A model generated the notes under the pieces. It did no database searches. It saw only the letters and a list, made by a program, of their open reading frames with translations, and was not told where the DNA came from. From assembly GCF_005222485.1 (NCBI RefSeq), contig NZ_CP029078.1:1054001-1118000 (forward strand): 64,000 bases of DNA, read 5' to 3'. The translations under genes were made by a program, and so were the position numbers. How positions within the stretch are numbered: position 1 is the first letter of the stretch; every line of letters begins with the position of its first letter. Positions 1 to 64,000 of the stretch are shown one piece after another. The stretch comes from Streptomyces griseoviridis. Lineage in GTDB: Bacteria; Actinomycetota; Actinomycetes; Streptomycetales; Streptomycetaceae.

Positions 1-1098
1 CAGGCCGAAGGCGGAGACGAACTCGCCCGCCACCAGCATGGCGACGACCAGCCACTGCGGGCCGTGCGCGAGCGGGGTCATGACCAGCGCGGCGGGGAAG
101 ACCAGACAGCCGACGAGGTACGTGGGGCCGAGCCCGACGCGCCGGGAGAACCGCGTGGTGACGGCGGAGCCGATCAGCGCGCCGACCGCGCCGACGCTCA
201 CCACCGCGCCGACCAGACCGGCCGAGAGGCCGAGGTCGCGGGCGGCGAAGAGGATGAGCAGCGTCGAGTAGACGGTGTAGAAGAAGTTCAGGGCGGTGCC
301 GGAGACGAACTTGGCGCGCAGCACGGCCGTGGCGACGAGGAAGCGCAGCGCCTCCCTGATGCCGTCCCGCGGCTTGCCCGCGTCCTCCTGCGTCGCCTCC
401 GCCTTCTCCTGCCCCTGCTCCCCCTCGTCCTTCCCGGTGGCCTCCCGGTCCGGGATGGCCCGCAGCAGCACGGTGGCGACGAGGAACGAGAAGACGTCGA
501 GGACCAGGGCGAAGGGCGCGGAGAGGATCTGCACGACGGCGCCGCCGACGCTGGGTCCGGCGACGAAGGAGAAGGAGTAGCTGGCCCTGCTCAGCGAGGT
601 GGCGCTCAGGTACTGCTCGCGCGGGACCAGGGAGGCGAAGAGGCCGGGCACGGCGACGCTGAACACCACCGCGAGGGTGCCCGTCACGAAGGAGACGGCG
701 TACAGGTGCGGCAGCGTCAGCGAGCCGGTGAAGTGGGCGAGGGGGACGGTGGCCACGGTCGCCGCGCTGGCGAGGTTGGCCGCGATCATCGTGGATCTGC
801 GCCGGCCGCGCCGGTCGACCCAGGCGCCCGCGTGCAGCGAGAACAGCAGCAGCGGCAGTTGTTGCAGGGTCACCAGCAGACCCATGTCGGCCGCGGAGGC
901 GTCGAGCGTCATCACCGCGATCAGCGGCAGGACGATGGACGTGACCTGGTCCCCCATGTAGGAGACGGTCTGCGCGGTCCAGAAATTACGGAAATCCCGC
1001 TGGCGCAGCACGGCGGGAATTCTGTCCGTCAGGCGGGGCGGCGCGACCACATTCAACGTCTGAATCCGTCCTGGGTTCCGTTGGCTTTCCTTCGACAT
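1..1098 (-). CDS. MFS exporter, EntS/MFS_3-like (3' end outside window)
   Basis: The N-terminal 366 residues of a major facilitator transporter are visible; the gene runs off the left edge. The ATG at 1098 opens MSKESQRNPGRIQTL, a short soluble tail followed by FRNFWTAQTVSYMGDQVTS, the usual entry into TM1 of MFS_3 exporters. Alternating hydrophobic segments are separated by the family loop DRRGRRR (after TM2), and a charged Glu/Lys-rich cytoplasmic linker around residues 205-230 divides the two six-helix halves. It is the last gene seen of the minus-strand NRPS operon, 108 bp after the PhzF-like gene. Exporting the operon's product and giving self-resistance is the simplest role (inference). 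The substrate cannot be read from sequence. Confidence 0.85.
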   Translation of the reverse strand, partial: MSKESQRNPGRIQTLNVVAPPRLTDRIPAVLRQRDFRNFWTAQTVSYMGDQVTSIVLPLIAVMTLDASAADMGLLVTLQQLPLLLFSLHAGAWVDRRGRRRSTMIAANLASAATVATVPLAHFTGSLTLPHLYAVSFVTGTLAVVFSVAVPGLFASLVPREQYLSATSLSRASYSFSFVAGPSVGGAVVQILSAPFALVLDVFSFLVATVLLRAIPDREATGKDEGEQGQEKAEATQEDAGKPRDGIREALRFLVATAVLRAKFVSGTALNFFYTVYSTLLILFAARDLGLSAGLVGAVVSVGAVGALIGSAVTTRFSRRVGLGPTYLVGCLVFPAALVMTPLAHGPQWLVVAMLVAGEFVSAFGL

Positions 1099-1206
1099 TC
1101 CGGCGGCATTCCGTCAGGGTCCGTCGGTGTATTCGGGCGGTGTTCCGGCGGTGGCCGCCGGGGAACGGCGGCCGGAGGCCGGCGGCCGGACGCTCCCCGG
1201 CGGGGT

Positions 1207-1995
1207 TCACGGCAGGTCGTCCAGGCGGCCCCGCACCACGGCGGGCCCCGCCACCAGGACCCGGTCACCGGCGAGGGTCACCGACAGGCGCCCGCCGCGC
1301 TCGGAGAGCTGGAGGGCGGACATCGTCTCCCTGCCCGTCCGCTCCGCCCAGTACGGCGCCAGTTTGCAGTGCGCGGAGACGCAGACCTGGTCCTCGTCGA
1401 CCCCGAGGGCGGGGAAGAAGGTGCGGGAGACGAAGTCCGCGCCGCCGCCCCTGGCGGTCACCACGTGCCCGCGGCAGTCGATCGCCGCGAGCGCCTCGAA
1501 GTCGGGCTTGAGGGAGGCGACGTCGTCCACCGACCCGACCTCGACGAGGATGTCGTCCTCGGCGCGCTCGCACGCCGTGACCTCCACCCCGAGCGCCTTC
1601 TCGAGGCCGGGCGGCGGGGTGATGGGCACGGTGCGCATCACCGGCAGGTCGATGGCGAACCCGCCGTCCACCCGGTGGGTGTACAGCTCGCCCGCGCCGG
1701 TCTCGAAGACCAGCGGGAGCGCGTCGTCGACCCCGCCCGCCTCGTGCAGGTAGCAGGCGCTCGCCACGGTGGCGTGACCGCAGATGTTGAGTTCCTTGCC
1801 GGGGGTGAACCAGCGCACCCGGTAGCGGTCCTCGGTCAGCCGGTGCAGGAAGGCGAGGGTGGGCAGCCCCGCCGCGCGGGCGGCGCCCTGCATCCGGTCG
1901 GCCGGTGGCAGGCCGTCGGGGCAGAGCACGACACCGGCCGGGTTGCCCCGGAACTCGGCGTCCGCGAAGGCGTCAACCAACCAGATCTCCGTCAC
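1207..1995 (-). CDS. PhzF-fold isomerase/epimerase-like protein with an atypical two-cysteine active site
   Basis: 262 residues spanning the whole PhzF / diaminopimelate-epimerase fold. Family landmarks are the N-terminal DAFADAEFRGNPAGVV, the ELNICGHATVASA segment (Cys72) and the C-terminal SAHCKLAPYW. Two catalytic positions differ from ordinary PhzF proteins. The conserved Glu (Glu45 of PhzF) is replaced in GLPTLAF, where Thr46 aligns, and the usual DPVTGSAH motif reads DQVCVSAH, placing Cys205 in the phosphate-binding-type loop. Cys72 and Cys205 thus fall about where DapF and proline racemase carry their two catalytic cysteines. The fold is established; racemase or epimerase chemistry is inferred. 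The gene overlaps the desaturase gene by 23 bp, so the two are probably translationally coupled. A PhzF-type isomerase acting on the operon's modified amino acid is the alternative. Confidence 0.8.
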   Translation of the reverse strand: MTEIWLVDAFADAEFRGNPAGVVLCPDGLPPADRMQGAARAAGLPTLAFLHRLTEDRYRVRWFTPGKELNICGHATVASACYLHEAGGVDDALPLVFETGAGELYTHRVDGGFAIDLPVMRTVPITPPPGLEKALGVEVTACERAEDDILVEVGSVDDVASLKPDFEALAAIDCRGHVVTARGGGADFVSRTFFPALGVDEDQVCVSAHCKLAPYWAERTGRETMSALQLSERGGRLSVTLAGDRVLVAGPAVVRGRLDDLP

Positions 1996-3094
1996 GGGGC
2001 ACCTCGCTCATGGTCCGGAACATGCGGTCCACCGCCTGGAACATGCCCCACACCTCGGTGTACGGGGGCCCGTGGTCGCCGCTGTCGATGTCGCGCTGGC
2101 GCGCGTAGGCCGCGGTGGTCCACGCGTCGGTGGTCGGATAGCGGTGGTGGTAGTCGTGGTTGGGCAGGTCGCCCACCACGACCAGGCACCTGCTGGGCAG
2201 GTGGTAGAAGACCGTGCCGAGGAGCCAGCCGGCCCAGGCCGCCGCGGCCCGCCCGGCGGGCAGGCCCCGCTCGGGCACGGGGGCGCCGCAGAACCGGGCC
2301 GAGGTGGCGGGCACCGTGTAGAAGCGGTTGTCCTGGTCGGGGTCGGCGGGGGTCAGCCAGGCGTGTTCGCCGAGCCGGTCGAGGAGCGCGCTGAGCTGGG
2401 AGAGGAAGATCACCGGCAGCACGAAGGCGAGCAGCAGCGTCGAGGTGCCGTGCGGCAGCCAGAACGGCAGCGAGAGCCAGAACCCGGCCCAGAGCGCGAA
2501 GCCCGCCCGCCGCCAGGTGCCGGTGGTCAGGTTGGAGCGCAGCCGCCCGCCGACGGTGACGGCGTAGAAGCGCGGCGAGAGGAACACCGCGAACGCCCTG
2601 CGCCACAGCCGGCCGCGGCTCATCGACGGCAGGAACCCGAAGTGGAAGAGGAACTGCACCGGCGGGTCCTGCTCGGTGGCGAAGATCGACCGCCGGTGGT
2701 GGTTGTCGAAGTGCTCCTCCTTGAACTCCTGGAAGGTGTTGTAGATGTTGAGGACCGTGACCAGTTCGCCGAAGAATCTGTCGAGCGAGCGGTTCCCGGA
2801 GAACTTGCGGTGCAGCGCCTGGTGCGCGATGACGAGGATCATCGTGCGGGCGCCCTGGAGGGTCAGGACCCATCCGGCCACCAGGGCCAGGCCCCACAGC
2901 GGGAACCTGGCCGACACGGCCGTCGCGGAGAGGGCGAGCCCGCCGAGGAACGTCACCAGCGTCACCGCGGTGTAGCTCGCCCAGGTGTGCCGGATGAGGG
3001 GTTCCTGGTGGGGCAGCGCCCGCCCGGTGGCCCAGGTCCAGAAGTGCTGGGTCCACCCGGGGAAGCGCAGGTAGGAGGCGCGGACGTCACTCAT
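1973..3094 (-). CDS. Membrane diiron fatty-acid-desaturase-family oxidase
   Basis: 373 residues with several membrane segments (roughly residues 40-60, 65-90 and 200-245). The three histidine boxes that bind the diiron site in the FA_desaturase family are present: HQALH (HxxxH), HFDNHH (HxxxHH) and HDYHH (HxxHH). The family desaturates or hydroxylates lipids, but members in NRPS clusters also act on tethered or free small acids. Placed between the HO-like oxidase (8 bp overlap) and the PhzF-like gene (23 bp overlap), it most likely modifies the amino-acid-derived intermediate of this operon (inference). The start is set by the ATG that overlaps the preceding stop. No electron-transfer partner gene is adjacent. 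Confidence 0.85.
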   Translation of the reverse strand: MSDVRASYLRFPGWTQHFWTWATGRALPHQEPLIRHTWASYTAVTLVTFLGGLALSATAVSARFPLWGLALVAGWVLTLQGARTMILVIAHQALHRKFSGNRSLDRFFGELVTVLNIYNTFQEFKEEHFDNHHRRSIFATEQDPPVQFLFHFGFLPSMSRGRLWRRAFAVFLSPRFYAVTVGGRLRSNLTTGTWRRAGFALWAGFWLSLPFWLPHGTSTLLLAFVLPVIFLSQLSALLDRLGEHAWLTPADPDQDNRFYTVPATSARFCGAPVPERGLPAGRAAAAWAGWLLGTVFYHLPSRCLVVVGDLPNHDYHHRYPTTDAWTTAAYARQRDIDSGDHGPPYTEVWGMFQAVDRMFRTMSEVPRDGDLVG

Positions 3095-3794
3095 CGCGGC
3101 GCCGGTCCGAGGGGGCGGCCACGCCGGTCTCCACGCTGAGCCGGTCGAAGAAGGCGGTCCAGCGGTCCCACATCTCCTCGGCCGCCTTCAGCACCGTCGT
3201 CTCGTCCTGCGGGGAGAACCCGTCGAGCAGGGCGTGGTTGGCCTCCTCCACGTGGTCGGGCTCCTGGGCGACGTGGATGTCGACCCACGCGTTGCGGGTG
3301 GTGCCGGACTCGCGGGTGACGGCCTCGCCGATGCTGGAGACCATCAGCAGGTCGGTCACCTCGGTCGCGTAGATGCCGCCGAGGGCGGCGAACCGCTCAC
3401 CGGAGAGCCGTTCGTAGCAGGCCACCAGGTCGGCGGTCTCCGGGAAGGGCGCGGACCCGGTGACCTTCTGCCGGTCGTAGCCCGCCTTCTCCATGCTCCG
3501 GGCGTAGATCACCTCGTGGGCGCCGCGCGCCGATCCGGCCCCGGCCTCCTGGCTGAGGATGCGGGTGATGGCGCTCTTGGACTCGATGTCGGGCAGCACC
3601 GCGATGCAGCGGGCCAGGAAGGTGGTGAAGTAGTGCAGCGGATGCCACCACTGGCCGAGGTAGGTCTCCACCTGGTCGTGGTCGAGGGCCCTGGAGTGGA
3701 CCTGCTTGAAGAAGTCGTGCCCGGCGAAGCGGGCGTGCACCTCGTTGCCCGCCAGCCGGCCGGCCAGGGAGGTGGCGGTGCTCTCGGTCGTCAT
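3087..3794 (-). CDS. Heme-oxygenase-like diiron oxidase (TenA/PqqC-fold)
   Basis: 235 residues, all alpha-helical, resembling the iron-containing redox enzymes of the heme-oxygenase fold (HDO family; SznF, UndA, BesC and PolF are characterised members). A plausible metal-ligand set can be read directly: Glu83 and His93 (E-x9-H, QEAGAGSARGAHE), Glu145 (YATEVTD), and His174-x3-Glu178-x2-His181 (HVAQEPDH). Family reactions include N-oxygenation, amino-acid fragmentation, desaturation and azetidine formation, so the exact chemistry is open. The ATG overlaps the stop of the proline-hydroxylase-like gene by 4 bp (ATGA), which fixes the start. It is probably one of four iron-dependent tailoring enzymes acting on the same amino acid. 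Confidence 0.82.
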   Translation of the reverse strand: MTTESTATSLAGRLAGNEVHARFAGHDFFKQVHSRALDHDQVETYLGQWWHPLHYFTTFLARCIAVLPDIESKSAITRILSQEAGAGSARGAHEVIYARSMEKAGYDRQKVTGSAPFPETADLVACYERLSGERFAALGGIYATEVTDLLMVSSIGEAVTRESGTTRNAWVDIHVAQEPDHVEEANHALLDGFSPQDETTVLKAAEEMWDRWTAFFDRLSVETGVAAPSDRRRDE

Positions 3795-4672
3795 GATGTT
3801 CCTCCGTCGGTGGTCTGCGCGGAACGTTCCATCAGGAAGAACCGCAGCTCCTCCTGGATCTTCGTGCGCACCGCCTGGTCGGGGCAGCGGCGGCCGATCT
3901 CCGTCAGGGTCCGCCAGACGAAGTCCTCACCGCCGTCCCTGCGGTAGTGCTTCTTGATGACCAGGCCGAGGACGTCGCGGTAGTTCTCCAGGTCCACGAC
4001 GTCGGCCAGCCGGTACAGGGCTTCGAGTTCGGCGTCGGTGAGCGAGGGCCGCTTGCTGATCCGGTCCTCGGGTATCCCGCCCGACAGCTCCAGCGGGAAC
4101 CTGACGACGTCGGCCGCGTCGGCGGCGTCGGTGAAGTCGAGGATCAGATGGGTGCGGCTGCGGGTGGTCAGGGCGGCGGCGCCGTGCACCTTCGACGCGT
4201 CGAAGAACCAGACGTCGCCGACCGCCATCCGGTACACCACGTTGTCCTCGGTGAAGAGGGCGCCCTCGTTGGTCTCCAGCGGGATGTGCATGCGGTGGGC
4301 GTTGCGCGCCTCCTGCGGGATGTCCTCAAGCTCCAGCAGGTCGCGGTGCGGGACGGTGACGCTGTTGGTCATCTCCGCGATGCGCGCGAAGTTGAGGTTC
4401 TCCAGGTGGAAGTTGCGCTCCACCACCTGCCGCAGGTACGGCAGTTGCTCGCCGAAGGCGGTGACGGACGACTTCCGCGCGTGGTCGTAGTTGGTGATCA
4501 GCCCGTCGCCGCCCTCACCCCCGGAGGCGAACAGCATCAGGCTCTTCCACAGCCCGCCGCAGAGGTAGTCGCTGTACGCCTCGGAGAAGCGGAAGCCGGC
4601 CGCGCGGGCGAGGTCCTCGGCGACCGCGGCGGGGTCGATGTCGACCCGCCCGGCCAGTTGGGTGTCGGCCAT
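3791..4672 (-). CDS. Fe(II)/2-oxoglutarate oxygenase of the L-proline cis-3-hydroxylase family
   Basis: 293 residues with the layout of Streptomyces L-proline 3-hydroxylase (Asp/Asn hydroxylase jelly roll plus the family's C-terminal helical domain). Shared landmarks include the N-terminal GRVDIDPAAVAEDLA and the YLCGGLWKS region. Metal ligands are seen as His109-Arg-Asp111 (VPHRDLLELE) and His163 (SKVHGA). Arg173 (RSRTHLILDF) is the expected 2-oxoglutarate-binding arginine. The start at ATG 4672 shares one base with the previous stop (TGATG); a longer in-frame start lies inside the preceding gene and is less likely. Family knowledge points to hydroxylation of free proline or a close analogue, which agrees with the proline-like pocket of the neighbouring adenylation domain. 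Hydroxylation position and substrate are inferred. Confidence 0.85.
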   Translation of the reverse strand: MADTQLAGRVDIDPAAVAEDLARAAGFRFSEAYSDYLCGGLWKSLMLFASGGEGGDGLITNYDHARKSSVTAFGEQLPYLRQVVERNFHLENLNFARIAEMTNSVTVPHRDLLELEDIPQEARNAHRMHIPLETNEGALFTEDNVVYRMAVGDVWFFDASKVHGAAALTTRSRTHLILDFTDAADAADVVRFPLELSGGIPEDRISKRPSLTDAELEALYRLADVVDLENYRDVLGLVIKKHYRRDGGEDFVWRTLTEIGRRCPDQAVRTKIQEELRFFLMERSAQTTDGGTS

Positions 4673-5559
4673 CAGGCGCTCCTCGGGCGGGTGATGAAGG
4701 GTTCGTCCCACGCGTTGGTGGTCCGCATGGTGTTGAGGCCGTCGTCGTCCTGCCCGGCCAGCAGCACGCAGCCGTGCCGGGCCAGGTCGAAGTGGTGGCC
4801 GAACTCGTGGAACCCGGTCATGCCGCCGTAGACCCGGACCGAGGGCGGGACGACCCGGACCGAGAAGCCCATCCGCTGCCTGCGGCTGGTGTTGGGGTGC
4901 GAGCCGTGGATGGTGCGGGCGGTGAAGAGCACCACCTCGCCCGGGGCCATCTCGTGGTGGACGACGTCCTCCTGGTCGGGGTCCCAGTCCTTGTCGAGCC
5001 GGAGTTCGCCGTAGTCGTAGCCGAAGAACGTGTTGTCCTTGCCGGTCCCGTTCCAGGAGATCGGCCGGGTCTCGTCGTAGCGCCAGCGGCGGTGGCTGCC
5101 CGGGATCATCTTCAGGCAGCCGTTCTCCTTGGTCGCCTCGGTGAAGGCCACCCAGGCGGTCAGCTCCATCGGGACGCCCTCGGTGCGCTCGCCCGGTTCG
5201 AGCATCCCCTTCTCGGCCTCACCGATCGCGTACGTCTCGACCTGGTGCCAGCCGGTACCGGAGTCGCCGGGGTTCTTCGGGAAGAACTCGGTGCGCCAGC
5301 ACAGCACATCGGGTCCGATGACGCTCTGCATGCGTTCCACGATGGCGGGTTCGCTGATCAGGGTGCGCAGCCCGGGGACGTCCAGGTGCCGGTCGTAGTT
5401 GACCGGGTTGTCGAAGACGGCCCGGCTCTTGTGCGCGGGGTCCAGGAGGTAGGCCCGCTGCTCCTTCCACCAGGCCGTCATGACGTCCGGGTCCCAGAGC
5501 TTGAAGGGCCCCATGAACCCTTTCTCGTCGAACTGGCGGCGCTCGGCCTCAAGATCCAT
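4672..5559 (-). CDS. SyrB2-like Fe(II)/2OG halogenase or oxygenase with HQV instead of HxD
   Basis: 295 residues of the PhyH / chlorinating-enzyme group. The stretch CWRTEFFPKNPGDSGTGWHQ is very like SyrB2-type aliphatic halogenases, which act on aminoacyl-S-PCP. The facial-triad motif reads His105-Gln-Val107, so the Asp found in hydroxylases is absent. In SyrB2 that position is Ala and the vacant site binds chloride. The distal ligand is His218 (RTIHGSH), followed by an Arg-rich strand (RRQRMGFSVRVV) for 2-oxoglutarate. Valine here is unusual: halogenation is plausible, a non-halogenating oxygenase remains possible, and Glu108 next door might substitute as ligand. The start ATG 5559 overlaps the NRPS stop by 11 bp. 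The pairing with an A-PCP protein mirrors SyrB1/SyrB2. Confidence 0.82.
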   Translation of the reverse strand: MDLEAERRQFDEKGFMGPFKLWDPDVMTAWWKEQRAYLLDPAHKSRAVFDNPVNYDRHLDVPGLRTLISEPAIVERMQSVIGPDVLCWRTEFFPKNPGDSGTGWHQVETYAIGEAEKGMLEPGERTEGVPMELTAWVAFTEATKENGCLKMIPGSHRRWRYDETRPISWNGTGKDNTFFGYDYGELRLDKDWDPDQEDVVHHEMAPGEVVLFTARTIHGSHPNTSRRQRMGFSVRVVPPSVRVYGGMTGFHEFGHHFDLARHGCVLLAGQDDDGLNTMRTTNAWDEPFITRPRSA

Positions 5560-8215
5560 CGCTGTCGTTCCCCTTCCCGATGTCGTCCAGAACCCCGTCG
5601 ACCGCCCCGGCGAGCACCGTGACGTGCGGGGAGGTGAGGATGCCGGTGTGGTCGCCCGGCACCTCGTGCACGCGCACGGCCCCGCCGACGACCTCGCGCA
5701 GCCCGGCCCGCAGCAGGGCGCGGGTCTCGGCACCGGTCGCGCCGGCCTGGAACAGGTCCACGTCGCCCGGGTACGGGCGGGCGGTGTGCGCGGCCAGGGC
5801 GCCCATGCTCTGCCGGGCCATCGCCAGACTGCGCCGCAGGTGCCCGGCCTTGACGCCGACGGCGGGCGCCCCGCCCATCAGCCCCACCCAGTCCCGGTCG
5901 GCGGCGAGTTCCGCGACGTCGAGCGACTCCTCGCCGTCCGCGGCCCGCCGGTCGACCTCGTCCAGGACCTGCCCGAGCAGCGCCCGGTAGGGCGTCTCGG
6001 CGGGCGCGACCCCGCTCAGCGGGTCGAGGACCGGGTTGGCGTCGATCAGCCCGAGGAAGGCCACCTCCTGCCCCGACTCCCGCAGCAGGGTGGCCACTTC
6101 GAGGGCGAGCACCCCGCCGAAGGACCAACCGGCCAGCAGATAGGGCCCGTCGGGCTGCACCGCCCGGATCTGCTCGTGGTGGGCGCGCGCCATGTCCGCG
6201 AGGGAGGGTTCGCGGCCCGCCTCGGCCGGACCCGCCGCCCAGCGCACCCCGAGCACCCGCACCGGCGACTCCATGCGCCGCGCCAGCTCCCGGTAGGTGA
6301 GCAGTTCACCGCCGAGCGGATGGAAGAGGTAGAGCACGTTCCCGGCCGATCCGGGTCTGAGCGTGATGAGTTCGGACGGCGGCCGGTCCGCGGGCGGGGC
6401 CGCGGGACCGGCGGCGAGGAACGCGGCCAGCTCGTCGACGGTGGTGTTGCGCAGGATCACCGAGAGTTCGACCTCACGGCCCGCGAGCCGGCTCAGCTCG
6501 GTGACCACCCAGGCCGCGAGCAGCGAGTCACCGCCGACGTCGAAGAAGTCCTCGTCGCGCTCGAACTCGTCGTGTCCGAGCACCCGTTGCCAGACGGCAC
6601 TCACCTCGGCGGCGAGCGTCTCGGCGTCCCCCGCGGTCCGCTTCCGGTCGCCCGGCTCGGGCAGCGGCACCTCGGCGAGCCTCCTGCGGTCGGCCTTCCC
6701 GGTGGAGCTGAGCGGCAGGGCGTCGATGAAGGCGAACCTGGCCGGCACCATGTAGGCGGGCAGCGACGCGCGCAGCGCCGCGGAGAGCACCGAGACCGAC
6801 GGCGGCGCCCCCTCCTCCGCCACCACGTAGGCGACCAGCGCCCGCACCCCGTCGGCCAGGGTGCGCACCCCGACCGCCGCCTCCCGCACCCCGGGGCAGC
6901 GGGACAGCGCCAGCTCCACCTCGGCGGGTTCGACACGGTAGCCGCGGACCTTGAGCTGGTCGTCGGTGCGGCCCAGGAAGTGCAGCAGCCCGTCGGCGTC
7001 CCGCCGGGCGAGGTCCCCGGTGCGGTACATCCGGGCGCCCGGCTCGTCGGCGAACGGGTCGGGGAGGAAGCGGTCGGCGGTCGGGGCGGGCGCGCCCAGA
7101 TAGCCGCGGGCCAGTGCCGCGCCCCTGACGTGGATCTCGCCGGGCTCCCCGGCCGCGACCGGGGTGAGGCCGGGGCCGAGCAGCAGGACGTCGGCTCCGT
7201 CGACGCTCCGCCCGATCGGCGGGGTGCGCGGCCAGCCGCCCCGGTCGTCGCCCAGGGTCAGGCTGCTGACCAGGTGGGTCTCGGTCGGGCCGTAGTGGTT
7301 GTCGAGACGGCAGCCGGGCAGCGCGCCGAAGAACTCGGCGACCGCGTCGGTGATCACCAGTTGCTCCCCGGCGGTCACCACGTGCCGCAGCGAGCGGGGG
7401 AACCGGCCGGTGCGCCGCGCGGCCAGGGCCAGTTGGCCCAGCGCCACGTACGGCAGGAAGACCCGCTCGACGCCCTCCTTCTCCAGGACGGCGAGCAGCT
7501 GCTCGGGGTCGCGCCTGGCCTCCTCGGAGACCAGGCAGAGGCGTCCGCCGGTCGCGAGGGTGCCCAGGATCTCCTGGAAGGTGACGTCGAAGCCGGGCGA
7601 GGTGAAGCTCACCGTCGTCAGGCCGCCAGGGCCGTCCGCCGCCTGCCAGCGGATCAGCCGGCTCAGCCCGCGGTGCGTCATCGCCACGCCCTTGGGGCGG
7701 CCGGTGGAGCCCGAAGTGCTCATCACGTAGGCCAGGTTGTCCGGGTGCGGGGCGACCGGCCCCGCGCCGTCGGCGGTCGCCGGTGCGGCGTCGCCGGGGT
7801 GGGCGACCCGGCCGACCAGGTCGCTCACCCGCCGGGGCGTCTCCCGGTCGGTCAGCAGCACCCGGGCACCCAGGTCCGTGACGATCGCGGCGACCCGCTC
7901 GTCCGGGCAGGTGTCGTCGATCGGCGCGTAGACGCCGCCCGCCGCCAGGACCGCCAGCATCGTGACGACCAGGTCGGGCGAGCGCTCCAGCCGGACGGCC
8001 ACCGGGACCTCGGGGCCCACGCCCCACTCCCGCAGCGCCCCGGCCAGGCGCTCCCAGCGTTCGAGGAGTTCCCGGTAGGTCACCTGGGCACCGGCGCCGT
8101 CGGTCAGGGCGACCGCGTCCGGCCGGGCGAGCGCCCGCTCCCGCACCTGTCGGTGCACGAGCGCGCCGGGTTCCCACCCGGGGCTTGGCATGTGCGAAGA
8201 ACGTGTCTGTCCCAT
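5549..8215 (-). CDS. Free-standing NRPS A-PCP-TE, proline-like specificity
   Basis: 888 residues: an adenylation domain (about 20-515; P-loop STSGSTGRPKG near 165, YGPTE at 308-312, TGDLARRD near 400, lysine in TGKADRR), a PCP (FDVGGDSLLA near 560, Ser for phosphopantetheine) and a type I thioesterase (about 620-880, nucleophile in AGWSFGG near 698). There is no condensation domain. Aligning to GrsA by eye gives pocket residues D210 V211 Q214 F253 V280 A282 H307 L315 V316 plus the TGK lysine. The classical proline code is DVQLIAHVVK, so proline is the predicted substrate. It would load the amino acid for on-carrier oxidation or halogenation, and the TE would release it. A GGAG lies about 9 bp before ATG 8215. 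MbtH is 64 bp upstream. Confidence 0.9.
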   Translation of the reverse strand: MGQTRSSHMPSPGWEPGALVHRQVRERALARPDAVALTDGAGAQVTYRELLERWERLAGALREWGVGPEVPVAVRLERSPDLVVTMLAVLAAGGVYAPIDDTCPDERVAAIVTDLGARVLLTDRETPRRVSDLVGRVAHPGDAAPATADGAGPVAPHPDNLAYVMSTSGSTGRPKGVAMTHRGLSRLIRWQAADGPGGLTTVSFTSPGFDVTFQEILGTLATGGRLCLVSEEARRDPEQLLAVLEKEGVERVFLPYVALGQLALAARRTGRFPRSLRHVVTAGEQLVITDAVAEFFGALPGCRLDNHYGPTETHLVSSLTLGDDRGGWPRTPPIGRSVDGADVLLLGPGLTPVAAGEPGEIHVRGAALARGYLGAPAPTADRFLPDPFADEPGARMYRTGDLARRDADGLLHFLGRTDDQLKVRGYRVEPAEVELALSRCPGVREAAVGVRTLADGVRALVAYVVAEEGAPPSVSVLSAALRASLPAYMVPARFAFIDALPLSSTGKADRRRLAEVPLPEPGDRKRTAGDAETLAAEVSAVWQRVLGHDEFERDEDFFDVGGDSLLAAWVVTELSRLAGREVELSVILRNTTVDELAAFLAAGPAAPPADRPPSELITLRPGSAGNVLYLFHPLGGELLTYRELARRMESPVRVLGVRWAAGPAEAGREPSLADMARAHHEQIRAVQPDGPYLLAGWSFGGVLALEVATLLRESGQEVAFLGLIDANPVLDPLSGVAPAETPYRALLGQVLDEVDRRAADGEESLDVAELAADRDWVGLMGGAPAVGVKAGHLRRSLAMARQSMGALAAHTARPYPGDVDLFQAGATGAETRALLRAGLREVVGGAVRVHEVPGDHTGILTSPHVTVLAGAVDGVLDDIGKGNDSDGS

Positions 8216-8279
8216 ACGGAGAACTCCGACCGCTGTCGTCGATTCGATGCCGGAAAAGGCGACCGAGAGAGGAAGGGAA

Positions 8280-8513
8280 TCAAGAATTCTTGTTCTGGGC
8301 GGCGGCCATGGCGGCCCGCAGGCTCGCCGGACGCATGTCGGTCCACAACTCCTCGATACGGCCGAGGCAGTTCTCCTTGATGTCGGGACCTTCCACCGTC
8401 TCCCACCCCGAGGGCACCGGCTTGTCGCTGCGCCAGATCGAATACTGCTCCTCGTGGTTGCGGACGACGAAATAGAGGTCGCCCTGCCTCTCGCGGGACA
8501 CGTCCTCGCTCAC
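8280..8513 (-). CDS. MbtH-like NRPS chaperone
   Basis: 77 residues with the MbtH signature: NHEEQYSIW, P-x-GW (PSGWETV), CLGRIEELWTDMRP and SLR. MbtH proteins bind adenylation domains and stabilise or activate them, so the partner is the A-PCP-TE gene immediately downstream. The start is GTG at 8513 with a strong GGAGG a few bases upstream (CTGGAGGAACC). As first gene of the operon, its upstream region (8514-8904) should hold the operon promoter, and it contains the StrR-type palindrome. Confidence 0.93.
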   Translation of the reverse strand: MSEDVSRERQGDLYFVVRNHEEQYSIWRSDKPVPSGWETVEGPDIKENCLGRIEELWTDMRPASLRAAMAAAQNKNS

Positions 8514-8904
8514 GGTTCCTCCAGTGGATCGGCTCCTGCGAACGGGTAGCGGGCCGTACTCGGGCACGCCGTGAAGGCGCGGGCCGGCGCCCTCGGCATG
8601 CGAGTGGAACAACGAAAACCCGGGTCCGTGGGGCAGGAACTCCCGAACCGGGCCACGCCGCATCGACCGGGTCCATCGAACAATCGGGGTCCCGCTCAAG
8701 TAAAGGCGACGTTCAACCGAGGGATGTTCCCGGTTGAACGGCCGGGCGGCGGCCCGCGCGACGCGACGATAAAGGGTCAACCAGACACACGAAAAACATC
8801 GGGCCCCGATTTCCGGGCCGGAGAAATCCCGCACCCCGCGTGCGGGCGGGACGCGCGCGGGCGCCACCGGCCGGCCGCGGCGGCGCCGCCGCTAGGATCA
8901 CCGG
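8514..8904. other. Divergent intergenic region with operon control sequences
   Basis: 391 bp without a credible gene, separating the minus-strand MbtH-NRPS operon from the plus-strand DUF2461 gene. It contains the perfect StrR-like palindrome listed separately. The middle (about 8600-8800) is noticeably less GC-rich than the flanking genes, as expected for a promoter. No individual -10/-35 pair could be assigned with confidence. Confidence 0.6.
8711..8739. promoter_or_regulatory. StrR-family operator palindrome
   Basis: GTTCAACCG (8711-8719), an 11-bp spacer, then CGGTTGAAC (8731-8739). The arms are perfect inverted repeats. The known StrR operator consensus is GTTCGACTG-N11-CAGTCGAAC; this site keeps the GTTC/GAAC ends and the exact N11 spacing. 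It lies about 200 bp upstream of the MbtH start, and a StrR-family gene is encoded 1.3 kb away. Activation of the NRPS operon by that regulator is inferred. Confidence 0.75.
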
Positions 8905-9549
8905 ATGGGCGGAGTCTTCAACGGGTGGACGGAGCAGGCGTTCGAGGTGCTGCTGCGGCTGGAGGGCGACCCCCCGCCCCGACTCCGTGAGAGTCTGCGC
9001 CGGGACCGGGAGGTCCACGTCAGGCAGCCCATGATCGCCCTGCTGAACGACGTGGCCGACGCCGTCCCCGCCCTCGACGACTTCTCCGTCTGGGGTTTCC
9101 GCAAGGAGATCTGGTGGTGGCAGCACCAGAGCGCGGTGATCCGGATCGCCCGCCAGGTCGAGATCGGGCTGCGCTTCGATCTCGACGGCCTCCACCTCAA
9201 GGCCGGTTGGCACTACCCGGACCCCGGCCAGGTCCCGCGCTACCGGGCCGCCGTCGCCGCCCTGACCAGCGGCACCGACCTCGCGGAACTGGTCGCCCGG
9301 CTCGCCGCTGACGGCTACGAGATCACCGGCGACCTCATGAGAAGGGTGCCGCGCGGGACGCCCGCCGACCATCCGCGCGCCGAACTGCTGCGGCACCGCT
9401 CGCTGCTGGCGGCCCGGCCGCTCGTCACCGACACCGCCGCGCTCACCCCGTCCGCCGTCGACCGGGTGACCGCGGCGGCGCGCGAGCTGGCGCCCTTCCT
9501 GTCCTGGCTCGCCCACCATGTGGCGGCGACACCTCGCCGCCCGATCTGA
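8905..9549 (+). CDS. DUF2461 family protein
   Basis: 214 residues that look like DUF2461: an N-terminal F-x-GW-x-EQAFEVLLRLEGD helix, DFSVWGFRKEIWWW in the middle, and GLRFDLDGLHLKAGWHYPDP near residue 95. The family is widespread and has no established biochemical role. It is divergent from the MbtH operon and shares its intergenic region, so the StrR-type site could influence both. There is no sign of a catalytic motif or membrane segment. The family call is good; the function is unknown. Confidence 0.75.
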   Translation: MGGVFNGWTEQAFEVLLRLEGDPPPRLRESLRRDREVHVRQPMIALLNDVADAVPALDDFSVWGFRKEIWWWQHQSAVIRIARQVEIGLRFDLDGLHLKAGWHYPDPGQVPRYRAAVAALTSGTDLAELVARLAADGYEITGDLMRRVPRGTPADHPRAELLRHRSLLAARPLVTDTAALTPSAVDRVTAAARELAPFLSWLAHHVAATPRRPI

Positions 9550-10050
9550 GAATTCGGACCGGGCGCGGACGGCCTCCGCCGGAAGGCGGGAGCGACGGAC
9601 GACGGCCCCCGGCGGCGCACGGCACCCGTCCGCCGGGACCCGCGACACGCGCCCCCCGCACCCGTGTTCAACCCCGGACCTGAACACTCCGCCGGCCCTG
9701 AATCACCGTCCGATGGCACCGCCAACTAACGCTACACACAACCGTGTTGGCGCACCCGGTGACCGTTCTTCAGGTTCTTGAGTCAACTCGACTTAAAAAA
9801 GGGGCTATTGGGGACACCGTTGCAGCCCTCAGAGACCCTTGTTAGTCTCAAGCCGCTTCGACCGCCCGCCCCCCCACCACCTGACAAGGGTGTTCGTACC
9901 GCCCCCGGCTCCGGCCGGCGCCTCTCGTGCCACCGACTCGGTGCCGCACGATGTTGTCATTTCCGGAGTTTGCTCTTTCTGATCAGTGCGTCCCCTGTGG
10001 TTGCCCGTATCGCTTACCCCGCCGATACACGACTGACGGAAGGACCGTAT
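9550..10050. other. Long leader region upstream of the StrR-like regulator
   Basis: 501 bp with no convincing gene. It holds an inverted repeat, GTGTTCA-N10-TGAACAC (9664-9687), whose half-site resembles the StrR-type arm GTTCA but with shorter spacing, and an A-rich stretch (about 9788-9800, ACTTAAAAAAGG) typical of a promoter or leader. The reading frame of the regulator stays open back to a TTG at 9778. The stretch before 10051 lacks a good ribosome site and family similarity, so it was left non-coding. Confidence 0.5.
9664..9687. promoter_or_regulatory. Inverted repeat, candidate autoregulatory site
   Basis: GTGTTCA (9664-9670), 10 bp, TGAACAC (9681-9687). The arms are perfect. It sits in the leader of the StrR-like gene. 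Its GTTCA core is shared with the operator at 8711-8739, but the spacing differs, so recognition by the same protein is uncertain. Confidence 0.35.
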
Positions 10051-11115
10051 ATGTTCCCTGCGCACATAGCGTCCCTTCAGTGCATTCCCACTCCCGAAGA
10101 ATGCATGGTGGAAAGACCGGAGTCACACAGTTCGGCACCGCCGGAAACGAGAGAACCGGATCAGGGCACGATCGAAACAATCGCAACGGACGCTCTGCTG
10201 CCCGCCGACTCCCCCAGGACCGCAGGTCTCGACGAAGACCACGTCCGGGCTCTGGCCGATGTTCTCGAAAGCCTCCCGCCCCTCCTCGTGGAGCGGAATT
10301 CTCTCCGGGTCATCGACGGAATGCACCGGCTCCTCGCCGCCCGCCTCAAAGGGCACGAGCATGTGCGGGTCCAGTTCTACGACGGCGACGCCGACCAGGC
10401 GTTCCTGCACTCCGTCCGCATCAACGTGCGGCACGGGCTGCCGCTGACCAGAGCGGACCGGCGGGCCGCCGCCGAGCGCCTGTTCCGTACGCACCCGCAA
10501 CTGTCCGACCGGGCCATCGCGGCGATCGCGGGGCTGGCAACCAAGACCGTGGCACGGCTGCGTCTCACCCTGATCGGCTGCTCCTCCTCCGACGTCCGGG
10601 TCGGCCAGGACGGCAGACGCCGCCCGGTGAACAACGCCGACGGCCGCCTGGCCGCGAGCCGGGTCATCGCCCTGCGTCCTGAGGCGTCCTTGCGGGAGAT
10701 CGCCCGTGAGGCGGGCATCTCCGTCGGCACCGCGCACGACGTCAAGGAGCGCATCAGACAGGGCAAGGACCCGCTGCCCGACGGCGTGCGCGAGAAGACC
10801 CTGGAGATCGCGCCGGCCCCCGCGGACGACACCCGGAGCCCGGCGGCACCCGCCGAGCCGCCCGAACGCACGGTCGCGCAGGACATGCAGGAGGTGCTCC
10901 AGCGGCTGCGCCAGGATCCGTCCCTGCGCTACACCGAATCCGGCAGGTCGCTGCTGCGCTGGCTCGGGACCAGCACCGTGATCCCGGCCGAACTCCCGGT
11001 ACCGCTCAAACAGGTGCCCGCCCACTGCGCGGTGAACGTGAGCCGGCTGGCCAGGTCCTGCGCGGCGGCCTGGCTCGAACTGGCCCTCCACCTGGAGAGC
11101 GGCACGTCCCGCTGA
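10051..11115 (+). CDS. StrR/NovG-family ParB-like pathway-specific regulator
   Basis: 354 residues, the usual length of StrR-type activators. The N-terminal half is a ParB/Srx-like domain (about residues 40-125; VIDGMHRLLAARLKGHEHV). A helix-turn-helix follows near 151-172 (LSDRAIAAIAGLATKTVARL), and a second helical repeat near 213-236 (SLREIAREAGISVGTAHDV). Members (StrR, NovG and relatives) activate antibiotic clusters through GTTCg-type palindromes. ATG 10051 has GGAAGGA with 6-bp spacing; the alternative ATG at 10105 has a weaker site. The nearest target is the MbtH-NRPS operon, whose upstream region has a matching palindrome. Control of the distant PKS cluster is possible, but no equivalent site was noticed there. 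Confidence 0.88.
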   Translation: MFPAHIASLQCIPTPEECMVERPESHSSAPPETREPDQGTIETIATDALLPADSPRTAGLDEDHVRALADVLESLPPLLVERNSLRVIDGMHRLLAARLKGHEHVRVQFYDGDADQAFLHSVRINVRHGLPLTRADRRAAAERLFRTHPQLSDRAIAAIAGLATKTVARLRLTLIGCSSSDVRVGQDGRRRPVNNADGRLAASRVIALRPEASLREIAREAGISVGTAHDVKERIRQGKDPLPDGVREKTLEIAPAPADDTRSPAAPAEPPERTVAQDMQEVLQRLRQDPSLRYTESGRSLLRWLGTSTVIPAELPVPLKQVPAHCAVNVSRLARSCAAAWLELALHLESGTSR

Positions 11116-11484
11116 ACCGTTGAGCCGCTGAACCGCCGGATCACCACGGCCATGGCGAACAGCCACGGCGCACCACGGCCCACGAACCGAGACCGGAACC
11201 GGAACCGGGAGCGGAACCGACGACCGGACCAGAGCGACCGAGACCCGGCTGCCGCCAGCCCGCAGCCCGCAGCCCGCAGCCCGCAGCCCGCAGCCCGCAG
11301 CCCGCAGCCCGCAGCCCGCAGCCCGCAAGGATCGCGTACCCCCACCCCCACCGCCCTTCCATCCAGGGAGCCACCTCGTGCGCAGCCGATCCGTCATCCC
11401 CGCCACCGCGACCCGCAGGGCGCGCGGGTGTCCTGGCCGTCCGGCGGACACCGCCCACCGGCCCACCGGACCCGGCGGACGCTC
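11116..11484. other. Intergenic region with heptamer microsatellite
   Basis: 369 bp between the regulator and the antiporter. It holds the 7-bp tandem array described separately and no clear terminator. The antiporter frame stays open through the region from 11152, but the encoded SPQPAAR repeats look non-native, and antiporter homology begins only after ATG 11485. Confidence 0.5.
11261..11327 (+). repeat. Heptanucleotide tandem repeat (CGCAGCC)n
   Basis: Nine perfect consecutive copies of CGCAGCC (11261-11323) plus a partial tenth (CGCA). The unit is not a multiple of three, so copy-number change would shift any frame read through it. It lies about 160-220 bp upstream of the antiporter start. 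Confidence 0.95.
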
Positions 11485-12813
11485 ATGAACGCTTCGCAGA
11501 CGGTGCAACTCCTCGTCGCCCTGGCCCTGATCCTCGGGGTGGCGCGCACGATGGGAGCGCTGGCCCGCAGGCTCGGCCAGCCCGCCGTCATCGGCGAGAT
11601 CCTGGCCGGTGTCATGCTGGGCCCCACGCTGCTCGGTGACGACCTCTCCATGGAACTCTTCCCGGCGGACGTCCGCTCGCTGCTCGGCGCGCTGGCCGCG
11701 GTGGGCGTCGCGCTCTTCATGTTCCTCGTCGGCTCGGAGCTCGACCTGGGCCTGCTGCGCGGCAGCGGGCGGGCCACGATCTCGACGTCGCTGTGCTCGA
11801 CGCTGCTGCCGCTCGGCCTGGGCGCCGCACTGGCCTGGCCGCTGATGGACGCGCACCACGAGGGCGACCCCACCGGCTTCGTGCTGTTCTTCGCGGTGGC
11901 CATGGCCGTGACGGCGTTCCCCGTGCTGGCCAGGATCATCGCCGACCGCGGACTCGCGTCGACCCGGCTCGGGACGACCTCGCTGGCGTGCGCGGCCATC
12001 GCGGACCTGCTGGCCTGGTCGCTGCTGGCCGTGGTCGTGGCCGTCGCCACCGGCGGGCGGCTGGAGTGGAGGCTCGCGCTGCTGATCCCCTACGCCGTCC
12101 TGATGGTCACCGTCGTACGGCCGCTGCTGCGCAGGGCGAGCACCTGGGACGCGCCGAAGGGCGGCGGCCCAGGCCGGAACTTCGTGGCGCTGGTGCTGGG
12201 CGGGCTGCTGCTGTCGGGGGCCTGCACGGAGTGGCTCGGCATGCACTACGTGTTCGGGGCGTTCCTGTTCGGCGCGGTGATGCCGCGCGGGCTGAACGGG
12301 AAGCTGCGCGACGGTGTGCTGGAGCGGATCGAGCCCCTGTGCGGGCTGCTGCTCCTGCCGGTGTACTTCGTCCTGTCGGGGCTGAAGGTCGACCTCTCCC
12401 GACTGAACGGTTCGGATCTCGGCGCACTCGCCGCGATCATGGCGGTGGCGGTCGGCGGCAAGTTCCTCGGCGCGTACGGCGGGGCCAGGTGGGGAGGGCT
12501 CGACCGGCGCGACGCGGCGGCCCTCGGCGCTCTGCTCAACACCCGCGGGCTGACCGAACTGGTGGTCCTGGGCGTGGGACTTGAGATAGGGGTCCTGGAC
12601 AACCGGCTCTACTCGCTGATGGTGGTGATGGCGGTGACCACCACCGCGCTCACCGGCCCGCTGCTCGGCGTCATCCTCCGCGACCGTTCCCCCGACGGCG
12701 CGGACGTCCCACGGCCCGCCGGCACGACCGATCCGCCGGACGCCGCGGAGGCGGCCCCTGACGACTCCTCGGCCTCGCCCGCGCCGAACGCCTCGCCGGC
12801 CAAGCCGTCCTGA
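11485..12813 (+). CDS. CPA2-family Na+(K+)/H+ antiporter
   Basis: 442 residues, around 12 transmembrane helices, in the Kef/NapA-type CPA2 fold. Typical segments are LGQPAVIGEILAGVMLGP near residue 30, LFMFLVGSELDL near 75, and the discontinuous-helix region VTAFPVLARIIADRG near 145. The C-terminal 45 residues are Pro/Ala/Ser-rich and probably disordered. Start ATG 11485 was chosen because homology begins there; the upstream ribosome site is weak. Likely role: monovalent cation/proton exchange for pH or salt homeostasis. Export of a cluster product cannot be excluded from position alone but is not suggested by the family. Confidence 0.85.
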   Translation: MNASQTVQLLVALALILGVARTMGALARRLGQPAVIGEILAGVMLGPTLLGDDLSMELFPADVRSLLGALAAVGVALFMFLVGSELDLGLLRGSGRATISTSLCSTLLPLGLGAALAWPLMDAHHEGDPTGFVLFFAVAMAVTAFPVLARIIADRGLASTRLGTTSLACAAIADLLAWSLLAVVVAVATGGRLEWRLALLIPYAVLMVTVVRPLLRRASTWDAPKGGGPGRNFVALVLGGLLLSGACTEWLGMHYVFGAFLFGAVMPRGLNGKLRDGVLERIEPLCGLLLLPVYFVLSGLKVDLSRLNGSDLGALAAIMAVAVGGKFLGAYGGARWGGLDRRDAAALGALLNTRGLTELVVLGVGLEIGVLDNRLYSLMVVMAVTTTALTGPLLGVILRDRSPDGADVPRPAGTTDPPDAAEAAPDDSSASPAPNASPAKPS

Positions 12814-12915
12814 CGGGGACCGCCGCCCGGCCGGCCCTCTCCCGGACGGGCCACGACGTCCCGACGACGGCCTCTCCTGCGCCGGATCGGCGCCGGGCGA
12901 GGGTACGGTCCGGTC

Positions 12916-13350
12916 ATGGCAACACGCATCGACCTGACCCTCGACTGCACGGACGCGAAGCTCCTCGCGGAGTTCTGGAAGACGGCCCTGGGCTACGTGG
13001 ACGAGCCGCCGCCCGCCCCGTTCGAGACCCGCGAGGAGTGGTTCGCGCAGTTCGACCTGCCCGAGGACGATTCCGTGGACGACGCCCAGTGGCTCTGCGA
13101 CCCGGACGGCACGGGACCGAGGCTCTCCCTCCTCAAGGTCCCCGAGCCGAAGACCGCGAAGAACCGTCTCCACCTCGACATCCGGGTACCGGGCCACGGC
13201 AGCGCGGCGGAGCGGTGGGCGCGGATCAGAGCCGAGTCGGAGCGTCTGGTGGAGGCGGGCGGGAGCGTTCTGGCCCGGTTCGACGAGCACCACATCGTGA
13301 TGGCCGACCCGGAGGGCAACGAGTTCTGCGTGGCGGCCGCCGCGAACTGA
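12916..13350 (+). CDS. VOC (glyoxalase/bleomycin-resistance fold) family protein
   Basis: 144 residues with the vicinal-oxygen-chelate layout: an N-terminal LDCTDAKLLAEFWKTALGY, a central NRLHLDIRVPG, and the C-terminal DEHHIVMADPEGNEFCV found in uncharacterised actinobacterial VOC proteins. The family includes lyases, dioxygenases and drug-binding proteins, and nothing here identifies a substrate. It stands alone on the plus strand after the antiporter. Confidence 0.85.
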   Translation: MATRIDLTLDCTDAKLLAEFWKTALGYVDEPPPAPFETREEWFAQFDLPEDDSVDDAQWLCDPDGTGPRLSLLKVPEPKTAKNRLHLDIRVPGHGSAAERWARIRAESERLVEAGGSVLARFDEHHIVMADPEGNEFCVAAAAN

Positions 13351-13601
13351 GAACGGCGGACACAAGGCCGGGAGCGCGCCCGGACGTGCCCTCGACGCCG
13401 CGTCGGATGTCCGCAACACCGTCCGTCCCACTTTTCGTGAAGTGCCGTGCCGGCGGCGGCACTTCGAGTGGCTTCGCCGACTGGCTTCGCCCCCGCCGAA
13501 CTGCCGTCGCCGGCCAGGGCTTTGGAGCCGGCGGGGCGATCGGTACAGCCCGGAGCCTCCGCCCCGCTCACCAACTGGTCCCCGTTGCTACGATCTTCGA
13601 C

Positions 13602-14270
13602 GTGGCGAAGCGCAAGGTGCGACGGCGGGCCGAGAAGATTCTCGGGGCAGAGCCCGCCGCTCTGGTGTGGTGCTCCCTTCCGCGAGCGATCCCCAAGCCG
13701 CCGAAGGAAGTACACCGGGCCGCGGGCAAGGGGCCGTTGAGGAAGCGACGGCACTGGCTGTTCTACGTCGGTGCCGTGGTGTTCTGCTTCGTCGGGGCCG
13801 TGGTCCTCCTGCTCGACCTGCTGGAGTCGCTGTTCGACCGGATGCTCGGCATCAAGGAACCCGACGAACGCCGCACCAGCAGTGGTGACGCCGACCCCAG
13901 ACCGTCAACTTCCGGGCGCCCAGGCGGCGGTGGGGTCTTCGACGGCGACTGGAACCTGACGGCCGGACAGTGGCTGCTGCGCTGGTACTCCCAGGCGCCG
14001 TCCCAGCGCCGGCTGGTGCTGCTGGACGGAGACCGCGTCCGCGTCGCCGCCTCGCCCCGCCGCCGGCTCATGGAGACGCGCGCCACCGATTTCCGGATCA
14101 TCGCCACGTTCACGCCGGACGAGGCGCGGATCGAAGCCGACGCGGCGCAGCGGCGTGCGCTGGCCTCCTTCCGCATCCGGTTCGCGGACGGATCCTGGCT
14201 CGTACTGGGCGATCTCGACACGTCCAAGGACGCCGACCACTTCCTGAACACCGCCCTGTCCGACGACTGA
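13602..14270 (+). CDS. Hypothetical single-pass membrane protein
   Basis: 222 residues from GTG 13602. A basic N-terminal region (KRKVRRRAEK) precedes one clear transmembrane segment (WLFYVGAVVFCFVGAVVLLL, about residues 48-67), then a Gly/Ser-rich linker and a soluble C-terminal domain (about 110-220) with FDGDWNLTAGQWLLRWYSQ and GSWLVLGDL. No known family was recognised. The topology suggests an anchored protein with the C-terminal domain outside, if the positive-inside rule holds. No operon partner is evident. Confidence 0.6.
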   Translation: MAKRKVRRRAEKILGAEPAALVWCSLPRAIPKPPKEVHRAAGKGPLRKRRHWLFYVGAVVFCFVGAVVLLLDLLESLFDRMLGIKEPDERRTSSGDADPRPSTSGRPGGGGVFDGDWNLTAGQWLLRWYSQAPSQRRLVLLDGDRVRVAASPRRRLMETRATDFRIIATFTPDEARIEADAAQRRALASFRIRFADGSWLVLGDLDTSKDADHFLNTALSDD

Positions 14271-14530
14271 CCGTCGACGCGGCGGCTGTCCCCCATTCCG
14301 TCAGCTCCACGTCATGCGCGTCGCCCACCGCCGAGAGACCGACGCCACCGCTTCCGCCGTACCGTCCCGGCTCCGGCCGTAGAGCCACGCCTCGCTGTCC
14401 ACTGCGCGGGACAGGATCCCGCGAAGCCGGAGTCGCGGCTCACAGATGAAAACTCCGCTGCTCCCCCATGGCCGACCTTGGCTCCGGCGGTCCTGGCGGT
14501 GGTCGGACGTTGGCACGGCCGACCCTCCGG

Positions 14531-15313
14531 TCATGTCGCCAGATCCAGCCACTCCCCCACGGCCAGCACGTGGGCGCGCCGTCCGGCGTGGGTGCGGAAC
14601 TCCTTCTCCGGGTCGGAGACCTCGACGTAGCCCGCGATCTTGTCGGGCTGCTCCGTCTCGTAGTGGATCGGCACCGCGTATCGGGCGTCGAGGATCTCCG
14701 CGGCCACTGCGGCCTGCCTCGGGTCGAGCGCGGCGGGCAGGGGGCTCGGCGGCCGCAGGTGCGGCGCGTCGACCACCGCGCCGTTGGCGGGCAGGAACAC
14801 CGCGTCTAACGGGCTGAACCGGCGCGCGATGAGCCACCAGTAGCCGTGGAACATCGTGTCGCCGCCGTGGAAGACCCGCTGACCATCGGCCTGCACCACC
14901 CAGTTCAGCTGTGGGTCGCCCAGCCCGTCGACGGAGGGGACGGCGGTGACGCGGAACGGCCCCATCTCGCGGGTGGACCAGGGATCCACGACCTCGGTGG
15001 CAAGCCGGTGTTGGCGCAGCTCGCGCTCGGCCGGCAGCGTCGTCACGTTGTCCACGTCGTCGCCGTGACCGGGCGCCGGCCGCAGCACCGGCGCACCCGG
15101 CGTCAGCGCCTCCGCGAGCGCGGACGCGTCGGTGTGGTCCCGGTGCAGGTGGGTGAGGAGTGCGGCGGTGGCCTTCCCGCTCGGCTCCAGCAGCCCCTCG
15201 CCCGCCTTCCACCCCGTGAACAGCGGCGAGATGTCCCGTACGTAGTCGATCACCAGTCGCTCACCGTCCGCCTCGACCTCCAGTCCGGCCCAGCCCAGTC
15301 GTCGTACCCGCAT
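14531..15313 (-). CDS. MBL-fold metallo-hydrolase (UlaG/L-ascorbate lactonase-like group)
   Basis: 260 residues of metallo-beta-lactamase fold. The zinc motif is THLHRDHTD (HxHxDH, about residue 55), with further likely ligands in VFHGGDTM (Asp about 165) and the C-terminal VPIHYET. The start is ATG 15313, preceded by AAGGAG at 6-bp spacing. It diverges from a TetR gene 92 bp away, with inverted repeats between them, so it is probably that regulator's target. The substrate is unknown; lactone, phosphodiester or small-ester hydrolysis are all compatible. Confidence 0.82.
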   Translation of the reverse strand: MRVRRLGWAGLEVEADGERLVIDYVRDISPLFTGWKAGEGLLEPSGKATAALLTHLHRDHTDASALAEALTPGAPVLRPAPGHGDDVDNVTTLPAERELRQHRLATEVVDPWSTREMGPFRVTAVPSVDGLGDPQLNWVVQADGQRVFHGGDTMFHGYWWLIARRFSPLDAVFLPANGAVVDAPHLRPPSPLPAALDPRQAAVAAEILDARYAVPIHYETEQPDKIAGYVEVSDPEKEFRTHAGRRAHVLAVGEWLDLAT

Positions 15314-15349
15314 CCCGCACTCCTTCGTCTCGGTGACCGACCCGGAATT

Positions 15350-15397
15350 TAGCGTACGGTCGCCCCCTAAAACAATAGCGAACGGGCGTACGCTATT
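15350..15397. promoter_or_regulatory. Candidate TetR operators between MBL hydrolase and TetR genes
   Basis: TAGCGTACG (15350-15358) is the exact reverse complement of CGTACGCTA (15387-15395). A second, overlapping palindrome is AATAGCG (15374-15380) with CGCTATT (15391-15397). Both lie in the 92-bp gap between the two starts and would cover the promoters of both genes. Confidence 0.65.
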
Positions 15398-15405
15398 CTC
15401 GTCGT

Positions 15406-16008
15406 ATGTCACCACGACGCTCAGCGGCCGAAGCGCAGGCAACCAGGGGCAAGATCCTCGGCCGTGCCGCCGAGATCGCCTCCGCGGAAGGGCTGGACGG
15501 CATCACCATCGGCCGGCTCGCCGAGGAGCTGGAGATGAGCAAGTCCGGGGTGCACAAGCACTTCGGCACCAAGGAGACGTTGCAGATCTCCACGCTGGAC
15601 AAGGCGTTCGTGGACTTCTGGCACCGGGTGGTCGAGCCCGCGCTGACCGAGCCGCCGGGCCTGCGGCGGCTGCGCGCGGTGTGCGCCAACTCCGTGGGCT
15701 ACCTGGAAGCGCCGCTGCTGCCCGGCGGCTGCCTGATGACCGCGGCACTCAGCGAGTACGACGGCCGCCCCGGCCGGGTCCGCGACGCGGTGGCCGAGGT
15801 GTGGTCGCGCTGGCGGGAGCAGTTGCGGGCGGACCTGACCGCAGCGGTGGAGAAGGGCGAGTTGCCCGCCGGGTTCGACGTCGACCAGGCGCTGTTCGAG
15901 ATCGTCGCCGCCGGGCTGGCGCTGAACGCGGCCATGCAGCTCCAGCACGACCGGACGGCCGCAGGCCGGGCCCGCCGCGCGATCGAACGGGCCCTGGACC
16001 AGTCCTGA
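15406..16008 (+). CDS. TetR-family regulator
   Basis: 200 residues. The N-terminal helix-turn-helix is typical (ITIGRLAEELEMSKSGVHKHFGTKETL, about residues 35-61), followed by an all-helical ligand-binding domain with the motif GGCLMTAAL near 105. It is divergent from the MBL hydrolase and presumably represses it and itself through the inverted repeats in the intervening 92 bp (inference). The ligand is unknown. Confidence 0.9.
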   Translation: MSPRRSAAEAQATRGKILGRAAEIASAEGLDGITIGRLAEELEMSKSGVHKHFGTKETLQISTLDKAFVDFWHRVVEPALTEPPGLRRLRAVCANSVGYLEAPLLPGGCLMTAALSEYDGRPGRVRDAVAEVWSRWREQLRADLTAAVEKGELPAGFDVDQALFEIVAAGLALNAAMQLQHDRTAAGRARRAIERALDQS

Positions 16009-16164
16009 CCGCCCGCCAGACCGGTCACCGGCCGAGCACGTCGAGCGAGAGCCCTGCCCATCGGCGATCGAGCGAGCCCCGCCGAACTCACGCAACCATC
16101 AAGGGAAATGGCGCCTCGGCGAGGAAACGCCCTACGCGACGTGTCCGGCGGGCTCGCAGCCGGG

Positions 16165-17397
16165 CTACGCGACGCCGATCGCGTCGAGGCCCGCGAGGAC
16201 CAGGTGGGCCCGGTGGTTCCAGGTGTGGCGGTGCAGGAACTGGTGACGCGCCGCGTCGCCGAGTGCCCCTCTGAGGGCGGTGTCGGTGACGAGGCGCCTG
16301 AGGGCCTCGGCCCAGCTCTCCTGATCGTCGGGCGGACGCAGGAGGCAGTTGACCCCGTCCTGGAGGACTTCGCGCAGCACGGGCAGGTCGGAGGCGATGA
16401 TGGCGCGTCCATGCGCCATGTACTCGAAGATCTTCATCGGGGACGCCCAGCGGCCCGTTTCGCCGTGGCCGCCGGCGGTGTAGATCTTCGCCTGGTAGGG
16501 GGCGAGAACGACGTCGAACAGCGCGTAGTACTCGGCGACGGCAGCCGGCGGCAGGTGACCGTGGAAGTGCGCGTTCGATGGCCTGGCCTCGTTCCGCCAG
16601 CGGGCGAGGTCCTCGGGAGCGCCGCCGACCAGGTGGAAGTCGCAGTCCGGGAAGCGCCCGGCCAGCGCCAGGACGAGGCCGATACCGCGTCCTTCGTAGA
16701 GGTGTCCGACGTATCCGATGCTCGGTGCGCCCGGTCTTCCCGGTATCGGCGGCGGGTTTTGCGGGCGGGTGAGCGTGCGGGGATCTTCGGCGGCCTCCGG
16801 AGCGACGACGATCGGAAGTGTGCCCAGGTGGCCGTAGGCGAGGCGGTAGTCCTGCCCGAGGGCGCGGGTGATCACGACGATGCGGGCCGGCGGGGTACGG
16901 CGGAGCAGATCCTCCTCCATGCGCAGGGTGTTGGGGTCGTCCCGCATGCGATGGGTCTCGTAGACCAGTGGCGCCACATCGGCCGCCGCGGCGAGGGCGT
17001 ACAGGTCGTGACCGTAGATGAGGTCCGGTGGGTCGCGTGTCAGCAGGGAGCGGACGCGTTCGGCGCGCTCCCGGTACCCGGCCGGTGAGTAGTCGGGGCT
17101 CTCGACCGTCGCCACGGTGAAGCGGTGGCGCACCCCGTAGTAGCTGTGCGGGTCCGGAACGGTGTAGGTGCCCGGTGCGGTGTAGAGCGTGACGTCGTGA
17201 CCGGCCTCGGTGAACGCGTCGCACATCCGCATGGCGTGGATGCTGTTGGCGTAGAGCGAGGGGACACTCCCCGGGTGCAGATACGCGATCCGCAGGCCCG
17301 TCCGGGCGGTCGGTCCGTACCGTGACTCCCCTTCGCGTGGCCGGACTTGCCGTGCGGGGCGAGGTTCGGTCACGTCCGGCTCCGATCGTCTGCGCAC
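16165..17397 (-). CDS. GT4-family glycosyltransferase
   Basis: 410 residues, GT-B fold. N-terminal Rossmann part: LRIAYLHPGSVPSLYANSIH. Donor-binding half: APSIGYVGHLYEGRGIGLV near residue 230, and the GT4 signature SPMKIFEYMAHGRAIIASDL near 320 with the E-x7-E-type pair. These enzymes transfer sugars from NDP donors to glycans, lipids or metabolites. Start is GTG 17397; a second GTG at 17373 is possible. There are no sugar-biosynthesis or polysaccharide genes nearby, so the acceptor cannot be guessed. Confidence 0.85.
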   Translation of the reverse strand: MRRRSEPDVTEPRPARQVRPREGESRYGPTARTGLRIAYLHPGSVPSLYANSIHAMRMCDAFTEAGHDVTLYTAPGTYTVPDPHSYYGVRHRFTVATVESPDYSPAGYRERAERVRSLLTRDPPDLIYGHDLYALAAAADVAPLVYETHRMRDDPNTLRMEEDLLRRTPPARIVVITRALGQDYRLAYGHLGTLPIVVAPEAAEDPRTLTRPQNPPPIPGRPGAPSIGYVGHLYEGRGIGLVLALAGRFPDCDFHLVGGAPEDLARWRNEARPSNAHFHGHLPPAAVAEYYALFDVVLAPYQAKIYTAGGHGETGRWASPMKIFEYMAHGRAIIASDLPVLREVLQDGVNCLLRPPDDQESWAEALRRLVTDTALRGALGDAARHQFLHRHTWNHRAHLVLAGLDAIGVA

Positions 17398-17762
17398 CGA
17401 GCGCTTCGCGGCGGCGCCCGGTGGGCGTGTTCCGCGGTGGGCGGGGCTGCGGCGGAGTTGTCGCCGACGACTCGACGGACTTGGCCGGCGCCGCCCGCCC
17501 GGCCGCGCAGCGGCTTGTCGTCATCGCGGTCCAGCCACACCAGGATGGCAGCCCCGCGCCGCCCGAACAACACCAGGAGACGGACGACGGCGTCGCACCG
17601 GCGATGTTCGACGGCCGCCTCCACAGGTGTTTAGCGGGACATCTGTGGATCAGGGCATCGTGGATGCCGGCGAGGTTGGCGCGACGGTGGGCCACCGTCG
17701 GCAGGGCTTCGGCCGCAGGTGCGAGATCCGCTCCGGATCGAACCGCCGCGACCCGCGGACCC
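17398..17762. other. Intergenic region, no supported gene
   Basis: 365 bp with only short overlapping open frames on both strands. None has a convincing ribosome site or recognisable family. No hairpin terminator was noticed. Confidence 0.5.
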
Positions 17763-18161
17763 TCACGGCCGGTCCCACCAGGAGAACGCCGCGATCCGCC
17801 ATCCCTCCGGCGTGCGGACGAACTGCATGGTCTTGGTCCCGCCGCCCTCGAACGGCTCGCCGTCCAGGACGCCGGCCTTCCGGTACTCGCCGAAGCGCGA
17901 CGCGATGTCGCCCGCGATCTCGGTTCGCTCGGAGGTCTCCCACTCCGCGAACTCGACCAACCGGCCGTCGGCGAGCAGGCGTTCGCGCGGCTCGATGAAC
18001 TCGTCCACGGTGTAGGCCGTGTACTTCGGCCCGGTCAGCACGATCACCCCACCCGGAATGACCAGCCGGCGGATCCGGGCCACGTCCGCGGCCTTGCCGC
18101 CGCGGTTGTCGAAGGCCCCGAAGAACTCGGCGGTCAGCGCGTCGATCTCGGACTTGGACAT
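17763..18161 (-). CDS. NTF2/SnoaL-like small protein (DUF4440-type)
   Basis: 132 residues with the cone-shaped alpha+beta NTF2-like pattern: an N-terminal helix DALTAEFFGAFDNRGG, a central strand PGGVIVLTGPKYTAYTVDEFI, and the closing EGWRIAAFSWWDRP strand. The superfamily holds cyclases, isomerases and ligand-binding proteins, and no catalytic residue set stands out. It sits alone, away from the PKS cluster's own two NTF2-like genes. Confidence 0.72.
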   Translation of the reverse strand: MSKSEIDALTAEFFGAFDNRGGKAADVARIRRLVIPGGVIVLTGPKYTAYTVDEFIEPRERLLADGRLVEFAEWETSERTEIAGDIASRFGEYRKAGVLDGEPFEGGGTKTMQFVRTPEGWRIAAFSWWDRP

Positions 18162-18240
18162 GGCGGGACGCTAACACCGCCGGGCGGCAACGGACATGGC
18201 GTCGGGGCGACTTCGGCCCAGGGCACCCGCCGGAACCCGG

Positions 18241-18513
18241 TCAGCCGCGCTTGCCCTCTCGCCCCCGTCGGGACGTCGCCCAGGAGCGGAGCGAGGCGCC
18301 GGCCTCGCCGATGGCGACCAGAAGGGCGGCCGACGCGGCGCACGCCCAGAAGCCCGCGGGCTGGTCCACGATCAGGCCGAGCAGCCAGAGGGCCAGGGTG
18401 AGCAGGAGCCACCAGGCGGCGAGGGAGGCGACTTGCCGCCACAGGCGCGCACGGCCGCTCGGGGCGGCAGCGCTTCCTTGGGCCGGCTCCGGACGGGAGC
18501 GCGCGGGGGTCAC
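18241..18513 (-). CDS. Small two-helix membrane protein, unknown function
   Basis: 90 residues from GTG 18513. Two hydrophobic helices are visible (WWLLLTLALWLLGLIV, about residues 34-49, and FWACAASAALLVAIGEAGA, about 55-73), flanked by Arg-rich termini. No family was recognised. It lies upstream of, and divergent from, the RHS-type gene. It is not positioned like a classical immunity gene, which normally follows the toxin. Confidence 0.5.
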   Translation of the reverse strand: MTPARSRPEPAQGSAAAPSGRARLWRQVASLAAWWLLLTLALWLLGLIVDQPAGFWACAASAALLVAIGEAGASLRSWATSRRGREGKRG

Positions 18514-19125
18514 GACGGCGGTACCTCCAGAAGGGCGGGCCGGGGCGGGGCGACGGGCCGGTCTTCGCCACGTCCGCCTCAGCCTATCCGCCGTCCAGGC
18601 CGCTCCCGTTCAACTCGTTCGGCCCCTCGCCCGGTTGACGAGCCCGCCGCGCGGGCCGCGGACCCGGTGCTCGGGCCGTCTGGCGCGGACGGCCGCGGTC
18701 CGGAGCCGAGGCCGGCGGTGAGTATGCCCGCCTCCTCACCGGTGAGACGGCGGGCAGGTTCGGCGTTCGCGCAGGTCATCGTCGCGGCCATGGCCCGTTC
18801 GGTGACCGGCCGGTTGCGTGCCGATCCGGCCGACAGGTCGGCGGCGGGCCGCGCCGGCCGCGGCGGGGCCCGCTCCTCGGGGCCGGTCCCGCGTCGCGGA
18901 CGTGGTCTTGAAGATGGGTGCCGCCACCCATACCACGATCGCCACATTCCGCACGATCATGATCACTTCGGGTTACGGGGGTCCCGAGTGCGCGTCCGAC
19001 GGCGTCGGGCGGGTGGTGCTGACGTTGCCCCCTGCCCCGGCGCCGACCTATCCGATCCGGACAGGTCGGTGATCGCGCCCGTCACCACCGTGCCGGGCGC
19101 CGGACGAGCGACCGGAGTCCTGACG
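18514..19125. other. Upstream region of the RHS-type gene
   Basis: 612 bp without a supportable gene. The RHS reading frame is open upstream to 18196, but that stretch overlaps the small membrane protein gene on the other strand, has no signal peptide at its start, and reads as low-complexity Arg/Gly. The true start is placed at 19126. The section around 18935-18985 is less GC-rich (CGCACGATCATGATCACTTCGG) and may hold the promoter. Confidence 0.5.
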
Positions 19126-22100
19126 ATGCGTCAACCTGAACCGCCTGAAGGCAGATCCGCCCGGCACCGGAGGAGACCCGGCTGGGTAGCGGGGAGCCTC
19201 TGCCTGGCCCTCGCCGCCTCTCTCCTCGAAGGCGTCTTCACCGGCGCCGTGGCCGCGCCCCGCGCGGAGCCGCCCGAGGCCCCGGCAGCGGCCGCCGCCT
19301 CCGAGGCCGCCGACATCCCGTCCGCCCGCGTCGCGGCTCGCCTGTCCGGCAAGCGGGTCGAGGCGCTCGCCGAACGCACCGAGACCTCGACCACGTGGGC
19401 GAACGCCGACGGCACGCTCACCACCGAACTCAGCGCCGGCCCGGTGCGGTTCAAGGACGACGACACCGACACCTGGCGGACCGTCGACCTGGACCTGGTA
19501 CGGACCGAGGACGGCACCGTCCGTCCCAAGGCGCACCCCGGAGGGCTGCGCCTGGCCGGGAAGACCGGCACGGTCGCGCGCTCCCTGCGGGCGACCCGGT
19601 CCGCCGACGCCACCGACCTGGTCACGCTCGGCGACGGGGACCAGCGGGTCACCCTCCAGTGGAAGGGCGGTCTGCCGAAGCCCGCGCTGGACGGCACCCG
19701 GGCCACCTACGCCGAGGCGGTGCCAGGCGCCGACGTCGTGGTCGAGGCCACCCGCACCGGCTTCGAGCAGTTCGTCGAGATCAAGCAGCGTCCCACCGGG
19801 GACGCCTACACCTACACCCTGCCGTTGCGGGCCGCAGGGCTGAAGGCCGAGCAACTGAAGGACGGCAGCGTCCGGTTCACGGACGGCGGGAAGAAGACCC
19901 GCGCGGTCATGCCCGCGCCGGTCATGTGGGACGCCTCCGTCGACAAGCGGTCCGGCGAACACACCCGCAAGGCGAAGGTCGGGATGGAGGTCGTCCAGAA
20001 GGGCTCCTCCATCGACCTGGTGATCACCCCGGACAGCGCGTTCCTCGATGATCCCGACACGGTGTACCCGGTCACCGTCGACCCGTCCGCCTCGGCGCTG
20101 TCCAACGTCTTCGACACCTACGTCCAGCAGGGCGAGACCGTCGACTGGTCCAACGACACCGAGCTGGACTTCGGCAATCCCGGCACCACCAACGCCAACG
20201 GCACGCCCAGGACGGCCCGTTCCTTCGTCACCTGGAACACCTCGCCGATCCAGGACGCGCTGGTCTCCAGCGCCAAGCTGTCGCTGTGGAACTTCCACTC
20301 AGGCAACACCGACTGCAAGGTCCAGCCGTGGGAGGTGTGGTCGGCGGGAGCGGCGTCCACCTCGTCGCGCTGGACCGCGCAGCCCGCGTGGACGGCGCTG
20401 AAGGCCACCTCGACGGAGACCCGCGGCAACGCCTCCTGCGCGGCGACCCAGCCGAAGGGCTGGATCAACGCCGATGTGACCGGCCTGGTGCAGGAGTGGG
20501 CCTCGGCGAAGGCCACCCGCGGTCATCTGGGGCTGCGGGCCACCAGCGAGACGGTGGTCGCCCAGTGGAAGCGGGTCAACTCCGCCAACGCGGCGAGCAA
20601 TCCGCCGAAGCTGGTCGTGAACTACAACTACCGGCCGCGCACCGGCACCAAGCAGGAGGCCGGGCCGCCGTACTTCTCCTACGGTGGCGCCTGGGCGGTC
20701 AACACCCTCAGGCCCACCCTGCGCGACACCTTCGTGGATGCCGACGGTGACCAGGTCAACGGCACCTTCCAGATCTACGACAGCGCCACCGACACCCAGG
20801 TCGGGGGCGTCCTCGTGTCGCCGTACGTGCCGTCCGGCCAGACCGCCGAAGTGACCGTGTCCGCCGGGGTGTTGGCGAACGGCAAGACGTACAGGTTCCG
20901 CACCTCGCCCTACGACGGGACGCACTACAACAACGGCTGGTCGGCCTGGAAGACCTTCACCGTCGACACCACCGCCCCCTCCGCGCCCTCCGCGATCACC
21001 TCGACGCACTACCCGACCGGCTCGTGGGTCAAGGGCGCGGGCCAGGCGGGCACGTTCACCGTCACCCCGCCGTCCGGTACCGACCACAACTGGCTCGAGT
21101 GGTCGCTCGACGGCGTGACCTGGACCAAGGTCGCCACCGGTGGCGCCTCCACACCCAAGGCCCTCAGCATCGCCCCGCCCAAGGACGGCACCCACACCCT
21201 CCAGGTCCGCGCGGTCGACAAGGCCGACAACAAGTCCGAGGCCGCGGAGTACGTCTTCCACGCCGGCCCCGGCGGCTTCGTCCAGCCCGCCGACGGTGAA
21301 CGCACCGCCCGGCGCCTGCCGTTGGTCGCCGAGGCCGACGCCGGCCGCTACGACAAGGTGTCCTTCTCCTGGCGCCGTTCCGAGGCCGACGCGTGGACGG
21401 CGATCCCCGCCGCCCACGTCACCTCCGGGGGCACACCGCTGTCCGGCTGGCCCGTGCCGCTCACCGGGGGCCGCAACGTCGCCCTGGTGTGGAACACCAC
21501 GCAGACCGTCGACCCGGACGGCTCGATCCAGATCAAGGCCGACTTCACCGGCCCGAACAGTGCCTCGGGCAGCACCCAGCCGCTCACCGCGGTCGTGGAC
21601 CGCGACGCGAACGGCGCCGCCGCCGCGGAGGCCGGTCCTGGCTCGCTGAACCTCCTCACCGGTGACTACACGCTGTCCGGTACCGACGTCTCGCTGTTCG
21701 ACACGTCGGTGACGCGCGCCGCGTCCTCGCGCACCCCCCAGGCCGGGGCGGCGCAGCAGGGCCAGGCCGCCATCTTCGGCAAGGAGTGGACCAGCGGCAC
21801 CGCGGCCCAGGCCGTGGAGTCCGACTACACGCAACTGGTCAAGACCTCCGCGTCGTCGCTCGACGTGGTGAGCACCGACGGCATGACCGTCGCCTTCACC
21901 GCAGACGCGGCCCGCACCGGGTGGGTCGCCGAGCCGGGATCGGAGAACCTGACCCTCAAGGGCGCCTTCGCCTCGGGCGACTTCACCCTCGCGGACACCG
22001 AGGGCGCCGTGACCACGTTCCGCCGGGTCAACGCCTCCGCCGACGCGTGGGTCGTCGTGCGCTCCCTGATCGACGGCGAGGCCCACTCGACCACCGAGGT

Positions 22101-25100
22101 GGTCTCCGAGGCCGTCACCGTGGACGGCAAGGTCCTGGCCCGGCCCAAGCATGTGATCGTCGCCAGCAGCGCGGTCACCGTCGGCGCCTGCGAGGCGTCT
22201 CCCGCCACCCGCGGCTGCAAGGTCCTGGAGTTCGTGTACGCGACGTCCACCACCGCCACGTCCAGTGCGCTGGGCGACGTGAAGGACCAGGTGGCGGAGA
22301 TCCGTGCCTGGGCCACCTCGCCCGGCGCGACCGCGTCGACGGCGACGGCCGTCGCGAAGTACGCCTACGACAGCGCGGGCCGGCTGCGCGAGACCTGGGA
22401 CCCTCGCATCTCCCCGGCGCTGAAGACCACGTACGGCTACGACAGCGCCGGACGTGTCACCGGCATGACGCCGCCGGGGCAGCTTCCCTGGACCTTCGTC
22501 CACGGCAAGGCCGGCGCGGCCGCGGTGGCTGGTGACGGCATGCTGCTGAAGGTCTCCCGTCCCACCCTCTCGGCCGGTTCGGCCGATCAGCCGGACGGTT
22601 CGGCGGCCGTGACCTCGATCGTCTACGGCGTGCCGCTCACCGGCACCCGGGCTCCCGCCGCGTTCGGCGCGAGCGACGTGCGGGCGTGGGGCCAGTTCGA
22701 CGCGCCGAGCGACGCGACGGCCGTCCTGCCGAGCGGCTCCGCACCGGCCTCGCACGACGGTGCCGACCTGACCGCGACCACCTACGGCCGCGCCATGGTC
22801 CACTACCTGAACGCGTCCGGCCGCGAGGTCAACACCCTCGATCCCGCGAAGAACGTCACGACCACGGAGTACGACGCGGCGGGCAACGCGGTGCGGGAGC
22901 TGTCGGCGGCCAACCGGGCGCTCGCGCTCGGAGCCACCAACGCAGACCAGGCACGCCTGAACGACCTCGGCATCGCCGTGCTGCCCGCCGCCGAGCGGGC
23001 CGAACTCCTCTCCAACAGGGGCGTCTACAACGCCGACGGCTCCCGCGAGCTGGAGACCCTCGGGCCGCTGCACCGCGTGGTGCTTGAGGCCGATCTGAAG
23101 GAGGGCAGCACCACCGTGGCGGCGGCCGGCGACCAGCTGGCCGTGCGGCACCGCACCGTCAACGAGTACGACGGGGGCCGTCCCACCGACGGCACCGCGA
23201 CCGTCTCCGACAAGGTCACCCAGAGCACCGAGGGCGGGCAGCCCCGCAACTGGCCGGCGCTGACGGCCGACGCCCGGACCGTGCGGACCGGGTACGACTG
23301 GGTCCTCGGCAAGCCGACCAGCACGGTCCAGGACCCCGGCGGCCTCGCCATCACCGAGAAGGCCGGCTACGACGGCGACGGTCGCCAGACCAGCCGCAGC
23401 CTGCCCGGCTCCACCGGCTCCGACGCCGGGACCGTCCTCACGGACTACTACGCCGGGACAGGTACCGGCGTGTGCGGCGGGCGCCCCGAGTGGGCGGGCG
23501 AGGTGTGCCGCACCCGGCCGGCCGCGGCCGTCACGGGCGGCGGGTCCAACCCGTCGGAGCTGGTGACCACTGTCGCCGAGTACGACCGCTGGGGGGAGAC
23601 CGCCAAGCTGACGGAGACCGCGGGCGGCGCGACGCGGGTGAAGTCCACCACGTACGACGCGGCGGGCCGCGCCCGGAACGTCACGGTCACCGGAGGTCTC
23701 GGCACCGCCGTCCCCGCCGTCACCACGACGTACGACGCCGGCAGCGGCAAGGTCGCCACGATCACCTCGACCGACGGCGGCACCATCACGAAGGCGTACG
23801 ACCGGCTGGGCCGCCTCATCTCGTACACGGACGCCGACGGCGCCACGACCACCAGTTCCTACGACGCGCAGGACCGCCCGGTCGTGGTCGGCGACACCGT
23901 GCCGTCCACCACGACGTACGCCTACGACACGGCGGTGGATCCGCGCGATCTGCCGACGTCGCTGACCGACTCGGTGGCCGGCACGTTGTCGGTCCGCTAC
24001 GACGCCGACGGGCAGGTCCGCAGCCAGCAGCTACCCGGCGGCTACACCCTCGCCCAGAGCACCAACCCGGCGGGCATGCCGACCCAGCGCGTCTACACCC
24101 GCGACAGCGACGGGACGGTCGTCTTCTCCGAGACCCTCGTCCCCACGGTGCACGGGCAGCGGTCGCTGTACACCGGCTCCCTGGGGCAGACGTCCACCCA
24201 GAGCTACCGCTACGACAAGGCCGGCCGTCTGACCCGGGCCGAGGACGACACCGTCGACGCCGTCTGCGTCACCCGCAGCTACGGCTTCGACAAGAACTCC
24301 AACCGCACCGCCCTGGCCACCTCCGCGGCGCAGCCCGGTCTGGCCTGCACCACCGGCGGAGCGACGACGGTCAACCACACCTACGACAGCGCCGACCGGC
24401 TGGTCGACCCCGGCTACGTCTACGACGCCTTCGGCCGCACCACCTCGGCGCCCGGCACCACGCTGGCGTACTTCGCCGACGACCTGGTGCGCCAGCAGGT
24501 CTCGGGCGGGCAGCGGCAGACCTGGACCCTCGACTCCCAACTCCGCACCCGCGGCTGGACGGTGGAGTCGAACGCGTCGGGCACCTGGACCCGCACCGCG
24601 TCCAAGGTCAACCACTACGGATCCGACGCGGACTCCCCGCGCTGGATCGTGGAGGACACCGCGACCGGCTCGATGACGCGCCATGTCGACGGATTCGACG
24701 GCCAGTTGGCGGCCACCACCGCCAAGTCGGGCAACACCGTCCTGCACCTGGTCAACCTGCACGGCGACGTGGTCGTCCAACTGCCGTTGGACGCGAGCCA
24801 GGCGCCGACGGTGCAGCGCACGGACGAGTACGGCAACGTCTCCGGTGCGTCAGGCGTCCGCTACGGCTGGCACGGCGGCATGCACCGGTCGACCGAGACA
24901 CTCACCGGGCTCACCCTGATGGGGGTGCGCCTCTACAACCCCACGACGGGCCGGTTCCTGTCGGCCGACCCGATCCCGGGCGGTAGCTGCAACGCCTACG
25001 ACTACGCCTGCGCCGACCCCGTCAACAGCGACGACGTCACCGGCTGCGCCACCTGCCGGGTCCCCAAGCACGCCTGGACCGGCCGGAGTTTCACCACGGT

Positions 25101-25449
25101 GCTGCGCACCACACGGTGGAGCTACGGCAGTTGGCACAACTACAACTACCACTGGTTCTGGGACGTCGTCAGCGGCGACAAGGGGCCGGTGCCGATCACC
25201 GCGTGGAAGCGGCAGTACCGCTACCGCAACCAGTACGTGTTCAAGTGCAAGGTGGTGGCCTGGTACGGCTACGGCCGGCAGAAGATCCTGGCCACGTACG
25301 AGACGCGCTACCAGTACTCCTACCGTGACCGCACCTCCTACCGGATCGCGTTCACCGGCATCAAGTGGACGCGGACGGGCGGCTGGAGCTGGACGAGGAC
25401 GTCCAGGACCTACGTCTCCAGTTCCAGCATCGTCTACACGAAGGGCTGA
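19126..25449 (+). CDS. Secreted RHS/YD-repeat protein with aromatic-rich C-terminal module
   Basis: 2107 residues from ATG 19126 (GGAG 8 bp upstream). A Sec signal peptide is clear: RHRRRP, then a hydrophobic core, and cleavage near GAVAAPRAE (about residue 45). Residues about 310-500 resemble the DNRLRE/carbohydrate-binding domain of actinobacterial RHS proteins, followed by fibronectin-like segments. YD repeats run from about 1080 to 1850 (YDSAGRLRETWD, YDAAGRARNVTV, YDKAGRLTRAEDD). The RHS core ends with MGVRLYNPTTGRFLSADPI and DPVNSDDVTG, near residue 1965. The last ~140 residues form a distinct Trp/Tyr/Arg-rich tip (many W-x-Y motifs) with no recognised family. RHS shells usually encase a C-terminal toxin; activity of this tip is unproven, and no immunity gene follows on the same strand. 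Confidence 0.88.
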   Translation: MRQPEPPEGRSARHRRRPGWVAGSLCLALAASLLEGVFTGAVAAPRAEPPEAPAAAAASEAADIPSARVAARLSGKRVEALAERTETSTTWANADGTLTTELSAGPVRFKDDDTDTWRTVDLDLVRTEDGTVRPKAHPGGLRLAGKTGTVARSLRATRSADATDLVTLGDGDQRVTLQWKGGLPKPALDGTRATYAEAVPGADVVVEATRTGFEQFVEIKQRPTGDAYTYTLPLRAAGLKAEQLKDGSVRFTDGGKKTRAVMPAPVMWDASVDKRSGEHTRKAKVGMEVVQKGSSIDLVITPDSAFLDDPDTVYPVTVDPSASALSNVFDTYVQQGETVDWSNDTELDFGNPGTTNANGTPRTARSFVTWNTSPIQDALVSSAKLSLWNFHSGNTDCKVQPWEVWSAGAASTSSRWTAQPAWTALKATSTETRGNASCAATQPKGWINADVTGLVQEWASAKATRGHLGLRATSETVVAQWKRVNSANAASNPPKLVVNYNYRPRTGTKQEAGPPYFSYGGAWAVNTLRPTLRDTFVDADGDQVNGTFQIYDSATDTQVGGVLVSPYVPSGQTAEVTVSAGVLANGKTYRFRTSPYDGTHYNNGWSAWKTFTVDTTAPSAPSAITSTHYPTGSWVKGAGQAGTFTVTPPSGTDHNWLEWSLDGVTWTKVATGGASTPKALSIAPPKDGTHTLQVRAVDKADNKSEAAEYVFHAGPGGFVQPADGERTARRLPLVAEADAGRYDKVSFSWRRSEADAWTAIPAAHVTSGGTPLSGWPVPLTGGRNVALVWNTTQTVDPDGSIQIKADFTGPNSASGSTQPLTAVVDRDANGAAAAEAGPGSLNLLTGDYTLSGTDVSLFDTSVTRAASSRTPQAGAAQQGQAAIFGKEWTSGTAAQAVESDYTQLVKTSASSLDVVSTDGMTVAFTADAARTGWVAEPGSENLTLKGAFASGDFTLADTEGAVTTFRRVNASADAWVVVRSLIDGEAHSTTEVVSEAVTVDGKVLARPKHVIVASSAVTVGACEASPATRGCKVLEFVYATSTTATSSALGDVKDQVAEIRAWATSPGATASTATAVAKYAYDSAGRLRETWDPRISPALKTTYGYDSAGRVTGMTPPGQLPWTFVHGKAGAAAVAGDGMLLKVSRPTLSAGSADQPDGSAAVTSIVYGVPLTGTRAPAAFGASDVRAWGQFDAPSDATAVLPSGSAPASHDGADLTATTYGRAMVHYLNASGREVNTLDPAKNVTTTEYDAAGNAVRELSAANRALALGATNADQARLNDLGIAVLPAAERAELLSNRGVYNADGSRELETLGPLHRVVLEADLKEGSTTVAAAGDQLAVRHRTVNEYDGGRPTDGTATVSDKVTQSTEGGQPRNWPALTADARTVRTGYDWVLGKPTSTVQDPGGLAITEKAGYDGDGRQTSRSLPGSTGSDAGTVLTDYYAGTGTGVCGGRPEWAGEVCRTRPAAAVTGGGSNPSELVTTVAEYDRWGETAKLTETAGGATRVKSTTYDAAGRARNVTVTGGLGTAVPAVTTTYDAGSGKVATITSTDGGTITKAYDRLGRLISYTDADGATTTSSYDAQDRPVVVGDTVPSTTTYAYDTAVDPRDLPTSLTDSVAGTLSVRYDADGQVRSQQLPGGYTLAQSTNPAGMPTQRVYTRDSDGTVVFSETLVPTVHGQRSLYTGSLGQTSTQSYRYDKAGRLTRAEDDTVDAVCVTRSYGFDKNSNRTALATSAAQPGLACTTGGATTVNHTYDSADRLVDPGYVYDAFGRTTSAPGTTLAYFADDLVRQQVSGGQRQTWTLDSQLRTRGWTVESNASGTWTRTASKVNHYGSDADSPRWIVEDTATGSMTRHVDGFDGQLAATTAKSGNTVLHLVNLHGDVVVQLPLDASQAPTVQRTDEYGNVSGASGVRYGWHGGMHRSTETLTGLTLMGVRLYNPTTGRFLSADPIPGGSCNAYDYACADPVNSDDVTGCATCRVPKHAWTGRSFTTVLRTTRWSYGSWHNYNYHWFWDVVSGDKGPVPITAWKRQYRYRNQYVFKCKVVAWYGYGRQKILATYETRYQYSYRDRTSYRIAFTGIKWTRTGGWSWTRTSRTYVSSSSIVYTKG

Positions 25450-25463
25450 GGCCGCTGCCTCCC

Positions 25464-25499
25464 GGCGGTGCCCCGCGGTCAGTTCCGCGGGGCACCGCC
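25464..25499 (+). terminator. Hairpin terminator after the RHS gene
   Basis: A perfect 15-bp stem GGCGGTGCCCCGCGG / CCGCGGGGCACCGCC with a 6-nt loop, starting 14 bp after the RHS stop. There is no T-run, as is common in actinomycete terminators. Confidence 0.85.
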
Positions 25500-25672
25500 C
25501 TCTCCGCGTTCGGGGCCGGCCCGGCACCCGGACGGCTCGACGCCGTCCGGGAACCACCGTGTCCGTCCTGACCGCCGTCACCGTCGAGCCGTCGAGCAGT
25601 CGGCCGTCGACCGCTTCGTCGTGGCAGCCGCGCTCGGTCCGCCGTCCGCGCGTGCCCGGTGCCTGACGCGCG

Positions 25673-26383
25673 CTACTTCTCCGTCTGGTCGCGGAGTGCC
25701 TTCGCCACATCGTCCGGGTGGGTGAGGATCGTTTCGTGCGTTCCCGGGACAAGGACCGGCTCCACGCCGGCACGGGCGGCGAGTTCAGCGCCCGGCGCGG
25801 CGAGCGCGCGGTCGTTCTCGGCTAGGAGATAGGTGATCGGCACCTCCGCGGCGGTGAGGTCGACGGTGTCGAGCGCGTCGAGCATGTAGCCGCCGGGCTG
25901 CGGCACCAGCAGGTCGTGGACCAGACGCTGGAGGTCCTCCGGCTCGTCCTGCATGAGTGAGGCGCGGAACGAGGGGAAGTCCACCCCGATGGTGTGGTCC
26001 GGTGAGGCCGCGATCGTCGCGCGCACATAGCCGCCGATCTCCGGGCCCATCGCGTCGGCCATCGACTCGCCGGGCCGCGGGACGAACGCGCTGACCAGGG
26101 CGATGCCCGACAGGCGTCCTGCCAGCCGCCGCACGGCGCCGGCGATCGGTATGCCGCCCCAGCTGTGGCCGACCAGCACCACGTCGGTCAGGTCCCGGCG
26201 CTCGATCTCGGCCGTCAGGTACTCCACCGCGTCGGCCAGTCGCAGTGCGCGCGGGTCGTCACCGGGCGAGAGACCGGGCATGGTCAGCGCGACGGCCCGA
26301 TGACCGGCACCGGCCATCCGCTGTGCCACCGGGTGCCACGACCAGCCACCGTGCCAGGCCCCCGGAACGAACACATAGGTCAT
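25673..26383 (-). CDS. Alpha/beta hydrolase
   Basis: 236 residues with the EstC-like compact fold. The oxyanion region is FVPGAWHGGWSW near residue 6, the nucleophile elbow is GHSWGG (Ser about 79), and the C-terminal catalytic His lies in LVPGTHETILTHPDD. The acidic residue is probably in LLAENDRAL. The ATG 26383 has GGGGAG with 6-bp spacing; an in-frame TTG two codons earlier is less likely. It is divergent from a TetR gene 115 bp away, its likely regulator. The substrate (ester, lactone or amide) is unknown. Confidence 0.87.
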   Translation of the reverse strand: MTYVFVPGAWHGGWSWHPVAQRMAGAGHRAVALTMPGLSPGDDPRALRLADAVEYLTAEIERRDLTDVVLVGHSWGGIPIAGAVRRLAGRLSGIALVSAFVPRPGESMADAMGPEIGGYVRATIAASPDHTIGVDFPSFRASLMQDEPEDLQRLVHDLLVPQPGGYMLDALDTVDLTAAEVPITYLLAENDRALAAPGAELAARAGVEPVLVPGTHETILTHPDDVAKALRDQTEK

Positions 26384-26498
26384 CAGCAACTCCCCTGCTC
26401 AGGATCTCGAACGCGGAATTGGACTATACGCCTCACCAGTAGAGCCATCACCACTCGCCAGAGTCAGGCTCTGATGAACCGAGCGGTACCATGCCGCT

Positions 26499-27155
26499 GT
26501 GTCGACCAGAGAATCGAAGAAGGCGGCCGGCGGCAGGCGGGCCGAGTACGCGGCCGCGACGCGCCAGGCGATCCATGAGGCCGCGCGCGAGCTGTTCACC
26601 GGCAAGGGCTACTTCGCGACCACCGTCGACGACATCGCCACGGCCGCACGCGTCGCGCCGGCCACGGTGTACGCGGTGGGCGGCGGAAAGCAGGGGCTCC
26701 TCAAGGCGATCATCGAGACCAGGACGACCGCGCCTGACGTGGAGGAGACCTACGGGCACATCGCGGGAACGGCGGACGCCGACGAGCTGCTGCGCTTCAT
26801 CACCCACGCCACCCGGGTCCACTTCGAGGGCTCCCGCGGCCTGATGCGCGTCGTCATCGACACCGCTCCCCACGACGCCGCCGCGGCACAGGCGCTGCGG
26901 ACCGCGCACGCCAGCCTCCGCGACGGCCTCGCCAGGACCGCGCGACGGCTGGCCGAGCTGGGCGCCCTGCGGAACGGGATCGATGTGCGGGAAGCGACCG
27001 ACACCCTCTGGTTCTACCTGGGCAACGGCGCCTACTTCACCCTGACCGACGACAACGACTGGCCGTTGGACAAGGTCGAGCAGTGGCTGCACACGTCGCT
27101 CCGCACGGCGCTGCTCCGATCCGGATCAGCCGACCGGAGCGCGTCCGACCAGTGA
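26499..27155 (+). CDS. TetR-family regulator
   Basis: 218 residues from GTG 26499. Helix-turn-helix FATTVDDIATAARVAPATVYAVGGGKQ is near residues 42-68, with helical effector domain after that. It is divergent from the alpha/beta hydrolase and most likely controls it. A short inverted repeat (CAGAG-N5-CTCTG) in the 115-bp gap is a weak operator candidate. Confidence 0.88.
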   Translation: MSTRESKKAAGGRRAEYAAATRQAIHEAARELFTGKGYFATTVDDIATAARVAPATVYAVGGGKQGLLKAIIETRTTAPDVEETYGHIAGTADADELLRFITHATRVHFEGSRGLMRVVIDTAPHDAAAAQALRTAHASLRDGLARTARRLAELGALRNGIDVREATDTLWFYLGNGAYFTLTDDNDWPLDKVEQWLHTSLRTALLRSGSADRSASDQ

Positions 27156-27257
27156 CCACCCAGCGGGTGTACGGCCGCGACGGCGGGGACACGGACCCGC
27201 GGCCATCCACCCGGGCCGACAGGGCGACCCCGGGTCGAGCGCACGGGCGCGCAGCCC

Positions 27258-27857
27258 TCAGTCGAGAGCGTGCGCGCGGCAGGTCCGCAGGATCTCGTCG
27301 GACAGTTCGGGCTGGACGTCGCTGACGGCGCGGGCGAGGACCATCGCCCCTACCAGTCGGCTGAGCAGCAGCACCGCACGGTCGCGCGCCTCCTGTGAGG
27401 TGATCTCCCCTTCGTGCTCACGGGCGAACTCCTCGGCGAATCCCGTGAGATAGCCCTCCACGCCGGTCGCGTAGGCGCTCTGGACCGTGTCGGTGTGCCG
27501 TCCGGCGTCGATGACCAGGGAGGCGGAGGGACAGCCGCCGTCCGACGCGTCGCGGTGGGCGGCCGAGAGGTAGGTGTCCACCACGCGCTTCAGCGGGGGG
27601 CCATTGCGGTCGGCGCCCTCTTCGATGATCTGGCGCAGGCCACCCAGAGAGGCTTCGAACGAGGTGCCGCACGCCTCGGTGGCCAGATCGCCCTTGGACG
27701 CGAAGTGGTTGTAGAAGCCGCCGTGGGTCAGGCCCGCTTCCTTCATCAGGTCGGCGATCCCCACGGCGTCGACGCCCTGTGAGCGGAACATGCGCCCGGC
27801 CGCCTCGACGATGTTCTGCCGGTTCCTGGCCTTGTCTTCCTTGGTGATCCGCGGCAT
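27258..27857 (-). CDS. TetR-family regulator (AcuR/NemR-like layout)
   Basis: 199 residues from ATG 27857. The N-terminal part (ARNRQNIVEAAGRMFRSQG, then VGIADLMKEAGLTHGGFYNHF) is characteristic of the TetR branch with helix AGLTHGGFYNHFASK. These often sense electrophiles, quinones or aldehydes and control reductases. It is divergent from the quinone-oxidoreductase gene, with two 16-bp direct repeats between, which suggests it represses that gene. The downstream OYE gene may belong to the same response. Confidence 0.9.
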   Translation of the reverse strand: MPRITKEDKARNRQNIVEAAGRMFRSQGVDAVGIADLMKEAGLTHGGFYNHFASKGDLATEACGTSFEASLGGLRQIIEEGADRNGPPLKRVVDTYLSAAHRDASDGGCPSASLVIDAGRHTDTVQSAYATGVEGYLTGFAEEFAREHEGEITSQEARDRAVLLLSRLVGAMVLARAVSDVQPELSDEILRTCRAHALD

Positions 27858-27894
27858 GGCCGCCCTCCCGCGTCGGCGCTGATTGACGTTTTCG

Positions 27895-27935
27895 ATGTTA
27901 CCCCTCATCATTCTTTTTAATGTTGCCCATCATCA
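27895..27935. promoter_or_regulatory. Direct-repeat operator candidate
   Basis: Two 16-bp repeats, ATGTTACCCCTCATCA (27895-27910) and ATGTTGCCCATCATCA (27920-27935), differ at two positions and are spaced 25 bp start to start. They occupy the gap between the TetR start (27857) and the oxidoreductase start (27955), on sequence of low GC for this genome (CATTCTTTTTAATG). Confidence 0.7.
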
Positions 27936-27954
27936 AAGAGTCGAGGGGGCACCC

Positions 27955-28986
27955 ATGCGCACCGTGGAGTACACCCGCCGAGGGAACCCCGCACAGGTAC
28001 TGACGCTGAGGGAGAAGCCCCACCGGCCGACCCCCGGCAGCGGGGAGGTTCTGGTCCGCGTGCTGGTCAGTCCCGTTCATCCGGGGGACCTGATCGGTGT
28101 GGAGGGTCCGCCGGGGCCACCGGAACAGCAGGAGGAGGCCCGGACTCCCGGAGTGGAGGGCATGGGCGTCGTCGAGAGCGTCGGAGCGGACGTGCGGGCG
28201 CAGCGGCCGGGGCAGCGGGTGGCGGTTTTCCCCGCGCCGGGAACGTGGAGCGACTTCGTCGTGGTGCCCGCCGAGCTGGCGGTGCCGGTGCCGGACGGGG
28301 TCAGCGACGAGACCGCGGCCCTGATGCTGGTCAACCCGCTGACGCTGCGCATGCTGTACCGCGCGGTGGAGGACGCCCTGCGCGGGCGGCCGGGTCCTGT
28401 CCTCCAGACCGCCGCCGGATCGTCCATCGGCAGGCTGGTCAGCGCGACCGCCGCCCGGCACGACGTGCGGTTGATCAACCTCGTGCGCAGTGCTTCCGGC
28501 GCCGAGAGACTACGTGCGCTCCACCCCTCCCAGCCCGCGGTCGCGACCTGCGACGACGACTGGCGGGCACAGGTCAGCCTCTACGCCGGCGAGCGGGGCG
28601 TGCGGGTGGTCCTCGACAGCGTCGGCGGCGCCATGACCCGCGACCTCGCCGAACTGCTCGCCGACGACGGCACCTTGGTCTCCTACGGACAGCTGGGTTC
28701 CGGCACGACCCCGCTGGAGGCGCTGCCCCTCATCGGGCGGGCGCTGACGGTGCGGGGCGTGACCGTCCTGCGCTGGACGAGCCGCACCCCGCAGGAGCGG
28801 GCCCAGGACGTCGCGTTCGCCCAGGAGTTGGCGCGTAGCAGGCCCGACCTGCTGGAAGTCGCGGGCAGTTACGACCTCGCCGACTTCAAGGCGGCCATCG
28901 AGCACGCCCGCCGCCCGGCCAAGAGCGGAACGGTCCTGCTCACCACCGCACGCACCACCGGCTCAGGACAGGAGGGCGCCCGCTGA
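27955..28986 (+). CDS. MDR-family NAD(P)-dependent quinone oxidoreductase / 2-enoyl reductase-like
   Basis: 343 residues of the zinc-independent medium-chain dehydrogenase fold. Landmarks: an N-terminal GroES-like part with SPVHPGDLIGVEG and PGVEGMGVVESVG, then a Rossmann half with LQTAAGSSIGRLVSATA (nucleotide-binding) and VVLDSVGG near residue 215. No structural or catalytic zinc Cys set is seen, as in quinone oxidoreductases and trans-2-enoyl reductases. ATG 27955 has GAGGGGG upstream. Divergent TetR plus direct repeats point to inducible detoxification (inference). Confidence 0.85.
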   Translation: MRTVEYTRRGNPAQVLTLREKPHRPTPGSGEVLVRVLVSPVHPGDLIGVEGPPGPPEQQEEARTPGVEGMGVVESVGADVRAQRPGQRVAVFPAPGTWSDFVVVPAELAVPVPDGVSDETAALMLVNPLTLRMLYRAVEDALRGRPGPVLQTAAGSSIGRLVSATAARHDVRLINLVRSASGAERLRALHPSQPAVATCDDDWRAQVSLYAGERGVRVVLDSVGGAMTRDLAELLADDGTLVSYGQLGSGTTPLEALPLIGRALTVRGVTVLRWTSRTPQERAQDVAFAQELARSRPDLLEVAGSYDLADFKAAIEHARRPAKSGTVLLTTARTTGSGQEGAR

Positions 28987-29147
28987 GGATCGGCACGCTC
29001 AAAGCCGGGGTGTTCGCCCAGGCCATGGCCCGGCACGCGATCCGCCACGGCCACGAGGTCGTGCTCAGCAACACGGGAGGCCGGCTCATCCAGCTCGGCG
29101 ACCCGCTGTCGGCCCTCCACGCCCTCCACGCCCTCAGACAGGACTGA
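28983..29147 (+). pseudogene. Remnant of an NAD(P)/F420-dependent oxidoreductase N-terminus
   Basis: A frame of 54 codons overlapping the stop of the previous gene reads RIGTLKAGVFAQAMARHA and then GHEVVLSNTGG. This is the start of F420-dependent NADP oxidoreductase-type Rossmann proteins (usual form IGxxGAGxxAxALA...GHEVxxSN). It ends after about 54 residues instead of about 200, and its first codon is CTG where an ATG overlapping the TGA would be expected. The end contains a short ALHALHAL duplication. It is best read as a decayed or truncated gene, originally the second gene of this operon. Confidence 0.6.
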
Positions 29148-29286
29148 TCCCGCCCCACCGCCGTGCCGCTCGTGTCCGCATCGACGCATTCCCCCTCATT
29201 TCCGCATCTCCCTATTCCCCTCCTTTCCGCACCTCCCTGTCCCCGTATCCCCGTGAGCAGCGTCTCCCACCGCGAAAGAGATCCCG

Positions 29287-30408
29287 ATGTCCGACCAGAC
29301 CCCCGCACCCGGCGCCCAGCCCCTCCTTCAGCCCGTTCGGCTGGGCGCGCTCGACCTGCCCAACCGCGTCGTGATGGCTCCCATGACGCGCGCTCGGGCC
29401 GACAACGAGGAACTGGCCCCCACCGCCCTGCACGCCACCTACTACAGCCAGCGCGCCGGCGCCGGCCTGATCGTCAGCGAGGGGACCTGGGTCAGCACGG
29501 ACGCGATCGGCTTCGTCAACGTCCCCGGCCTCTACACGGACGCCCAGACCGCGGGCTGGGCGAAGGTCACCGAAGCCGTGCACTCCGCGGGCGGGAGGAT
29601 CGTCTCGCAACTCGGCCACGTCGGCGCGGTCTCCCACCCCGACTACCACGGCGGCAGGCTCCCCGCGGGACCTTCTGCGGTCAATCCCCACGAGATGTCC
29701 TTCACCCCTGAGGGCCCGAAGGACACCGTCACGCCTCGCGCCCTGAGCGCCTCGGAGATCGCCGCCACGATCGGCGCCTACCGGCAGGCGGCCACCAACG
29801 CACTGCGCGCCGGATTCGACGGCCTGGAGATCCACGCGCAGGTGTCCCACCTCGTGGCCCAGTTCCTCAACCCCCGTCTCAACCGGCGCACCGACGCCTA
29901 CGGCGGCAGCGGTGAGAAGCGGGCGCGGTTCCTCCTCGACATCCTGGACGCCGTCAGCGGGGTGTGGGGCAGCGACCGCGTCGCCGTCAAGCTCTCCCCC
30001 TACTGGCGTCACGAACCCGCCTTCACCGCGGACGACGAGCAACTCGCCGAGTACGACCAGCTCCTCAAGCGCCTCGGCGACAGCGGACTGGCCTATCTCC
30101 ACCTCCTCGGCCCGGAACCCGGCGGGGCGAGCGACGACACCCTCGCCGCGTTCAGCCGCTACCGCGCCCACTACCGCGGCGCCATCGTCGCCAACCTCGG
30201 CTTCACCCGGGCGAGCGGCAACGACCTGCTCGAACGGGGTCTGGCCGACGCGGTCTCCTTCGGCGCCCCCTTCATCGCCAACCCGGACCTCGTCGATCGG
30301 TTCACCCACGGCCGCCCGCTGGCCACCGGCGACCGCGACACGTACTTCGCGAGTGGCGTGAAGGGACCCGAGGGATACACGGACTACCCGGCGGTGAACG
30401 GGTCGTAG
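29287..30408 (+). CDS. Old-yellow-enzyme-family flavoprotein with altered catalytic residues
   Basis: 373 residues, FMN-binding TIM barrel of the ene-reductase family: NRVVMAPMTRARA (Thr34), a C-terminal phosphate-binding AIVANLGFTR, and GLADAVSFGAPFIANPDL. The substrate-anchoring and proton-donor motif normally HGANGYL (His-x-x-Asn-x-Tyr) reads HAQVSHL: His183 is kept but Asn is Val186 and Tyr is His188. The usual LWHVGR is LGHVGA. The FMN scaffold seems intact, so it may reduce unusual substrates or have shifted chemistry. It probably belongs with the TetR/oxidoreductase pair upstream. The start is ATG 29287. Confidence 0.87.
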   Translation: MSDQTPAPGAQPLLQPVRLGALDLPNRVVMAPMTRARADNEELAPTALHATYYSQRAGAGLIVSEGTWVSTDAIGFVNVPGLYTDAQTAGWAKVTEAVHSAGGRIVSQLGHVGAVSHPDYHGGRLPAGPSAVNPHEMSFTPEGPKDTVTPRALSASEIAATIGAYRQAATNALRAGFDGLEIHAQVSHLVAQFLNPRLNRRTDAYGGSGEKRARFLLDILDAVSGVWGSDRVAVKLSPYWRHEPAFTADDEQLAEYDQLLKRLGDSGLAYLHLLGPEPGGASDDTLAAFSRYRAHYRGAIVANLGFTRASGNDLLERGLADAVSFGAPFIANPDLVDRFTHGRPLATGDRDTYFASGVKGPEGYTDYPAVNGS

Positions 30409-30644
30409 GGCTTTTCAGCCGGCTCGGGCGGCGCCGTCAAGCAGGCACGGAAACATCGCGCCCATCGTCGAGTAACCGGAATTTTCCGAGAATTCACGAG
30501 GGGTCGATTACCGTCCCGTGACCGGAACACAGAAGGGTGTCCCACCGTTCGTCGATAAGGTGACCGGCGACAGTTTCACAAGAAATCACCGACCTCGATC
30601 GACGACACATGTGACCACACATGGTGAGGATGGGAGGAGGCAGC

Positions 30645-31832
30645 ATGACTGCGCCCAAGGAGAAATCCCCGACGAAACTCGCGACGATGCTGGACGCCAT
30701 CGGCAGGATTTCCCCCAAACTGCGGCAGAACAGCGGGACCGCCGAGTCCGAGCGCTGGATACCGAAGGAGAGCATCGAACTGCTCGAGGAGGCGGGCGTC
30801 TTCCGTGCCGCGGTTCCCGAGCGTTTCGGCGGGCTCGATCTCTCCGCGGCCGAACAGGCGTCGGTGCTGACCGAGATCGCCCGCAGTTGCGGTTCGACGG
30901 GTTGGGTCGCCTCCGTCTGGATGTCCAGCGCGTGGATCGTGAGCCTGTATCCGGACAAGGCCCAGGAGGAGATCTTCGCGAACGGCTCCGTGCGGGTGTC
31001 GGGCGGTTTCACGCCGACGGGCACAATGAAAGCGACCGACGGCGGATACATCCTGAATGGCACCTGGCGTTTCAACACCGGGGTGCGCGGGGCCGAATGG
31101 AACATCTGCGCCGCCATGGTGGAGACTCCGGACGGCGGGCACGAGGAACTCTTCGCCGTCGTGCCGATCTCCGAGGTCTCCGTCGCGGACGACTGGGACA
31201 CCTTCGGCGCGGCGGGCACGGGAAGTGTCACCTCGTCGGTCCGTGACGTTTTCGTACCGGCGCACCGCGTGGTGGACGGAAGCGTGTACGACGCCTCCAC
31301 CGGTGACCGGTGGAACGAGAAGGTGAACGGCCGGAACTACAACCTCACCAGTTACATCCTGGCGACGTGCGCACCGGTGTACATCGGGCTGGCGAAGGCC
31401 GCGCTCGACCTCTTCACCGAGCGGCTCCCCGGCAAGAAGATCACGTACACGGAGTGGACGGACCAGAGCCGGCACCCGTACACCTGGGTGCAGTTGGCGA
31501 CGGCGGCGAACAAGATCGCCGCGTGCGAGGCGCTCCAGCGCACCTGGCTGGAGAGCATGCAGGGCGCGGAGGACGCGGGCGAGAAGATGACCGTCGAGGC
31601 CAAGGCCGCCGTCCGCGGCCAGGTCGGCTACGTCGTGCAGACCGCGAAGGAGGCGGCCGAGATCCTGTACAACATCAGCTCCGCCTCGACGATCTCCCGC
31701 AGCAACGCGTTCCAGCGCGCCTACCGGGACATCGTCGCGCTCTCCCTGCACGGCCTGCTGACCCCCGTCAGCTCGCTGGAGGCGCACGGCCGGGTCCTGC
31801 TGGGCCTTGAGCCCGGTACGGACTACATCTGA
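30645..31832 (+). CDS. Acyl-CoA-dehydrogenase-fold flavin-dependent monooxygenase (HsaA/group D-like)
   Basis: 395 residues. The acyl-CoA dehydrogenase fold is clear (GVFRAAVPERFGGLDLS, GSTGWVASVWMSSAWIVSLYP, then WDTFGAAGTGSVTSSVRDVFVP), but the layout matches two-component flavin oxygenases such as HsaA/HpaH-type hydroxylases and amino-sugar N-oxygenases. These need FMNH2 or FADH2 from a separate reductase. A flavin reductase gene is at 62.4-63.0 kb, on the far side of the PKS. ATG 30645 follows GGGAGGAGG directly; earlier in-frame ATGs (30621, 30630) lie before or in that site. Likely role: oxygenation (epoxidation, C- or N-hydroxylation) or oxidation of the PKS-derived intermediate (inference). 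A strong terminator follows. Confidence 0.82.
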   Translation: MTAPKEKSPTKLATMLDAIGRISPKLRQNSGTAESERWIPKESIELLEEAGVFRAAVPERFGGLDLSAAEQASVLTEIARSCGSTGWVASVWMSSAWIVSLYPDKAQEEIFANGSVRVSGGFTPTGTMKATDGGYILNGTWRFNTGVRGAEWNICAAMVETPDGGHEELFAVVPISEVSVADDWDTFGAAGTGSVTSSVRDVFVPAHRVVDGSVYDASTGDRWNEKVNGRNYNLTSYILATCAPVYIGLAKAALDLFTERLPGKKITYTEWTDQSRHPYTWVQLATAANKIAACEALQRTWLESMQGAEDAGEKMTVEAKAAVRGQVGYVVQTAKEAAEILYNISSASTISRSNAFQRAYRDIVALSLHGLLTPVSSLEAHGRVLLGLEPGTDYI

Positions 31833-31964
31833 CGGGAGGCGGACCGGCCGCGTTCCGCCCGACCTGGTCGGGACGGGCCGGGTCCGACGCCCCGGGCGTG
31901 GGCCGGTGTGCGGGCATCCCGTGCGCCCGCGGCGCCTCCGCTCCCCGGTTCCGCTCCTCACCGT

Positions 31965-32000
31965 GAAAGCCCCCGACCGTAACGACGGTCGGGGGCTTTC
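31965..32000 (+). terminator. Strong hairpin terminator
   Basis: A perfect 16-bp stem GAAAGCCCCCGACCGT / ACGGTCGGGGGCTTTC with a 4-nt AACG loop, 133 bp after the flavin monooxygenase stop. Confidence 0.93.
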
Positions 32001-32619
32001 GCGTTGCTCGCCGGACTTTTCGGGCACGTCGGGCGGAATGCGGGGTCCTCGATCTCGGAGAGTGCCGTCGATTTCCCGCAGAGTATCCGCGCAAACATGA
32101 ATGTGCGGAAAATTACCGGGCCGTGGACGGACAGAGAACATGCGATGACGCGGCACGTTTAAAGTTTCGACAACGCCTCGGCACAGGGAAACAAGGGTGT
32201 TTTGCGCCGAGGTACGTAACCGGGGGAAGAACATGAAGAGAACCAGGTGGGGGACACCCGACACACACAGCAGATGATCATCTCCTGCGGCACATCCGTC
32301 CCGAGGCAGTGCGGCCTCCAGCTGTGACGTGATGTCCGCTTTCCCATAGCCGTCCGCGCCGCTTTCCCGGGGGGAGCGACAGCGCGGAGCGCGCTGTGAC
32401 TCAACCCTTCTCGCGGAAGGCCGGCGCCTCGGGCACCGGCGTCGTCGACGACGAACTGACGGGGTTCGTTCTCGGCGCGTCCATTTCCTGACACGCCTGC
32501 CCGCGGGCCGCTCCCCGGCTCATTCCGTGCGCCCGCGCACGGTGCCCGCTGAATTCCGCGTGCCCTCCTCAGCCTAATGGCGAGGACCTGACAACCACAA
32601 GCGAGTGGAGTTGTTTTCC
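32001..32619. other. Upstream region of the secreted amine oxidase
   Basis: About 620 bp with no firmly supported gene; one possible 31-codon frame is listed separately. Parts (32040-32260) are less GC-rich than the flanks, consistent with a promoter. No operator-like palindrome was noticed. Confidence 0.45.
32396..32491 (+). CDS. Possible small peptide gene (31 aa)
   Basis: GTG 32396 with GGAG six bases upstream opens a 31-residue frame (begins VTQPFSRKAGASGTG, ends FVLGASIS) with GC-rich third positions. No family is recognised. It could be a leader or a short peptide, or chance, since short open frames are common at this GC content. Confidence 0.25.
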   Translation: MTQPFSRKAGASGTGVVDDELTGFVLGASIS

Positions 32620-34041
32620 ATGTCTTTCCGTCGCTCTGCGTCCAACCCCGCGGCCGACGGCCGTCTCGGCCGCCGAAGTCTGCTCAAGGCCGCCGGTGCT
32701 TCGGCGCTCGGCGCCACGCTCCTGTCGACGACCGTCGGTGCGGGCCGAGCCCACGCCGCCACGGCGGCGGACGTCATCATCATCGGCGCCGGCTACGCGG
32801 GAGCCACCGTGGCCAGGGAGTTGGCGCTCAAGGGCCTGAAGCCGCTGGTACTCGAAGCCCAGAACCGCATAGGCGGCCGGGTCTTCACCACCACCTACGC
32901 CGGGGCCCAGATCGAGGCGGGCGCCGGCTGGCTCGGGCCGCAGCAGCCGCTGATCCACGAGGAGTTGCGGCGCTACAACATCGGGACGTACGAGGACGTC
33001 GCCGCGGAGCAGTTCATCCTGCCCGGCACCCAGGGCTTCCAGACCCTCGACCCCACGGCCGCCCTCACCTCCCTCGACCAGCTCTGGAGCACGTTCTACT
33101 CCGGGTCCGCGAACTACTTCGAGCGGCCCTACGATCCGCTGTACCGCGCGGACCTCCTCCAGTCGGTCGACCCGCTGTCGCTGGCCGACCGGCTCGGTCA
33201 ACTCTCGCTGTCCCCCACCGAGAAGCAGTGGCTGAACAGCGAGACCTCCGTCTACTCCGGCGGTTCCAGCAGCCTGGGCGCGCTCACCGGCATGGCCCAG
33301 TGGATCCAGCTCGCCGGTGGCACCTACGGCGAGTACACGACCACCATGAGCCTGCGCCCGGTGGGCGGCATGATCGCGGTGCTGCAGAAGATGCTCACCG
33401 AGGCCCAGGCCGATGTGAGGCTCAGCTCGCCGGTCAAGAAGGTCACGCAGTCGGGCGGGACGGTGACCGTCGAGACCACGTCGGGGGCCACCTTCACCGC
33501 ACCGGCGGTGGTCGTGGCCACGTCCACCAACACGTGGAAGAACATCACCTTCAGCCCCGGGCTGCCGACCGCCCACAAGCGGGCGTCGAGCGAGGGCATC
33601 GGGATACCGCACGCCACCAAGGTGTGGGTCCATGTGCAGGGCAGCATCCCGCCCTCGGTCGCCCAGGCGGGCGAGGGTTCTCCGATCCTGATGATGGTGC
33701 CGCAGGTGAAGACCGCGAAGGGCCGTCTGTACGTGGCCTTCACCGGCCCGTCGCTCGACGTGGCCAACGCGAGCGCCGTGCAGACGGCCGTGCAGCAGCT
33801 CCTGCCCGGCACCACCGTCCTGGAGTACCAGGCGATGGAGTGGGCGAAGCAGCAGTACACCGGCGGCTGGGGGCTGCGCCGTCCCGGCCAGCTCCTCGGG
33901 CTCTTCCCCGCCATCGAGCAACCGCACGGGCGGATCCTGTTCGCGGGCGGCGACATCGCCAAGGGCTGGCACGGCGCCTTCATCGAGGGTGCGATCGAGT
34001 CCGGTTTCCGCGCCGCGGGTCAGGCCGCCACGCTGATCTGA
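32620..34041 (+). CDS. Tat-exported FAD-dependent amine-oxidase-family enzyme
   Basis: 473 residues from ATG 32620 (GGAG 8 bp upstream; an in-frame GTG at 32605 is less suitable). The twin-arginine signal LGRRSLLKAAGASALGATLL ends in a cleavage site near GRAHAATAA. FAD domain: VIIIGAGYAGATVARELA, then RIGGRVFTT. C-terminal FAD/substrate motif: GRILFAGGDIAKGWHGAF and EGAIESGFRAAG. The family (monoamine oxidase / L-amino-acid oxidase) oxidises C-N bonds, sometimes alcohols. In this context it may oxidise the amino alcohol or piperidine intermediate outside the membrane (inference). Its neighbours are the flavin monooxygenase and the imine reductase. Confidence 0.85.
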   Translation: MSFRRSASNPAADGRLGRRSLLKAAGASALGATLLSTTVGAGRAHAATAADVIIIGAGYAGATVARELALKGLKPLVLEAQNRIGGRVFTTTYAGAQIEAGAGWLGPQQPLIHEELRRYNIGTYEDVAAEQFILPGTQGFQTLDPTAALTSLDQLWSTFYSGSANYFERPYDPLYRADLLQSVDPLSLADRLGQLSLSPTEKQWLNSETSVYSGGSSSLGALTGMAQWIQLAGGTYGEYTTTMSLRPVGGMIAVLQKMLTEAQADVRLSSPVKKVTQSGGTVTVETTSGATFTAPAVVVATSTNTWKNITFSPGLPTAHKRASSEGIGIPHATKVWVHVQGSIPPSVAQAGEGSPILMMVPQVKTAKGRLYVAFTGPSLDVANASAVQTAVQQLLPGTTVLEYQAMEWAKQQYTGGWGLRRPGQLLGLFPAIEQPHGRILFAGGDIAKGWHGAFIEGAIESGFRAAGQAATLI

Positions 34042-34169
34042 AAGACCGGCGCGCCGCCGTCGACGACCGGTTCGCCGTCGACCGCGCCCGTCCGGCGGTG
34101 CCGGCGGGCGCGGAACGCCGGGTGTGGGCTGTCTGAGGTGCGGACTCCGGCAGACCACACCCGGCCGTC

Positions 34170-35042
34170 TCAGCCCGCCTGCTTCTTCAGGATCTCGATG
34201 AGGCTGGAGAAGCTGTTCTCGGCGAAGCCCTTGTCCATGCCCGCGTGGAAGATCGCGGAGACGGCGTCGAGGAGGGTGGTGTTCACGCCGGCGTCCGCGT
34301 GGGTGTGCGTGACGTGGTCGATGCTGGCCGCGCCCATCGCGAGGCGGTCGACGTCACCCGGGTAGGAGGCGGTGTCGACGTGCTGGGCGTACAGGTCGAG
34401 GAAGTGCGGCATCATCGCGAACTGCATCTTGGCGTAGGGCAGCAGGTCCTGCGCCGTGACACCGTTCGCCTGCCCCAGGGCCAGGGCCTGGTAGAAGCTG
34501 AGCATCGAGGTCCAGAAGATGGTCATCTGGGCCTGGTAGTACATCGCGGCGAGGCCGGCGTCCTCACCGCGGTGGTCGGCCTCGGTGAGGACCTTCAGCG
34601 CCTCCTCGTGGGCGTCGAAGACGTCCTTGGGGCCGCTGTAGTAGGTGGACGAGCCCGGCTTGCCGATCAGCGGCGGCGGGACCTGCACACCACCGGTCAG
34701 GTGCTTCGCACCGTGCTTGGCCGCCCACGCGGCCGCCTCACGGGCCTTCTCGGGAGTGTCCGAGGTGAGGTTGGCGATGACCTTCCCGGAGAGGGAGCCG
34801 GCGGCCGGCTCCAGGACCGCGTACACCGCGTCGTAGTCCGTGAGGCTGAGCACCACCAGCTCGTTGGCCGCCAGCGCCTCCTCGACCGTCGGCGCGAGGA
34901 CGGCGCCGCGCGCGACCAGCGGCTCCGCCTTGGCGGCGGTGCGGTTCCAGACGGTCACCTGGTAGCCGTTGTCCAGGTAGGTGTTCACCATGGCCTGGCC
35001 CATCGGGCCCAGACCGATGAGCGTCAACGACTTGTTACCCAT
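34170..35042 (-). CDS. Imine reductase (IRED), Tyr-type
   Basis: 290 residues. NADPH-binding LIGLGPMGQAMV (GxGxxG, residues 9-18) with VWNRT after beta-2 indicates NADPH preference. The C-terminal helical dimer domain contains AAMYYQAQMTIFW. Tyr169 stands at the position that is Asp or Tyr in characterised imine reductases. The 6-phosphogluconate-dehydrogenase catalytic Lys is not evident, which favours an IRED over a beta-hydroxyacid dehydrogenase. ATG 35042 is preceded by AAGGGAGAT. It diverges from a TetR gene with two operator palindromes in between. Expected role: reduction of a cyclic imine (piperideine) to the secondary amine (inference). Confidence 0.85.
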   Translation of the reverse strand: MGNKSLTLIGLGPMGQAMVNTYLDNGYQVTVWNRTAAKAEPLVARGAVLAPTVEEALAANELVVLSLTDYDAVYAVLEPAAGSLSGKVIANLTSDTPEKAREAAAWAAKHGAKHLTGGVQVPPPLIGKPGSSTYYSGPKDVFDAHEEALKVLTEADHRGEDAGLAAMYYQAQMTIFWTSMLSFYQALALGQANGVTAQDLLPYAKMQFAMMPHFLDLYAQHVDTASYPGDVDRLAMGAASIDHVTHTHADAGVNTTLLDAVSAIFHAGMDKGFAENSFSSLIEILKKQAG

Positions 35043-35054
35043 GCGTATCTCCCT

Positions 35055-35070
35055 TAGAACGAACGCTCTA
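35055..35070. promoter_or_regulatory. TetR operator 1 (imine reductase side)
   Basis: TAGAACGAACGCTCTA, a near palindrome (TAGA-ACG/CGC-TCTA), 13 bp upstream of the imine reductase ATG and next to its ribosome site. It differs at one base from the second copy 40 bp away. Confidence 0.78.
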
Positions 35071-35094
35071 TCTAGGAGTCAATGTAGCAGCCTT

Positions 35095-35110
35095 TAGAAC
35101 GATCGCTCTA
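35095..35110. promoter_or_regulatory. TetR operator 2 (regulator side)
   Basis: TAGAACGATCGCTCTA, a near-perfect 16-bp palindrome, 18 bp upstream of the TetR ATG. The two operator copies are 40 bp apart (about four helical turns), so dimers would sit on the same DNA face. Confidence 0.8.
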
Positions 35111-35127
35111 CCAAGTAGATTGTTCGC

Positions 35128-35739
35128 ATGAAAACGAAGCCGCAGGACGCGGGCGCGTCGCCCGCGGGAGCAGGTCTCGGCACCCGCGAGCGCGTGGTGC
35201 GAGCCGCGTCGCGGCTCTTCCAGCGCCAGGGGTACGAGGGCACGGGCATCAAGCTGATCGCCCAGGAGGCGGAGGCGACCCTCGGCTCCGTCTACCACTT
35301 CTTCCCCAACGGCAAGGAGGAGCTGGCCGTCGCCGCGATCCAGCACGGCGACCGGGAGTTCGCGGAGATGCTCAGCTCCGGGCTGGCCGGCTCCGACGAC
35401 CCCGCGGTGGCGGTGGAGAACTGCGCCCGCACCCTCGCCACCGCCCTGCGCGAGTCGGACTGGGCCGAGGGCTGCCCGGTGACGGCGACCGCCCTGGAGA
35501 CGCTCGGCCGCACCCCCTCGATCCAGCAGGCCTGCCTGGAGGCGCTGCGCAACTGGCAGGCCGTCCTGGCCGCCAAGTTCCGGGCCAGCGGCTTCGACGA
35601 CGAGGAGGCCGAGGAGCTGGCCTGCACCGTGCTGTCGGCCCTGGAGGGCGCCGAGGTGACGTCGCAGGTCTTCCGCAGCGAGAAGCCCCTGCTGACCACG
35701 GGCCGCCGCATGGCCCAGCTGATCCGCTCCCGCTCGTAG
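35128..35739 (+). CDS. TetR-family regulator (LmrA/YxaF-like)
   Basis: 203 residues. The N-terminal DNA-binding part (RERVVRAASRLFQRQGYEGTG, then AEATLGSVYHFFPNGKEELA) is typical of the LmrA/YxaF branch, including FPNGKEEL. The C-terminal half contains GCPVTATALET and the TetR_C_LmrA-type ending. It is divergent from the imine reductase, with two 16-bp palindromes between, so repression of that gene and itself is the likely circuit. It is the closest regulator to the PKS operon; a shared bidirectional terminator separates them. Confidence 0.9.
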   Translation: MKTKPQDAGASPAGAGLGTRERVVRAASRLFQRQGYEGTGIKLIAQEAEATLGSVYHFFPNGKEELAVAAIQHGDREFAEMLSSGLAGSDDPAVAVENCARTLATALRESDWAEGCPVTATALETLGRTPSIQQACLEALRNWQAVLAAKFRASGFDDEEAEELACTVLSALEGAEVTSQVFRSEKPLLTTGRRMAQLIRSRS

Positions 35740-35753
35740 CCAGGCGAGGAGCG

Positions 35754-35800
35754 CACGCGTGAGGGGGGTGTCCCGTGCGGGACACCCCCCCTCACGCGTG
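35754..35800. terminator. Bidirectional hairpin terminator between TetR and PKS operon
   Basis: A long inverted repeat: CACGCGTGAGGGGGGTGTCCCG (35754-35775) pairs with CGGGACACCCCCCCTCACGCGTG (35778-35800), with one extra C. It lies between the convergent ends of the TetR gene (35739) and the last PKS gene (35812) and can serve both. Confidence 0.92.
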
Positions 35801-35811
35801 TGCCGGGCCGG

Positions 35812-38800
35812 TCAGCCGGCGGGCGGGAAGTGTCCTTCCTCGACGAAGAACCTGACGTAGGTCGCGAAGAGTTCCTCGGTCAGCGGCGGGCACTCGATGC
35901 CCGTGGCGGCCAGCGCCGCCTCCGTCTCGCTGGTGTCGAGGCGCGGATAGAAGGCGTCCGTGTCCGAGGTCATCAGCTCGAAGGCGTGCAGGAGGGGCAG
36001 CAGCGCGTTGGTGCGGTCGGCCCTGACGGCGGCGCTCCAGTCGTCCCGGTCCGTCTCCCGCAGGGAGTAGCCCATCCCGCGCAGCCGGGAGACGCAGTCG
36101 GCCAGGCTCAGCGAGTCCTTGTTGAAGAGGTGGTAGGTGCCGCCGGTCTCCTCCGGGCGGCCTGCGATCCCGACGATGGCCGCGCTGACGTAGTCGACCG
36201 GCAGCAGGTGGAAGCGGCCCTCGACGCCGGCCGGCACGGCCCCCGCCTGGAGCAGCCCCTTGAGGCTGAGCCACACGAAGTCGCGGGTCTGGCAGGCGCC
36301 GTTGTCCCGGTCGCCCGAGATGACGTCCACGCGGTAGACGGAGACGGGCAGTCCCCTCTCCCTGGCCAGTTCCACGAGCTGTTCGGCGACCCACTTGCTC
36401 TGCAGGTAGCCGCTCGGCAGCGCCTCGGCGGGCCCGGTGGGGTCGTCCACCTTCAGCGGGACGCCCGGGACACGGGCGCCGTTGAAAACGCCGACGGTGG
36501 AGACGTGGTGGACGGGGACCGTGCGGTGGCGGGCGGCCAGCCGCAGGATCTCCTCGGTGCCGCGGACGTTGGCGGCGCTGAGCGCCGTGTACGGGTGCAG
36601 CCAGTGGACGGTCGCCCCCGCGTGGTAGATCACGTCGACGGTGCGGGCCAGCCGGTCGTGGACCTGCTCGCTCAGGCCGAGTCCCGGCTCGGCGAGATCG
36701 CCCGCGAGGACGTTCAGCCGGTCGGGGTCGATGTCGTCCCAGACGCGGTACCACACGAGGCTCGCGCGCAGCCGTTCGTACGCGGCCTCCCGGTCCTTCC
36801 CGCGCACCAGGCAGTGGACGCGGGCCCCGGTGGTGCGCATCAGGTCGCGCAGCAGGAAGGCGCCGAGGAACCCGCTGGCTCCCGTCAGCAGGATCTCCCG
36901 GGGAGGCGCGCCGGGTTCGACGGACTCGGCGGCGGGCCGGATGTCGTCGGCGAGGCGGATGTCCGCCGCGTAGTCGACGGCGGCCGGGGGCGCGGCGTCG
37001 CCTGCCTCGTCGTCCGCGGTGAGGAGGTCGTCGAGGAGGCGCTCCGCCAGGTCCTTGGGGGTGGGGTGGTCGAAGACCAGGGTGGCGGGCAGCCGCAGGC
37101 CGGTGAGGGCGGTGAGGCGGGCCCGCAGCTCCACCGAGGTGAGCGAGTCGAAGCCGAGCTGGTTGAAGGGCTGTGCGGGGTCGAGGTCCCGGCCGCCGCC
37201 GTGTCCGAGGACGTCCCGCATGGCGTCGAGGAGTGCCGTCAGGACCGTCTCGCGCTGCTCGGGCCGGTCGAGGCCGGTCAGCCGCTGCGCGAGTCCGGTT
37301 CCCGTGTCGGACGCGGTGGTGGCGACGGCTCGCCTGGGGGTGCGGATCAGGGACCGCAGGACGGCGGACACCTGCGGCTGGGAGCGCAGCGCCGTCTCGT
37401 CCAGGGTGGTGGCGACGGGCGCGGGGTGGCCGAGGCGCAGCGCGAGGTCGAGCAGGGCGGGCCCCTGTGCGCCGGTCACCGGGCGGAACCCGCTGCGGGC
37501 GATGCGCCGCAGGTCGGTCTCGGTGAGGCCGCCGGTCAGGCCGGTGGTCTGCTCCCAGAGCCCCCAGGCGAGGGAGGTCGCGGGCAGTCCGTGGGCGGCG
37601 CGGTGCCGGGCGAGGCCGTCGAGGTAGCTGTTGGCGGCGGCGTAGGTGGACTGTCCCGGCCCGCCGATCACGCCGGCGACGGACGAGAAGAGGACGAAGG
37701 CGGTCAGTCCCGCGTCCCGGGTCAGTTCGTGCAGGTGCCAGGCCGCGTCGGCCTTCGGCCGCAGCACCGCCTCCAGCCGCTCGGCGGTCTGCGCGGTGAC
37801 CAGCCCGTCGTCCAGGACACCCGCGGTGTGGACGACTCCGGTCAGGGGGTGGTCGTGCGGTACCCGGGAGAGCAGGTCCGCGAGGTGGGCGCGGTCGGAG
37901 ACGTCGCACGCCTCGACCGTGACGGTGGCGCCCAACTCGGTGAGCGCGGCCACCAGTTCGTCGGCGCCGGGCGCCTGCCGGCCCCGGCGGCCGGCCAGCA
38001 GCAGGTGCCGCACGCCATGGGCGGTCACGAGGTGGCGTGCGAACACGGCGGCGAGGGAACCGGTGCCGCCGGTGATCAGGACCGTGCCGCGCGGATCCCA
38101 GACCGGGTCCTGGCCGGTGGCCTCGGGGCCGACCCGGGCGAGCCGGGGCAGCAGGACCGAGCCGTGGCGCAGGGCGGCCTGCGGCTCACCGGCGGCGAGC
38201 ACGCCGGAGAGCAGTCCGCGCGTGGCGTCGTCGACGTCGCCGGCCGCGGTGCCGGACGGCAGGTCGACGAGGACGATCCGACCGGGCGCCTCGGACTGCG
38301 CGGAGCGCAGCAGCCCCCAGGCCGCCGCACCGCCCAGGTCGGTGACGTCGTCGCCGTCGGCGGCCGTCATGGCTCCGGTGGTCAGCACCACGAGGGGCAC
38401 ATCGGTGAGCGTGTCCTCGGCGAGCCAGGCGCGGGCGAGTTCGAGGGCGCGGCCCGTGGTGTCGCGGACGGCTTCCGGGCCGCCGGTGACCGTGTGGGCC
38501 GAGGTCAGCCTGACGCGTACGGCGTCGACGGGGGCGCCGGTGCCGATCGCGGCGGCGGCCTCCGCCACGGTCGGGTAGCCGGGGGTGTCCGGGTTCTCGG
38601 GGACACCGAGCACGGCCCAGCGGGTGTCGGCTCCGGCCGCCGGGGGGACGGCGACGCGCGTCCAGTCCGTCGTGAACAGCGCGTCGTGGGGGCGGATCCG
38701 GGCGGCGGCCACCTCGTCGGCGGGCAGGGGCCGTACGGTCACGGCGTCGATCTCGGCGACGAGCCGGCCGGCCGCGTCCTGGAGGCGGACGGTGTAGGTG

Positions 38801-41800
38801 CGGCCGTCCGGGTTCCGCGTGTCGTCCCCGTCGGCGGGCCTGAGGTGTGCGCGGACCGTGCGCGCGTGGGTGGCGTGCAGGCGGACGCCGCGCCACCGTA
38901 CGGCCGCCGCCGCCTGGTCGGCCGGGTTCCCGGTCAGCAGCGGCTGGAGCGCGGTGTGCAGCAGCGCGGGGTGCAGCCCGTACGCGTCGGCGCGCTCGGC
39001 CTCGGCGGCGGGCAGGGTGACGTCGGCGAACAGTTCGCCGTCGCGCTCGTGGAGAGCGGTGAGGCCCTGGTGGGAGGGTCCCTGGTGCACGCCGAGTTCG
39101 GTGAGGCGCGCGCGGACGTCGGCCACCGGCAGCGGGCGGGCGTCCGTGGGCGGCCACGGCGTGGCCTGCGGCGCCGGGGGTGTGAGCAGCGGGGCGGTGC
39201 CGAGCAGGCCGTGGGCGTGGCGGACCCAGGAGGCGGCGGTGTCGTCGGGGCGGGAGTGGACGGCGAGGGGCCGCCGCCCGGAGGGGTCGGGGGCCCCGAC
39301 GGTGACCCGCAGGTGGACGCCTGTGTCGGCGGGCAGCGCCAGGGGTGTCTCGGTGGTGAGTCCGTCCAGGGCGGTGCAGCCGAGTTCGTCGCCGGCCCGG
39401 ACGGCGAGTTCGACGAGTGCGGCGGCCGGGAGCAGGGCGGTGCCGTGCACGCAGTGGTCGGCCAGCCAGGGGTGGGTGCGCAGGGACAGCCGGCTGGTGA
39501 AGACGGCTTCGTCGCGCTCGTCCAGCAGCAGGGCGGCGCCGAGCAGGGGATGTTCGGCGGGGCGCAGGCCGAGGTCGGTGGCGTCGGCCCGGGGTTCGGG
39601 GCTGTCGACCCAGTAGCGCTCGTGCTGGAAGGCGTAGGTGGGCAGCTTCACCCGGCGGGCGCCCGTCCCGGCGAAGTACGCCGGCCAGTCGGGGCGGGCC
39701 GCGGTCAGGTGCAGTCGTCCGAGTCCCGCGGCCAGGGTGTGGGGCTCGGACCGGCCGCGGCGGAGCAGTGCCAGGGCGGTGGTGCCGGGCCGGTCGTCGA
39801 GGGCGTCCTCGACGAGTGAGGTCAGTGCGGCGTCGGGGCCGGTCTCCACGAAGGTCGTGACGCCCTCGTCCTTGAGGGTGGTGACGGCGTCGGCGAACCG
39901 GACGGCCTGACGGACCTGAGCCGTCCAGTAGTCGGCCGACCGCAGATCGTCACCCGACGCCCGACGCCCCGTCACCGTCGACACCACCGGAATCAACGGC
40001 TCACCGAACGACACCCGCTTCACCGCCGTCCGGAACTCCTCCAGCATCCCGTCCATCAACGGCGAATGAAACGCGTGCGACACCCGCAACCGACTCGTCC
40101 GACGCCCACGCCTGCGGAAAACCCCCACCACCTCCTCCACCGCCTCGACGGCACCCGACACCACCACCGACGACGGACCGTTCACCGCCGCCACACCCAC
40201 CACACCCCCACAACCAGCCACCACCTCCACAACCTCGGCCTCACCCGCCTCCACCGCCACCATCACACCGCCACCCGGCAACGCCTGCATCAACCGCCCA
40301 CGCACCGCCACCAGATACGCAGCGTCCTCAAGACCCAACACCCCCGCCACATGAGCCGCCGCCACCTCACCCACCGAATGCCCCACCACCACATCCGGCC
40401 GCACACCCCACGACTCCAACAACCGGAACAACGCCACCTCGAACGCGAACAACGCCGGCTGCGCGAACCCGGTCTCCCGCAGCGACTCCGCCTCGGCCGA
40501 CCCCTCCTCGGCCGTCATCAGCGACACCACCGAACGCCCCACATGCGGCTCAAGCGCCGCGTCCACCTCACCCAGCACCTTCCCGAACAGGGGATAGGCG
40601 GCGGCCAGTTCAGCCCCCATGCCCACGCGCTGAGCACCCTGGCCCGAGAACACGAACCCGGTCCGGCCCGACGATCGCGCCCCTCGCACCGCGCCACCGG
40701 CCGCGAGCGACTCCAGCCCCGCGATCAGCTCACCGCGATCCCCGCCGACGACGGTCAGGGCGTGTTCGTGGGCGGCGCGGGTGGTGACGAGGGAGAGGCC
40801 GATGTCGGCGATGTCCACGTCGGTCCGTGTCCTGGCGTACTCGGCCAGCCGGGCGGCCTGGGCGCGCAGGGCGTCCTCGGTCCTGGCGGAGATCGTCCAG
40901 GGCACCACGGGAAGCGCGCGTTCGACGGGCGGCCGTTCCTCGGCGGTCCTGGTGTCCCGGGGCTCCGGCTCCTCGATGATGACGTGCGCGTTGGTGCCGC
41001 TGACGCCGAAGGCGGAGACGGCCGCGCGCCGGGGGCCGTCCTGACGCCTGGGCCACGGGCGGGCCTCGGTGAGCAGTTCGACGGCGCCGGACGACCAGTC
41101 GACCATCGGGGTCGGTTCGGTGACGTGCAGCGTCCTGGGCAGGACGTCGTGCCGCATCGCCTGCACCATCTTGATGACACCGCCGACACCGGCCGCCGCG
41201 ACGGTGTGTCCGATGTTCGACTTCAACGAGCCGAGCAGCAGCGGCCGTTCACGTCCCTGGCCGTAGGTGGCCAGCAGCGCCTGCGCCTCGATCGGATCGC
41301 CCAGACGGGTCCCCGTCCCGTGCGCCTCCACCGCGTCGACGTCCGAGGGCGAGAGGCCCGCGCTCGCCAACGCGCCCCGGATCACCCGCTCCTGAGCGGG
41401 ACCGCTCGGGGCCGTCAGACCGTTGCTGGCGCCGTCCTGGTTCACCGCCGAACCCCGCACCACCGCCAGCACCCGATGCCCGTTGCGCCGCGCGTCCGAC
41501 AGCTTCTCGACGACGAGGAGGCCGACGCCCTCCGACCACGCGGTGCCGTCCGCCGTCGCCGAGAACGACTTGATGCGGCCGTCGGGGGCGAGTCCCTTCT
41601 GCCGGGAGAAGTCGATGAATCCACCCGGGGTCGCGGTGACGGTGGCGCCGCCGGCGAGGGCGAGGGTGGACTCGCCGCGGCGCACCGACTCCACGGCGAG
41701 GTGGAGGGCCACGAGCGACGAGGAGCAGGCCGTGTCAAGGGAGAGGGCGGGCCCTTCGAGGCCGAGGGTGTAGGCGATCCGGCCGGAGGCGACGCTGCTG

Positions 41801-42369
41801 AGCTTGCCGGTCATGAGGTGGCCCTCGAACTCCTCGGGCCCGTAGAGACCGAGGTAGCTCTGCTCCACCACCCCGGCGAAGACACCGGTCCTCGACCCCT
41901 TGAGGGTGGCGGGGTCGATCCCGGCGTCTTCGAGGGCCTCCCACGCGGTCTCCAGCAGCACGCGCTGCTGGGGGTCCATGGCGAGCGCCTCGCGCGGTGA
42001 GATGCCGAAGAAACCGGCGTCGAAGTGCGCGGCGCCGTCGAGGAACCCGGCCTCGCGGGCGTACGAGGTGCCGGGCTCCTGCGGGTCGGGGCTGTAGAGA
42101 GACTGGAGGTCCCAGCCGCGGTCCGCGGGGAACGGGCCGATGGCGTCCGTGCCGTCCGCGACGGTCCGCCACAGTTCGTCGGGTGAGGTCACCCCTCCGG
42201 GGAAGCGGCAGGCCATGCCCACGATCGCGACGGGTTCGCCGCGGGACGTCTCCAACTCGGTGATGCGTTCCCGTGCCTTCTGGAGATCGGCCGTCACCCA
42301 CTTCAGGTACTCGACCAGTTTCTGCTCTCGGTCCTGGGCCTGCTGTTCGTCACGGCTGTCTGCGGACAT
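35812..42369 (-). CDS. Type I PKS, final module KS-AT-(DH)-KR-ACP-thioester reductase
   Basis: 2185 residues. N-terminal docking coil (about 12-45), KS (47-470, DTACSSS), malonyl-type AT (570-870; [15 protein letters not shown]), DH (about 938-1210), KR (about 1270-1600; [23 protein letters not shown]), ACP (GFDSL near 1738), and a C-terminal reductase (from about 1820; TGASGFLG, YxxxK as GYLQSK). The DH keeps [10 protein letters not shown], but the second motif is [10 protein letters not shown]: His1138 replaces the catalytic Asp, and GPAFQ is GPSHQ, so dehydration is probably lost. The reductase releases the chain as an aldehyde instead of an acid, as in coelimycin-type alkaloid pathways. 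It is the last gene of the three-gene PKS operon, 60 bp after the previous one. Confidence 0.95.
39875..40660 (-). repeat. Near-identical AT-coding block, copy 1 (terminal module)
   Basis: About 0.8 kb of the AT region matches 44585-45355 almost base for base over its first ~600 bp (constant 4710-bp offset), with one 15-bp indel near 40480-40530. Codons here end mostly in G or T, unlike the C-ending flanks. Confidence 0.9.
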
Positions 42370-42429
42370 GCGGAATCAGTCTCTCCTCGTACGGCGTGGT
42401 GCCGGGAACTCGTGGGACGGGCCGGACGG

Positions 42430-45400
42430 TCAGCTCGCGGCGCGGCCGAGCTGGGTGTCGATGAAGTCGAAGATCTCGTCGGCGGAGGCGGAGGCGATCG
42501 GGTCGGGCCGGGGGGCGGGGTCGTTAGGGTCTGCGGCCGTGCCGACGGGTGCGCTCACCTTGGCCAGCAGGGTCTGGAGCCGTACGGAGACCCCGACGCG
42601 GGACGCGTCGTCGGTGAGCCGGTCCAACGCGGCTTCCAGGGAGTCGAGTTCGTCGTGGACGCGGTCGGCGGGGTCGGCCGGGCCCGGTGCCGCCTCGGCT
42701 CGCAGGTACGCGGCGAGGGCGGCGGGGGTCGGGTGGTCGAAGACGAGGGTGGCGGGGAGCCGGACGCCGGTCGCCGCCGCCAGCCGGTTGCGCAGCTCGA
42801 CACCGGTCAGGGAGTCGAAGCCCAGCTCCTGGAAGGGCCGTTCGGGAGCGATGCCGGCCGGGCTGACGTGCCCCAGGACGGCCGCGACCGTCGCGGTGAC
42901 GGTCTCCAGCAGATAGCGCTCCTGCTGGTCCTCCGTCAGCTCGGCCAGGTGCTCGGCGAGGGACGGCGCGCCGTCCTCCTCCGCCGCCGGTGTCTCCTGC
43001 GCGCCGGGGACGGTGCCGCCCGCCGCCGCGGGGGCGGGCGGCGAGGCCATCAGGGCGGGGAGGGCCGAGGCCACGCCCCGGTCGAACAGGGCGAGCCCTT
43101 CGGCGTCGGCGATCCGGCGGAACCCGTCGCGGGCATACCTGTTCAGGTCCTGGTCGCTCAGGTGCGCGTTCATGCCCCGGTCCCGCCACAGGCCCCAGGC
43201 GAGCGCGGTGGCGGGCAGGCCGCGGGCCGCGCGGTGGATGGCCAGCGCGTCGAGGAAGGCGTTGGCCGCCGCGTAGTTGGACTGGCCGGGTGCGCCGAGG
43301 ACGCCGGCCATGGAGGAGAAGAGGACGAAGGCCCGCAGCTCGGAGCGGCGGGTCAGTTCGTGCAGGTGCCAGGCGGCGTCGGCCTTCGGGCGCAGCACGG
43401 CCCGCAGCCGGTCGGCGTCCTGTGCGCCGAGGAGCGCGTTGTCGAGGACGCCGGCCGCGTGGACGACTCCGGTCAGCGGGTGCTCGTCGGGGATGCCGTC
43501 GAGGACGGCGGCCAGCGAGCGCCGGTCGGAGACGTCGCAGGACTCGACGGTGACGGTGGCGCCGTGTCCGGTCAGCTCGGCCACCAGCTCCCCGGCGCCC
43601 TCGGCCCGCCTGCCGCCGCGGCTGACCAGGAGGAGGTGGCGCACCCCGTGCTCGGTCACCAGGTGCCGGGCGAGCATCCCGCCGAGCGCTCCGGTACCGC
43701 CGGTGATCAGGACCGTTCCGTCGGGGCCCCACGGGGAGTCGGCCGGTTCCTGGTCGGTCACGGCGGTGAGGCGCGGCAGGAGCACCCGGTCGTCGCGTAC
43801 GGCGGCCCTGGGGTGTCCGGCGGCCACGACGGCGGAGAGGGTCGCCTCCGTGAGGGCCGGGGCGTCGAGGACGGTGATCCGGCCGGGTGCCTCGGACTGT
43901 GCCGAGCCGATGAGTCCCCAGGCCGCGGCGGCGCCCAGGTCGGTGATGTCGTCGCCGTCCACCGCGGCGACGGCACCGCAGGTGCGGAGCACCAGCCGGA
44001 CGTCCGCGAGGCGTTCGTCGGCCAGCCATTGCTTGACGAGGTCCAGCGCGTACCGGGGGCCGTGGGCCCAGTCGTCGGGGGTGGCGTCGGAGGGGAAGGG
44101 GGCGAGGACGGTGTCGACGCGGGCGCCGGCCGCGACGGCGGCGGCGAGGTCGGCGACGGTGGTGTAGCGGGCCGTACCGGCGGGCAGCGGTTCCGCGGTC
44201 GCCCGGTCCGGTGCGAGGAGCGCCCACTCATGGGTCGCCCGCGGACCGGGCGGGTCGAGCGGCTCCCAGGTCTGCCGGAAGAGTGCCTGTTCCGCGGTCC
44301 GGGGTGCGGCGGGTTCGGGCCGCAGCCAGAAGGGGTCCCGTTGGAAGGCGTAGGTGGGGAGGTCCACGGTCAAGGCCCCGGTGGGGGCGAAGAAGGCCGT
44401 CCAGTCCACTTCGGTGCCCCGGCAGTGCAGGGTGGCGAGGGCGGCGGTCAGCGACTCGGATTCGGGCCGTCCGCTCCGGACGGCGGGCACGGCGAGGGTG
44501 GTGTCGGCGGCGGACTGCGCGACGAGGCCGCTGAGCACCGGGCTCGGGCCCACTTCGAGCAGGGTGGTGACGCCTTCGGACTCCAGGGTGGTGACGGCGT
44601 CGGCGAACCGGACGGCCTGACGGACCTGAGCAGTCCAGTAGTCGGCCGACCGCAGATCATCACCCGACGCCCGACGCCCCGTCACCGTCGACACCACCGG
44701 AATCACCGGCTCCCCGAACGACACCCGCTTCACCGCCGTCCGGAACTCCTCCAGCATCCCGTCCATCAACGGCGAATGAAACGCGTGCGACACCCGCAAC
44801 CGACTCGTCCGACGCCCACGCCTCCGGAAGACCCCCACGACCTCCTCCACCGCCTCCGCGGCACCCGACACCACCACCGACGACGGACCGTTCACCGCCG
44901 CCACACCCACCACACCCCCACAACCAGCCACCACCTCCACAACCTCGGCCTCACCCGCCTCCACCGCCACCATCACGCCACCACCCGGCAACGCCTGCAT
45001 CAACCGCCCACGCACCGCCACCAGATACGCAGCGTCCTCAAGACCCAACACCCCCGCCACATGAGCCGCCGCCACCTCACCCACCGAATGCCCCACCACC
45101 ACATCCGGCCGCACACCCCACGACTCCAACAACCGGAACAACGCCACCTCGAACGCGAACAACGCCGGCTGCGCGAACCCGGTGTTCTCCAGTGATTCGG
45201 CCTCGGTCGACATCAGCGACACCACCGAGCGCCCCACATGCGGCTCAAGCGCCGCGTCCACCTCACCCAGCACCTTCCCGAACAGGGGATAGGCGGCGGC
45301 CAGTTCAGCCCCCATGCCCACGCGCTGAGCACCCTGGCCCGAGAACACGAACCCGGTCTGCCCCGACGAACGCTCGCCCCGCACCACACCGCCGACCGCG

Positions 45401-47067
45401 CCACCGGCCGCCAGCGACTCCAGCCCCGCGATCAGCTCACCCCGTTCCCCGCCGACGACGGCCGCGCGGTGGGTGAAGTGGCTGCGGGTCGTGGCCAGGG
45501 AGTGGGCCAGGTCGAGGGTGGTCACGTCGTCGCGGCCGGCCACCGCGAGGAGCCTGCGGGCCTGCTCGGTCAGCGCCTGCGGTGTCCGCGCGGACAGCAG
45601 CCAGGGGACCGGTGGGGCATCGGTGCGCGGCTGCGCACGGCGGACCGCCGGTGCGACCTCGTCGTCCTCGGTGTCCAGCGGCTCGTCCGGCGGCGCCTGT
45701 TCGAGGATGACGTGCGCGTTGGTGCCGCCGAATCCGAAGGAGGAGACGGCGGAGCGGCGGGGCCGGTCGGTCCGCGGCCACGGGGTCTCCCGTGTGAGCA
45801 GTTCGACGGCACCGGAGTCCCAGTCGACGTACGGGGAGCGCTCCTCGGCGTGCAGTGTCCTGGGCAGGACACCGTGGCGCATCGCCTGCACCATCTTGAT
45901 CACACCGCCGACACCGGCAGCCGCCTGGGCATGACCGATGTTCGACTTCAACGACCCCAGCAGCAGCGGCCGTTCACGTTCCTGGCCGTAGGTGGCCAGC
46001 AGCGCCTGCGCCTCGATCGGATCGCCCAGACGGGTTCCCGTCCCGTGCGCCTCCACCGCGTCGACGTCCGAAGGCGACAGGCCCGCGCTCGCCAACGCGT
46101 CCCGGATGACCCGCTCTTGAGCGGGACCGTTGGGAGCGGTCAGACCGTTGCTCGCGCCGTCCTGGTTCACCGCCGAACCCCGCACCACCGCCAGCACCCG
46201 GTGACCGTTGCGCCGCGCGTCCGACAACCGCTCAACCAGCAGCAGCCCCACACCCTCCGACCAGCCCGTCCCGTCCGCGTCGGCCGAGAACGACTTGCAC
46301 CGGCCGTCCGTGGAGAGGCCGCGCAGCCGGGAGAACTCGACGAACGCCACCGGGGTGGACATGACGGTGACCCCGCCGGCCAGGGCCAGGTCGCACTCCC
46401 CCGCCCGCAGCGCGTTCGCCGCCAGGTGCAGGGCGACGAGCGACGACGAGCACGCCGTGTCCACGGCCACCGCGGGGCCCTCGAAGCCGAAGGTGTACGA
46501 CAGCCGGCCACAGGCGATGCTCCCGGCGCTGCCGCTGAACAGGTAGCCTTCCGCGCCGTCCGGCGGGAGGTGCGGTCGGGAACCGTAGTCGTTGTACATC
46601 ACGCCGGTGAAGACGCCGGTGCGGGAGCCGCGCAGCGCGTTCGGGTCGAGTCCCGCGCGCTCCAGCACCTCCCACGCCGTCTCCAGCAGCAGGCGCTGCT
46701 GCGGGTCCGTGGCCATCGCCTCACGCGGCGACATCCCGAAGAACTCACGGTCGAACAGATCCGCGTCGTGCAGGAACCCGCCGTGCCGGCTGTACGACGT
46801 ACCCGCCCGATCCGGATCAGGGTCGTACAACCCCTCCAGATCCCACCCACGGTTCGACGGGAACTCCGACACCGCGTCCACGCCATCGCTCACCAGACCC
46901 CACAGGTCCTCGGGCGAAGTCACCCCGCCCGGGAACCGGCACGCCATCCCGACAATCGCGATCGGCTCCCGCTGTCGGTCCTCGGCCTCGCGCAGCTTCC
47001 TGCGCGCGTCGCGCGCGTCCGATATGGCCCGCTTGAGGTAGTCGCGGAGCTTCCCCTCGTCCGCCAT
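42430..47067 (-). CDS. Type I PKS module KS-AT-KR-ACP
   Basis: 1545 residues from ATG 47067 (GGAG 9 bp upstream; an in-frame TTG three codons earlier is poorly placed). N-terminal docking coil ([19 protein letters not shown]), KS (about 35-455, DTACSSS), malonyl-type AT (about 570-875; [15 protein letters not shown]), then directly a KR (about 945-1310; [26 protein letters not shown], Lys in RPKAD) and an ACP (GFDSL near 1418). No DH or ER is present. The KR has all catalytic residues; LDN instead of LDD and no A-type Trp suggest a B-type alcohol. It should leave a beta-hydroxyl, which becomes C5 of the released chain. It is second in the colinear PKS operon. Confidence 0.94.
44585..45355 (-). 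repeat. Near-identical AT-coding block, copy 2 (KS-AT-KR-ACP module)
   Basis: Partner of the block at 39875-40660. The AT of this module and that of the terminal module are almost identical in nucleotide sequence from the AFEVALF region through the HAFHSPLMD motif to the post-AT linker, indicating recent gene conversion or duplication. Confidence 0.9.
45757..46930 (-). repeat. Near-identical KS-coding block, copy 1
   Basis: About 1.17 kb of KS sequence aligns without gaps (constant 5664-bp offset) to 51421-52594. Long stretches are identical, for example 46711-46870. The section 46510-46680 is more divergent. Confidence 0.85.
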
Positions 47068-47130
47068 GGCTGTCAACTCCTGCGTGTCGTGTGGTCGATG
47101 GCATCGGGTGGCGCCGGGGGCGCCGCGCGC

Positions 47131-50100
47131 TCAGTCGAGTTCGTCGACGAGGGCGAACAACTCCTCGTCCGAGGCGGTCTCCAGAAGGCCGTCCGGGTCG
47201 TCGGCGGTCCCGTCCGTCCGGAGGGCGCCGTGCGCGAGGTCCGCCGCGTCGAGCAGGTCGCGCAGTTGTGCGGTGATGCGCTGGTAGGTCGCGGCGTCGG
47301 AGGCGGATTCCTCGATCGCCGACCTGAGCCTGGACAGCTCGGTCAGGACCGGCTCGCCCTCAGGTGTCTCGGCCACCAGCCGGGTCAGCAGGTGCGCCGC
47401 GAGCGCCCTGGGGGTGGGGTGGTCGAAGACGGTGGTGGTGGGCAGCCGCAGTCCGGTCGCCGCGTTGAGGTGGTTGCGGAGTTCGACGCCGGTCAGCGAG
47501 TCGAAGCCGAGTTCCGTGAAGGCGCTGTCGGCGTCGATCTCCGCGCTGTGGTGGCCGAGTACCGAGGCGACCCGGGCGCTCACCAGGGCGGTGAGGGTGC
47601 GCTCGCGTTCCACGGCGGTCATCGGGGCGAGCCGCCGCGCGAGTGCCTCTCCGCCGTCGTCGTTGGCGGACGCGGTGGTGGCGGACCCGCGGGGCGCGGT
47701 GGCGGGGACCAGGGCCCGCAGCAGCGGTGGGACGGGGGCGCCCGAGGCCCGGAGTCCCGCGATGTCGAGGCGGCTGACGCCGAGCACCGCCTCGCCGGTG
47801 GCGGGTGCGGCGTCGAACAGGTCCATGGCGTCGTCGGCGGCCAGCGGCAGCAGGCCCGAGCGGGCCAGTCGGCGCAGGTCCGCGTCGCCGAGGTGGGCGG
47901 CGATGGAGTCGGTTCCCGCCCAGAGTCCCCAGGCGAGGGAGAGTCCGGGCAGCCCCTGGGCCCGGCGGTGCGCGGCCAACGCGTCCAAATACGCGTTGCC
48001 CGCGGCGTAGTTCGCCTGACCCGCCGTCCCCAGCAACCCCGCGATCGACGAATACACCACGAACGCGTCCAGACCCGACCCACGCGTCAACTCGTGCAGA
48101 TGCCACGCCGCGTCGACCTTCGCCCGCAGCACACCGTCCAACCGCTCCACCGTCAGACCGTCGAACGGCACATCGTCCAGCACACCCGCCGCATGCACCA
48201 CCGCACCCAACGGATTACCGGCACCGAACCGCCCCACCACCTCGGCCAACGCCGAACGATCCGCGACATCCACAGCGGCGAACCCGACCTCCGCACCCGC
48301 AGCCCGCAACTCCCCCGCCAACTCCTCCGCACCCGGCGCATCACCACCACGCCGACTCACCAACAGCAGCCGCCGCACACCGTGCCGCTCCACCAGATGC
48401 CGGGCGACGACGGTGCCGAGCGCTCCGGTGGCGCCGGTGACCAGGACGGTGCCGCGGTCCCAGCGCGGGGTGTCCTCGCCCTGGGTCGTGGCGGTCTGTG
48501 CCGCCGGCCTGGCCCGGATTAGCCGTGGGACCAGGGGCCGGGCGGCGCGCACGGCGATCTGGGGTTCGTGGCGGTGGGCGGCCAGTGCGGGCAGGGTGGC
48601 GTCGGCGGTGCCGTCGGTGTCGAGGAGCACGATGCGGCCGGGGTTCTCGGTCTGCGCGGACCGCAGCAGGCCCCACACCGGGGCGTGCGCGAGATCGGTG
48701 ACGTCCTCCTCGGGGCCGGTCGCGACGGCGCCCCGGGTCACCACGGCCAGCCGGGCGTCGGCGAGCCGCGCATCGGCCAGCAGGGTCTGCACGTCCGTCA
48801 GCACGCGGTGGGTGGCGTCCCGCAGCACGGCGGGCAGTTCCTCCCCCACGGCCGGCCGCGCGGAGACGGTCAGCAGCACACCGGAGGGCGCGGGCTCGCC
48901 CCGGTCCAGGTCCCGGACGAGCGCCGCGACGTCGGGACGGACGCGGGCCGGGGCGTCGAGCAGCGCGGGCACGACGGACGTCTCGTCCCCGAGGACGATC
49001 CAGCCGGCCGGGTCGGCGGTGCCGTCCGGTGTGTCCGGCAGGGGGATCCAGTCGAGGCACAGCAGGCCGTCCGCGGCGCCGGACGCGCGGAGCGCCCCGG
49101 CGGACAGCGGGCGCAGGGTGAGCGCGTCGACGGCCGCGACGGGCGTGCCCGTGCCGTCGGCCACGGTCAGGCGGACGGTGGGTGAGGCGCCGTCGCCGTC
49201 CTGCCGCGCGAGGCGGACCCGCAGGGTCGTGGCGCCGCGGGTCTCGACCGTGACGCCCGACCAGGCGAACGGGAGCAGGGAGCGGCCCTCGTCACCGGTG
49301 ACCCCTGGGAGCAGGGGGTGCAGCGCCGCGTCGAGCAGCGCGGGGTCGAGGACGAACCGGGCAGCCTCGGCGCGCCGTTCCTCGTCCAGGGCGACCTCGG
49401 CGTAGAGGCCGGTCTCCGTGGTCCACAGTCCGCGCAGGTTGCGGAAGGCCGGGCCGTAGGCGTAGCCGTGTTCCGCGAGCCGCTCGTAGACGCCGGTGAG
49501 GTCCGTCTCGACCGCGCCGGGGGGCGGCCAGTCCGTCAGGTCGTCCGTGGGCAGCCTGTCGGCTGCGGTGCCGAGGCGGCCCTCGGCGTGCAGGGTCCAG
49601 GCGCCGTCGTCGTCGCCCGCCGTGCCGGTGGGCCGGGAGTAGACCCGCACCGGGCGTCCGCCGCCGTTGTCGGTGGCCCCGGCGACGAGTTGGACCTGTA
49701 CCGCGCCGTGTCCGGGCAGGATCAGGGGCTCCGCGAGCGTCAGGTCGTCGACACCGGGGGTGCCGAGCTGTTCACCGGCCTGGAGGACGAGGTCGAGGAG
49801 GCCGGTGCCGGGCAGCAGGACGACACCGCCGACGGCATGGTCGGCCAGCCAGGGGTGGGTGCGGACGGACAGCCTGCCGGTGATGACGTGTTCGTCGCGG
49901 TCCGCGAGGGAGACGGCGGCGCCGAGCAGCGGGTGACCGGTGGCGGTCAGGCCGAGTCCGGCGGCGTCCCGGTCCGGCGTGGCGGGGTCCTGGATCCAGT
50001 ACCGCTGGTGCTGGAAGGCGTATCCGGGCAGGTCGACGGCGCGGGCCCCGGGGAAGACGGCGTCCCAGGCCAGGTCGGCGCCGCGGGCGGCCAGCAGGCC

Positions 50101-53100
50101 GAGGGCGGCGGCGAACACCTGGTCGTCGTCGCGGCCCCGGCGCAGGGCGGGGGCGAGCGCGCCCGTCCCGGTGGGGAGCGCGTCCATGACGAGCGTGGTG
50201 AGGACGCCGTCCGGTCCGAGTTCCAGCCACTCGGTGACGCCTTCGGCCGCCAGCAGCCGGACGCCGTCGAGGAAGCGGACCGTGCCGCGGATCTGCGCCA
50301 CCCAGTAGTCGGGGGAGGTGAGTTGTTCGGTCGTCGCGAGTTCCCCGGTGACGTTGGAGACGATCGGGATGCGCGGCGGGCGGAAGGTGAGCCCCTCGGC
50401 GACGGCCCTGAACTCGGCCAGCACCTCGTCCATGTGGGACGAGTGGAAGGCGTGGCTGACGGTGAGGCGCTTGGTGCGGCTGCCGCGCTCCGCCCACAGG
50501 GCGGTGAGGGCGTCGACCGCGGACGTGTCACCGGAGATCACGGTGGAGCGGGGGGCGTTGACGGCGGCGACGCCCACGCTGTCGCCGTGTCCGGCGAGAG
50601 TGGCGCGGACCTCCTCCTCCGTCGCCTCGATGGCCGCCATCGCCCCGCCCTCGCGGGCGGCCTGCATCAGCCGGCCGCGCTCGCTGACCAGGCGGCAGGC
50701 GTCGGGCAGGTCGAGGACTCCGGACAGGTGGGCCGCCGCCACCTCGCCGATGGAGTGGCCGATCAGGTAGTCGGGGGTGAGTCCGTGGTGTTCGGCCAGT
50801 CGGAAGAGGGCGGTCTCGACGGCGAACAGCGCGACCTGGGTGTAGGCCGTCAGGTCGAGCAGGGCGGAGTCGGCGGAGTCCTCGGCGGCGAAGATCACGT
50901 CCTTGAGGGGGCGTTCGAGGAACGGGTCGAGGTGGGCCGCGACCTCGTCGAGCGCGGCGGCGAACACCGGGGAGGACGCGTACAGTCCGCGGCTCATGCC
51001 GGGGCGTTGCGAGCCCTGTCCGGTGAGGAGGAAGGCGGTCCTGCCGCGGGGTGTGCGGTCCGCGTGGACGACGGCGGGCGAGGGTTCGTCGTCGGCGAGG
51101 GCCGTCAGCGCGGTGCGCAGGGCGTCCCGGTCGCCGGCGAGGACGGCGGCGGCGTGGCTGTGCAGGGCCCGGGTGGTGGCCAGGGAGTGGCCGAGGTCGC
51201 CGAGCCGGGTGTCGGGGTGGGCGTCGAGGTGGGCGGCGAGCCGTGCCGCCTGGGCCTTGAGCGCGCGGGGGCCGCGGGCGGAGACGAGGAAGGGCGCGAC
51301 GGGCAGCGCGGCCGGCGGGGTGGGTTCGTCCTCGGTGGGCGCCGTGTCGACGTCGGGGCCCTGTTCGAGGATGACGTGGGCGTTGGTGCCGCTGATGCCG
51401 AAGGAGGAGACGGCGGACCGGCGGGGCCGGTCGGTCCGCGGCCACGGGGTCTCCCGCGTGAGCAGTTCGACGGCACCGGAGTCCCAGTCGACGTACGGGG
51501 AGCGCTCCTCGGCGTGCAGCGTCCTGGGCAGGACACCGTGGCGCATCGCCTGCACCATCTTGATCACACCGCCCACGCCGGCAGCCGCCTGGGCGTGACC
51601 GATGTTCGACTTCAACGACCCCAGCAGCAAGGGCCGTTCACGTTCCTGGCCGTAGGTGGCCAGCAGCGCCTGCGCCTCGATGGGGTCGCCCAGACGGGTT
51701 CCGGTGCCGTGCGCCTCCACCGCGTCGACGTCCGAGGGCGAGAGGCCCGCGCTCGCCAACGCGTCCCGGATGACCCGCTCCTGCGCGGGACCGTTGGGAG
51801 CGGTCAGGCCGTTGCTCGCGCCGTCCTGGTTCACCGCCGAGCCCCGCACCACCGCCAGCACCCGATGCCCGTTGCGCCGCGCGTCCGACAGCCGCTCCAC
51901 CAGGAGCAGTCCCACTCCCTCGGACCAGCCTGTGCCGTCGGCGTCGGCGGAGAACGACTTGCACCGGCCGTCGGGGGCGAGTCCCTTCTGCCGGGCGAAC
52001 TCGACGAAGGCGACCGGGGTGGACATGACGGTCACTCCGCCGGCCAGGGCGAGGTCGCACTCCCCCGCCCGCAGCGCGTTCGCCGCCAGGTGCAGGGCGA
52101 CCAGGGACGACGAGCACGCCGTGTCCACCGTCACCGCGGGGCCCTCGAAACCGAAGGTGTACGACAGCCGGCCGGAGACGACGCTGGAGAGGTTGCCCGC
52201 CAGCAGGAAGCCCTCGTACTCGGCCGGGCTCGCGGAGAGCCGGGAGGCGTAGTCGTCGTACATGGCGCCGGTGAAGACGCCGGTGCGGGAACCGCGCAGC
52301 GCGCCCGGGTCGAGTCCCGCGCTCTCCACCAACTCCCAGGCGGTCTCCAGCAGTAGACGCTGCTGCGGGTCCGTGGCCATCGCCTCACGCGGCGACATCC
52401 CGAAGAACTCACGGTCGAACAGATCCGCGTCGTGCAGGAACCCGCCGTGCCGGCTGTACGACGTACCCGCCCGATCCGGATCAGGGTCGTACAACCCCTC
52501 CAGATCCCATCCCCGGTTCGACGGGAACTCCGACACCGCGTCGACACCACCCCGCACCAGACCCCACAGGTCCTCCGGTGAAGCCACCCCGCCAGGGAAC
52601 CGGCACGCCATCCCCACGATGGCGATCGGGTCGTCGGCGACGGCGGCGGCGCGGGGTTCGGGGCGGTCGGTGGCGGGCCGGGTGCCGGGCAGCCGGGAGA
52701 GGAGGAAGTCGGCCAAGGCCGTGGCCGAGGGGTGGTCGAAGACGGCGGTGGTGGGCAGCCGCAGTCCGGTCACCGCGTTGAGGCGGTTGCGGAGTTCGAC
52801 GCCGGCGAGGGAGTCGAATCCGAGGTCCTTGAAGGCGCGTCGCGGGTCGAGCGTGCCGGCTTCGGCGTGGCCGAGGACGGCTGCCACGGTGCTCCGCACC
52901 AGGTCGTGGACCGTGTCGTGGCGCGTCTGCGGGGGCTGGGCGGCGACGCGGGCCGCCCAGCCGTCCGCCGTGCCGGAGGCGGCGCGGGCCGCGGCGCGGC
53001 GCGGACGCGTTCCGCCGGGCCCGCGGAGCAGGGCCGGTGCCTCGTCGGCTCGGGCCCTCGGCACGGACAGGTCGAGGGCGGCGGGTATCCGCAGGGCCGG

Positions 53101-56100
53101 GCCCTCGGCGAGTGCCCGGTCGAAGAGGGCGAGTCCGTCCTCGGGGGTGAGGGGGGTGATGCCCATGCGGCGCCAGCGGGCGAGGTCGGTGTCGCCGAGG
53201 GCGGCGCCCATGCCGTGGGTGCCGTCCCAGAGTCCCCAGGCGAGGGAGAGTCCGGGCAGCCCCTGGGCCCGGCGGTGCGCGGCCAACGCGTCCAAGTACG
53301 CGTTGCCCGCAGCGTAGTTCGCCTGACCCGCCGTCCCCAGCAACCCCGCGATCGACGAATACACCACGAACGCGTCCAGACCCGACCCACGCGTCAACTC
53401 GTGCAGATGCCACGCCGCGTCGACCTTCGCCCGCAGCACACCGTCCAACCGCTCCACCGTCAGACCGTCGAACGGCACATCGTCCAGCACACCCGCCGCA
53501 TGCACCACCGCACCCAACGGATTACCGTCACCGAACCGCCCCACCACCTCGGCCAACGCCGAACGATCCGCGACATCCACCGCGGCGAACCCGACCTCCG
53601 CACCCGCAGCCCGCAACTCCCCCGCCAACTCCTCCGCACCCGGCGCATCACCACCACGCCGACTCACCAACAGCAGCCGCCGCACACCGTGCCGCTCCAC
53701 CAGATGCCGCGCGAACAGGGCACCGAGGCCGCCCGTGCCGCCAGTGACGAGCACGGTCTTCTCGGGGTCGAGGGGCGGCGCTGTGCGGGGGCCGGCGGCC
53801 GGGTCGCGCACGATCCGGGGGACCGTCATCCGGCCCGCCCGTACGGCGAGTTGGGGTTCGCCGGTGGCGAGGGCCGCGGCGACCAGGGTCTCCGCGGCGG
53901 CGGGCTCCGTGCCGTCGTCGGGGTCGAGGTCAAGGAGGACCAGGCGGCCCGGGTGCTCGGACTGCGCGGCTCGGCCCAGGCCCCACACGGGGGCGCTCGC
54001 GAGCCCGGCGACGCCCTCGCCCCGCTCCACCGCCACGGCGCCCCGGGTGACCAGCACCAGCCGGGTGTCGTCGTACCGCTCGTCGGAGAGGAAGCGCTGG
54101 GTCAGGGAGAGTACGGCGGCCAGCGTCTCGTGGGCCGTGGTGACCTCGTCCCGACCGGGGTCCTCGGTCAGGAGCCGGTCGACATGGACGAGGACGGCGT
54201 CGAGGTCTGCCTCGCCGGCCGCCCGCCCGTGGGGCAGTTCGCCGTGCGGGGCCTCCGCGATCCGGGGTGCCGCGGGCGCCGTGGCGGGGAGCGGGAGGAC
54301 TGTCCACGCCACGGTGTGGAGGGCGGCGGGGCCCTCGTCGGCCGGGGCGAGGCGGTCGCGGGGTACGGGCCGCAGGGTGAGCGACCCGACGGAGACCACG
54401 GCGCGGCCCGTGGTGTCGGTCGCGGTGACGGCGAAGGTGTCGGTGCCGGTGGGCGAGATACGGACGCGGAGGTCGGTCGCCCCGGTGGCGTGCAGGACGG
54501 TGTCGTTCCAGGAGAACGGCAGGCGAATCGCGCCGGACCCGTCCGTCCCGTCCGTCCCGTCAGGGGTCGCCGAGGCGGCGGCGTGCAGGACCAGGGGGTG
54601 CAGGACGGCGTCGAGGAGCGCCGGGTGGGCGGTGAAGCGGTCGGCGTCCGGGTGCTGTTCCGCGGGCAGGGACACCTCGGCGTACAGGTCGCCGTCCCGG
54701 TGCCAGAGGGCCTTGAGCCCCTGGAAGGCGGGCCCGTAGTGGTAGCCGAGGTCCGCGAGGCGGTCGTAGACGGCGTCGAGCGGCTGCGCCGTGGCCCCTT
54801 CGGGCGGCCACACCTCCTGCGTGCCGGCGGTGACGGGCTCCCCCGTGCCGCCGAGGACACCCGAGGCGTGGCGGGTCCAGGTGCGGTCGTCGCCGGGGTC
54901 GCCGTCACGGCGTGCGAAGACCGTGAAGGAGCGCGTTCCGGCGGCGTCGGGCGCGTCGACGGAGACCTGGAGGCGGGCCGCTCCCCGGGCCGGCAGGACG
55001 AGCGGGGCCTCCAGGGTGAGTTCCTCGACCCGCTCGGCTTCGAGCAGTCCGCCCGCGGTCAGGGCCAGTTCGAGGAAGGCGGTGCCGGGGAGCAGGGCCG
55101 TGCCGCCGATGACGTGGTCGGCGAGCCAGGAGTGTTCCGACGCGCTGACGCGGCCGGTGAGGAGCCGGTCCTCACGGCCCGCGAGGTCCACGGCGGTGGT
55201 CAGCAGCGGGTGGTCGGCGGGGTCGAGGCCGAGGCCGCGGGCGTCGGTGCCGCCGCTGTCGGCGGGGAGCCAGTGGCGGGCCCGCTGGAAGGCGTAGGTC
55301 GGCAGGTCGACGCGGTGGGCGTCCGGGAAGAACGACGCGGCGTCCAGGGGCGCGCCCCGGGTGAGGGCGGTCGCCAGCGCGGTGGTCAGCGTCTGCGGCT
55401 CGGGGCGCCCCGCGCGCATGAGGGGCACGGCGGCCGGTTCGCCCGACAGGCTGTCGCGCACCATGGACGTGAGGACGGCGTCGGGGCCCGCCTCGATGAA
55501 GACGGTGGCGCCGTGCCGCTGAAGCGTGCGGGCCGCGTCCATGAAGCGGACCGTGCCGCGGATCTGCCCGGCCCAGTGGTCGGGTGAGGTGAGGGTGTCG
55601 GCGCCGGCCGTCTCGCCGGTGACGGTGGAGACGATCGGGATGCGCGGCGGGTGGAAGGTGAGCCCCTCGGCGACGGAACGGAACTCCGCCAGCACGTCGT
55701 CCATGTGGGGCGAGTGGAAGGCGTGGCTGACCTGGAGGCGACGGGTCCGGCGGCCGCGGGCCCGCCAGTGCGCGGCGACCTCTTCGGCCGCGTCCTGGTC
55801 GCCGGAGATCACCAGGGAGGTCGGGCCGTTGACGGCGGCGACGGCGAGCGCGGCGGCGTGGCGGGCGAGGTCGTCGGCGAGTTCGGCCTCCTCGGCCTCG
55901 ATCGCGATCATGGCGCCGCCGGACCTCGCCGACTCCATGAGGCGCCCCCGGGCGGCGACGAGCAGCGCCGCGTCGTCGAGCGAGAGGACACCGGCGACGT
56001 GGGCGGCGGTCACCTCGCCGATGGAGTGCCCGGCGAGGAGGGCGGGGGTGAGGCCGTGGTGCTCAAGGAGCCTGAACAGGGCGGTGCCGACGGCGAAGAG

Positions 56101-59100
56101 GGCCGGCTGGGTGTACGCGGTGCGGTGCAGCAGCGCGCCGTCGTCGCTGTCGGCGGGGGCGGACAGCACGGCGCGCAGGGGGCGGCGCAGATGCGGATCG
56201 AGGGCGGCGCACACCTCGTCGAGGGCGGCGGCGAAGACCGGGGACGACGCGTACAGCTCGCTGCCCATGCGGGCGCGCTGGGCGCCCTGTCCGGTGAACA
56301 GGACCGCGGTGCGGCCGGTGCCCGCGACGTCGCCGGTGACCAGGTGGGGCGCGTCGGTGCCCGAGGCCAGGGCGTCGAGGCCGGCCAGGAAGGTGTCGCG
56401 GCCGGTGCCGAGGACGACCGCCCGCCGGTCGAGGCGGGCGCGCGTGGTGGCGAGCGCGCGGCCGATGTCGGCGGGGTGGGCCTCGGTGGTGCGGAGGTGG
56501 TCGCGCAGCCGGGCGGCCTGGGCGCGCAGGGCCGCGTCGTCCCTGGCCGTGATCAGCCAGGGGGCGGGCGCGGTGGGCTCGGGCCGTTCGGGGCCGGCCG
56601 GGGGCGCCGGTTCGGTGGCGGGGTCGTGCTCGACGATGAGGTGGGCGTTGGTGCCGCTGATGCCGAACGAGGAGACGGCGGAGCGGCGCGGGCGGCCGGT
56701 GTCCGGCCACTCGGTCTCGCGGGTGAGCAGTTCGACGGAGCCGGAGTCCCAGTCGACGAACGGGGTGGGCGCGTCCACGTGCAGGGTGCGCGGGAGCACG
56801 CCGTGGCGCATCGCCTGGACCATCTTGATCACGCCGCCCACACCGGCGGCGGCCTGGGTGTGGCCGATGTTGGACTTCAGGGAGCCCACCTGGAGCGGGT
56901 GCGCGCGGTCCCGTCCGTAGGTGGCGATGAGCGCCTCGGCCTCGATGGGGTCGCCGAGCCTGGTGCCGGTGCCGTGCGCCTCGACGGCGTCGACGTCGGC
57001 GGGGTCGAGTCCCGCGTCCGCGAGGGCCTGCCGGATGACGTGTTCCTGGGAGGGGCCGCTGGGCGCGGTGAGCCCGTTGCTGGCGCCGTCCTGGTTGACG
57101 GCCGAGCCGCGGATGGTGGCGAGGACCGGGTGGCCGTTCTTGAGGGCGTCGGAGAGCCGCTCCACCACGAGCAGACCGACGCCCTCCGCCCAGGAGGTGC
57201 CGTCGGCGCCGGCGGCGAACGACTTGGAGCGTCCGTCGGCCGCGAGACCGCGCTGCCGGGAGAACTCCACGAACATGCCGGGCGACGACATCACGGTGGC
57301 GCCGCCGGCCAGGGCGAGACCGGTCTCCCCCGAGCGCAGCGACCGCACCGCGAGGTGCAGGGCGACCAGGGACGAGGAGCAGGCGGTGTCGATGGTCACC
57401 GCGGGGCCGACGAAGCCGAACTGGTAGGCGATGCGGCCGGACATGACGCTGGGGGCGGTGCCGGTCAGGACATGGCCCTCCACGGTGTCGGGGGCCTGGT
57501 GCATGCGCGGTCCGTAGTCGAGCGCGGTGGCGCCGACGAACACGCCGGTGCGGCTGCCGCGGAGGGTGTCCGCGTCGAGTCCGGCGCGTTCCAGGGCCTC
57601 CCAGGCGGTCTCCAGGAGCAGCCGTTGCTGCGGGTCCATGGCCAGCGCCTCGCGCGGGGAGATCCCGAAGAGGGTGTTGTCGAACAGCGGGGCGTCGTAG
57701 AGGAATCCGCCCTCGCGCACGGAGCTCTTGCCGTTCCGCCCGGCGTCCCGGTCGAACAGTTCCTCGTCCCAGCCGCGGTCGGTGGGGAAGCCTGAGATCG
57801 CGTCGCCGCCGTCGGCGAGCAGCCGCCACAGGTCCTCGGGGGAGGCGATGCCGCCCGGGTAGCGGCAGGCCATGCCCACGATGGCGATGGGTTCCGTCGA
57901 GGTCTCGGCGCGGAGTACGGGGGCGGTCGCCTCGGCGCCGCTGCCTTCGAGGAGGGTGGTGAGGTGGTCGATGAGCGCGGCGGGGGTGGGGCGGTCGAAC
58001 AGCAGACCGCTCGGCAGGCGCAGTCCGGTGGCGGCGGCGAGGGTGTCGCGCAGCTCCACCGACATCAGCGAGTCGAACCCGAGTTCCCTGAAGCTGGCGT
58101 GCGGTTCGACGCGGCGGTCGGCGGGGTATTCGAGGACGGCCGCGATCCGGTCGGTGACCAGGCCGGGGAGGTCGGTGAGGTCCGCCGGCGCCGCCGGGAC
58201 CGCCGGGGTCGCGGCAGCGGTGGCGGGGGCCTCGGGGAGCGAGGCGGCCGGGCGCGCCGGTCCGGTGATCCAGTGGCGCTCGCGCTGGAAGGCGTACGTG
58301 GGCAGGGTCACCCTGCGGCCGTCCCCGACCGTGGGCACGGCCGCCCAGTCCACCTCGGCGCCCCGGACGAACGCGGCGGCCACGCCGGTGAGCAGGGCGT
58401 GCGGTTCGGGACGGCCGGCGCGCAGCGTGGCGACCGGCGCCATGGCGTCGGTGTCGTCGAGGCACTCGACGGCCATCGGGGAGCAGACGGCGGCCGGACC
58501 GAGTTCGAGGAGGGTGGGCACGCCGGCGGACTTCAGGGTGCGGACCGCGTCCAGGTACCGGACCGGCCGGCGGATCTGCCCGACCCAGTACTCGGGGGAG
58601 GACCACTCCCCCGGTCCGACGGGGCGTCCGGTCACCGTGGAGACGGCGGGGAGCGTCGGCTCGTGGAAGGTGAGGTCCGTGACGGCCCGGCGGAAGTCCT
58701 CCAGCATCGGGTCCATCAGCGGGGAGTGGAAGGCGTGGGAGACGGTGAGCCGGCGGACGTTGCGGCCCTGGGCGCAGAGCCGGCCGATGATCCGCTCGAC
58801 CGCGTCCTCGTCCCCCGACACCACCGTCGACAGCGGGCCGTTGACGGCGGCTATCGCGGCCAGGGGCTCGTCGGCGAGGAGCTTCGCCACCTCGTTCTCG
58901 TCGGCCCGCACGGCGGCCATGACCCCGCCGGGCGGGAGGGCCTGCATCAGCCGGCCGCGGGCGGCGACCAGGCGTGCGGCGTCGCCGAGGGAGAGCACTC
59001 CGGCGGCGTGCGCGGCGGCCACCTCGCCGATCGAGTGCCCGGCCACCTGCGAGGGGACCACGCCCCAGGAGCTGACCAGGCGGTACAGCGCCACTTCCAC

Positions 59101-61011
59101 GGCGAAGATCGCGGGCTGGGTGAACCCGGTGTCGTCCAGGCCGTCGCCGGATTCGATCACCTCGCTCAGCGGCCGGTCGAGCAGCGGGTCGAGGTGGGCG
59201 CACACCTCGTCGAACGCCTCGGCGAACACCGGGAAGGCGGCGCGCAGTTCGCGCCCCATGCCGACGCGCTGGGAGCCCTGTCCGGTGAAGACCACGGCCG
59301 GGCGGTCCGGGCGGGCGACACCGGCCCCTGTCCCGGAGGCGGCGAGGGCGGCGAGCCCGTCGAGCAGGGTGCCGCGGTCGCCGCCGAGCACGACGGCGCG
59401 GTGGTCGAAGACGGTGCGGTGCGCCGCGAGGGTCAGCCCGACGTCCGCGGGGTCGAGCGTCGCGTCGGCGGTGACGGCGGCGTGCAGCCGGGCGGCCTGG
59501 TCGCGCAGCGCGGCGGCGTCGCGGCCGGTGACCACCCAGGGCACGGGGGCCGGGTCGGTCGCGGGTGCGGACGGCGGGAGGGCCGCCGGTCCCGGTGCGG
59601 CGGCCGACCGCGACCGGGGGGTCTGTGCGGGTTCGGGGCGGGGCGCCGGGGCCGGGTGCTCGGCGAGCACGACGTGGGCGTTGGTGCCGCCCATGCCGAA
59701 GGAGGAGACACCGGCCAGCAGCGTGCGGTCGGGCTCCGGCCAGTCGGACGGCGCGCTCTGCACCCTGAGACCCAGCTCGGCCAGCGGTATCCGCGGGTTC
59801 GGGGTCTCGAAGTTGAGGCTGGCCGGGATCGTGCGGTGCGAGAGGGCCAGCAGTGCCTTGATGAGGCCGGCGATCCCGGCGGCGCCCTCCAGGTGGCCGA
59901 TGTTGGTCTTCACCGACCCGACCCGCAGGGGCCGTTCGGGGTCGCGCCCGCTCCCGAGGACCGCGCCGAGCGCCGCGGCCTCGATCGGGTCACCGACCGG
60001 GGTACCGGTGCCGTGCAGCTCCACGTACTGCACCGCCGCGGGGTCGACGGCGGCCTTCTCGTAGGCGTGGCGCAGCACCTGCTCCTGGGAGGCGCGGTCG
60101 GGGACGGTGAGCCCGGGGGTGGCGCCGTCGTTGTTGACGGCGCTGGCGAGGATCACCCCGTGGACGCGGTCGCCGTCCGCGACGGCGCGGGCCAGCGGCT
60201 TGAGGATGACGGCGCCGCCGCCCTCGCCGCGCACGAACCCGTTGGCGCGGGCGTCGAAGGCGTAGATCGTGCCGTCGGGTGAGAGTCCGCCGAAGCGCTC
60301 CGCGCTGGCCGCGCTCTCGGCGAGGATGTTGAGGTGGACGCCCGCCACCACGGCCGCCTCCGACTCCCCCGACCGCAGCGACTCGCAGGCCAGGTGGACG
60401 GCGACCAGCGACGACGACTGGGCGGAGTCGACGGTCATGCTGGGGCCGCGCAGCCCCAGGTGGTAGGAGACCCGGTTGGCGATGACGCCCCGGTTGACGC
60501 CCGCCATGGTGTGCTGGGTGATCGCCCGCTCACCGTGCTGGTAGAGCAGGGCGGAGTAGTCGTCGCGCTGGGTGCCGACGAAGACGGCCGTGCGGCTGCC
60601 CGCGAGCGCGGCCGGCAGGGTCCCGGCGTCCTCCAGCGCCTCCCACGCCAGTTCGAGCACCAGGCGCTGCTGGGGGTCCATGGTGACGGCCTCGCGCGGG
60701 GAGATGCCGAAGAAGGCGGCGTCGAAGGTGTCGAGGTGGGCGAGGAAGCCGCCCCGGCGGGTCCCGGCGCCGGAGGTCGCGTCCGCAGGCCCGGAGCCGT
60801 CGACGGCCGGCTGTGAGGCGCCCTCCGCGCTCACCGGCTGCCAGCGTCCTTCCGGTACGGCGGTGACGGCGCTGGTGCCGGTGCTCAGCAACTCCCAGAA
60901 GGCGGCGGGGCCGTCGGCGCCCGGCAGTCGGCAGGAGAGTCCGACCACCGCGATGGCCTGGTCTCCTTCCCCACGCGCCGCGGACGTCCCAAGGTGCTGC
61001 TCGTTCGTCAT
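47131..61011 (-). CDS. Type I PKS: KSQ-AT-ACP loading module plus two KS-AT-DH-KR-ACP modules
   Basis: 4626 residues. Loading module: KS with Gln198 instead of the active Cys (VDSAQSSS), malonyl-type AT ([15 protein letters not shown]), ACP (GFDSL near 985), giving an acetyl starter by decarboxylation. Module 1 (from about 1038): KS, AT (HAFHSPHMD), DH ([17 protein letters not shown]), KR ([23 protein letters not shown]), ACP near 2727. Module 2 (from about 2790): KS, AT (HAFHSSHMD), DH ([17 protein letters not shown]), KR ([11 protein letters not shown]), ACP near 4497, C-terminal docking helices. Both DH and KR sets look intact and there is no ER, so each module installs a double bond. It is first gene of the PKS operon; ATG 61011. 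The 63-bp gap to the next PKS gene supports cotranscription. Confidence 0.95.
47921..48402 (-). repeat. Near-identical KR-coding block, copy 1 (module 2)
   Basis: 482 bp matching 53228-53709 at a constant 5307-bp offset, with only about half a dozen differences. It covers the KR catalytic half (Rossmann loop through YSSIAG and NYAAGN). Codon choice is G/T-ending, distinct from the flanks. Confidence 0.92.
51421..52594 (-). repeat. Near-identical KS-coding block, copy 2 (module 2 of the large PKS)
   Basis: Partner of 45757-46930; see that entry. The KS of module 2 and the KS of the following single-module protein share it. Confidence 0.85.
53228..53709 (-). repeat. Near-identical KR-coding block, copy 2 (module 1)
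   Basis: Partner of 47921-48402. Together the two copies show exchange of the KR catalytic core between the two reducing modules of the same gene. Confidence 0.92.
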
Positions 61012-61259
61012 GGCGCTCGACTACCCTTCCGGCTGAACCGACCGAAACCCCAAGGCATTTGAGGCAACTCTGCGAATGGATCGTAGGCAGCGGCCTCCTC
61101 GCGGAATTCAACGTGCGACCTTTTTCGGGTAATCGGCCGGGCGGCGGGCGGGCAGATCACGGTGTGACCCGGCGGTTCCCGCACTGTTGCGCGGGATGAA
61201 ATACCGTCTCGACCGTGGAACTCAGCCACCTCACTCACGGAAGGCGGGCCTGAACTCTC

Positions 61260-61640
61260 ATGTCGCGAATAATCGCTGATCTGGAAAAGCGCACCGAACT
61301 CTATGTCGATGCCTTCAACGCGGGCGACGCGGACGCACTCGAGGATTTCTACACCGAAGAGGCCATCGCGGTCTGGGAACCGGGCAAGCCGCTGACGGGG
61401 CAGGCCCGCAGGGACTACCAGCGCGCGTTCCTGTCCCGCGGGCCGCGGATCACCGCCGTGCCGCGGCAGTCCTTCGTCACGGGTGACACCGCGCTGCTGA
61501 TCGTCGACTGGACCATCGACACGGTCGACGAGTCGGGGACGGCCGAACAGCTGCGCGGGATCGGCGTGGACGTGCTGCGCCTGGGCGAGGACGCGGTCTG
61601 GCGCTACGCGGTGGACGACCCCTACGGCCAGGAGGACTGA
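61260..61640 (+). CDS. NTF2/SnoaL-like protein 1 of the PKS cluster
   Basis: 126 residues with the SnoaL-like pattern: helix ELYVDAFNAGDADALEDFYTEEA, strands with GKPLTGQARRDYQRAFLS, then GDTALLIVDWTI and DVLRLGEDAVWRYAVDDP. The superfamily includes polyketide cyclases and epoxide hydrolase/cyclases, as well as non-catalytic members. It is divergent from the first PKS gene with a 248-bp shared promoter region, so co-regulation is likely. An assisting role in ring closure or handling of a reactive intermediate is inferred. The ribosome site before ATG 61260 is weak. Confidence 0.75.
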   Translation: MSRIIADLEKRTELYVDAFNAGDADALEDFYTEEAIAVWEPGKPLTGQARRDYQRAFLSRGPRITAVPRQSFVTGDTALLIVDWTIDTVDESGTAEQLRGIGVDVLRLGEDAVWRYAVDDPYGQED

Positions 61641-61703
61641 GCCCCTACCCCGACGCACCAGTCCCGTTCAGCCACCATCCAGCAGAGAGGCAGGCCGGTT
61701 CAC

Positions 61704-62129
61704 ATGGCCTTCAACTTCGCCGTCGACTTCGACCCCGCCCACCCCGACCTCACCAGTGACGCCGAGGTCGCGAACGAGATCTTCCTCCAGGTCTTCAACT
61801 CCGGTGACGGCGAGCTGTTCAACCGCCTGTACCTGGAGGACTCCATCTCGAACTTCTCCGGCGAGCCCCTCACCGGCGCGGCGCGCCTGGCCTTCTTCAA
61901 GGAGTTCCTCTCCTCGAAGCCGACGCTGAAGGCCGCGATCACGTTCTCGTACGTCGCCGGTGACGTGGCGCTCATGGGTGTCGACTACAGCATCAGGGGC
62001 ACCGGCCCGGACGGCTCACCCACCCTCCTCGAAGGCGTGTGCACGGATGTCCTGCGGCGCCAGAAGGACGGCCGCTGGCTGATGGCCGTCGACCGTCCGG
62101 TGGCCGCGAAGGGACTCGTCTCCGAATAG
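61704..62129 (+). CDS. NTF2/SnoaL-like protein 2 of the PKS cluster
   Basis: 141 residues, related in layout to the preceding gene: VANEIFLQVFNSGDGELFNRLYLEDSI, then GEPLTGAARLAFFKEFLSS, GDVALMGVDYSI and TDVLRRQKDGRWLMAVDRP. It has a slightly longer N-terminus. It lies 63 bp downstream on the same strand and is followed by a strong terminator, so the pair forms one short operon. The paired genes may make a heterodimer or act on successive intermediates (inference). Confidence 0.75.
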   Translation: MAFNFAVDFDPAHPDLTSDAEVANEIFLQVFNSGDGELFNRLYLEDSISNFSGEPLTGAARLAFFKEFLSSKPTLKAAITFSYVAGDVALMGVDYSIRGTGPDGSPTLLEGVCTDVLRRQKDGRWLMAVDRPVAAKGLVSE

Positions 62130-62155
62130 GGCGCGGGTCCCCCGGCCCCACGCAC

Positions 62156-62193
62156 GGAAGAACCCCCCGAACGCACCGCCGGGGGGTTCTTCC
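62156..62193 (+). terminator. Hairpin terminator with T-run
   Basis: GGAAGAACCCCCC pairs perfectly with GGGGGGTTCTTCC (13-bp stem, 12-nt loop), followed by GCCTTTTCGTCTTCTTCT. It lies 27 bp after the second NTF2-like gene. Confidence 0.93.
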
Positions 62194-62226
62194 GCCTTTT
62201 CGTCTTCTTCTCGGAACGCCCGGCAC

Positions 62227-62384
62227 GTACGTGTGCGCGGGCGTTCCCTCTCATTTCTGCGCGCGGGCGTTCCCGCTCGTTCCCGTGCTCGGGAGTTCCC
62301 GTTCGCTCCTTGTGCGCGGGCGCGACCGCCCGTTCCTGCGTGCGGCGTTCCCGGTCGTCCTTGTGTGCGGCGTTCCCGGTCGTT
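62227..62384. repeat. Imperfect tandem repeat, about 26-bp unit
   Basis: Roughly six degenerate copies built on GTGCGCGGGCGTTCCCGNTCGTTCC, head to tail, between two terminators. Copies drift in length (23-27 bp), so it is an old array. No coding role is apparent. Confidence 0.7.
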
Positions 62385-62430
62385 CCTGTGTGCCGGTCCC
62401 GCGGATCGTCTCCGCGGGCCGGCACACAGG
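62385..62430 (-). terminator. Hairpin terminator of the flavin reductase gene
   Basis: CCTGTGTGCCGGTCCCGCGGA pairs with TCCGCGGGCCGGCACACAGG (20-bp stem with one bulged T, loop TCGTC), immediately after the end of the minus-strand flavin reductase gene at 62445. Confidence 0.88.
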
Positions 62431-62444
62431 ACGACGCCGTGCGG

Positions 62445-62993
62445 TCAGCGCGTGGACGGCTCCGGGCGGCCGAAAGAGCCGTTGACGAAGATCAGTTCGT
62501 GACCGTCGCTGCCGCGCCCGGCCTCCAGCACCGTCCCTATGAAGATGGTGTGGTCGCCGAACGAGTGCGCGTCGGTCAGTTCGCACTCCACCCAGGCCAG
62601 CGAGCCGGCGAGCAGCGGGGCGCCCGTGTGGGTGCCTGGCCACCACTCGATCCCGTCGAACTGCGCGGCACCGAGGGTGCGGTTCTTGTCGGCGAAGTGC
62701 CGGGCGAGGGGCTCCTGTTCGGCTCCGAGGATGTTGACGGCGAACCGGCCGGAGTCGGTCAGCGCCTGGTGCATCACGGCGCCGTGGCCGACGCTGCACA
62801 GCACCGAGGGCGGGTCGAGCGACACGGAGCTGAAGGCGTTCGCCGTCATGGCGTGCAGATGCTCCTGACCGACGGTGATGACCGTGACGCCGGTCGTGAA
62901 ACGGGACATCACCTCCCTCAGCCGGCCGGGCCCCACCCAGCGCGGTGCGGAGGGGGAAGCCGAAGGGTCGAGTTCAGCGGACGCGGAATTCAT
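62445..62993 (-). CDS. FMN-binding flavin reductase (HpaC-like)
   Basis: 182 residues from ATG 62993 (AAGGTGG upstream). Classic flavin-reductase domain: FTTGVTVITV, HAMTANAFSSVSLDPPSVLCSV (flavin binding), FAVNILG, and the closing HTIFIGTV strand. Such enzymes deliver reduced flavin to two-component monooxygenases, and the acyl-CoA-dehydrogenase-fold oxygenase at 30.6 kb is the only candidate partner in the window. It is divergent from the aminotransferase gene with a 196-bp gap. Confidence 0.9.
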   Translation of the reverse strand: MNSASAELDPSASPSAPRWVGPGRLREVMSRFTTGVTVITVGQEHLHAMTANAFSSVSLDPPSVLCSVGHGAVMHQALTDSGRFAVNILGAEQEPLARHFADKNRTLGAAQFDGIEWWPGTHTGAPLLAGSLAWVECELTDAHSFGDHTIFIGTVLEAGRGSDGHELIFVNGSFGRPEPSTR

Positions 62994-63189
62994 GCCACCT
63001 TCTCCGGGGGTCGTGGGGGCGCACGCGACCCGTGACAGAGACAAGGACGGGCCTGCGGATTCCTCAACGTACCGGCGCCCGGACGCGTCTCCTCCACCGT
63101 CGGGTAACCGGCGCACCGGCCGCCCGCGGGCGCCGCCGTGGTGACCGTGCCGTGAGTGCCGCCTTACCTCCCGGGCGCACCCTGTGGCC

Positions 63190-64000
63190 ATGACTCCCAC
63201 AGACTCCGCAGCGGCCCGGCCCGAGACCACCGAGCCGGAGCTCGCCGAACCGCACCTGCGTGCGGTGCTGGACACGGCGGGACTGGCCGTCGAGTACGTC
63301 CGGGCCCAGGACAACACGCTGTTTTGGCTCGACGAGGACGGCACCGAGATCGCCGTGACGGACTTCGCCGGCGGGTACGGCTCCGTCCTGCTCGGCCACA
63401 ACCGGCCCGAGATCGTCGAGCGCGCGAGGGAACTGCTGGCGTCAGGCACCCCGGTGCACGCGCAGTTCTCCAGCCACCCCTACGCCAACCGGCTCGCGGC
63501 CGAGCTGAACCGGATCGTGGGACGCGAACTGGACACCGACGAGCCGTACTTCGCCATCTTCGGCAATTCGGGCGCGGAGGCCGTCGAGGCCGCGATCAAG
63601 CACGCCGAGATGGACCGGGGCATGCGACTGGCGGCGCTGCGTGAGGAGTTGGCGCGGCACACCGCGAGCGTCCGCGCGGCGGTGGCGGCCGGCGAGGCGA
63701 AGGTGACCTCGCGGGCCCTCGCGGGTGCCGGGCTCGACGCGACGGCGCCCGGCGGTGACTTCGAGACACTCGCCGCCGAGTTGGAGCGTCACAACGCCGA
63801 ACTGTTCGCCAGGCCGCCGCTGTTCCTCAGCCTTGAGGGCGGCTTCCACGGCAAGCTGGCGGCGAGCGTGCAGCTGACCCACAACGAGGGGTACCGCGCC
63901 CCGTTCAAGGCGCTGGCGGCGCAGGCCCGTTTCGTGCCCCGTGAGCGGCCCGAGGCGCTGAAGGAGATCTGGGCCGAGGAGCGCGGCACACTCCGGGACG
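63190..64000 (+). CDS. Class III PLP aminotransferase (3' end outside window)
   Basis: The first 270 residues are seen; the gene continues past the right edge. Class III features: TDFAGGYGSVLLGHNRP near residue 60, the PLP-phosphate loop FGNSGAEAVEAAIKHA near 120, and GGFHGKLAASVQLT near 220. A helical insertion of about 60 residues (roughly 140-200) separates the last two motifs. The PLP lysine lies beyond the window. In polyketide-alkaloid clusters, such enzymes turn the aldehyde released by a terminal reductase into an amine, which fits here (inference). ATG 63190 was chosen as the first ATG before conserved sequence. Confidence 0.88.
   Translation, partial: MTPTDSAAARPETTEPELAEPHLRAVLDTAGLAVEYVRAQDNTLFWLDEDGTEIAVTDFAGGYGSVLLGHNRPEIVERARELLASGTPVHAQFSSHPYANRLAAELNRIVGRELDTDEPYFAIFGNSGAEAVEAAIKHAEMDRGMRLAALREELARHTASVRAAVAAGEAKVTSRALAGAGLDATAPGGDFETLAAELERHNAELFARPPLFLSLEGGFHGKLAASVQLTHNEGYRAPFKALAAQARFVPRERPEALKEIWAEERGTLRD

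Follow-up and report, generated by a model that had tools for sequence, protein, structure and literature searches.

A free-standing proline-type NRPS module heads an iron-enzyme operon of apparent mosaic origin in Streptomyces griseoviridis

In the SyrB1/SyrB2 and CytC1/CytC3 systems, carrier-bound amino acids are tailored by Fe/2OG halogenases. A 64,000-nucleotide stretch of Streptomyces griseoviridis DNA (NZ_CP029078.1, positions 1,054,001 to 1,118,000; hereafter the window) encodes a similar pairing, in which an aminoacyl-PCP (NRPS5) is adjoined by a SyrB2-family enzyme (2.1e-64 to CytC3). Unlike those systems, this locus has a proline-type pocket, a fused thioesterase (TE), HQV in place of HQA, and additional genes for a membrane fatty-acid-desaturase-family enzyme (FADS), a cis-proline-hydroxylase-family enzyme (P4H), and an HO-like diiron oxidase (HDO). 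The locus also resembles the kutzneride system (KtzI/KtzT and KthP) in that a single NRPS cluster encodes an ornithine N-hydroxylase, an FMN_bind_2 domain, and a SyrB2-family enzyme. It departs from that system because the first two domains are fused here, the motif is HQV, and none of the six adenylation (A) domains of the cluster carries a published piperazate code (DVFSVxxYAK kind).

The polyoxypeptin ply cluster, in the accessible part of its description (PMC3943440), combines PlyP, a proline-3-hydroxylase-type enzyme, with free-standing NRPS domains and piperazate. Both loci pair a proline-hydroxylase-family gene with free-standing NRPS domains to which the formation of unusual residues is attributed, but here A-PCP-TE is fused, and HDO, FADS, and the SyrB2-like gene are unnamed in that part of the ply description. 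Among single enzymes, P4H shares with cis-3 and cis-4 proline hydroxylases its family match and an HxD...H...R pattern, and it can be likened to the pipecolate enzyme GetF at the family level. HDO has the 3 His/3 carboxylate set of BesC and other HDOs that is treated in a review (excerpt of PMC13108848). However, the similarity to BesC, its best solved relative, is weak (1.3e-5), and the neighboring genes are different. A literature search on the parts (piperazate, halogenase motifs, HDO, codes, and GetF), whose coverage omits most subscription journals, returned no entry naming this gene set.

The operon lies on the minus strand in the order MbtH, NRPS5, SyrB2-like Fe/2OG enzyme, P4H, HDO, FADS, and PhzF (Table 1). 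The first-pass annotation had described an MbtH gene and a free-standing A-PCP-TE at its head, accompanied by two Fe/2OG enzymes, an HO-like diiron oxidase, and a membrane diiron enzyme, and both the Pfam domains and the family matches agree. The genes overlap from NRPS5 through PhzF (successive overlaps of 11, 1, 4, 8, and 23 bases), and MbtH is separated from NRPS5 by 64 bases. Gene order is maintained in Streptomyces clavifer and SolWspMP-5a-2. A check for conserved co-occurrence of the seven genes, which had been proposed earlier, recovered the set only in three closely related strains among the loci found (G000, G245, which is also L092, and L091).

Table 1. Features of the operon and its flanks (window positions)
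Feature	Position	Strand	Evidence
MFS transporter, extends left of window, 465 aa total	1..1098	-	Pfam MFS_1 6.4e-45 (whole gene)
PhzF-family protein	1207..1995	-	Pfam PhzC-PhzF 8.4e-48
FADS, membrane fatty-acid-desaturase-family diiron enzyme, His boxes kept	1973..3094	-	Pfam FA_desaturase 2.2e-9
HDO, HO-like diiron oxidase; likely ligands E83, H93, E145, H174, E178, H181	3087..3794	-	Pfam Haem_oxygenas_2
P4H, cis-proline-hydroxylase-family Fe/2OG enzyme; H109, D111, H163, R173	3791..4672	-	Pfam Asp_Arg_Hydrox + Pro_3_hydrox_C
SyrB2/CytC3-family Fe/2OG enzyme, HQV replacing HXA/G	4672..5559	-	PhyH (Pfam); NCBIfam TIGR01762
NRPS5, free-standing A-PCP-TE, 888 aa, pocket DVQFVAHLVK	5549..8215	-	Pfam AMP-binding, AMP-binding_C, PP-binding, Thioesterase
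NRPS5 type I thioesterase: GWSFG, later D and H present	5615..6334	-	Pfam Thioesterase 2.1e-25; motif in translation
NRPS5 PCP domain with GGDS	6416..6607	-	Pfam PP-binding; serine seen in translation
NRPS5 adenylation domain, residues 25-507	6695..8143	-	Pfam AMP-binding + AMP-binding_C
MbtH-like protein	8280..8513	-	GTG start; Pfam PF03621 7.8e-17
Possible cluster regulator, start uncertain	9778..11115	+	No Pfam match; similar gene, same place, G245 by eye
Sodium/proton antiporter, perhaps cluster edge, start uncertain	11152..12813	+	Pfam Na_H_Exchanger 3.1e-49

The operon is real and is continuous with a larger cluster. It is the terminal part of an NRPS cluster of ~40 kb that extends past the left edge of the window, where five more NRPS modules and an ornithine-N-hydroxylase/KtzT-like fusion (Lys_Orn_oxgnase 3.3e-87 and FMN_bind_2 5.6e-35) are encoded. 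The cluster thus appears, from its domain content, to carry the mark of piperazate clusters, an ornithine N-hydroxylase together with a KtzT-type FMN_bind_2 domain. Two further TE-containing proteins are also encoded in the cluster. NRPS1 has the code DLFPNALTYK in a first alignment or DLFNNALTYK in a second, the fourth letter being unsure, and we take this code to be alanine-type. On the other flank, the possible regulator has what we consider a ParB/StrR-like look.

NRPS5 has A, PCP, and TE domains and lacks a C domain according to Pfam. Its orthologues match at 82% (G245) and 96% (L091), and MbtH is 78% identical to its G245 counterpart. The ten pocket residues were assigned by motif in GrsA numbering. 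They gave the previously reported code when read again, and the S. clavifer orthologue (G245) has the identical code. The earlier description of this pocket as proline-like fits published codes: It carries Val236 and Gln239, the residues reported (n = 59) in a survey of 71 proline A domains (excerpt of PMC12283262), and a list of Pro codes includes DVQYVAHVVK and DVQFVAQVVK (excerpt of PMC9113097). Published piperazate codes are unlike that of NRPS5 (excerpts of PMC10888640 and PMC3943440).

In the A-domain tree, NRPS5 falls within a supported group (100/97) of eight A domains, all with Gln239, and the A domain of NRPS4 (DPQYAGLAAK) belongs to the same supported superclade. TycB, whose first module is to our understanding proline-loading, matches NRPS5 with 349 bits over one stretch, and the 404 bits of 8xjz_C are summed across two stretches. 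The high LgrA phmmer score of 568 bits is the sum of two domains (269 + 299 bits). The assignment of the A domain as proline-type is supported at the level of sequence, and NRPS5 probably loads proline.

The SyrB2-like protein (next-best solved relative, SyrB2 at 3.2e-64) scores 292.7 bits against the NCBIfam "chlorinating enzyme" model, above its cut-off of 226.3, and this member of the HQV group is automatically annotated as such. Family membership therefore stands as first proposed, but the halogenase motif is absent: HQV occupies its place in the window protein and in two orthologues (L028 and L091). The distal His and 2OG-binding Arg, whose roles we presume to be the usual ones, align with those of SyrB2 and CytC3. 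In a tree of 34 rows, the 21 HQA rows cluster together (100/99) to the exclusion of all 13 HQV rows. Relatives of the HQV enzyme are neighbored by a KASIII-like gene, frequently joined by a gene for a small carrier, rather than by a proline-type A domain.

P4H is closest among solved enzymes to L-proline cis-4-hydroxylase (5.7e-37, 131 bits), followed by 1e5r (3.9e-33, 118 bits), which carries the PDB name "proline oxidase" and which we take to be proline 3-hydroxylase. The former label, proline-3-hydroxylase-family, was correct as to family, but the score is slightly higher to the cis-4- than to the 3-hydroxylase. The four residues listed in Table 1 are invariant in a three-row alignment (A1), giving an HxD...H triad plus Arg with presumably conventional roles. 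NRPS2-like A domains occur ≤10 kb from P4H in six of six remote loci (contig scan). HDO was detected in none of seven genomes with P4H relatives (E ≤ 1e-5), a search that had no positive control of its own, although the same query gives matches in the genus and class scans.

HDO itself is rare, being found in 4/392 genus genomes (E ≤ 1e-10) and 2/394 class genomes (E ≤ 1e-15), and a scan of viral contigs yielded no relative. Its six candidate ligand residues, to which we assign that role by spacing, are invariant in five of five rows. At all three distant loci (G278, G157, and G522), HDO is lined up with a P450 (67-68% to P450a) and an NRPS (42-43% to NRPS4), P450a and NRPS4 themselves being genes left of the window; identities for HDO and P450a together span 67-73%. 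P4H was not detected in these three genomes (E ≤ 1e-5). They too have a free-standing A-PCP, located 8-10 kb from HDO and preceded by MbtH in G278 and G157, but its code is valine-type and it lies in a different part of the A-domain tree from NRPS5. Because these A-PCPs are matched better by NRPS5 (38-39%) than by the other NRPSs of the cluster, HDO and the free-standing module may belong together, though the A-PCP codes differ. An amino-group-carrier-like gene was seen by eye in the G278 cluster only.

FADS-family genes are also present at ~10 kb from HDO in G278 and at ~34 kb in G157, so FADS cannot be assigned to one set alone; the 40 kb of G522 that were examined contained none. A search for solved relatives of FADS gave nothing up to E 0.1, and the enzyme matches the Arg hydroxylase GntB (NCBIfam) weakly, at 32 bits against a cut-off of 380. 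Its nine His are retained in 26/26 rows. In an alignment to 1s7j, PhzF has Thr at the position of that relative's SE glutamate and retains both cysteines (CGHAT and VCxSAH).

Four remote clusters (G204, G392, G395, and G397) have the closest A domains to that of NRPS5 (46-50% identity), and these carry the proline-type codes DIQFLAQLAK or DIQFLAQLGK. They are not its exclusive sisters, since L103 (from G394, DIQFNAHTVK, on a long branch) intervenes by pairing with NRPS5 at 99/85. The DIQF-type domains reside in a protein aligning with the C-A-PCP of NRPS1, and the free-standing form and release step of NRPS5 have no parallel there. In all four clusters, the DIQF NRPS is followed by a TE gene and then by a FADS gene, which starts ~3.1-3.2 kb past the NRPS. 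The same clusters contain relatives of P4H, the HQV enzyme, and the KtzI/KtzT-like fusion, the last matched only in part in two of them. The G204 cluster includes another Na_H_Exchanger-type antiporter. The S. griseoviridis cluster looks like a mosaic stitched from two other cluster kinds, to judge from these comparisons, and the iron enzymes therefore probably do not all act on one proline.

Our leading, though still tentative, explanation is that NRPS5 is a trans-acting, proline-loading tailoring station serving the assembly line, and that the operon arose by recombination between two cluster families and does not encode a single proline pathway. NRPS5 with MbtH would adenylate L-proline or a near cyclic imino acid, as its pocket and relatives suggest, and would carry the residue on its own PCP. 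FADS and/or the HQV enzyme would then oxidize prolyl-S-PCP; to our knowledge, it would be unusual for a membrane desaturase-family enzyme to use a carrier-bound amino acid as its substrate. The type I TE, judging by its motif, would free the modified amino acid so that the assembly line encoded left of the window could take it up, perhaps through NRPS4. The fusion protein would supply an ornithine-derived unit, most likely piperazate. HDO is probably a partner of P450a and NRPS4 and acts on a different residue or step; the substrate of P4H is probably an amino acid that an NRPS2-type A domain handles. The overlap of six genes, which argues for a shared task, counts against this explanation, as do the A-PCP near the HDO relatives, the FADS-family genes at two of those loci, the pairing of L103 with NRPS5, the C-A-PCP setting of the DIQF-type domains, the neighbors of the HQV enzyme's relatives, and the lack of a published piperazate code among the A domains.

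That overlap, with gene order kept in S. clavifer and SolWspMP-5a-2, also speaks for the original proposal, in which a single proline, carrier-bound or free, is processed successively by all four iron enzymes to yield a heavily oxidized product, as does the free-standing A-PCP near the HDO relatives. We set the overlap aside as proof of a single pathway because HDO and P4H separate in other genomes: The relatives of HDO stand with those of P450a and NRPS4 where P4H is absent, and the relatives of P4H occur without HDO in seven of seven genomes. Moreover, on the P4H stretch of G393, G394, and G396, the A domains that gave matches are ≤43% identical to that of NRPS5 (codes read for part only), and in G396 a proline-type A domain (48%, DVQFAAEIAK) is ~66 kb away from that stretch. 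Homologous gene groups without NRPS5 also exist for single enzymes (HDO in G278, G157, and G522; P4H at L094 and L097, and the SyrB2-like enzyme at L076, L077, and L079, each within 10 kb), leaving the proposal quite improbable. A TE that loads a partner carrier protein directly with the modified aminoacyl group, without hydrolysis, would suit a cluster in which two other TE-containing proteins could serve release elsewhere, but the NRPS5 TE is of PF00975 type I with its motif intact, and we regard such transfer as very improbable.

Two other readings change the substrate or the chemistry. The A domain could load piperazate or hydroxypiperazate from the fusion protein for decoration by the HQV enzyme and P4H, much as KthP chlorinates thioesterified piperazate in kutzneride biosynthesis (excerpt of PMC12615548). 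The fusion is encoded in this cluster and accompanies the DIQF-type A domain, HQV enzyme, and P4H in all four remote clusters (two partial matches); GetF is a pipecolate hydroxylase, and a title cited in the same source mentions a pipecolate clade among cis-selective proline hydroxylases (excerpt of PMC9271919). With DVQFVAHLVK being proline-type and unlike the piperazate codes in the published excerpts, we judge this improbable. Alternatively, the HQV enzyme could chlorinate in the ordinary way, its Val being small enough for chloride to bind, and give a chlorinated proline. The NCBIfam score and the aligned His and Arg favor this, but HXG/A is the stated mark of halogenation in part of a preprint (PMC12871659), and every HQV row lies outside the HQA group, which makes it unlikely. 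Doubtful, yet worth stating, is a broader proposal that sets the HQV group apart within the SyrB2 family: The metal-binding carboxylate is lost without the small residue of a halide site taking its place. Its members would perform non-halogenating chemistry (desaturation, cyclization, or hydroxylation) on carrier-bound substrates, acting here with the membrane diiron enzyme on prolyl-S-PCP to furnish a piperazate-type peptide with a new residue derived from proline.

A new tailoring operon may thus arise by the joining of parts of two cluster families, and the overlapping genes of one operon need not have a common substrate. The HQV group, if tested, would show whether enzymes of the SyrB2 type that lack the carboxylate ligand are capable of other reactions.

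The left end of the window (G000:C1:1054001-1118000, within the 8.96-Mb single-contig genome of Streptomyces griseoviridis, G000) had been described in the first-pass annotation as carrying a free-standing A-PCP-TE protein with a proline-like pocket, here called NRPS5, followed by overlapping genes for iron enzymes. This observation held because the Pfam domains are those described, the pocket residues read D V Q F V A H L V K, with the identical ten in the orthologue from Streptomyces clavifer (G245), and the downstream genes overlap. NRPS5 is followed on the same strand by genes for a SyrB2-like Fe/2OG enzyme (the HQV enzyme), a cis-proline-hydroxylase-family enzyme (P4H), an HO-like diiron oxidase (HDO), a membrane desaturase-family enzyme (FADS), and a PhzF protein, with successive overlaps of 11, 1, 4, 8, and 23 bases. 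The PhzF protein carries Thr at the position of the SE glutamate of its 1s7j relative and retains both cysteines; because of this combination, its activity may be that of an epimerase or racemase and not of a PhzF-type isomerase. Elsewhere in the window, short direct repeats lie between a regulator-like gene and an antiporter, and a tRNA reported by ARAGORN inside a very long reading frame is probably a false call.

Coordinates of features in the cluster, the window, and related loci
Feature	Position	Strand	Description
MbtH	window 8280-8513		Pfam
NRPS5	window 5549-8215		A-PCP-TE, 888 residues; Pfam
PhzF protein	window 1207-1995
Direct repeats	window about 11240-11340		SPQPAAR units in translation
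tRNA-Val (cac)	window 21537-21635		99 bases; ARAGORN
Long reading frame	window 18196-25449		YD-repeat-like by eye
NRPS1	G000:C1 about 1028725-1035906 (L066:6725-13906)	minus
Fusion	G000:C1 about 1026611-1028632 (L066:4611-6632)	minus	ornithine/lysine N-hydroxylase + FMN_bind_2 (KtzT-type) domains
Second SyrB2-family gene	G000:C1:1259737-1260630		47% identical
SyrB2-like gene of L095	3033-3901		Phytohabitans suffuscus

The cluster, as read from the genome, extends past the left window edge, and its far end lies ~40 kb from the MbtH gene. Leftward, the order is the remainder of an MFS transporter, a cytochrome P450 (P450a), a PhyH enzyme, a zinc alcohol dehydrogenase, NRPS4 (an N-terminal stretch without a Pfam match, then A, PCP, and C), a second PhyH enzyme, P450b, NRPS3 (C-A-PCP), NRPS2 (C-A-PCP-TE), a TE with a TubC docking domain on the opposite strand, NRPS1 (two C-A-PCP modules), the fusion, an FkbH-type protein, a carrier protein, a glyoxalase-like protein, and a nitroreductase-family protein. 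The S. clavifer cluster has the identical order at about 75-94% identity, NRPS1 excepted. This protein has one module in S. clavifer and two in S. griseoviridis, where the pair of A domains is 93% identical, a difference that reflects recent module duplication or loss. The fusion, for whose two domains we take KtzI and KtzT as models, is likely the piperazate maker of the cluster. No published piperazate code is found among the pocket codes of NRPS1 (DLF(N or P)NALTYK in both modules), NRPS2 (DVWYIGGRVK), NRPS3 (DVWHQSLEVK), NRPS4 (DPQYAGLAAK), and NRPS5 (DVQFVAHLVK).

Judging from its code, our best guess for the substrate of NRPS5 is proline. In one survey the proline A domains number 71, with n = 59 stated for codes that have Val236 and Gln239, and two Gln239 codes listed there are assigned to azetidine carboxylate (PMC12283262). 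Codes given for Pro in a table of lipopeptide synthetases include DVQYVAHVVK, DVQYIAHVVK, DVQFVAQVVK, and DVQFVSQVMK (PMC9113097), and DVQYIAHVTK is a further example (PMC2866473); the string DVQFVAHL had no match in the literature searched. Among 66 A domains placed in a tree, that of NRPS5 falls within a supported group (100/97) of eight with Gln239, where it is not the exclusive sister of four DIQF domains and is joined by the long-branch L103. The NRPS4 A domain occupies an adjoining part of the same superclade (100/98), together with DVEIAAYA-type and DYQYCGHLVK domains, and because of this shared superclade NRPS4 may accept the product of NRPS5.

Relatives of FADS are present in 26 of 392 genus genomes. 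A wider co-occurrence of the operon's genes, raised in the first-pass annotation as a check, was not borne out: within 4-kb loci from these 26 genomes, HDO, P4H, and PhzF adjoin FADS only in S. griseoviridis and S. clavifer. One scan of genome contigs for P4H yielded eight loci, two of which contain the entire operon (L091, P4H 97%; L092, S. clavifer, 89%). The remaining six are remote (48-49% identity) and come from Dactylosporangium fulvum (L093, genome G392), a MAG (L094, G393), Phytohabitans suffuscus (L095, G394), Streptomyces sp. PH10-H1 (L096, G395), Micromonospora chokoriensis (L097, G396), and Actinoplanes sp. (L098, G397). An NRPS2-like A domain lies <=10 kb from P4H in all six, and a SyrB2-like gene does so in four. 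The SyrB2-like gene of L095 is in two frames, through either a real break or a sequencing error.

Clusters in G392, G395, G397, and a further P4H genome, G204, contain a relative of the fusion and an A domain reading DIQFLAQLAK or DIQFLAQLGK. The fusion match covers residues 2-605 in G204 and 2-603 in G392, and is partial in G395 (2-552) and G397 (2-512). A profile built from the 26 genus rows found two FADS genes in each of these four genomes, the stronger (69-78 bits) directly after the TE downstream of the proline-type NRPS and the weaker (28-33 bits) adjoining the fusion. In G393, G394, and G396, the fusion has no match >40% identity, and the A domains matched near P4H are <=43% identical to that of NRPS5, with codes read for part of the 28, 28, and 11 matches, respectively. 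G396 has a 48% identical proline-type A domain (DVQFAAEIAK) about 66 kb from P4H, and G394 has one reading DIQFNAHTVK >500 kb away. HDO was found in none of seven P4H genomes (G204 and those of the six remote loci) by a search that ran without a positive control of its own, although the same query has matches in the genus and class searches.

Those searches placed HDO in four of 392 genus genomes and two of 394 class genomes, both counts including S. griseoviridis, so that three carriers stand besides S. griseoviridis and S. clavifer (G278, G157, and G522). All three have, next after HDO, genes for a P450 with 67-68% identity to P450a and for an NRPS with 42-43% identity to NRPS4, and P4H was found in none of these genomes. 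Each also has, 8-10 kb from HDO, a free-standing A-PCP whose code, DAFWVGGTTK or DAFWVGGTFK, is of the valine type; MbtH precedes it in G278 and G157, and its best match among the cluster's NRPSs is NRPS5 (38-39%). The similar DAFWLGGTFK is among the codes tabulated as Val (PMC9113097). The distance from HDO to a FADS-family gene is ~10 kb in G278 and 34 kb in G157; the 40 kb read in G522 contains no such gene. These A-PCPs and FADS-family genes count against a clean split of the gene sets.

At the halide site, the HQV enzyme aligns without a gap with SyrB2 and CytC3 but reads WHQV where they read WHQA; its distal His and 2OG arginine match those of SyrB2 in the alignment. Because HXG/A marks halogenation according to a preprint describing a curated halogenase database (PMC12871659), the NCBIfam label "chlorinating enzyme" should not be taken at face value for a protein reading HQV. 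Among 47 SyrB2-like places in the genus (E <= 1e-30), the motif was read at 30, with 17 unread, giving nine HQV and 21 HQA. A tree of 34 rows, with four loci from the P4H contig scan added and the short L095 left out, has 13 HQV rows and unites the 21 HQA rows (100/99); the HQV rows form two groups, HQVE (10 rows, support only 81/59) and HQVR (three rows, 100/100), at which long branches meet according to a program warning. Apart from the operon, there are eight HQVE loci (L076-L079, L093, L095, L096, and L098), and in all of them a KASIII-like gene, named by eye, follows within about 1 kb. A small carrier-like gene, also seen by eye, intervenes in L076, L078, L079, L095, and L096, and the gene caller placed none there in L077, L093, and L098. 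This neighborhood fits a carrier-bound substrate, though not specially a prolyl one. In L076, L077, and L079, the HQVE gene sits in a conserved neighborhood without NRPS matches, where acyl-ligase-like, carrier-like, amidohydrolase-like, KASIII-like, and antiporter-like genes were recognized by eye. The second HQV lineage (WHQVRDY; L040, L043, and L051) has NRPS A-domain matches inside the 1.5-kb flank at two of three loci. S. griseoviridis itself has a second SyrB2-family gene about 200 kb from the cluster.

Compared with these relatives, the parts of the cluster divide mainly into two sets, brought together in the window's operon. One comprises the fusion, the proline-type A domain, TE, FADS, the HQV enzyme, P4H, and the NRPS2- and NRPS3-type A domains, and recurs in four remote clusters, which belong to Streptomyces and Micromonosporaceae; the other, HDO, P450a, and NRPS4, recurs in three clusters of a different type, all from Streptomyces. 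The mechanism that we favor is weakest on three counts: relatives of the HQV enzyme have neighbors other than a proline module; NRPS5, as a free-standing module for proline, lacks a remote parallel, whereas a free-standing module of the valine type does occur near HDO relatives; and co-occurrence shows genes traveling together rather than the substrate touched. The analysis establishes domain content, pocket code, gene order, and how the relatives are partitioned; for the NRPS5 pathway we infer the substrate, reaction order, release, and re-loading as follows. Most likely, proline would be loaded on NRPS5 and oxidized while carrier-bound by FADS and/or the HQV enzyme, after which the TE would release the product and the assembly line would take it up. 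Most likely, HDO and P4H would act on residues other than the proline of NRPS5.
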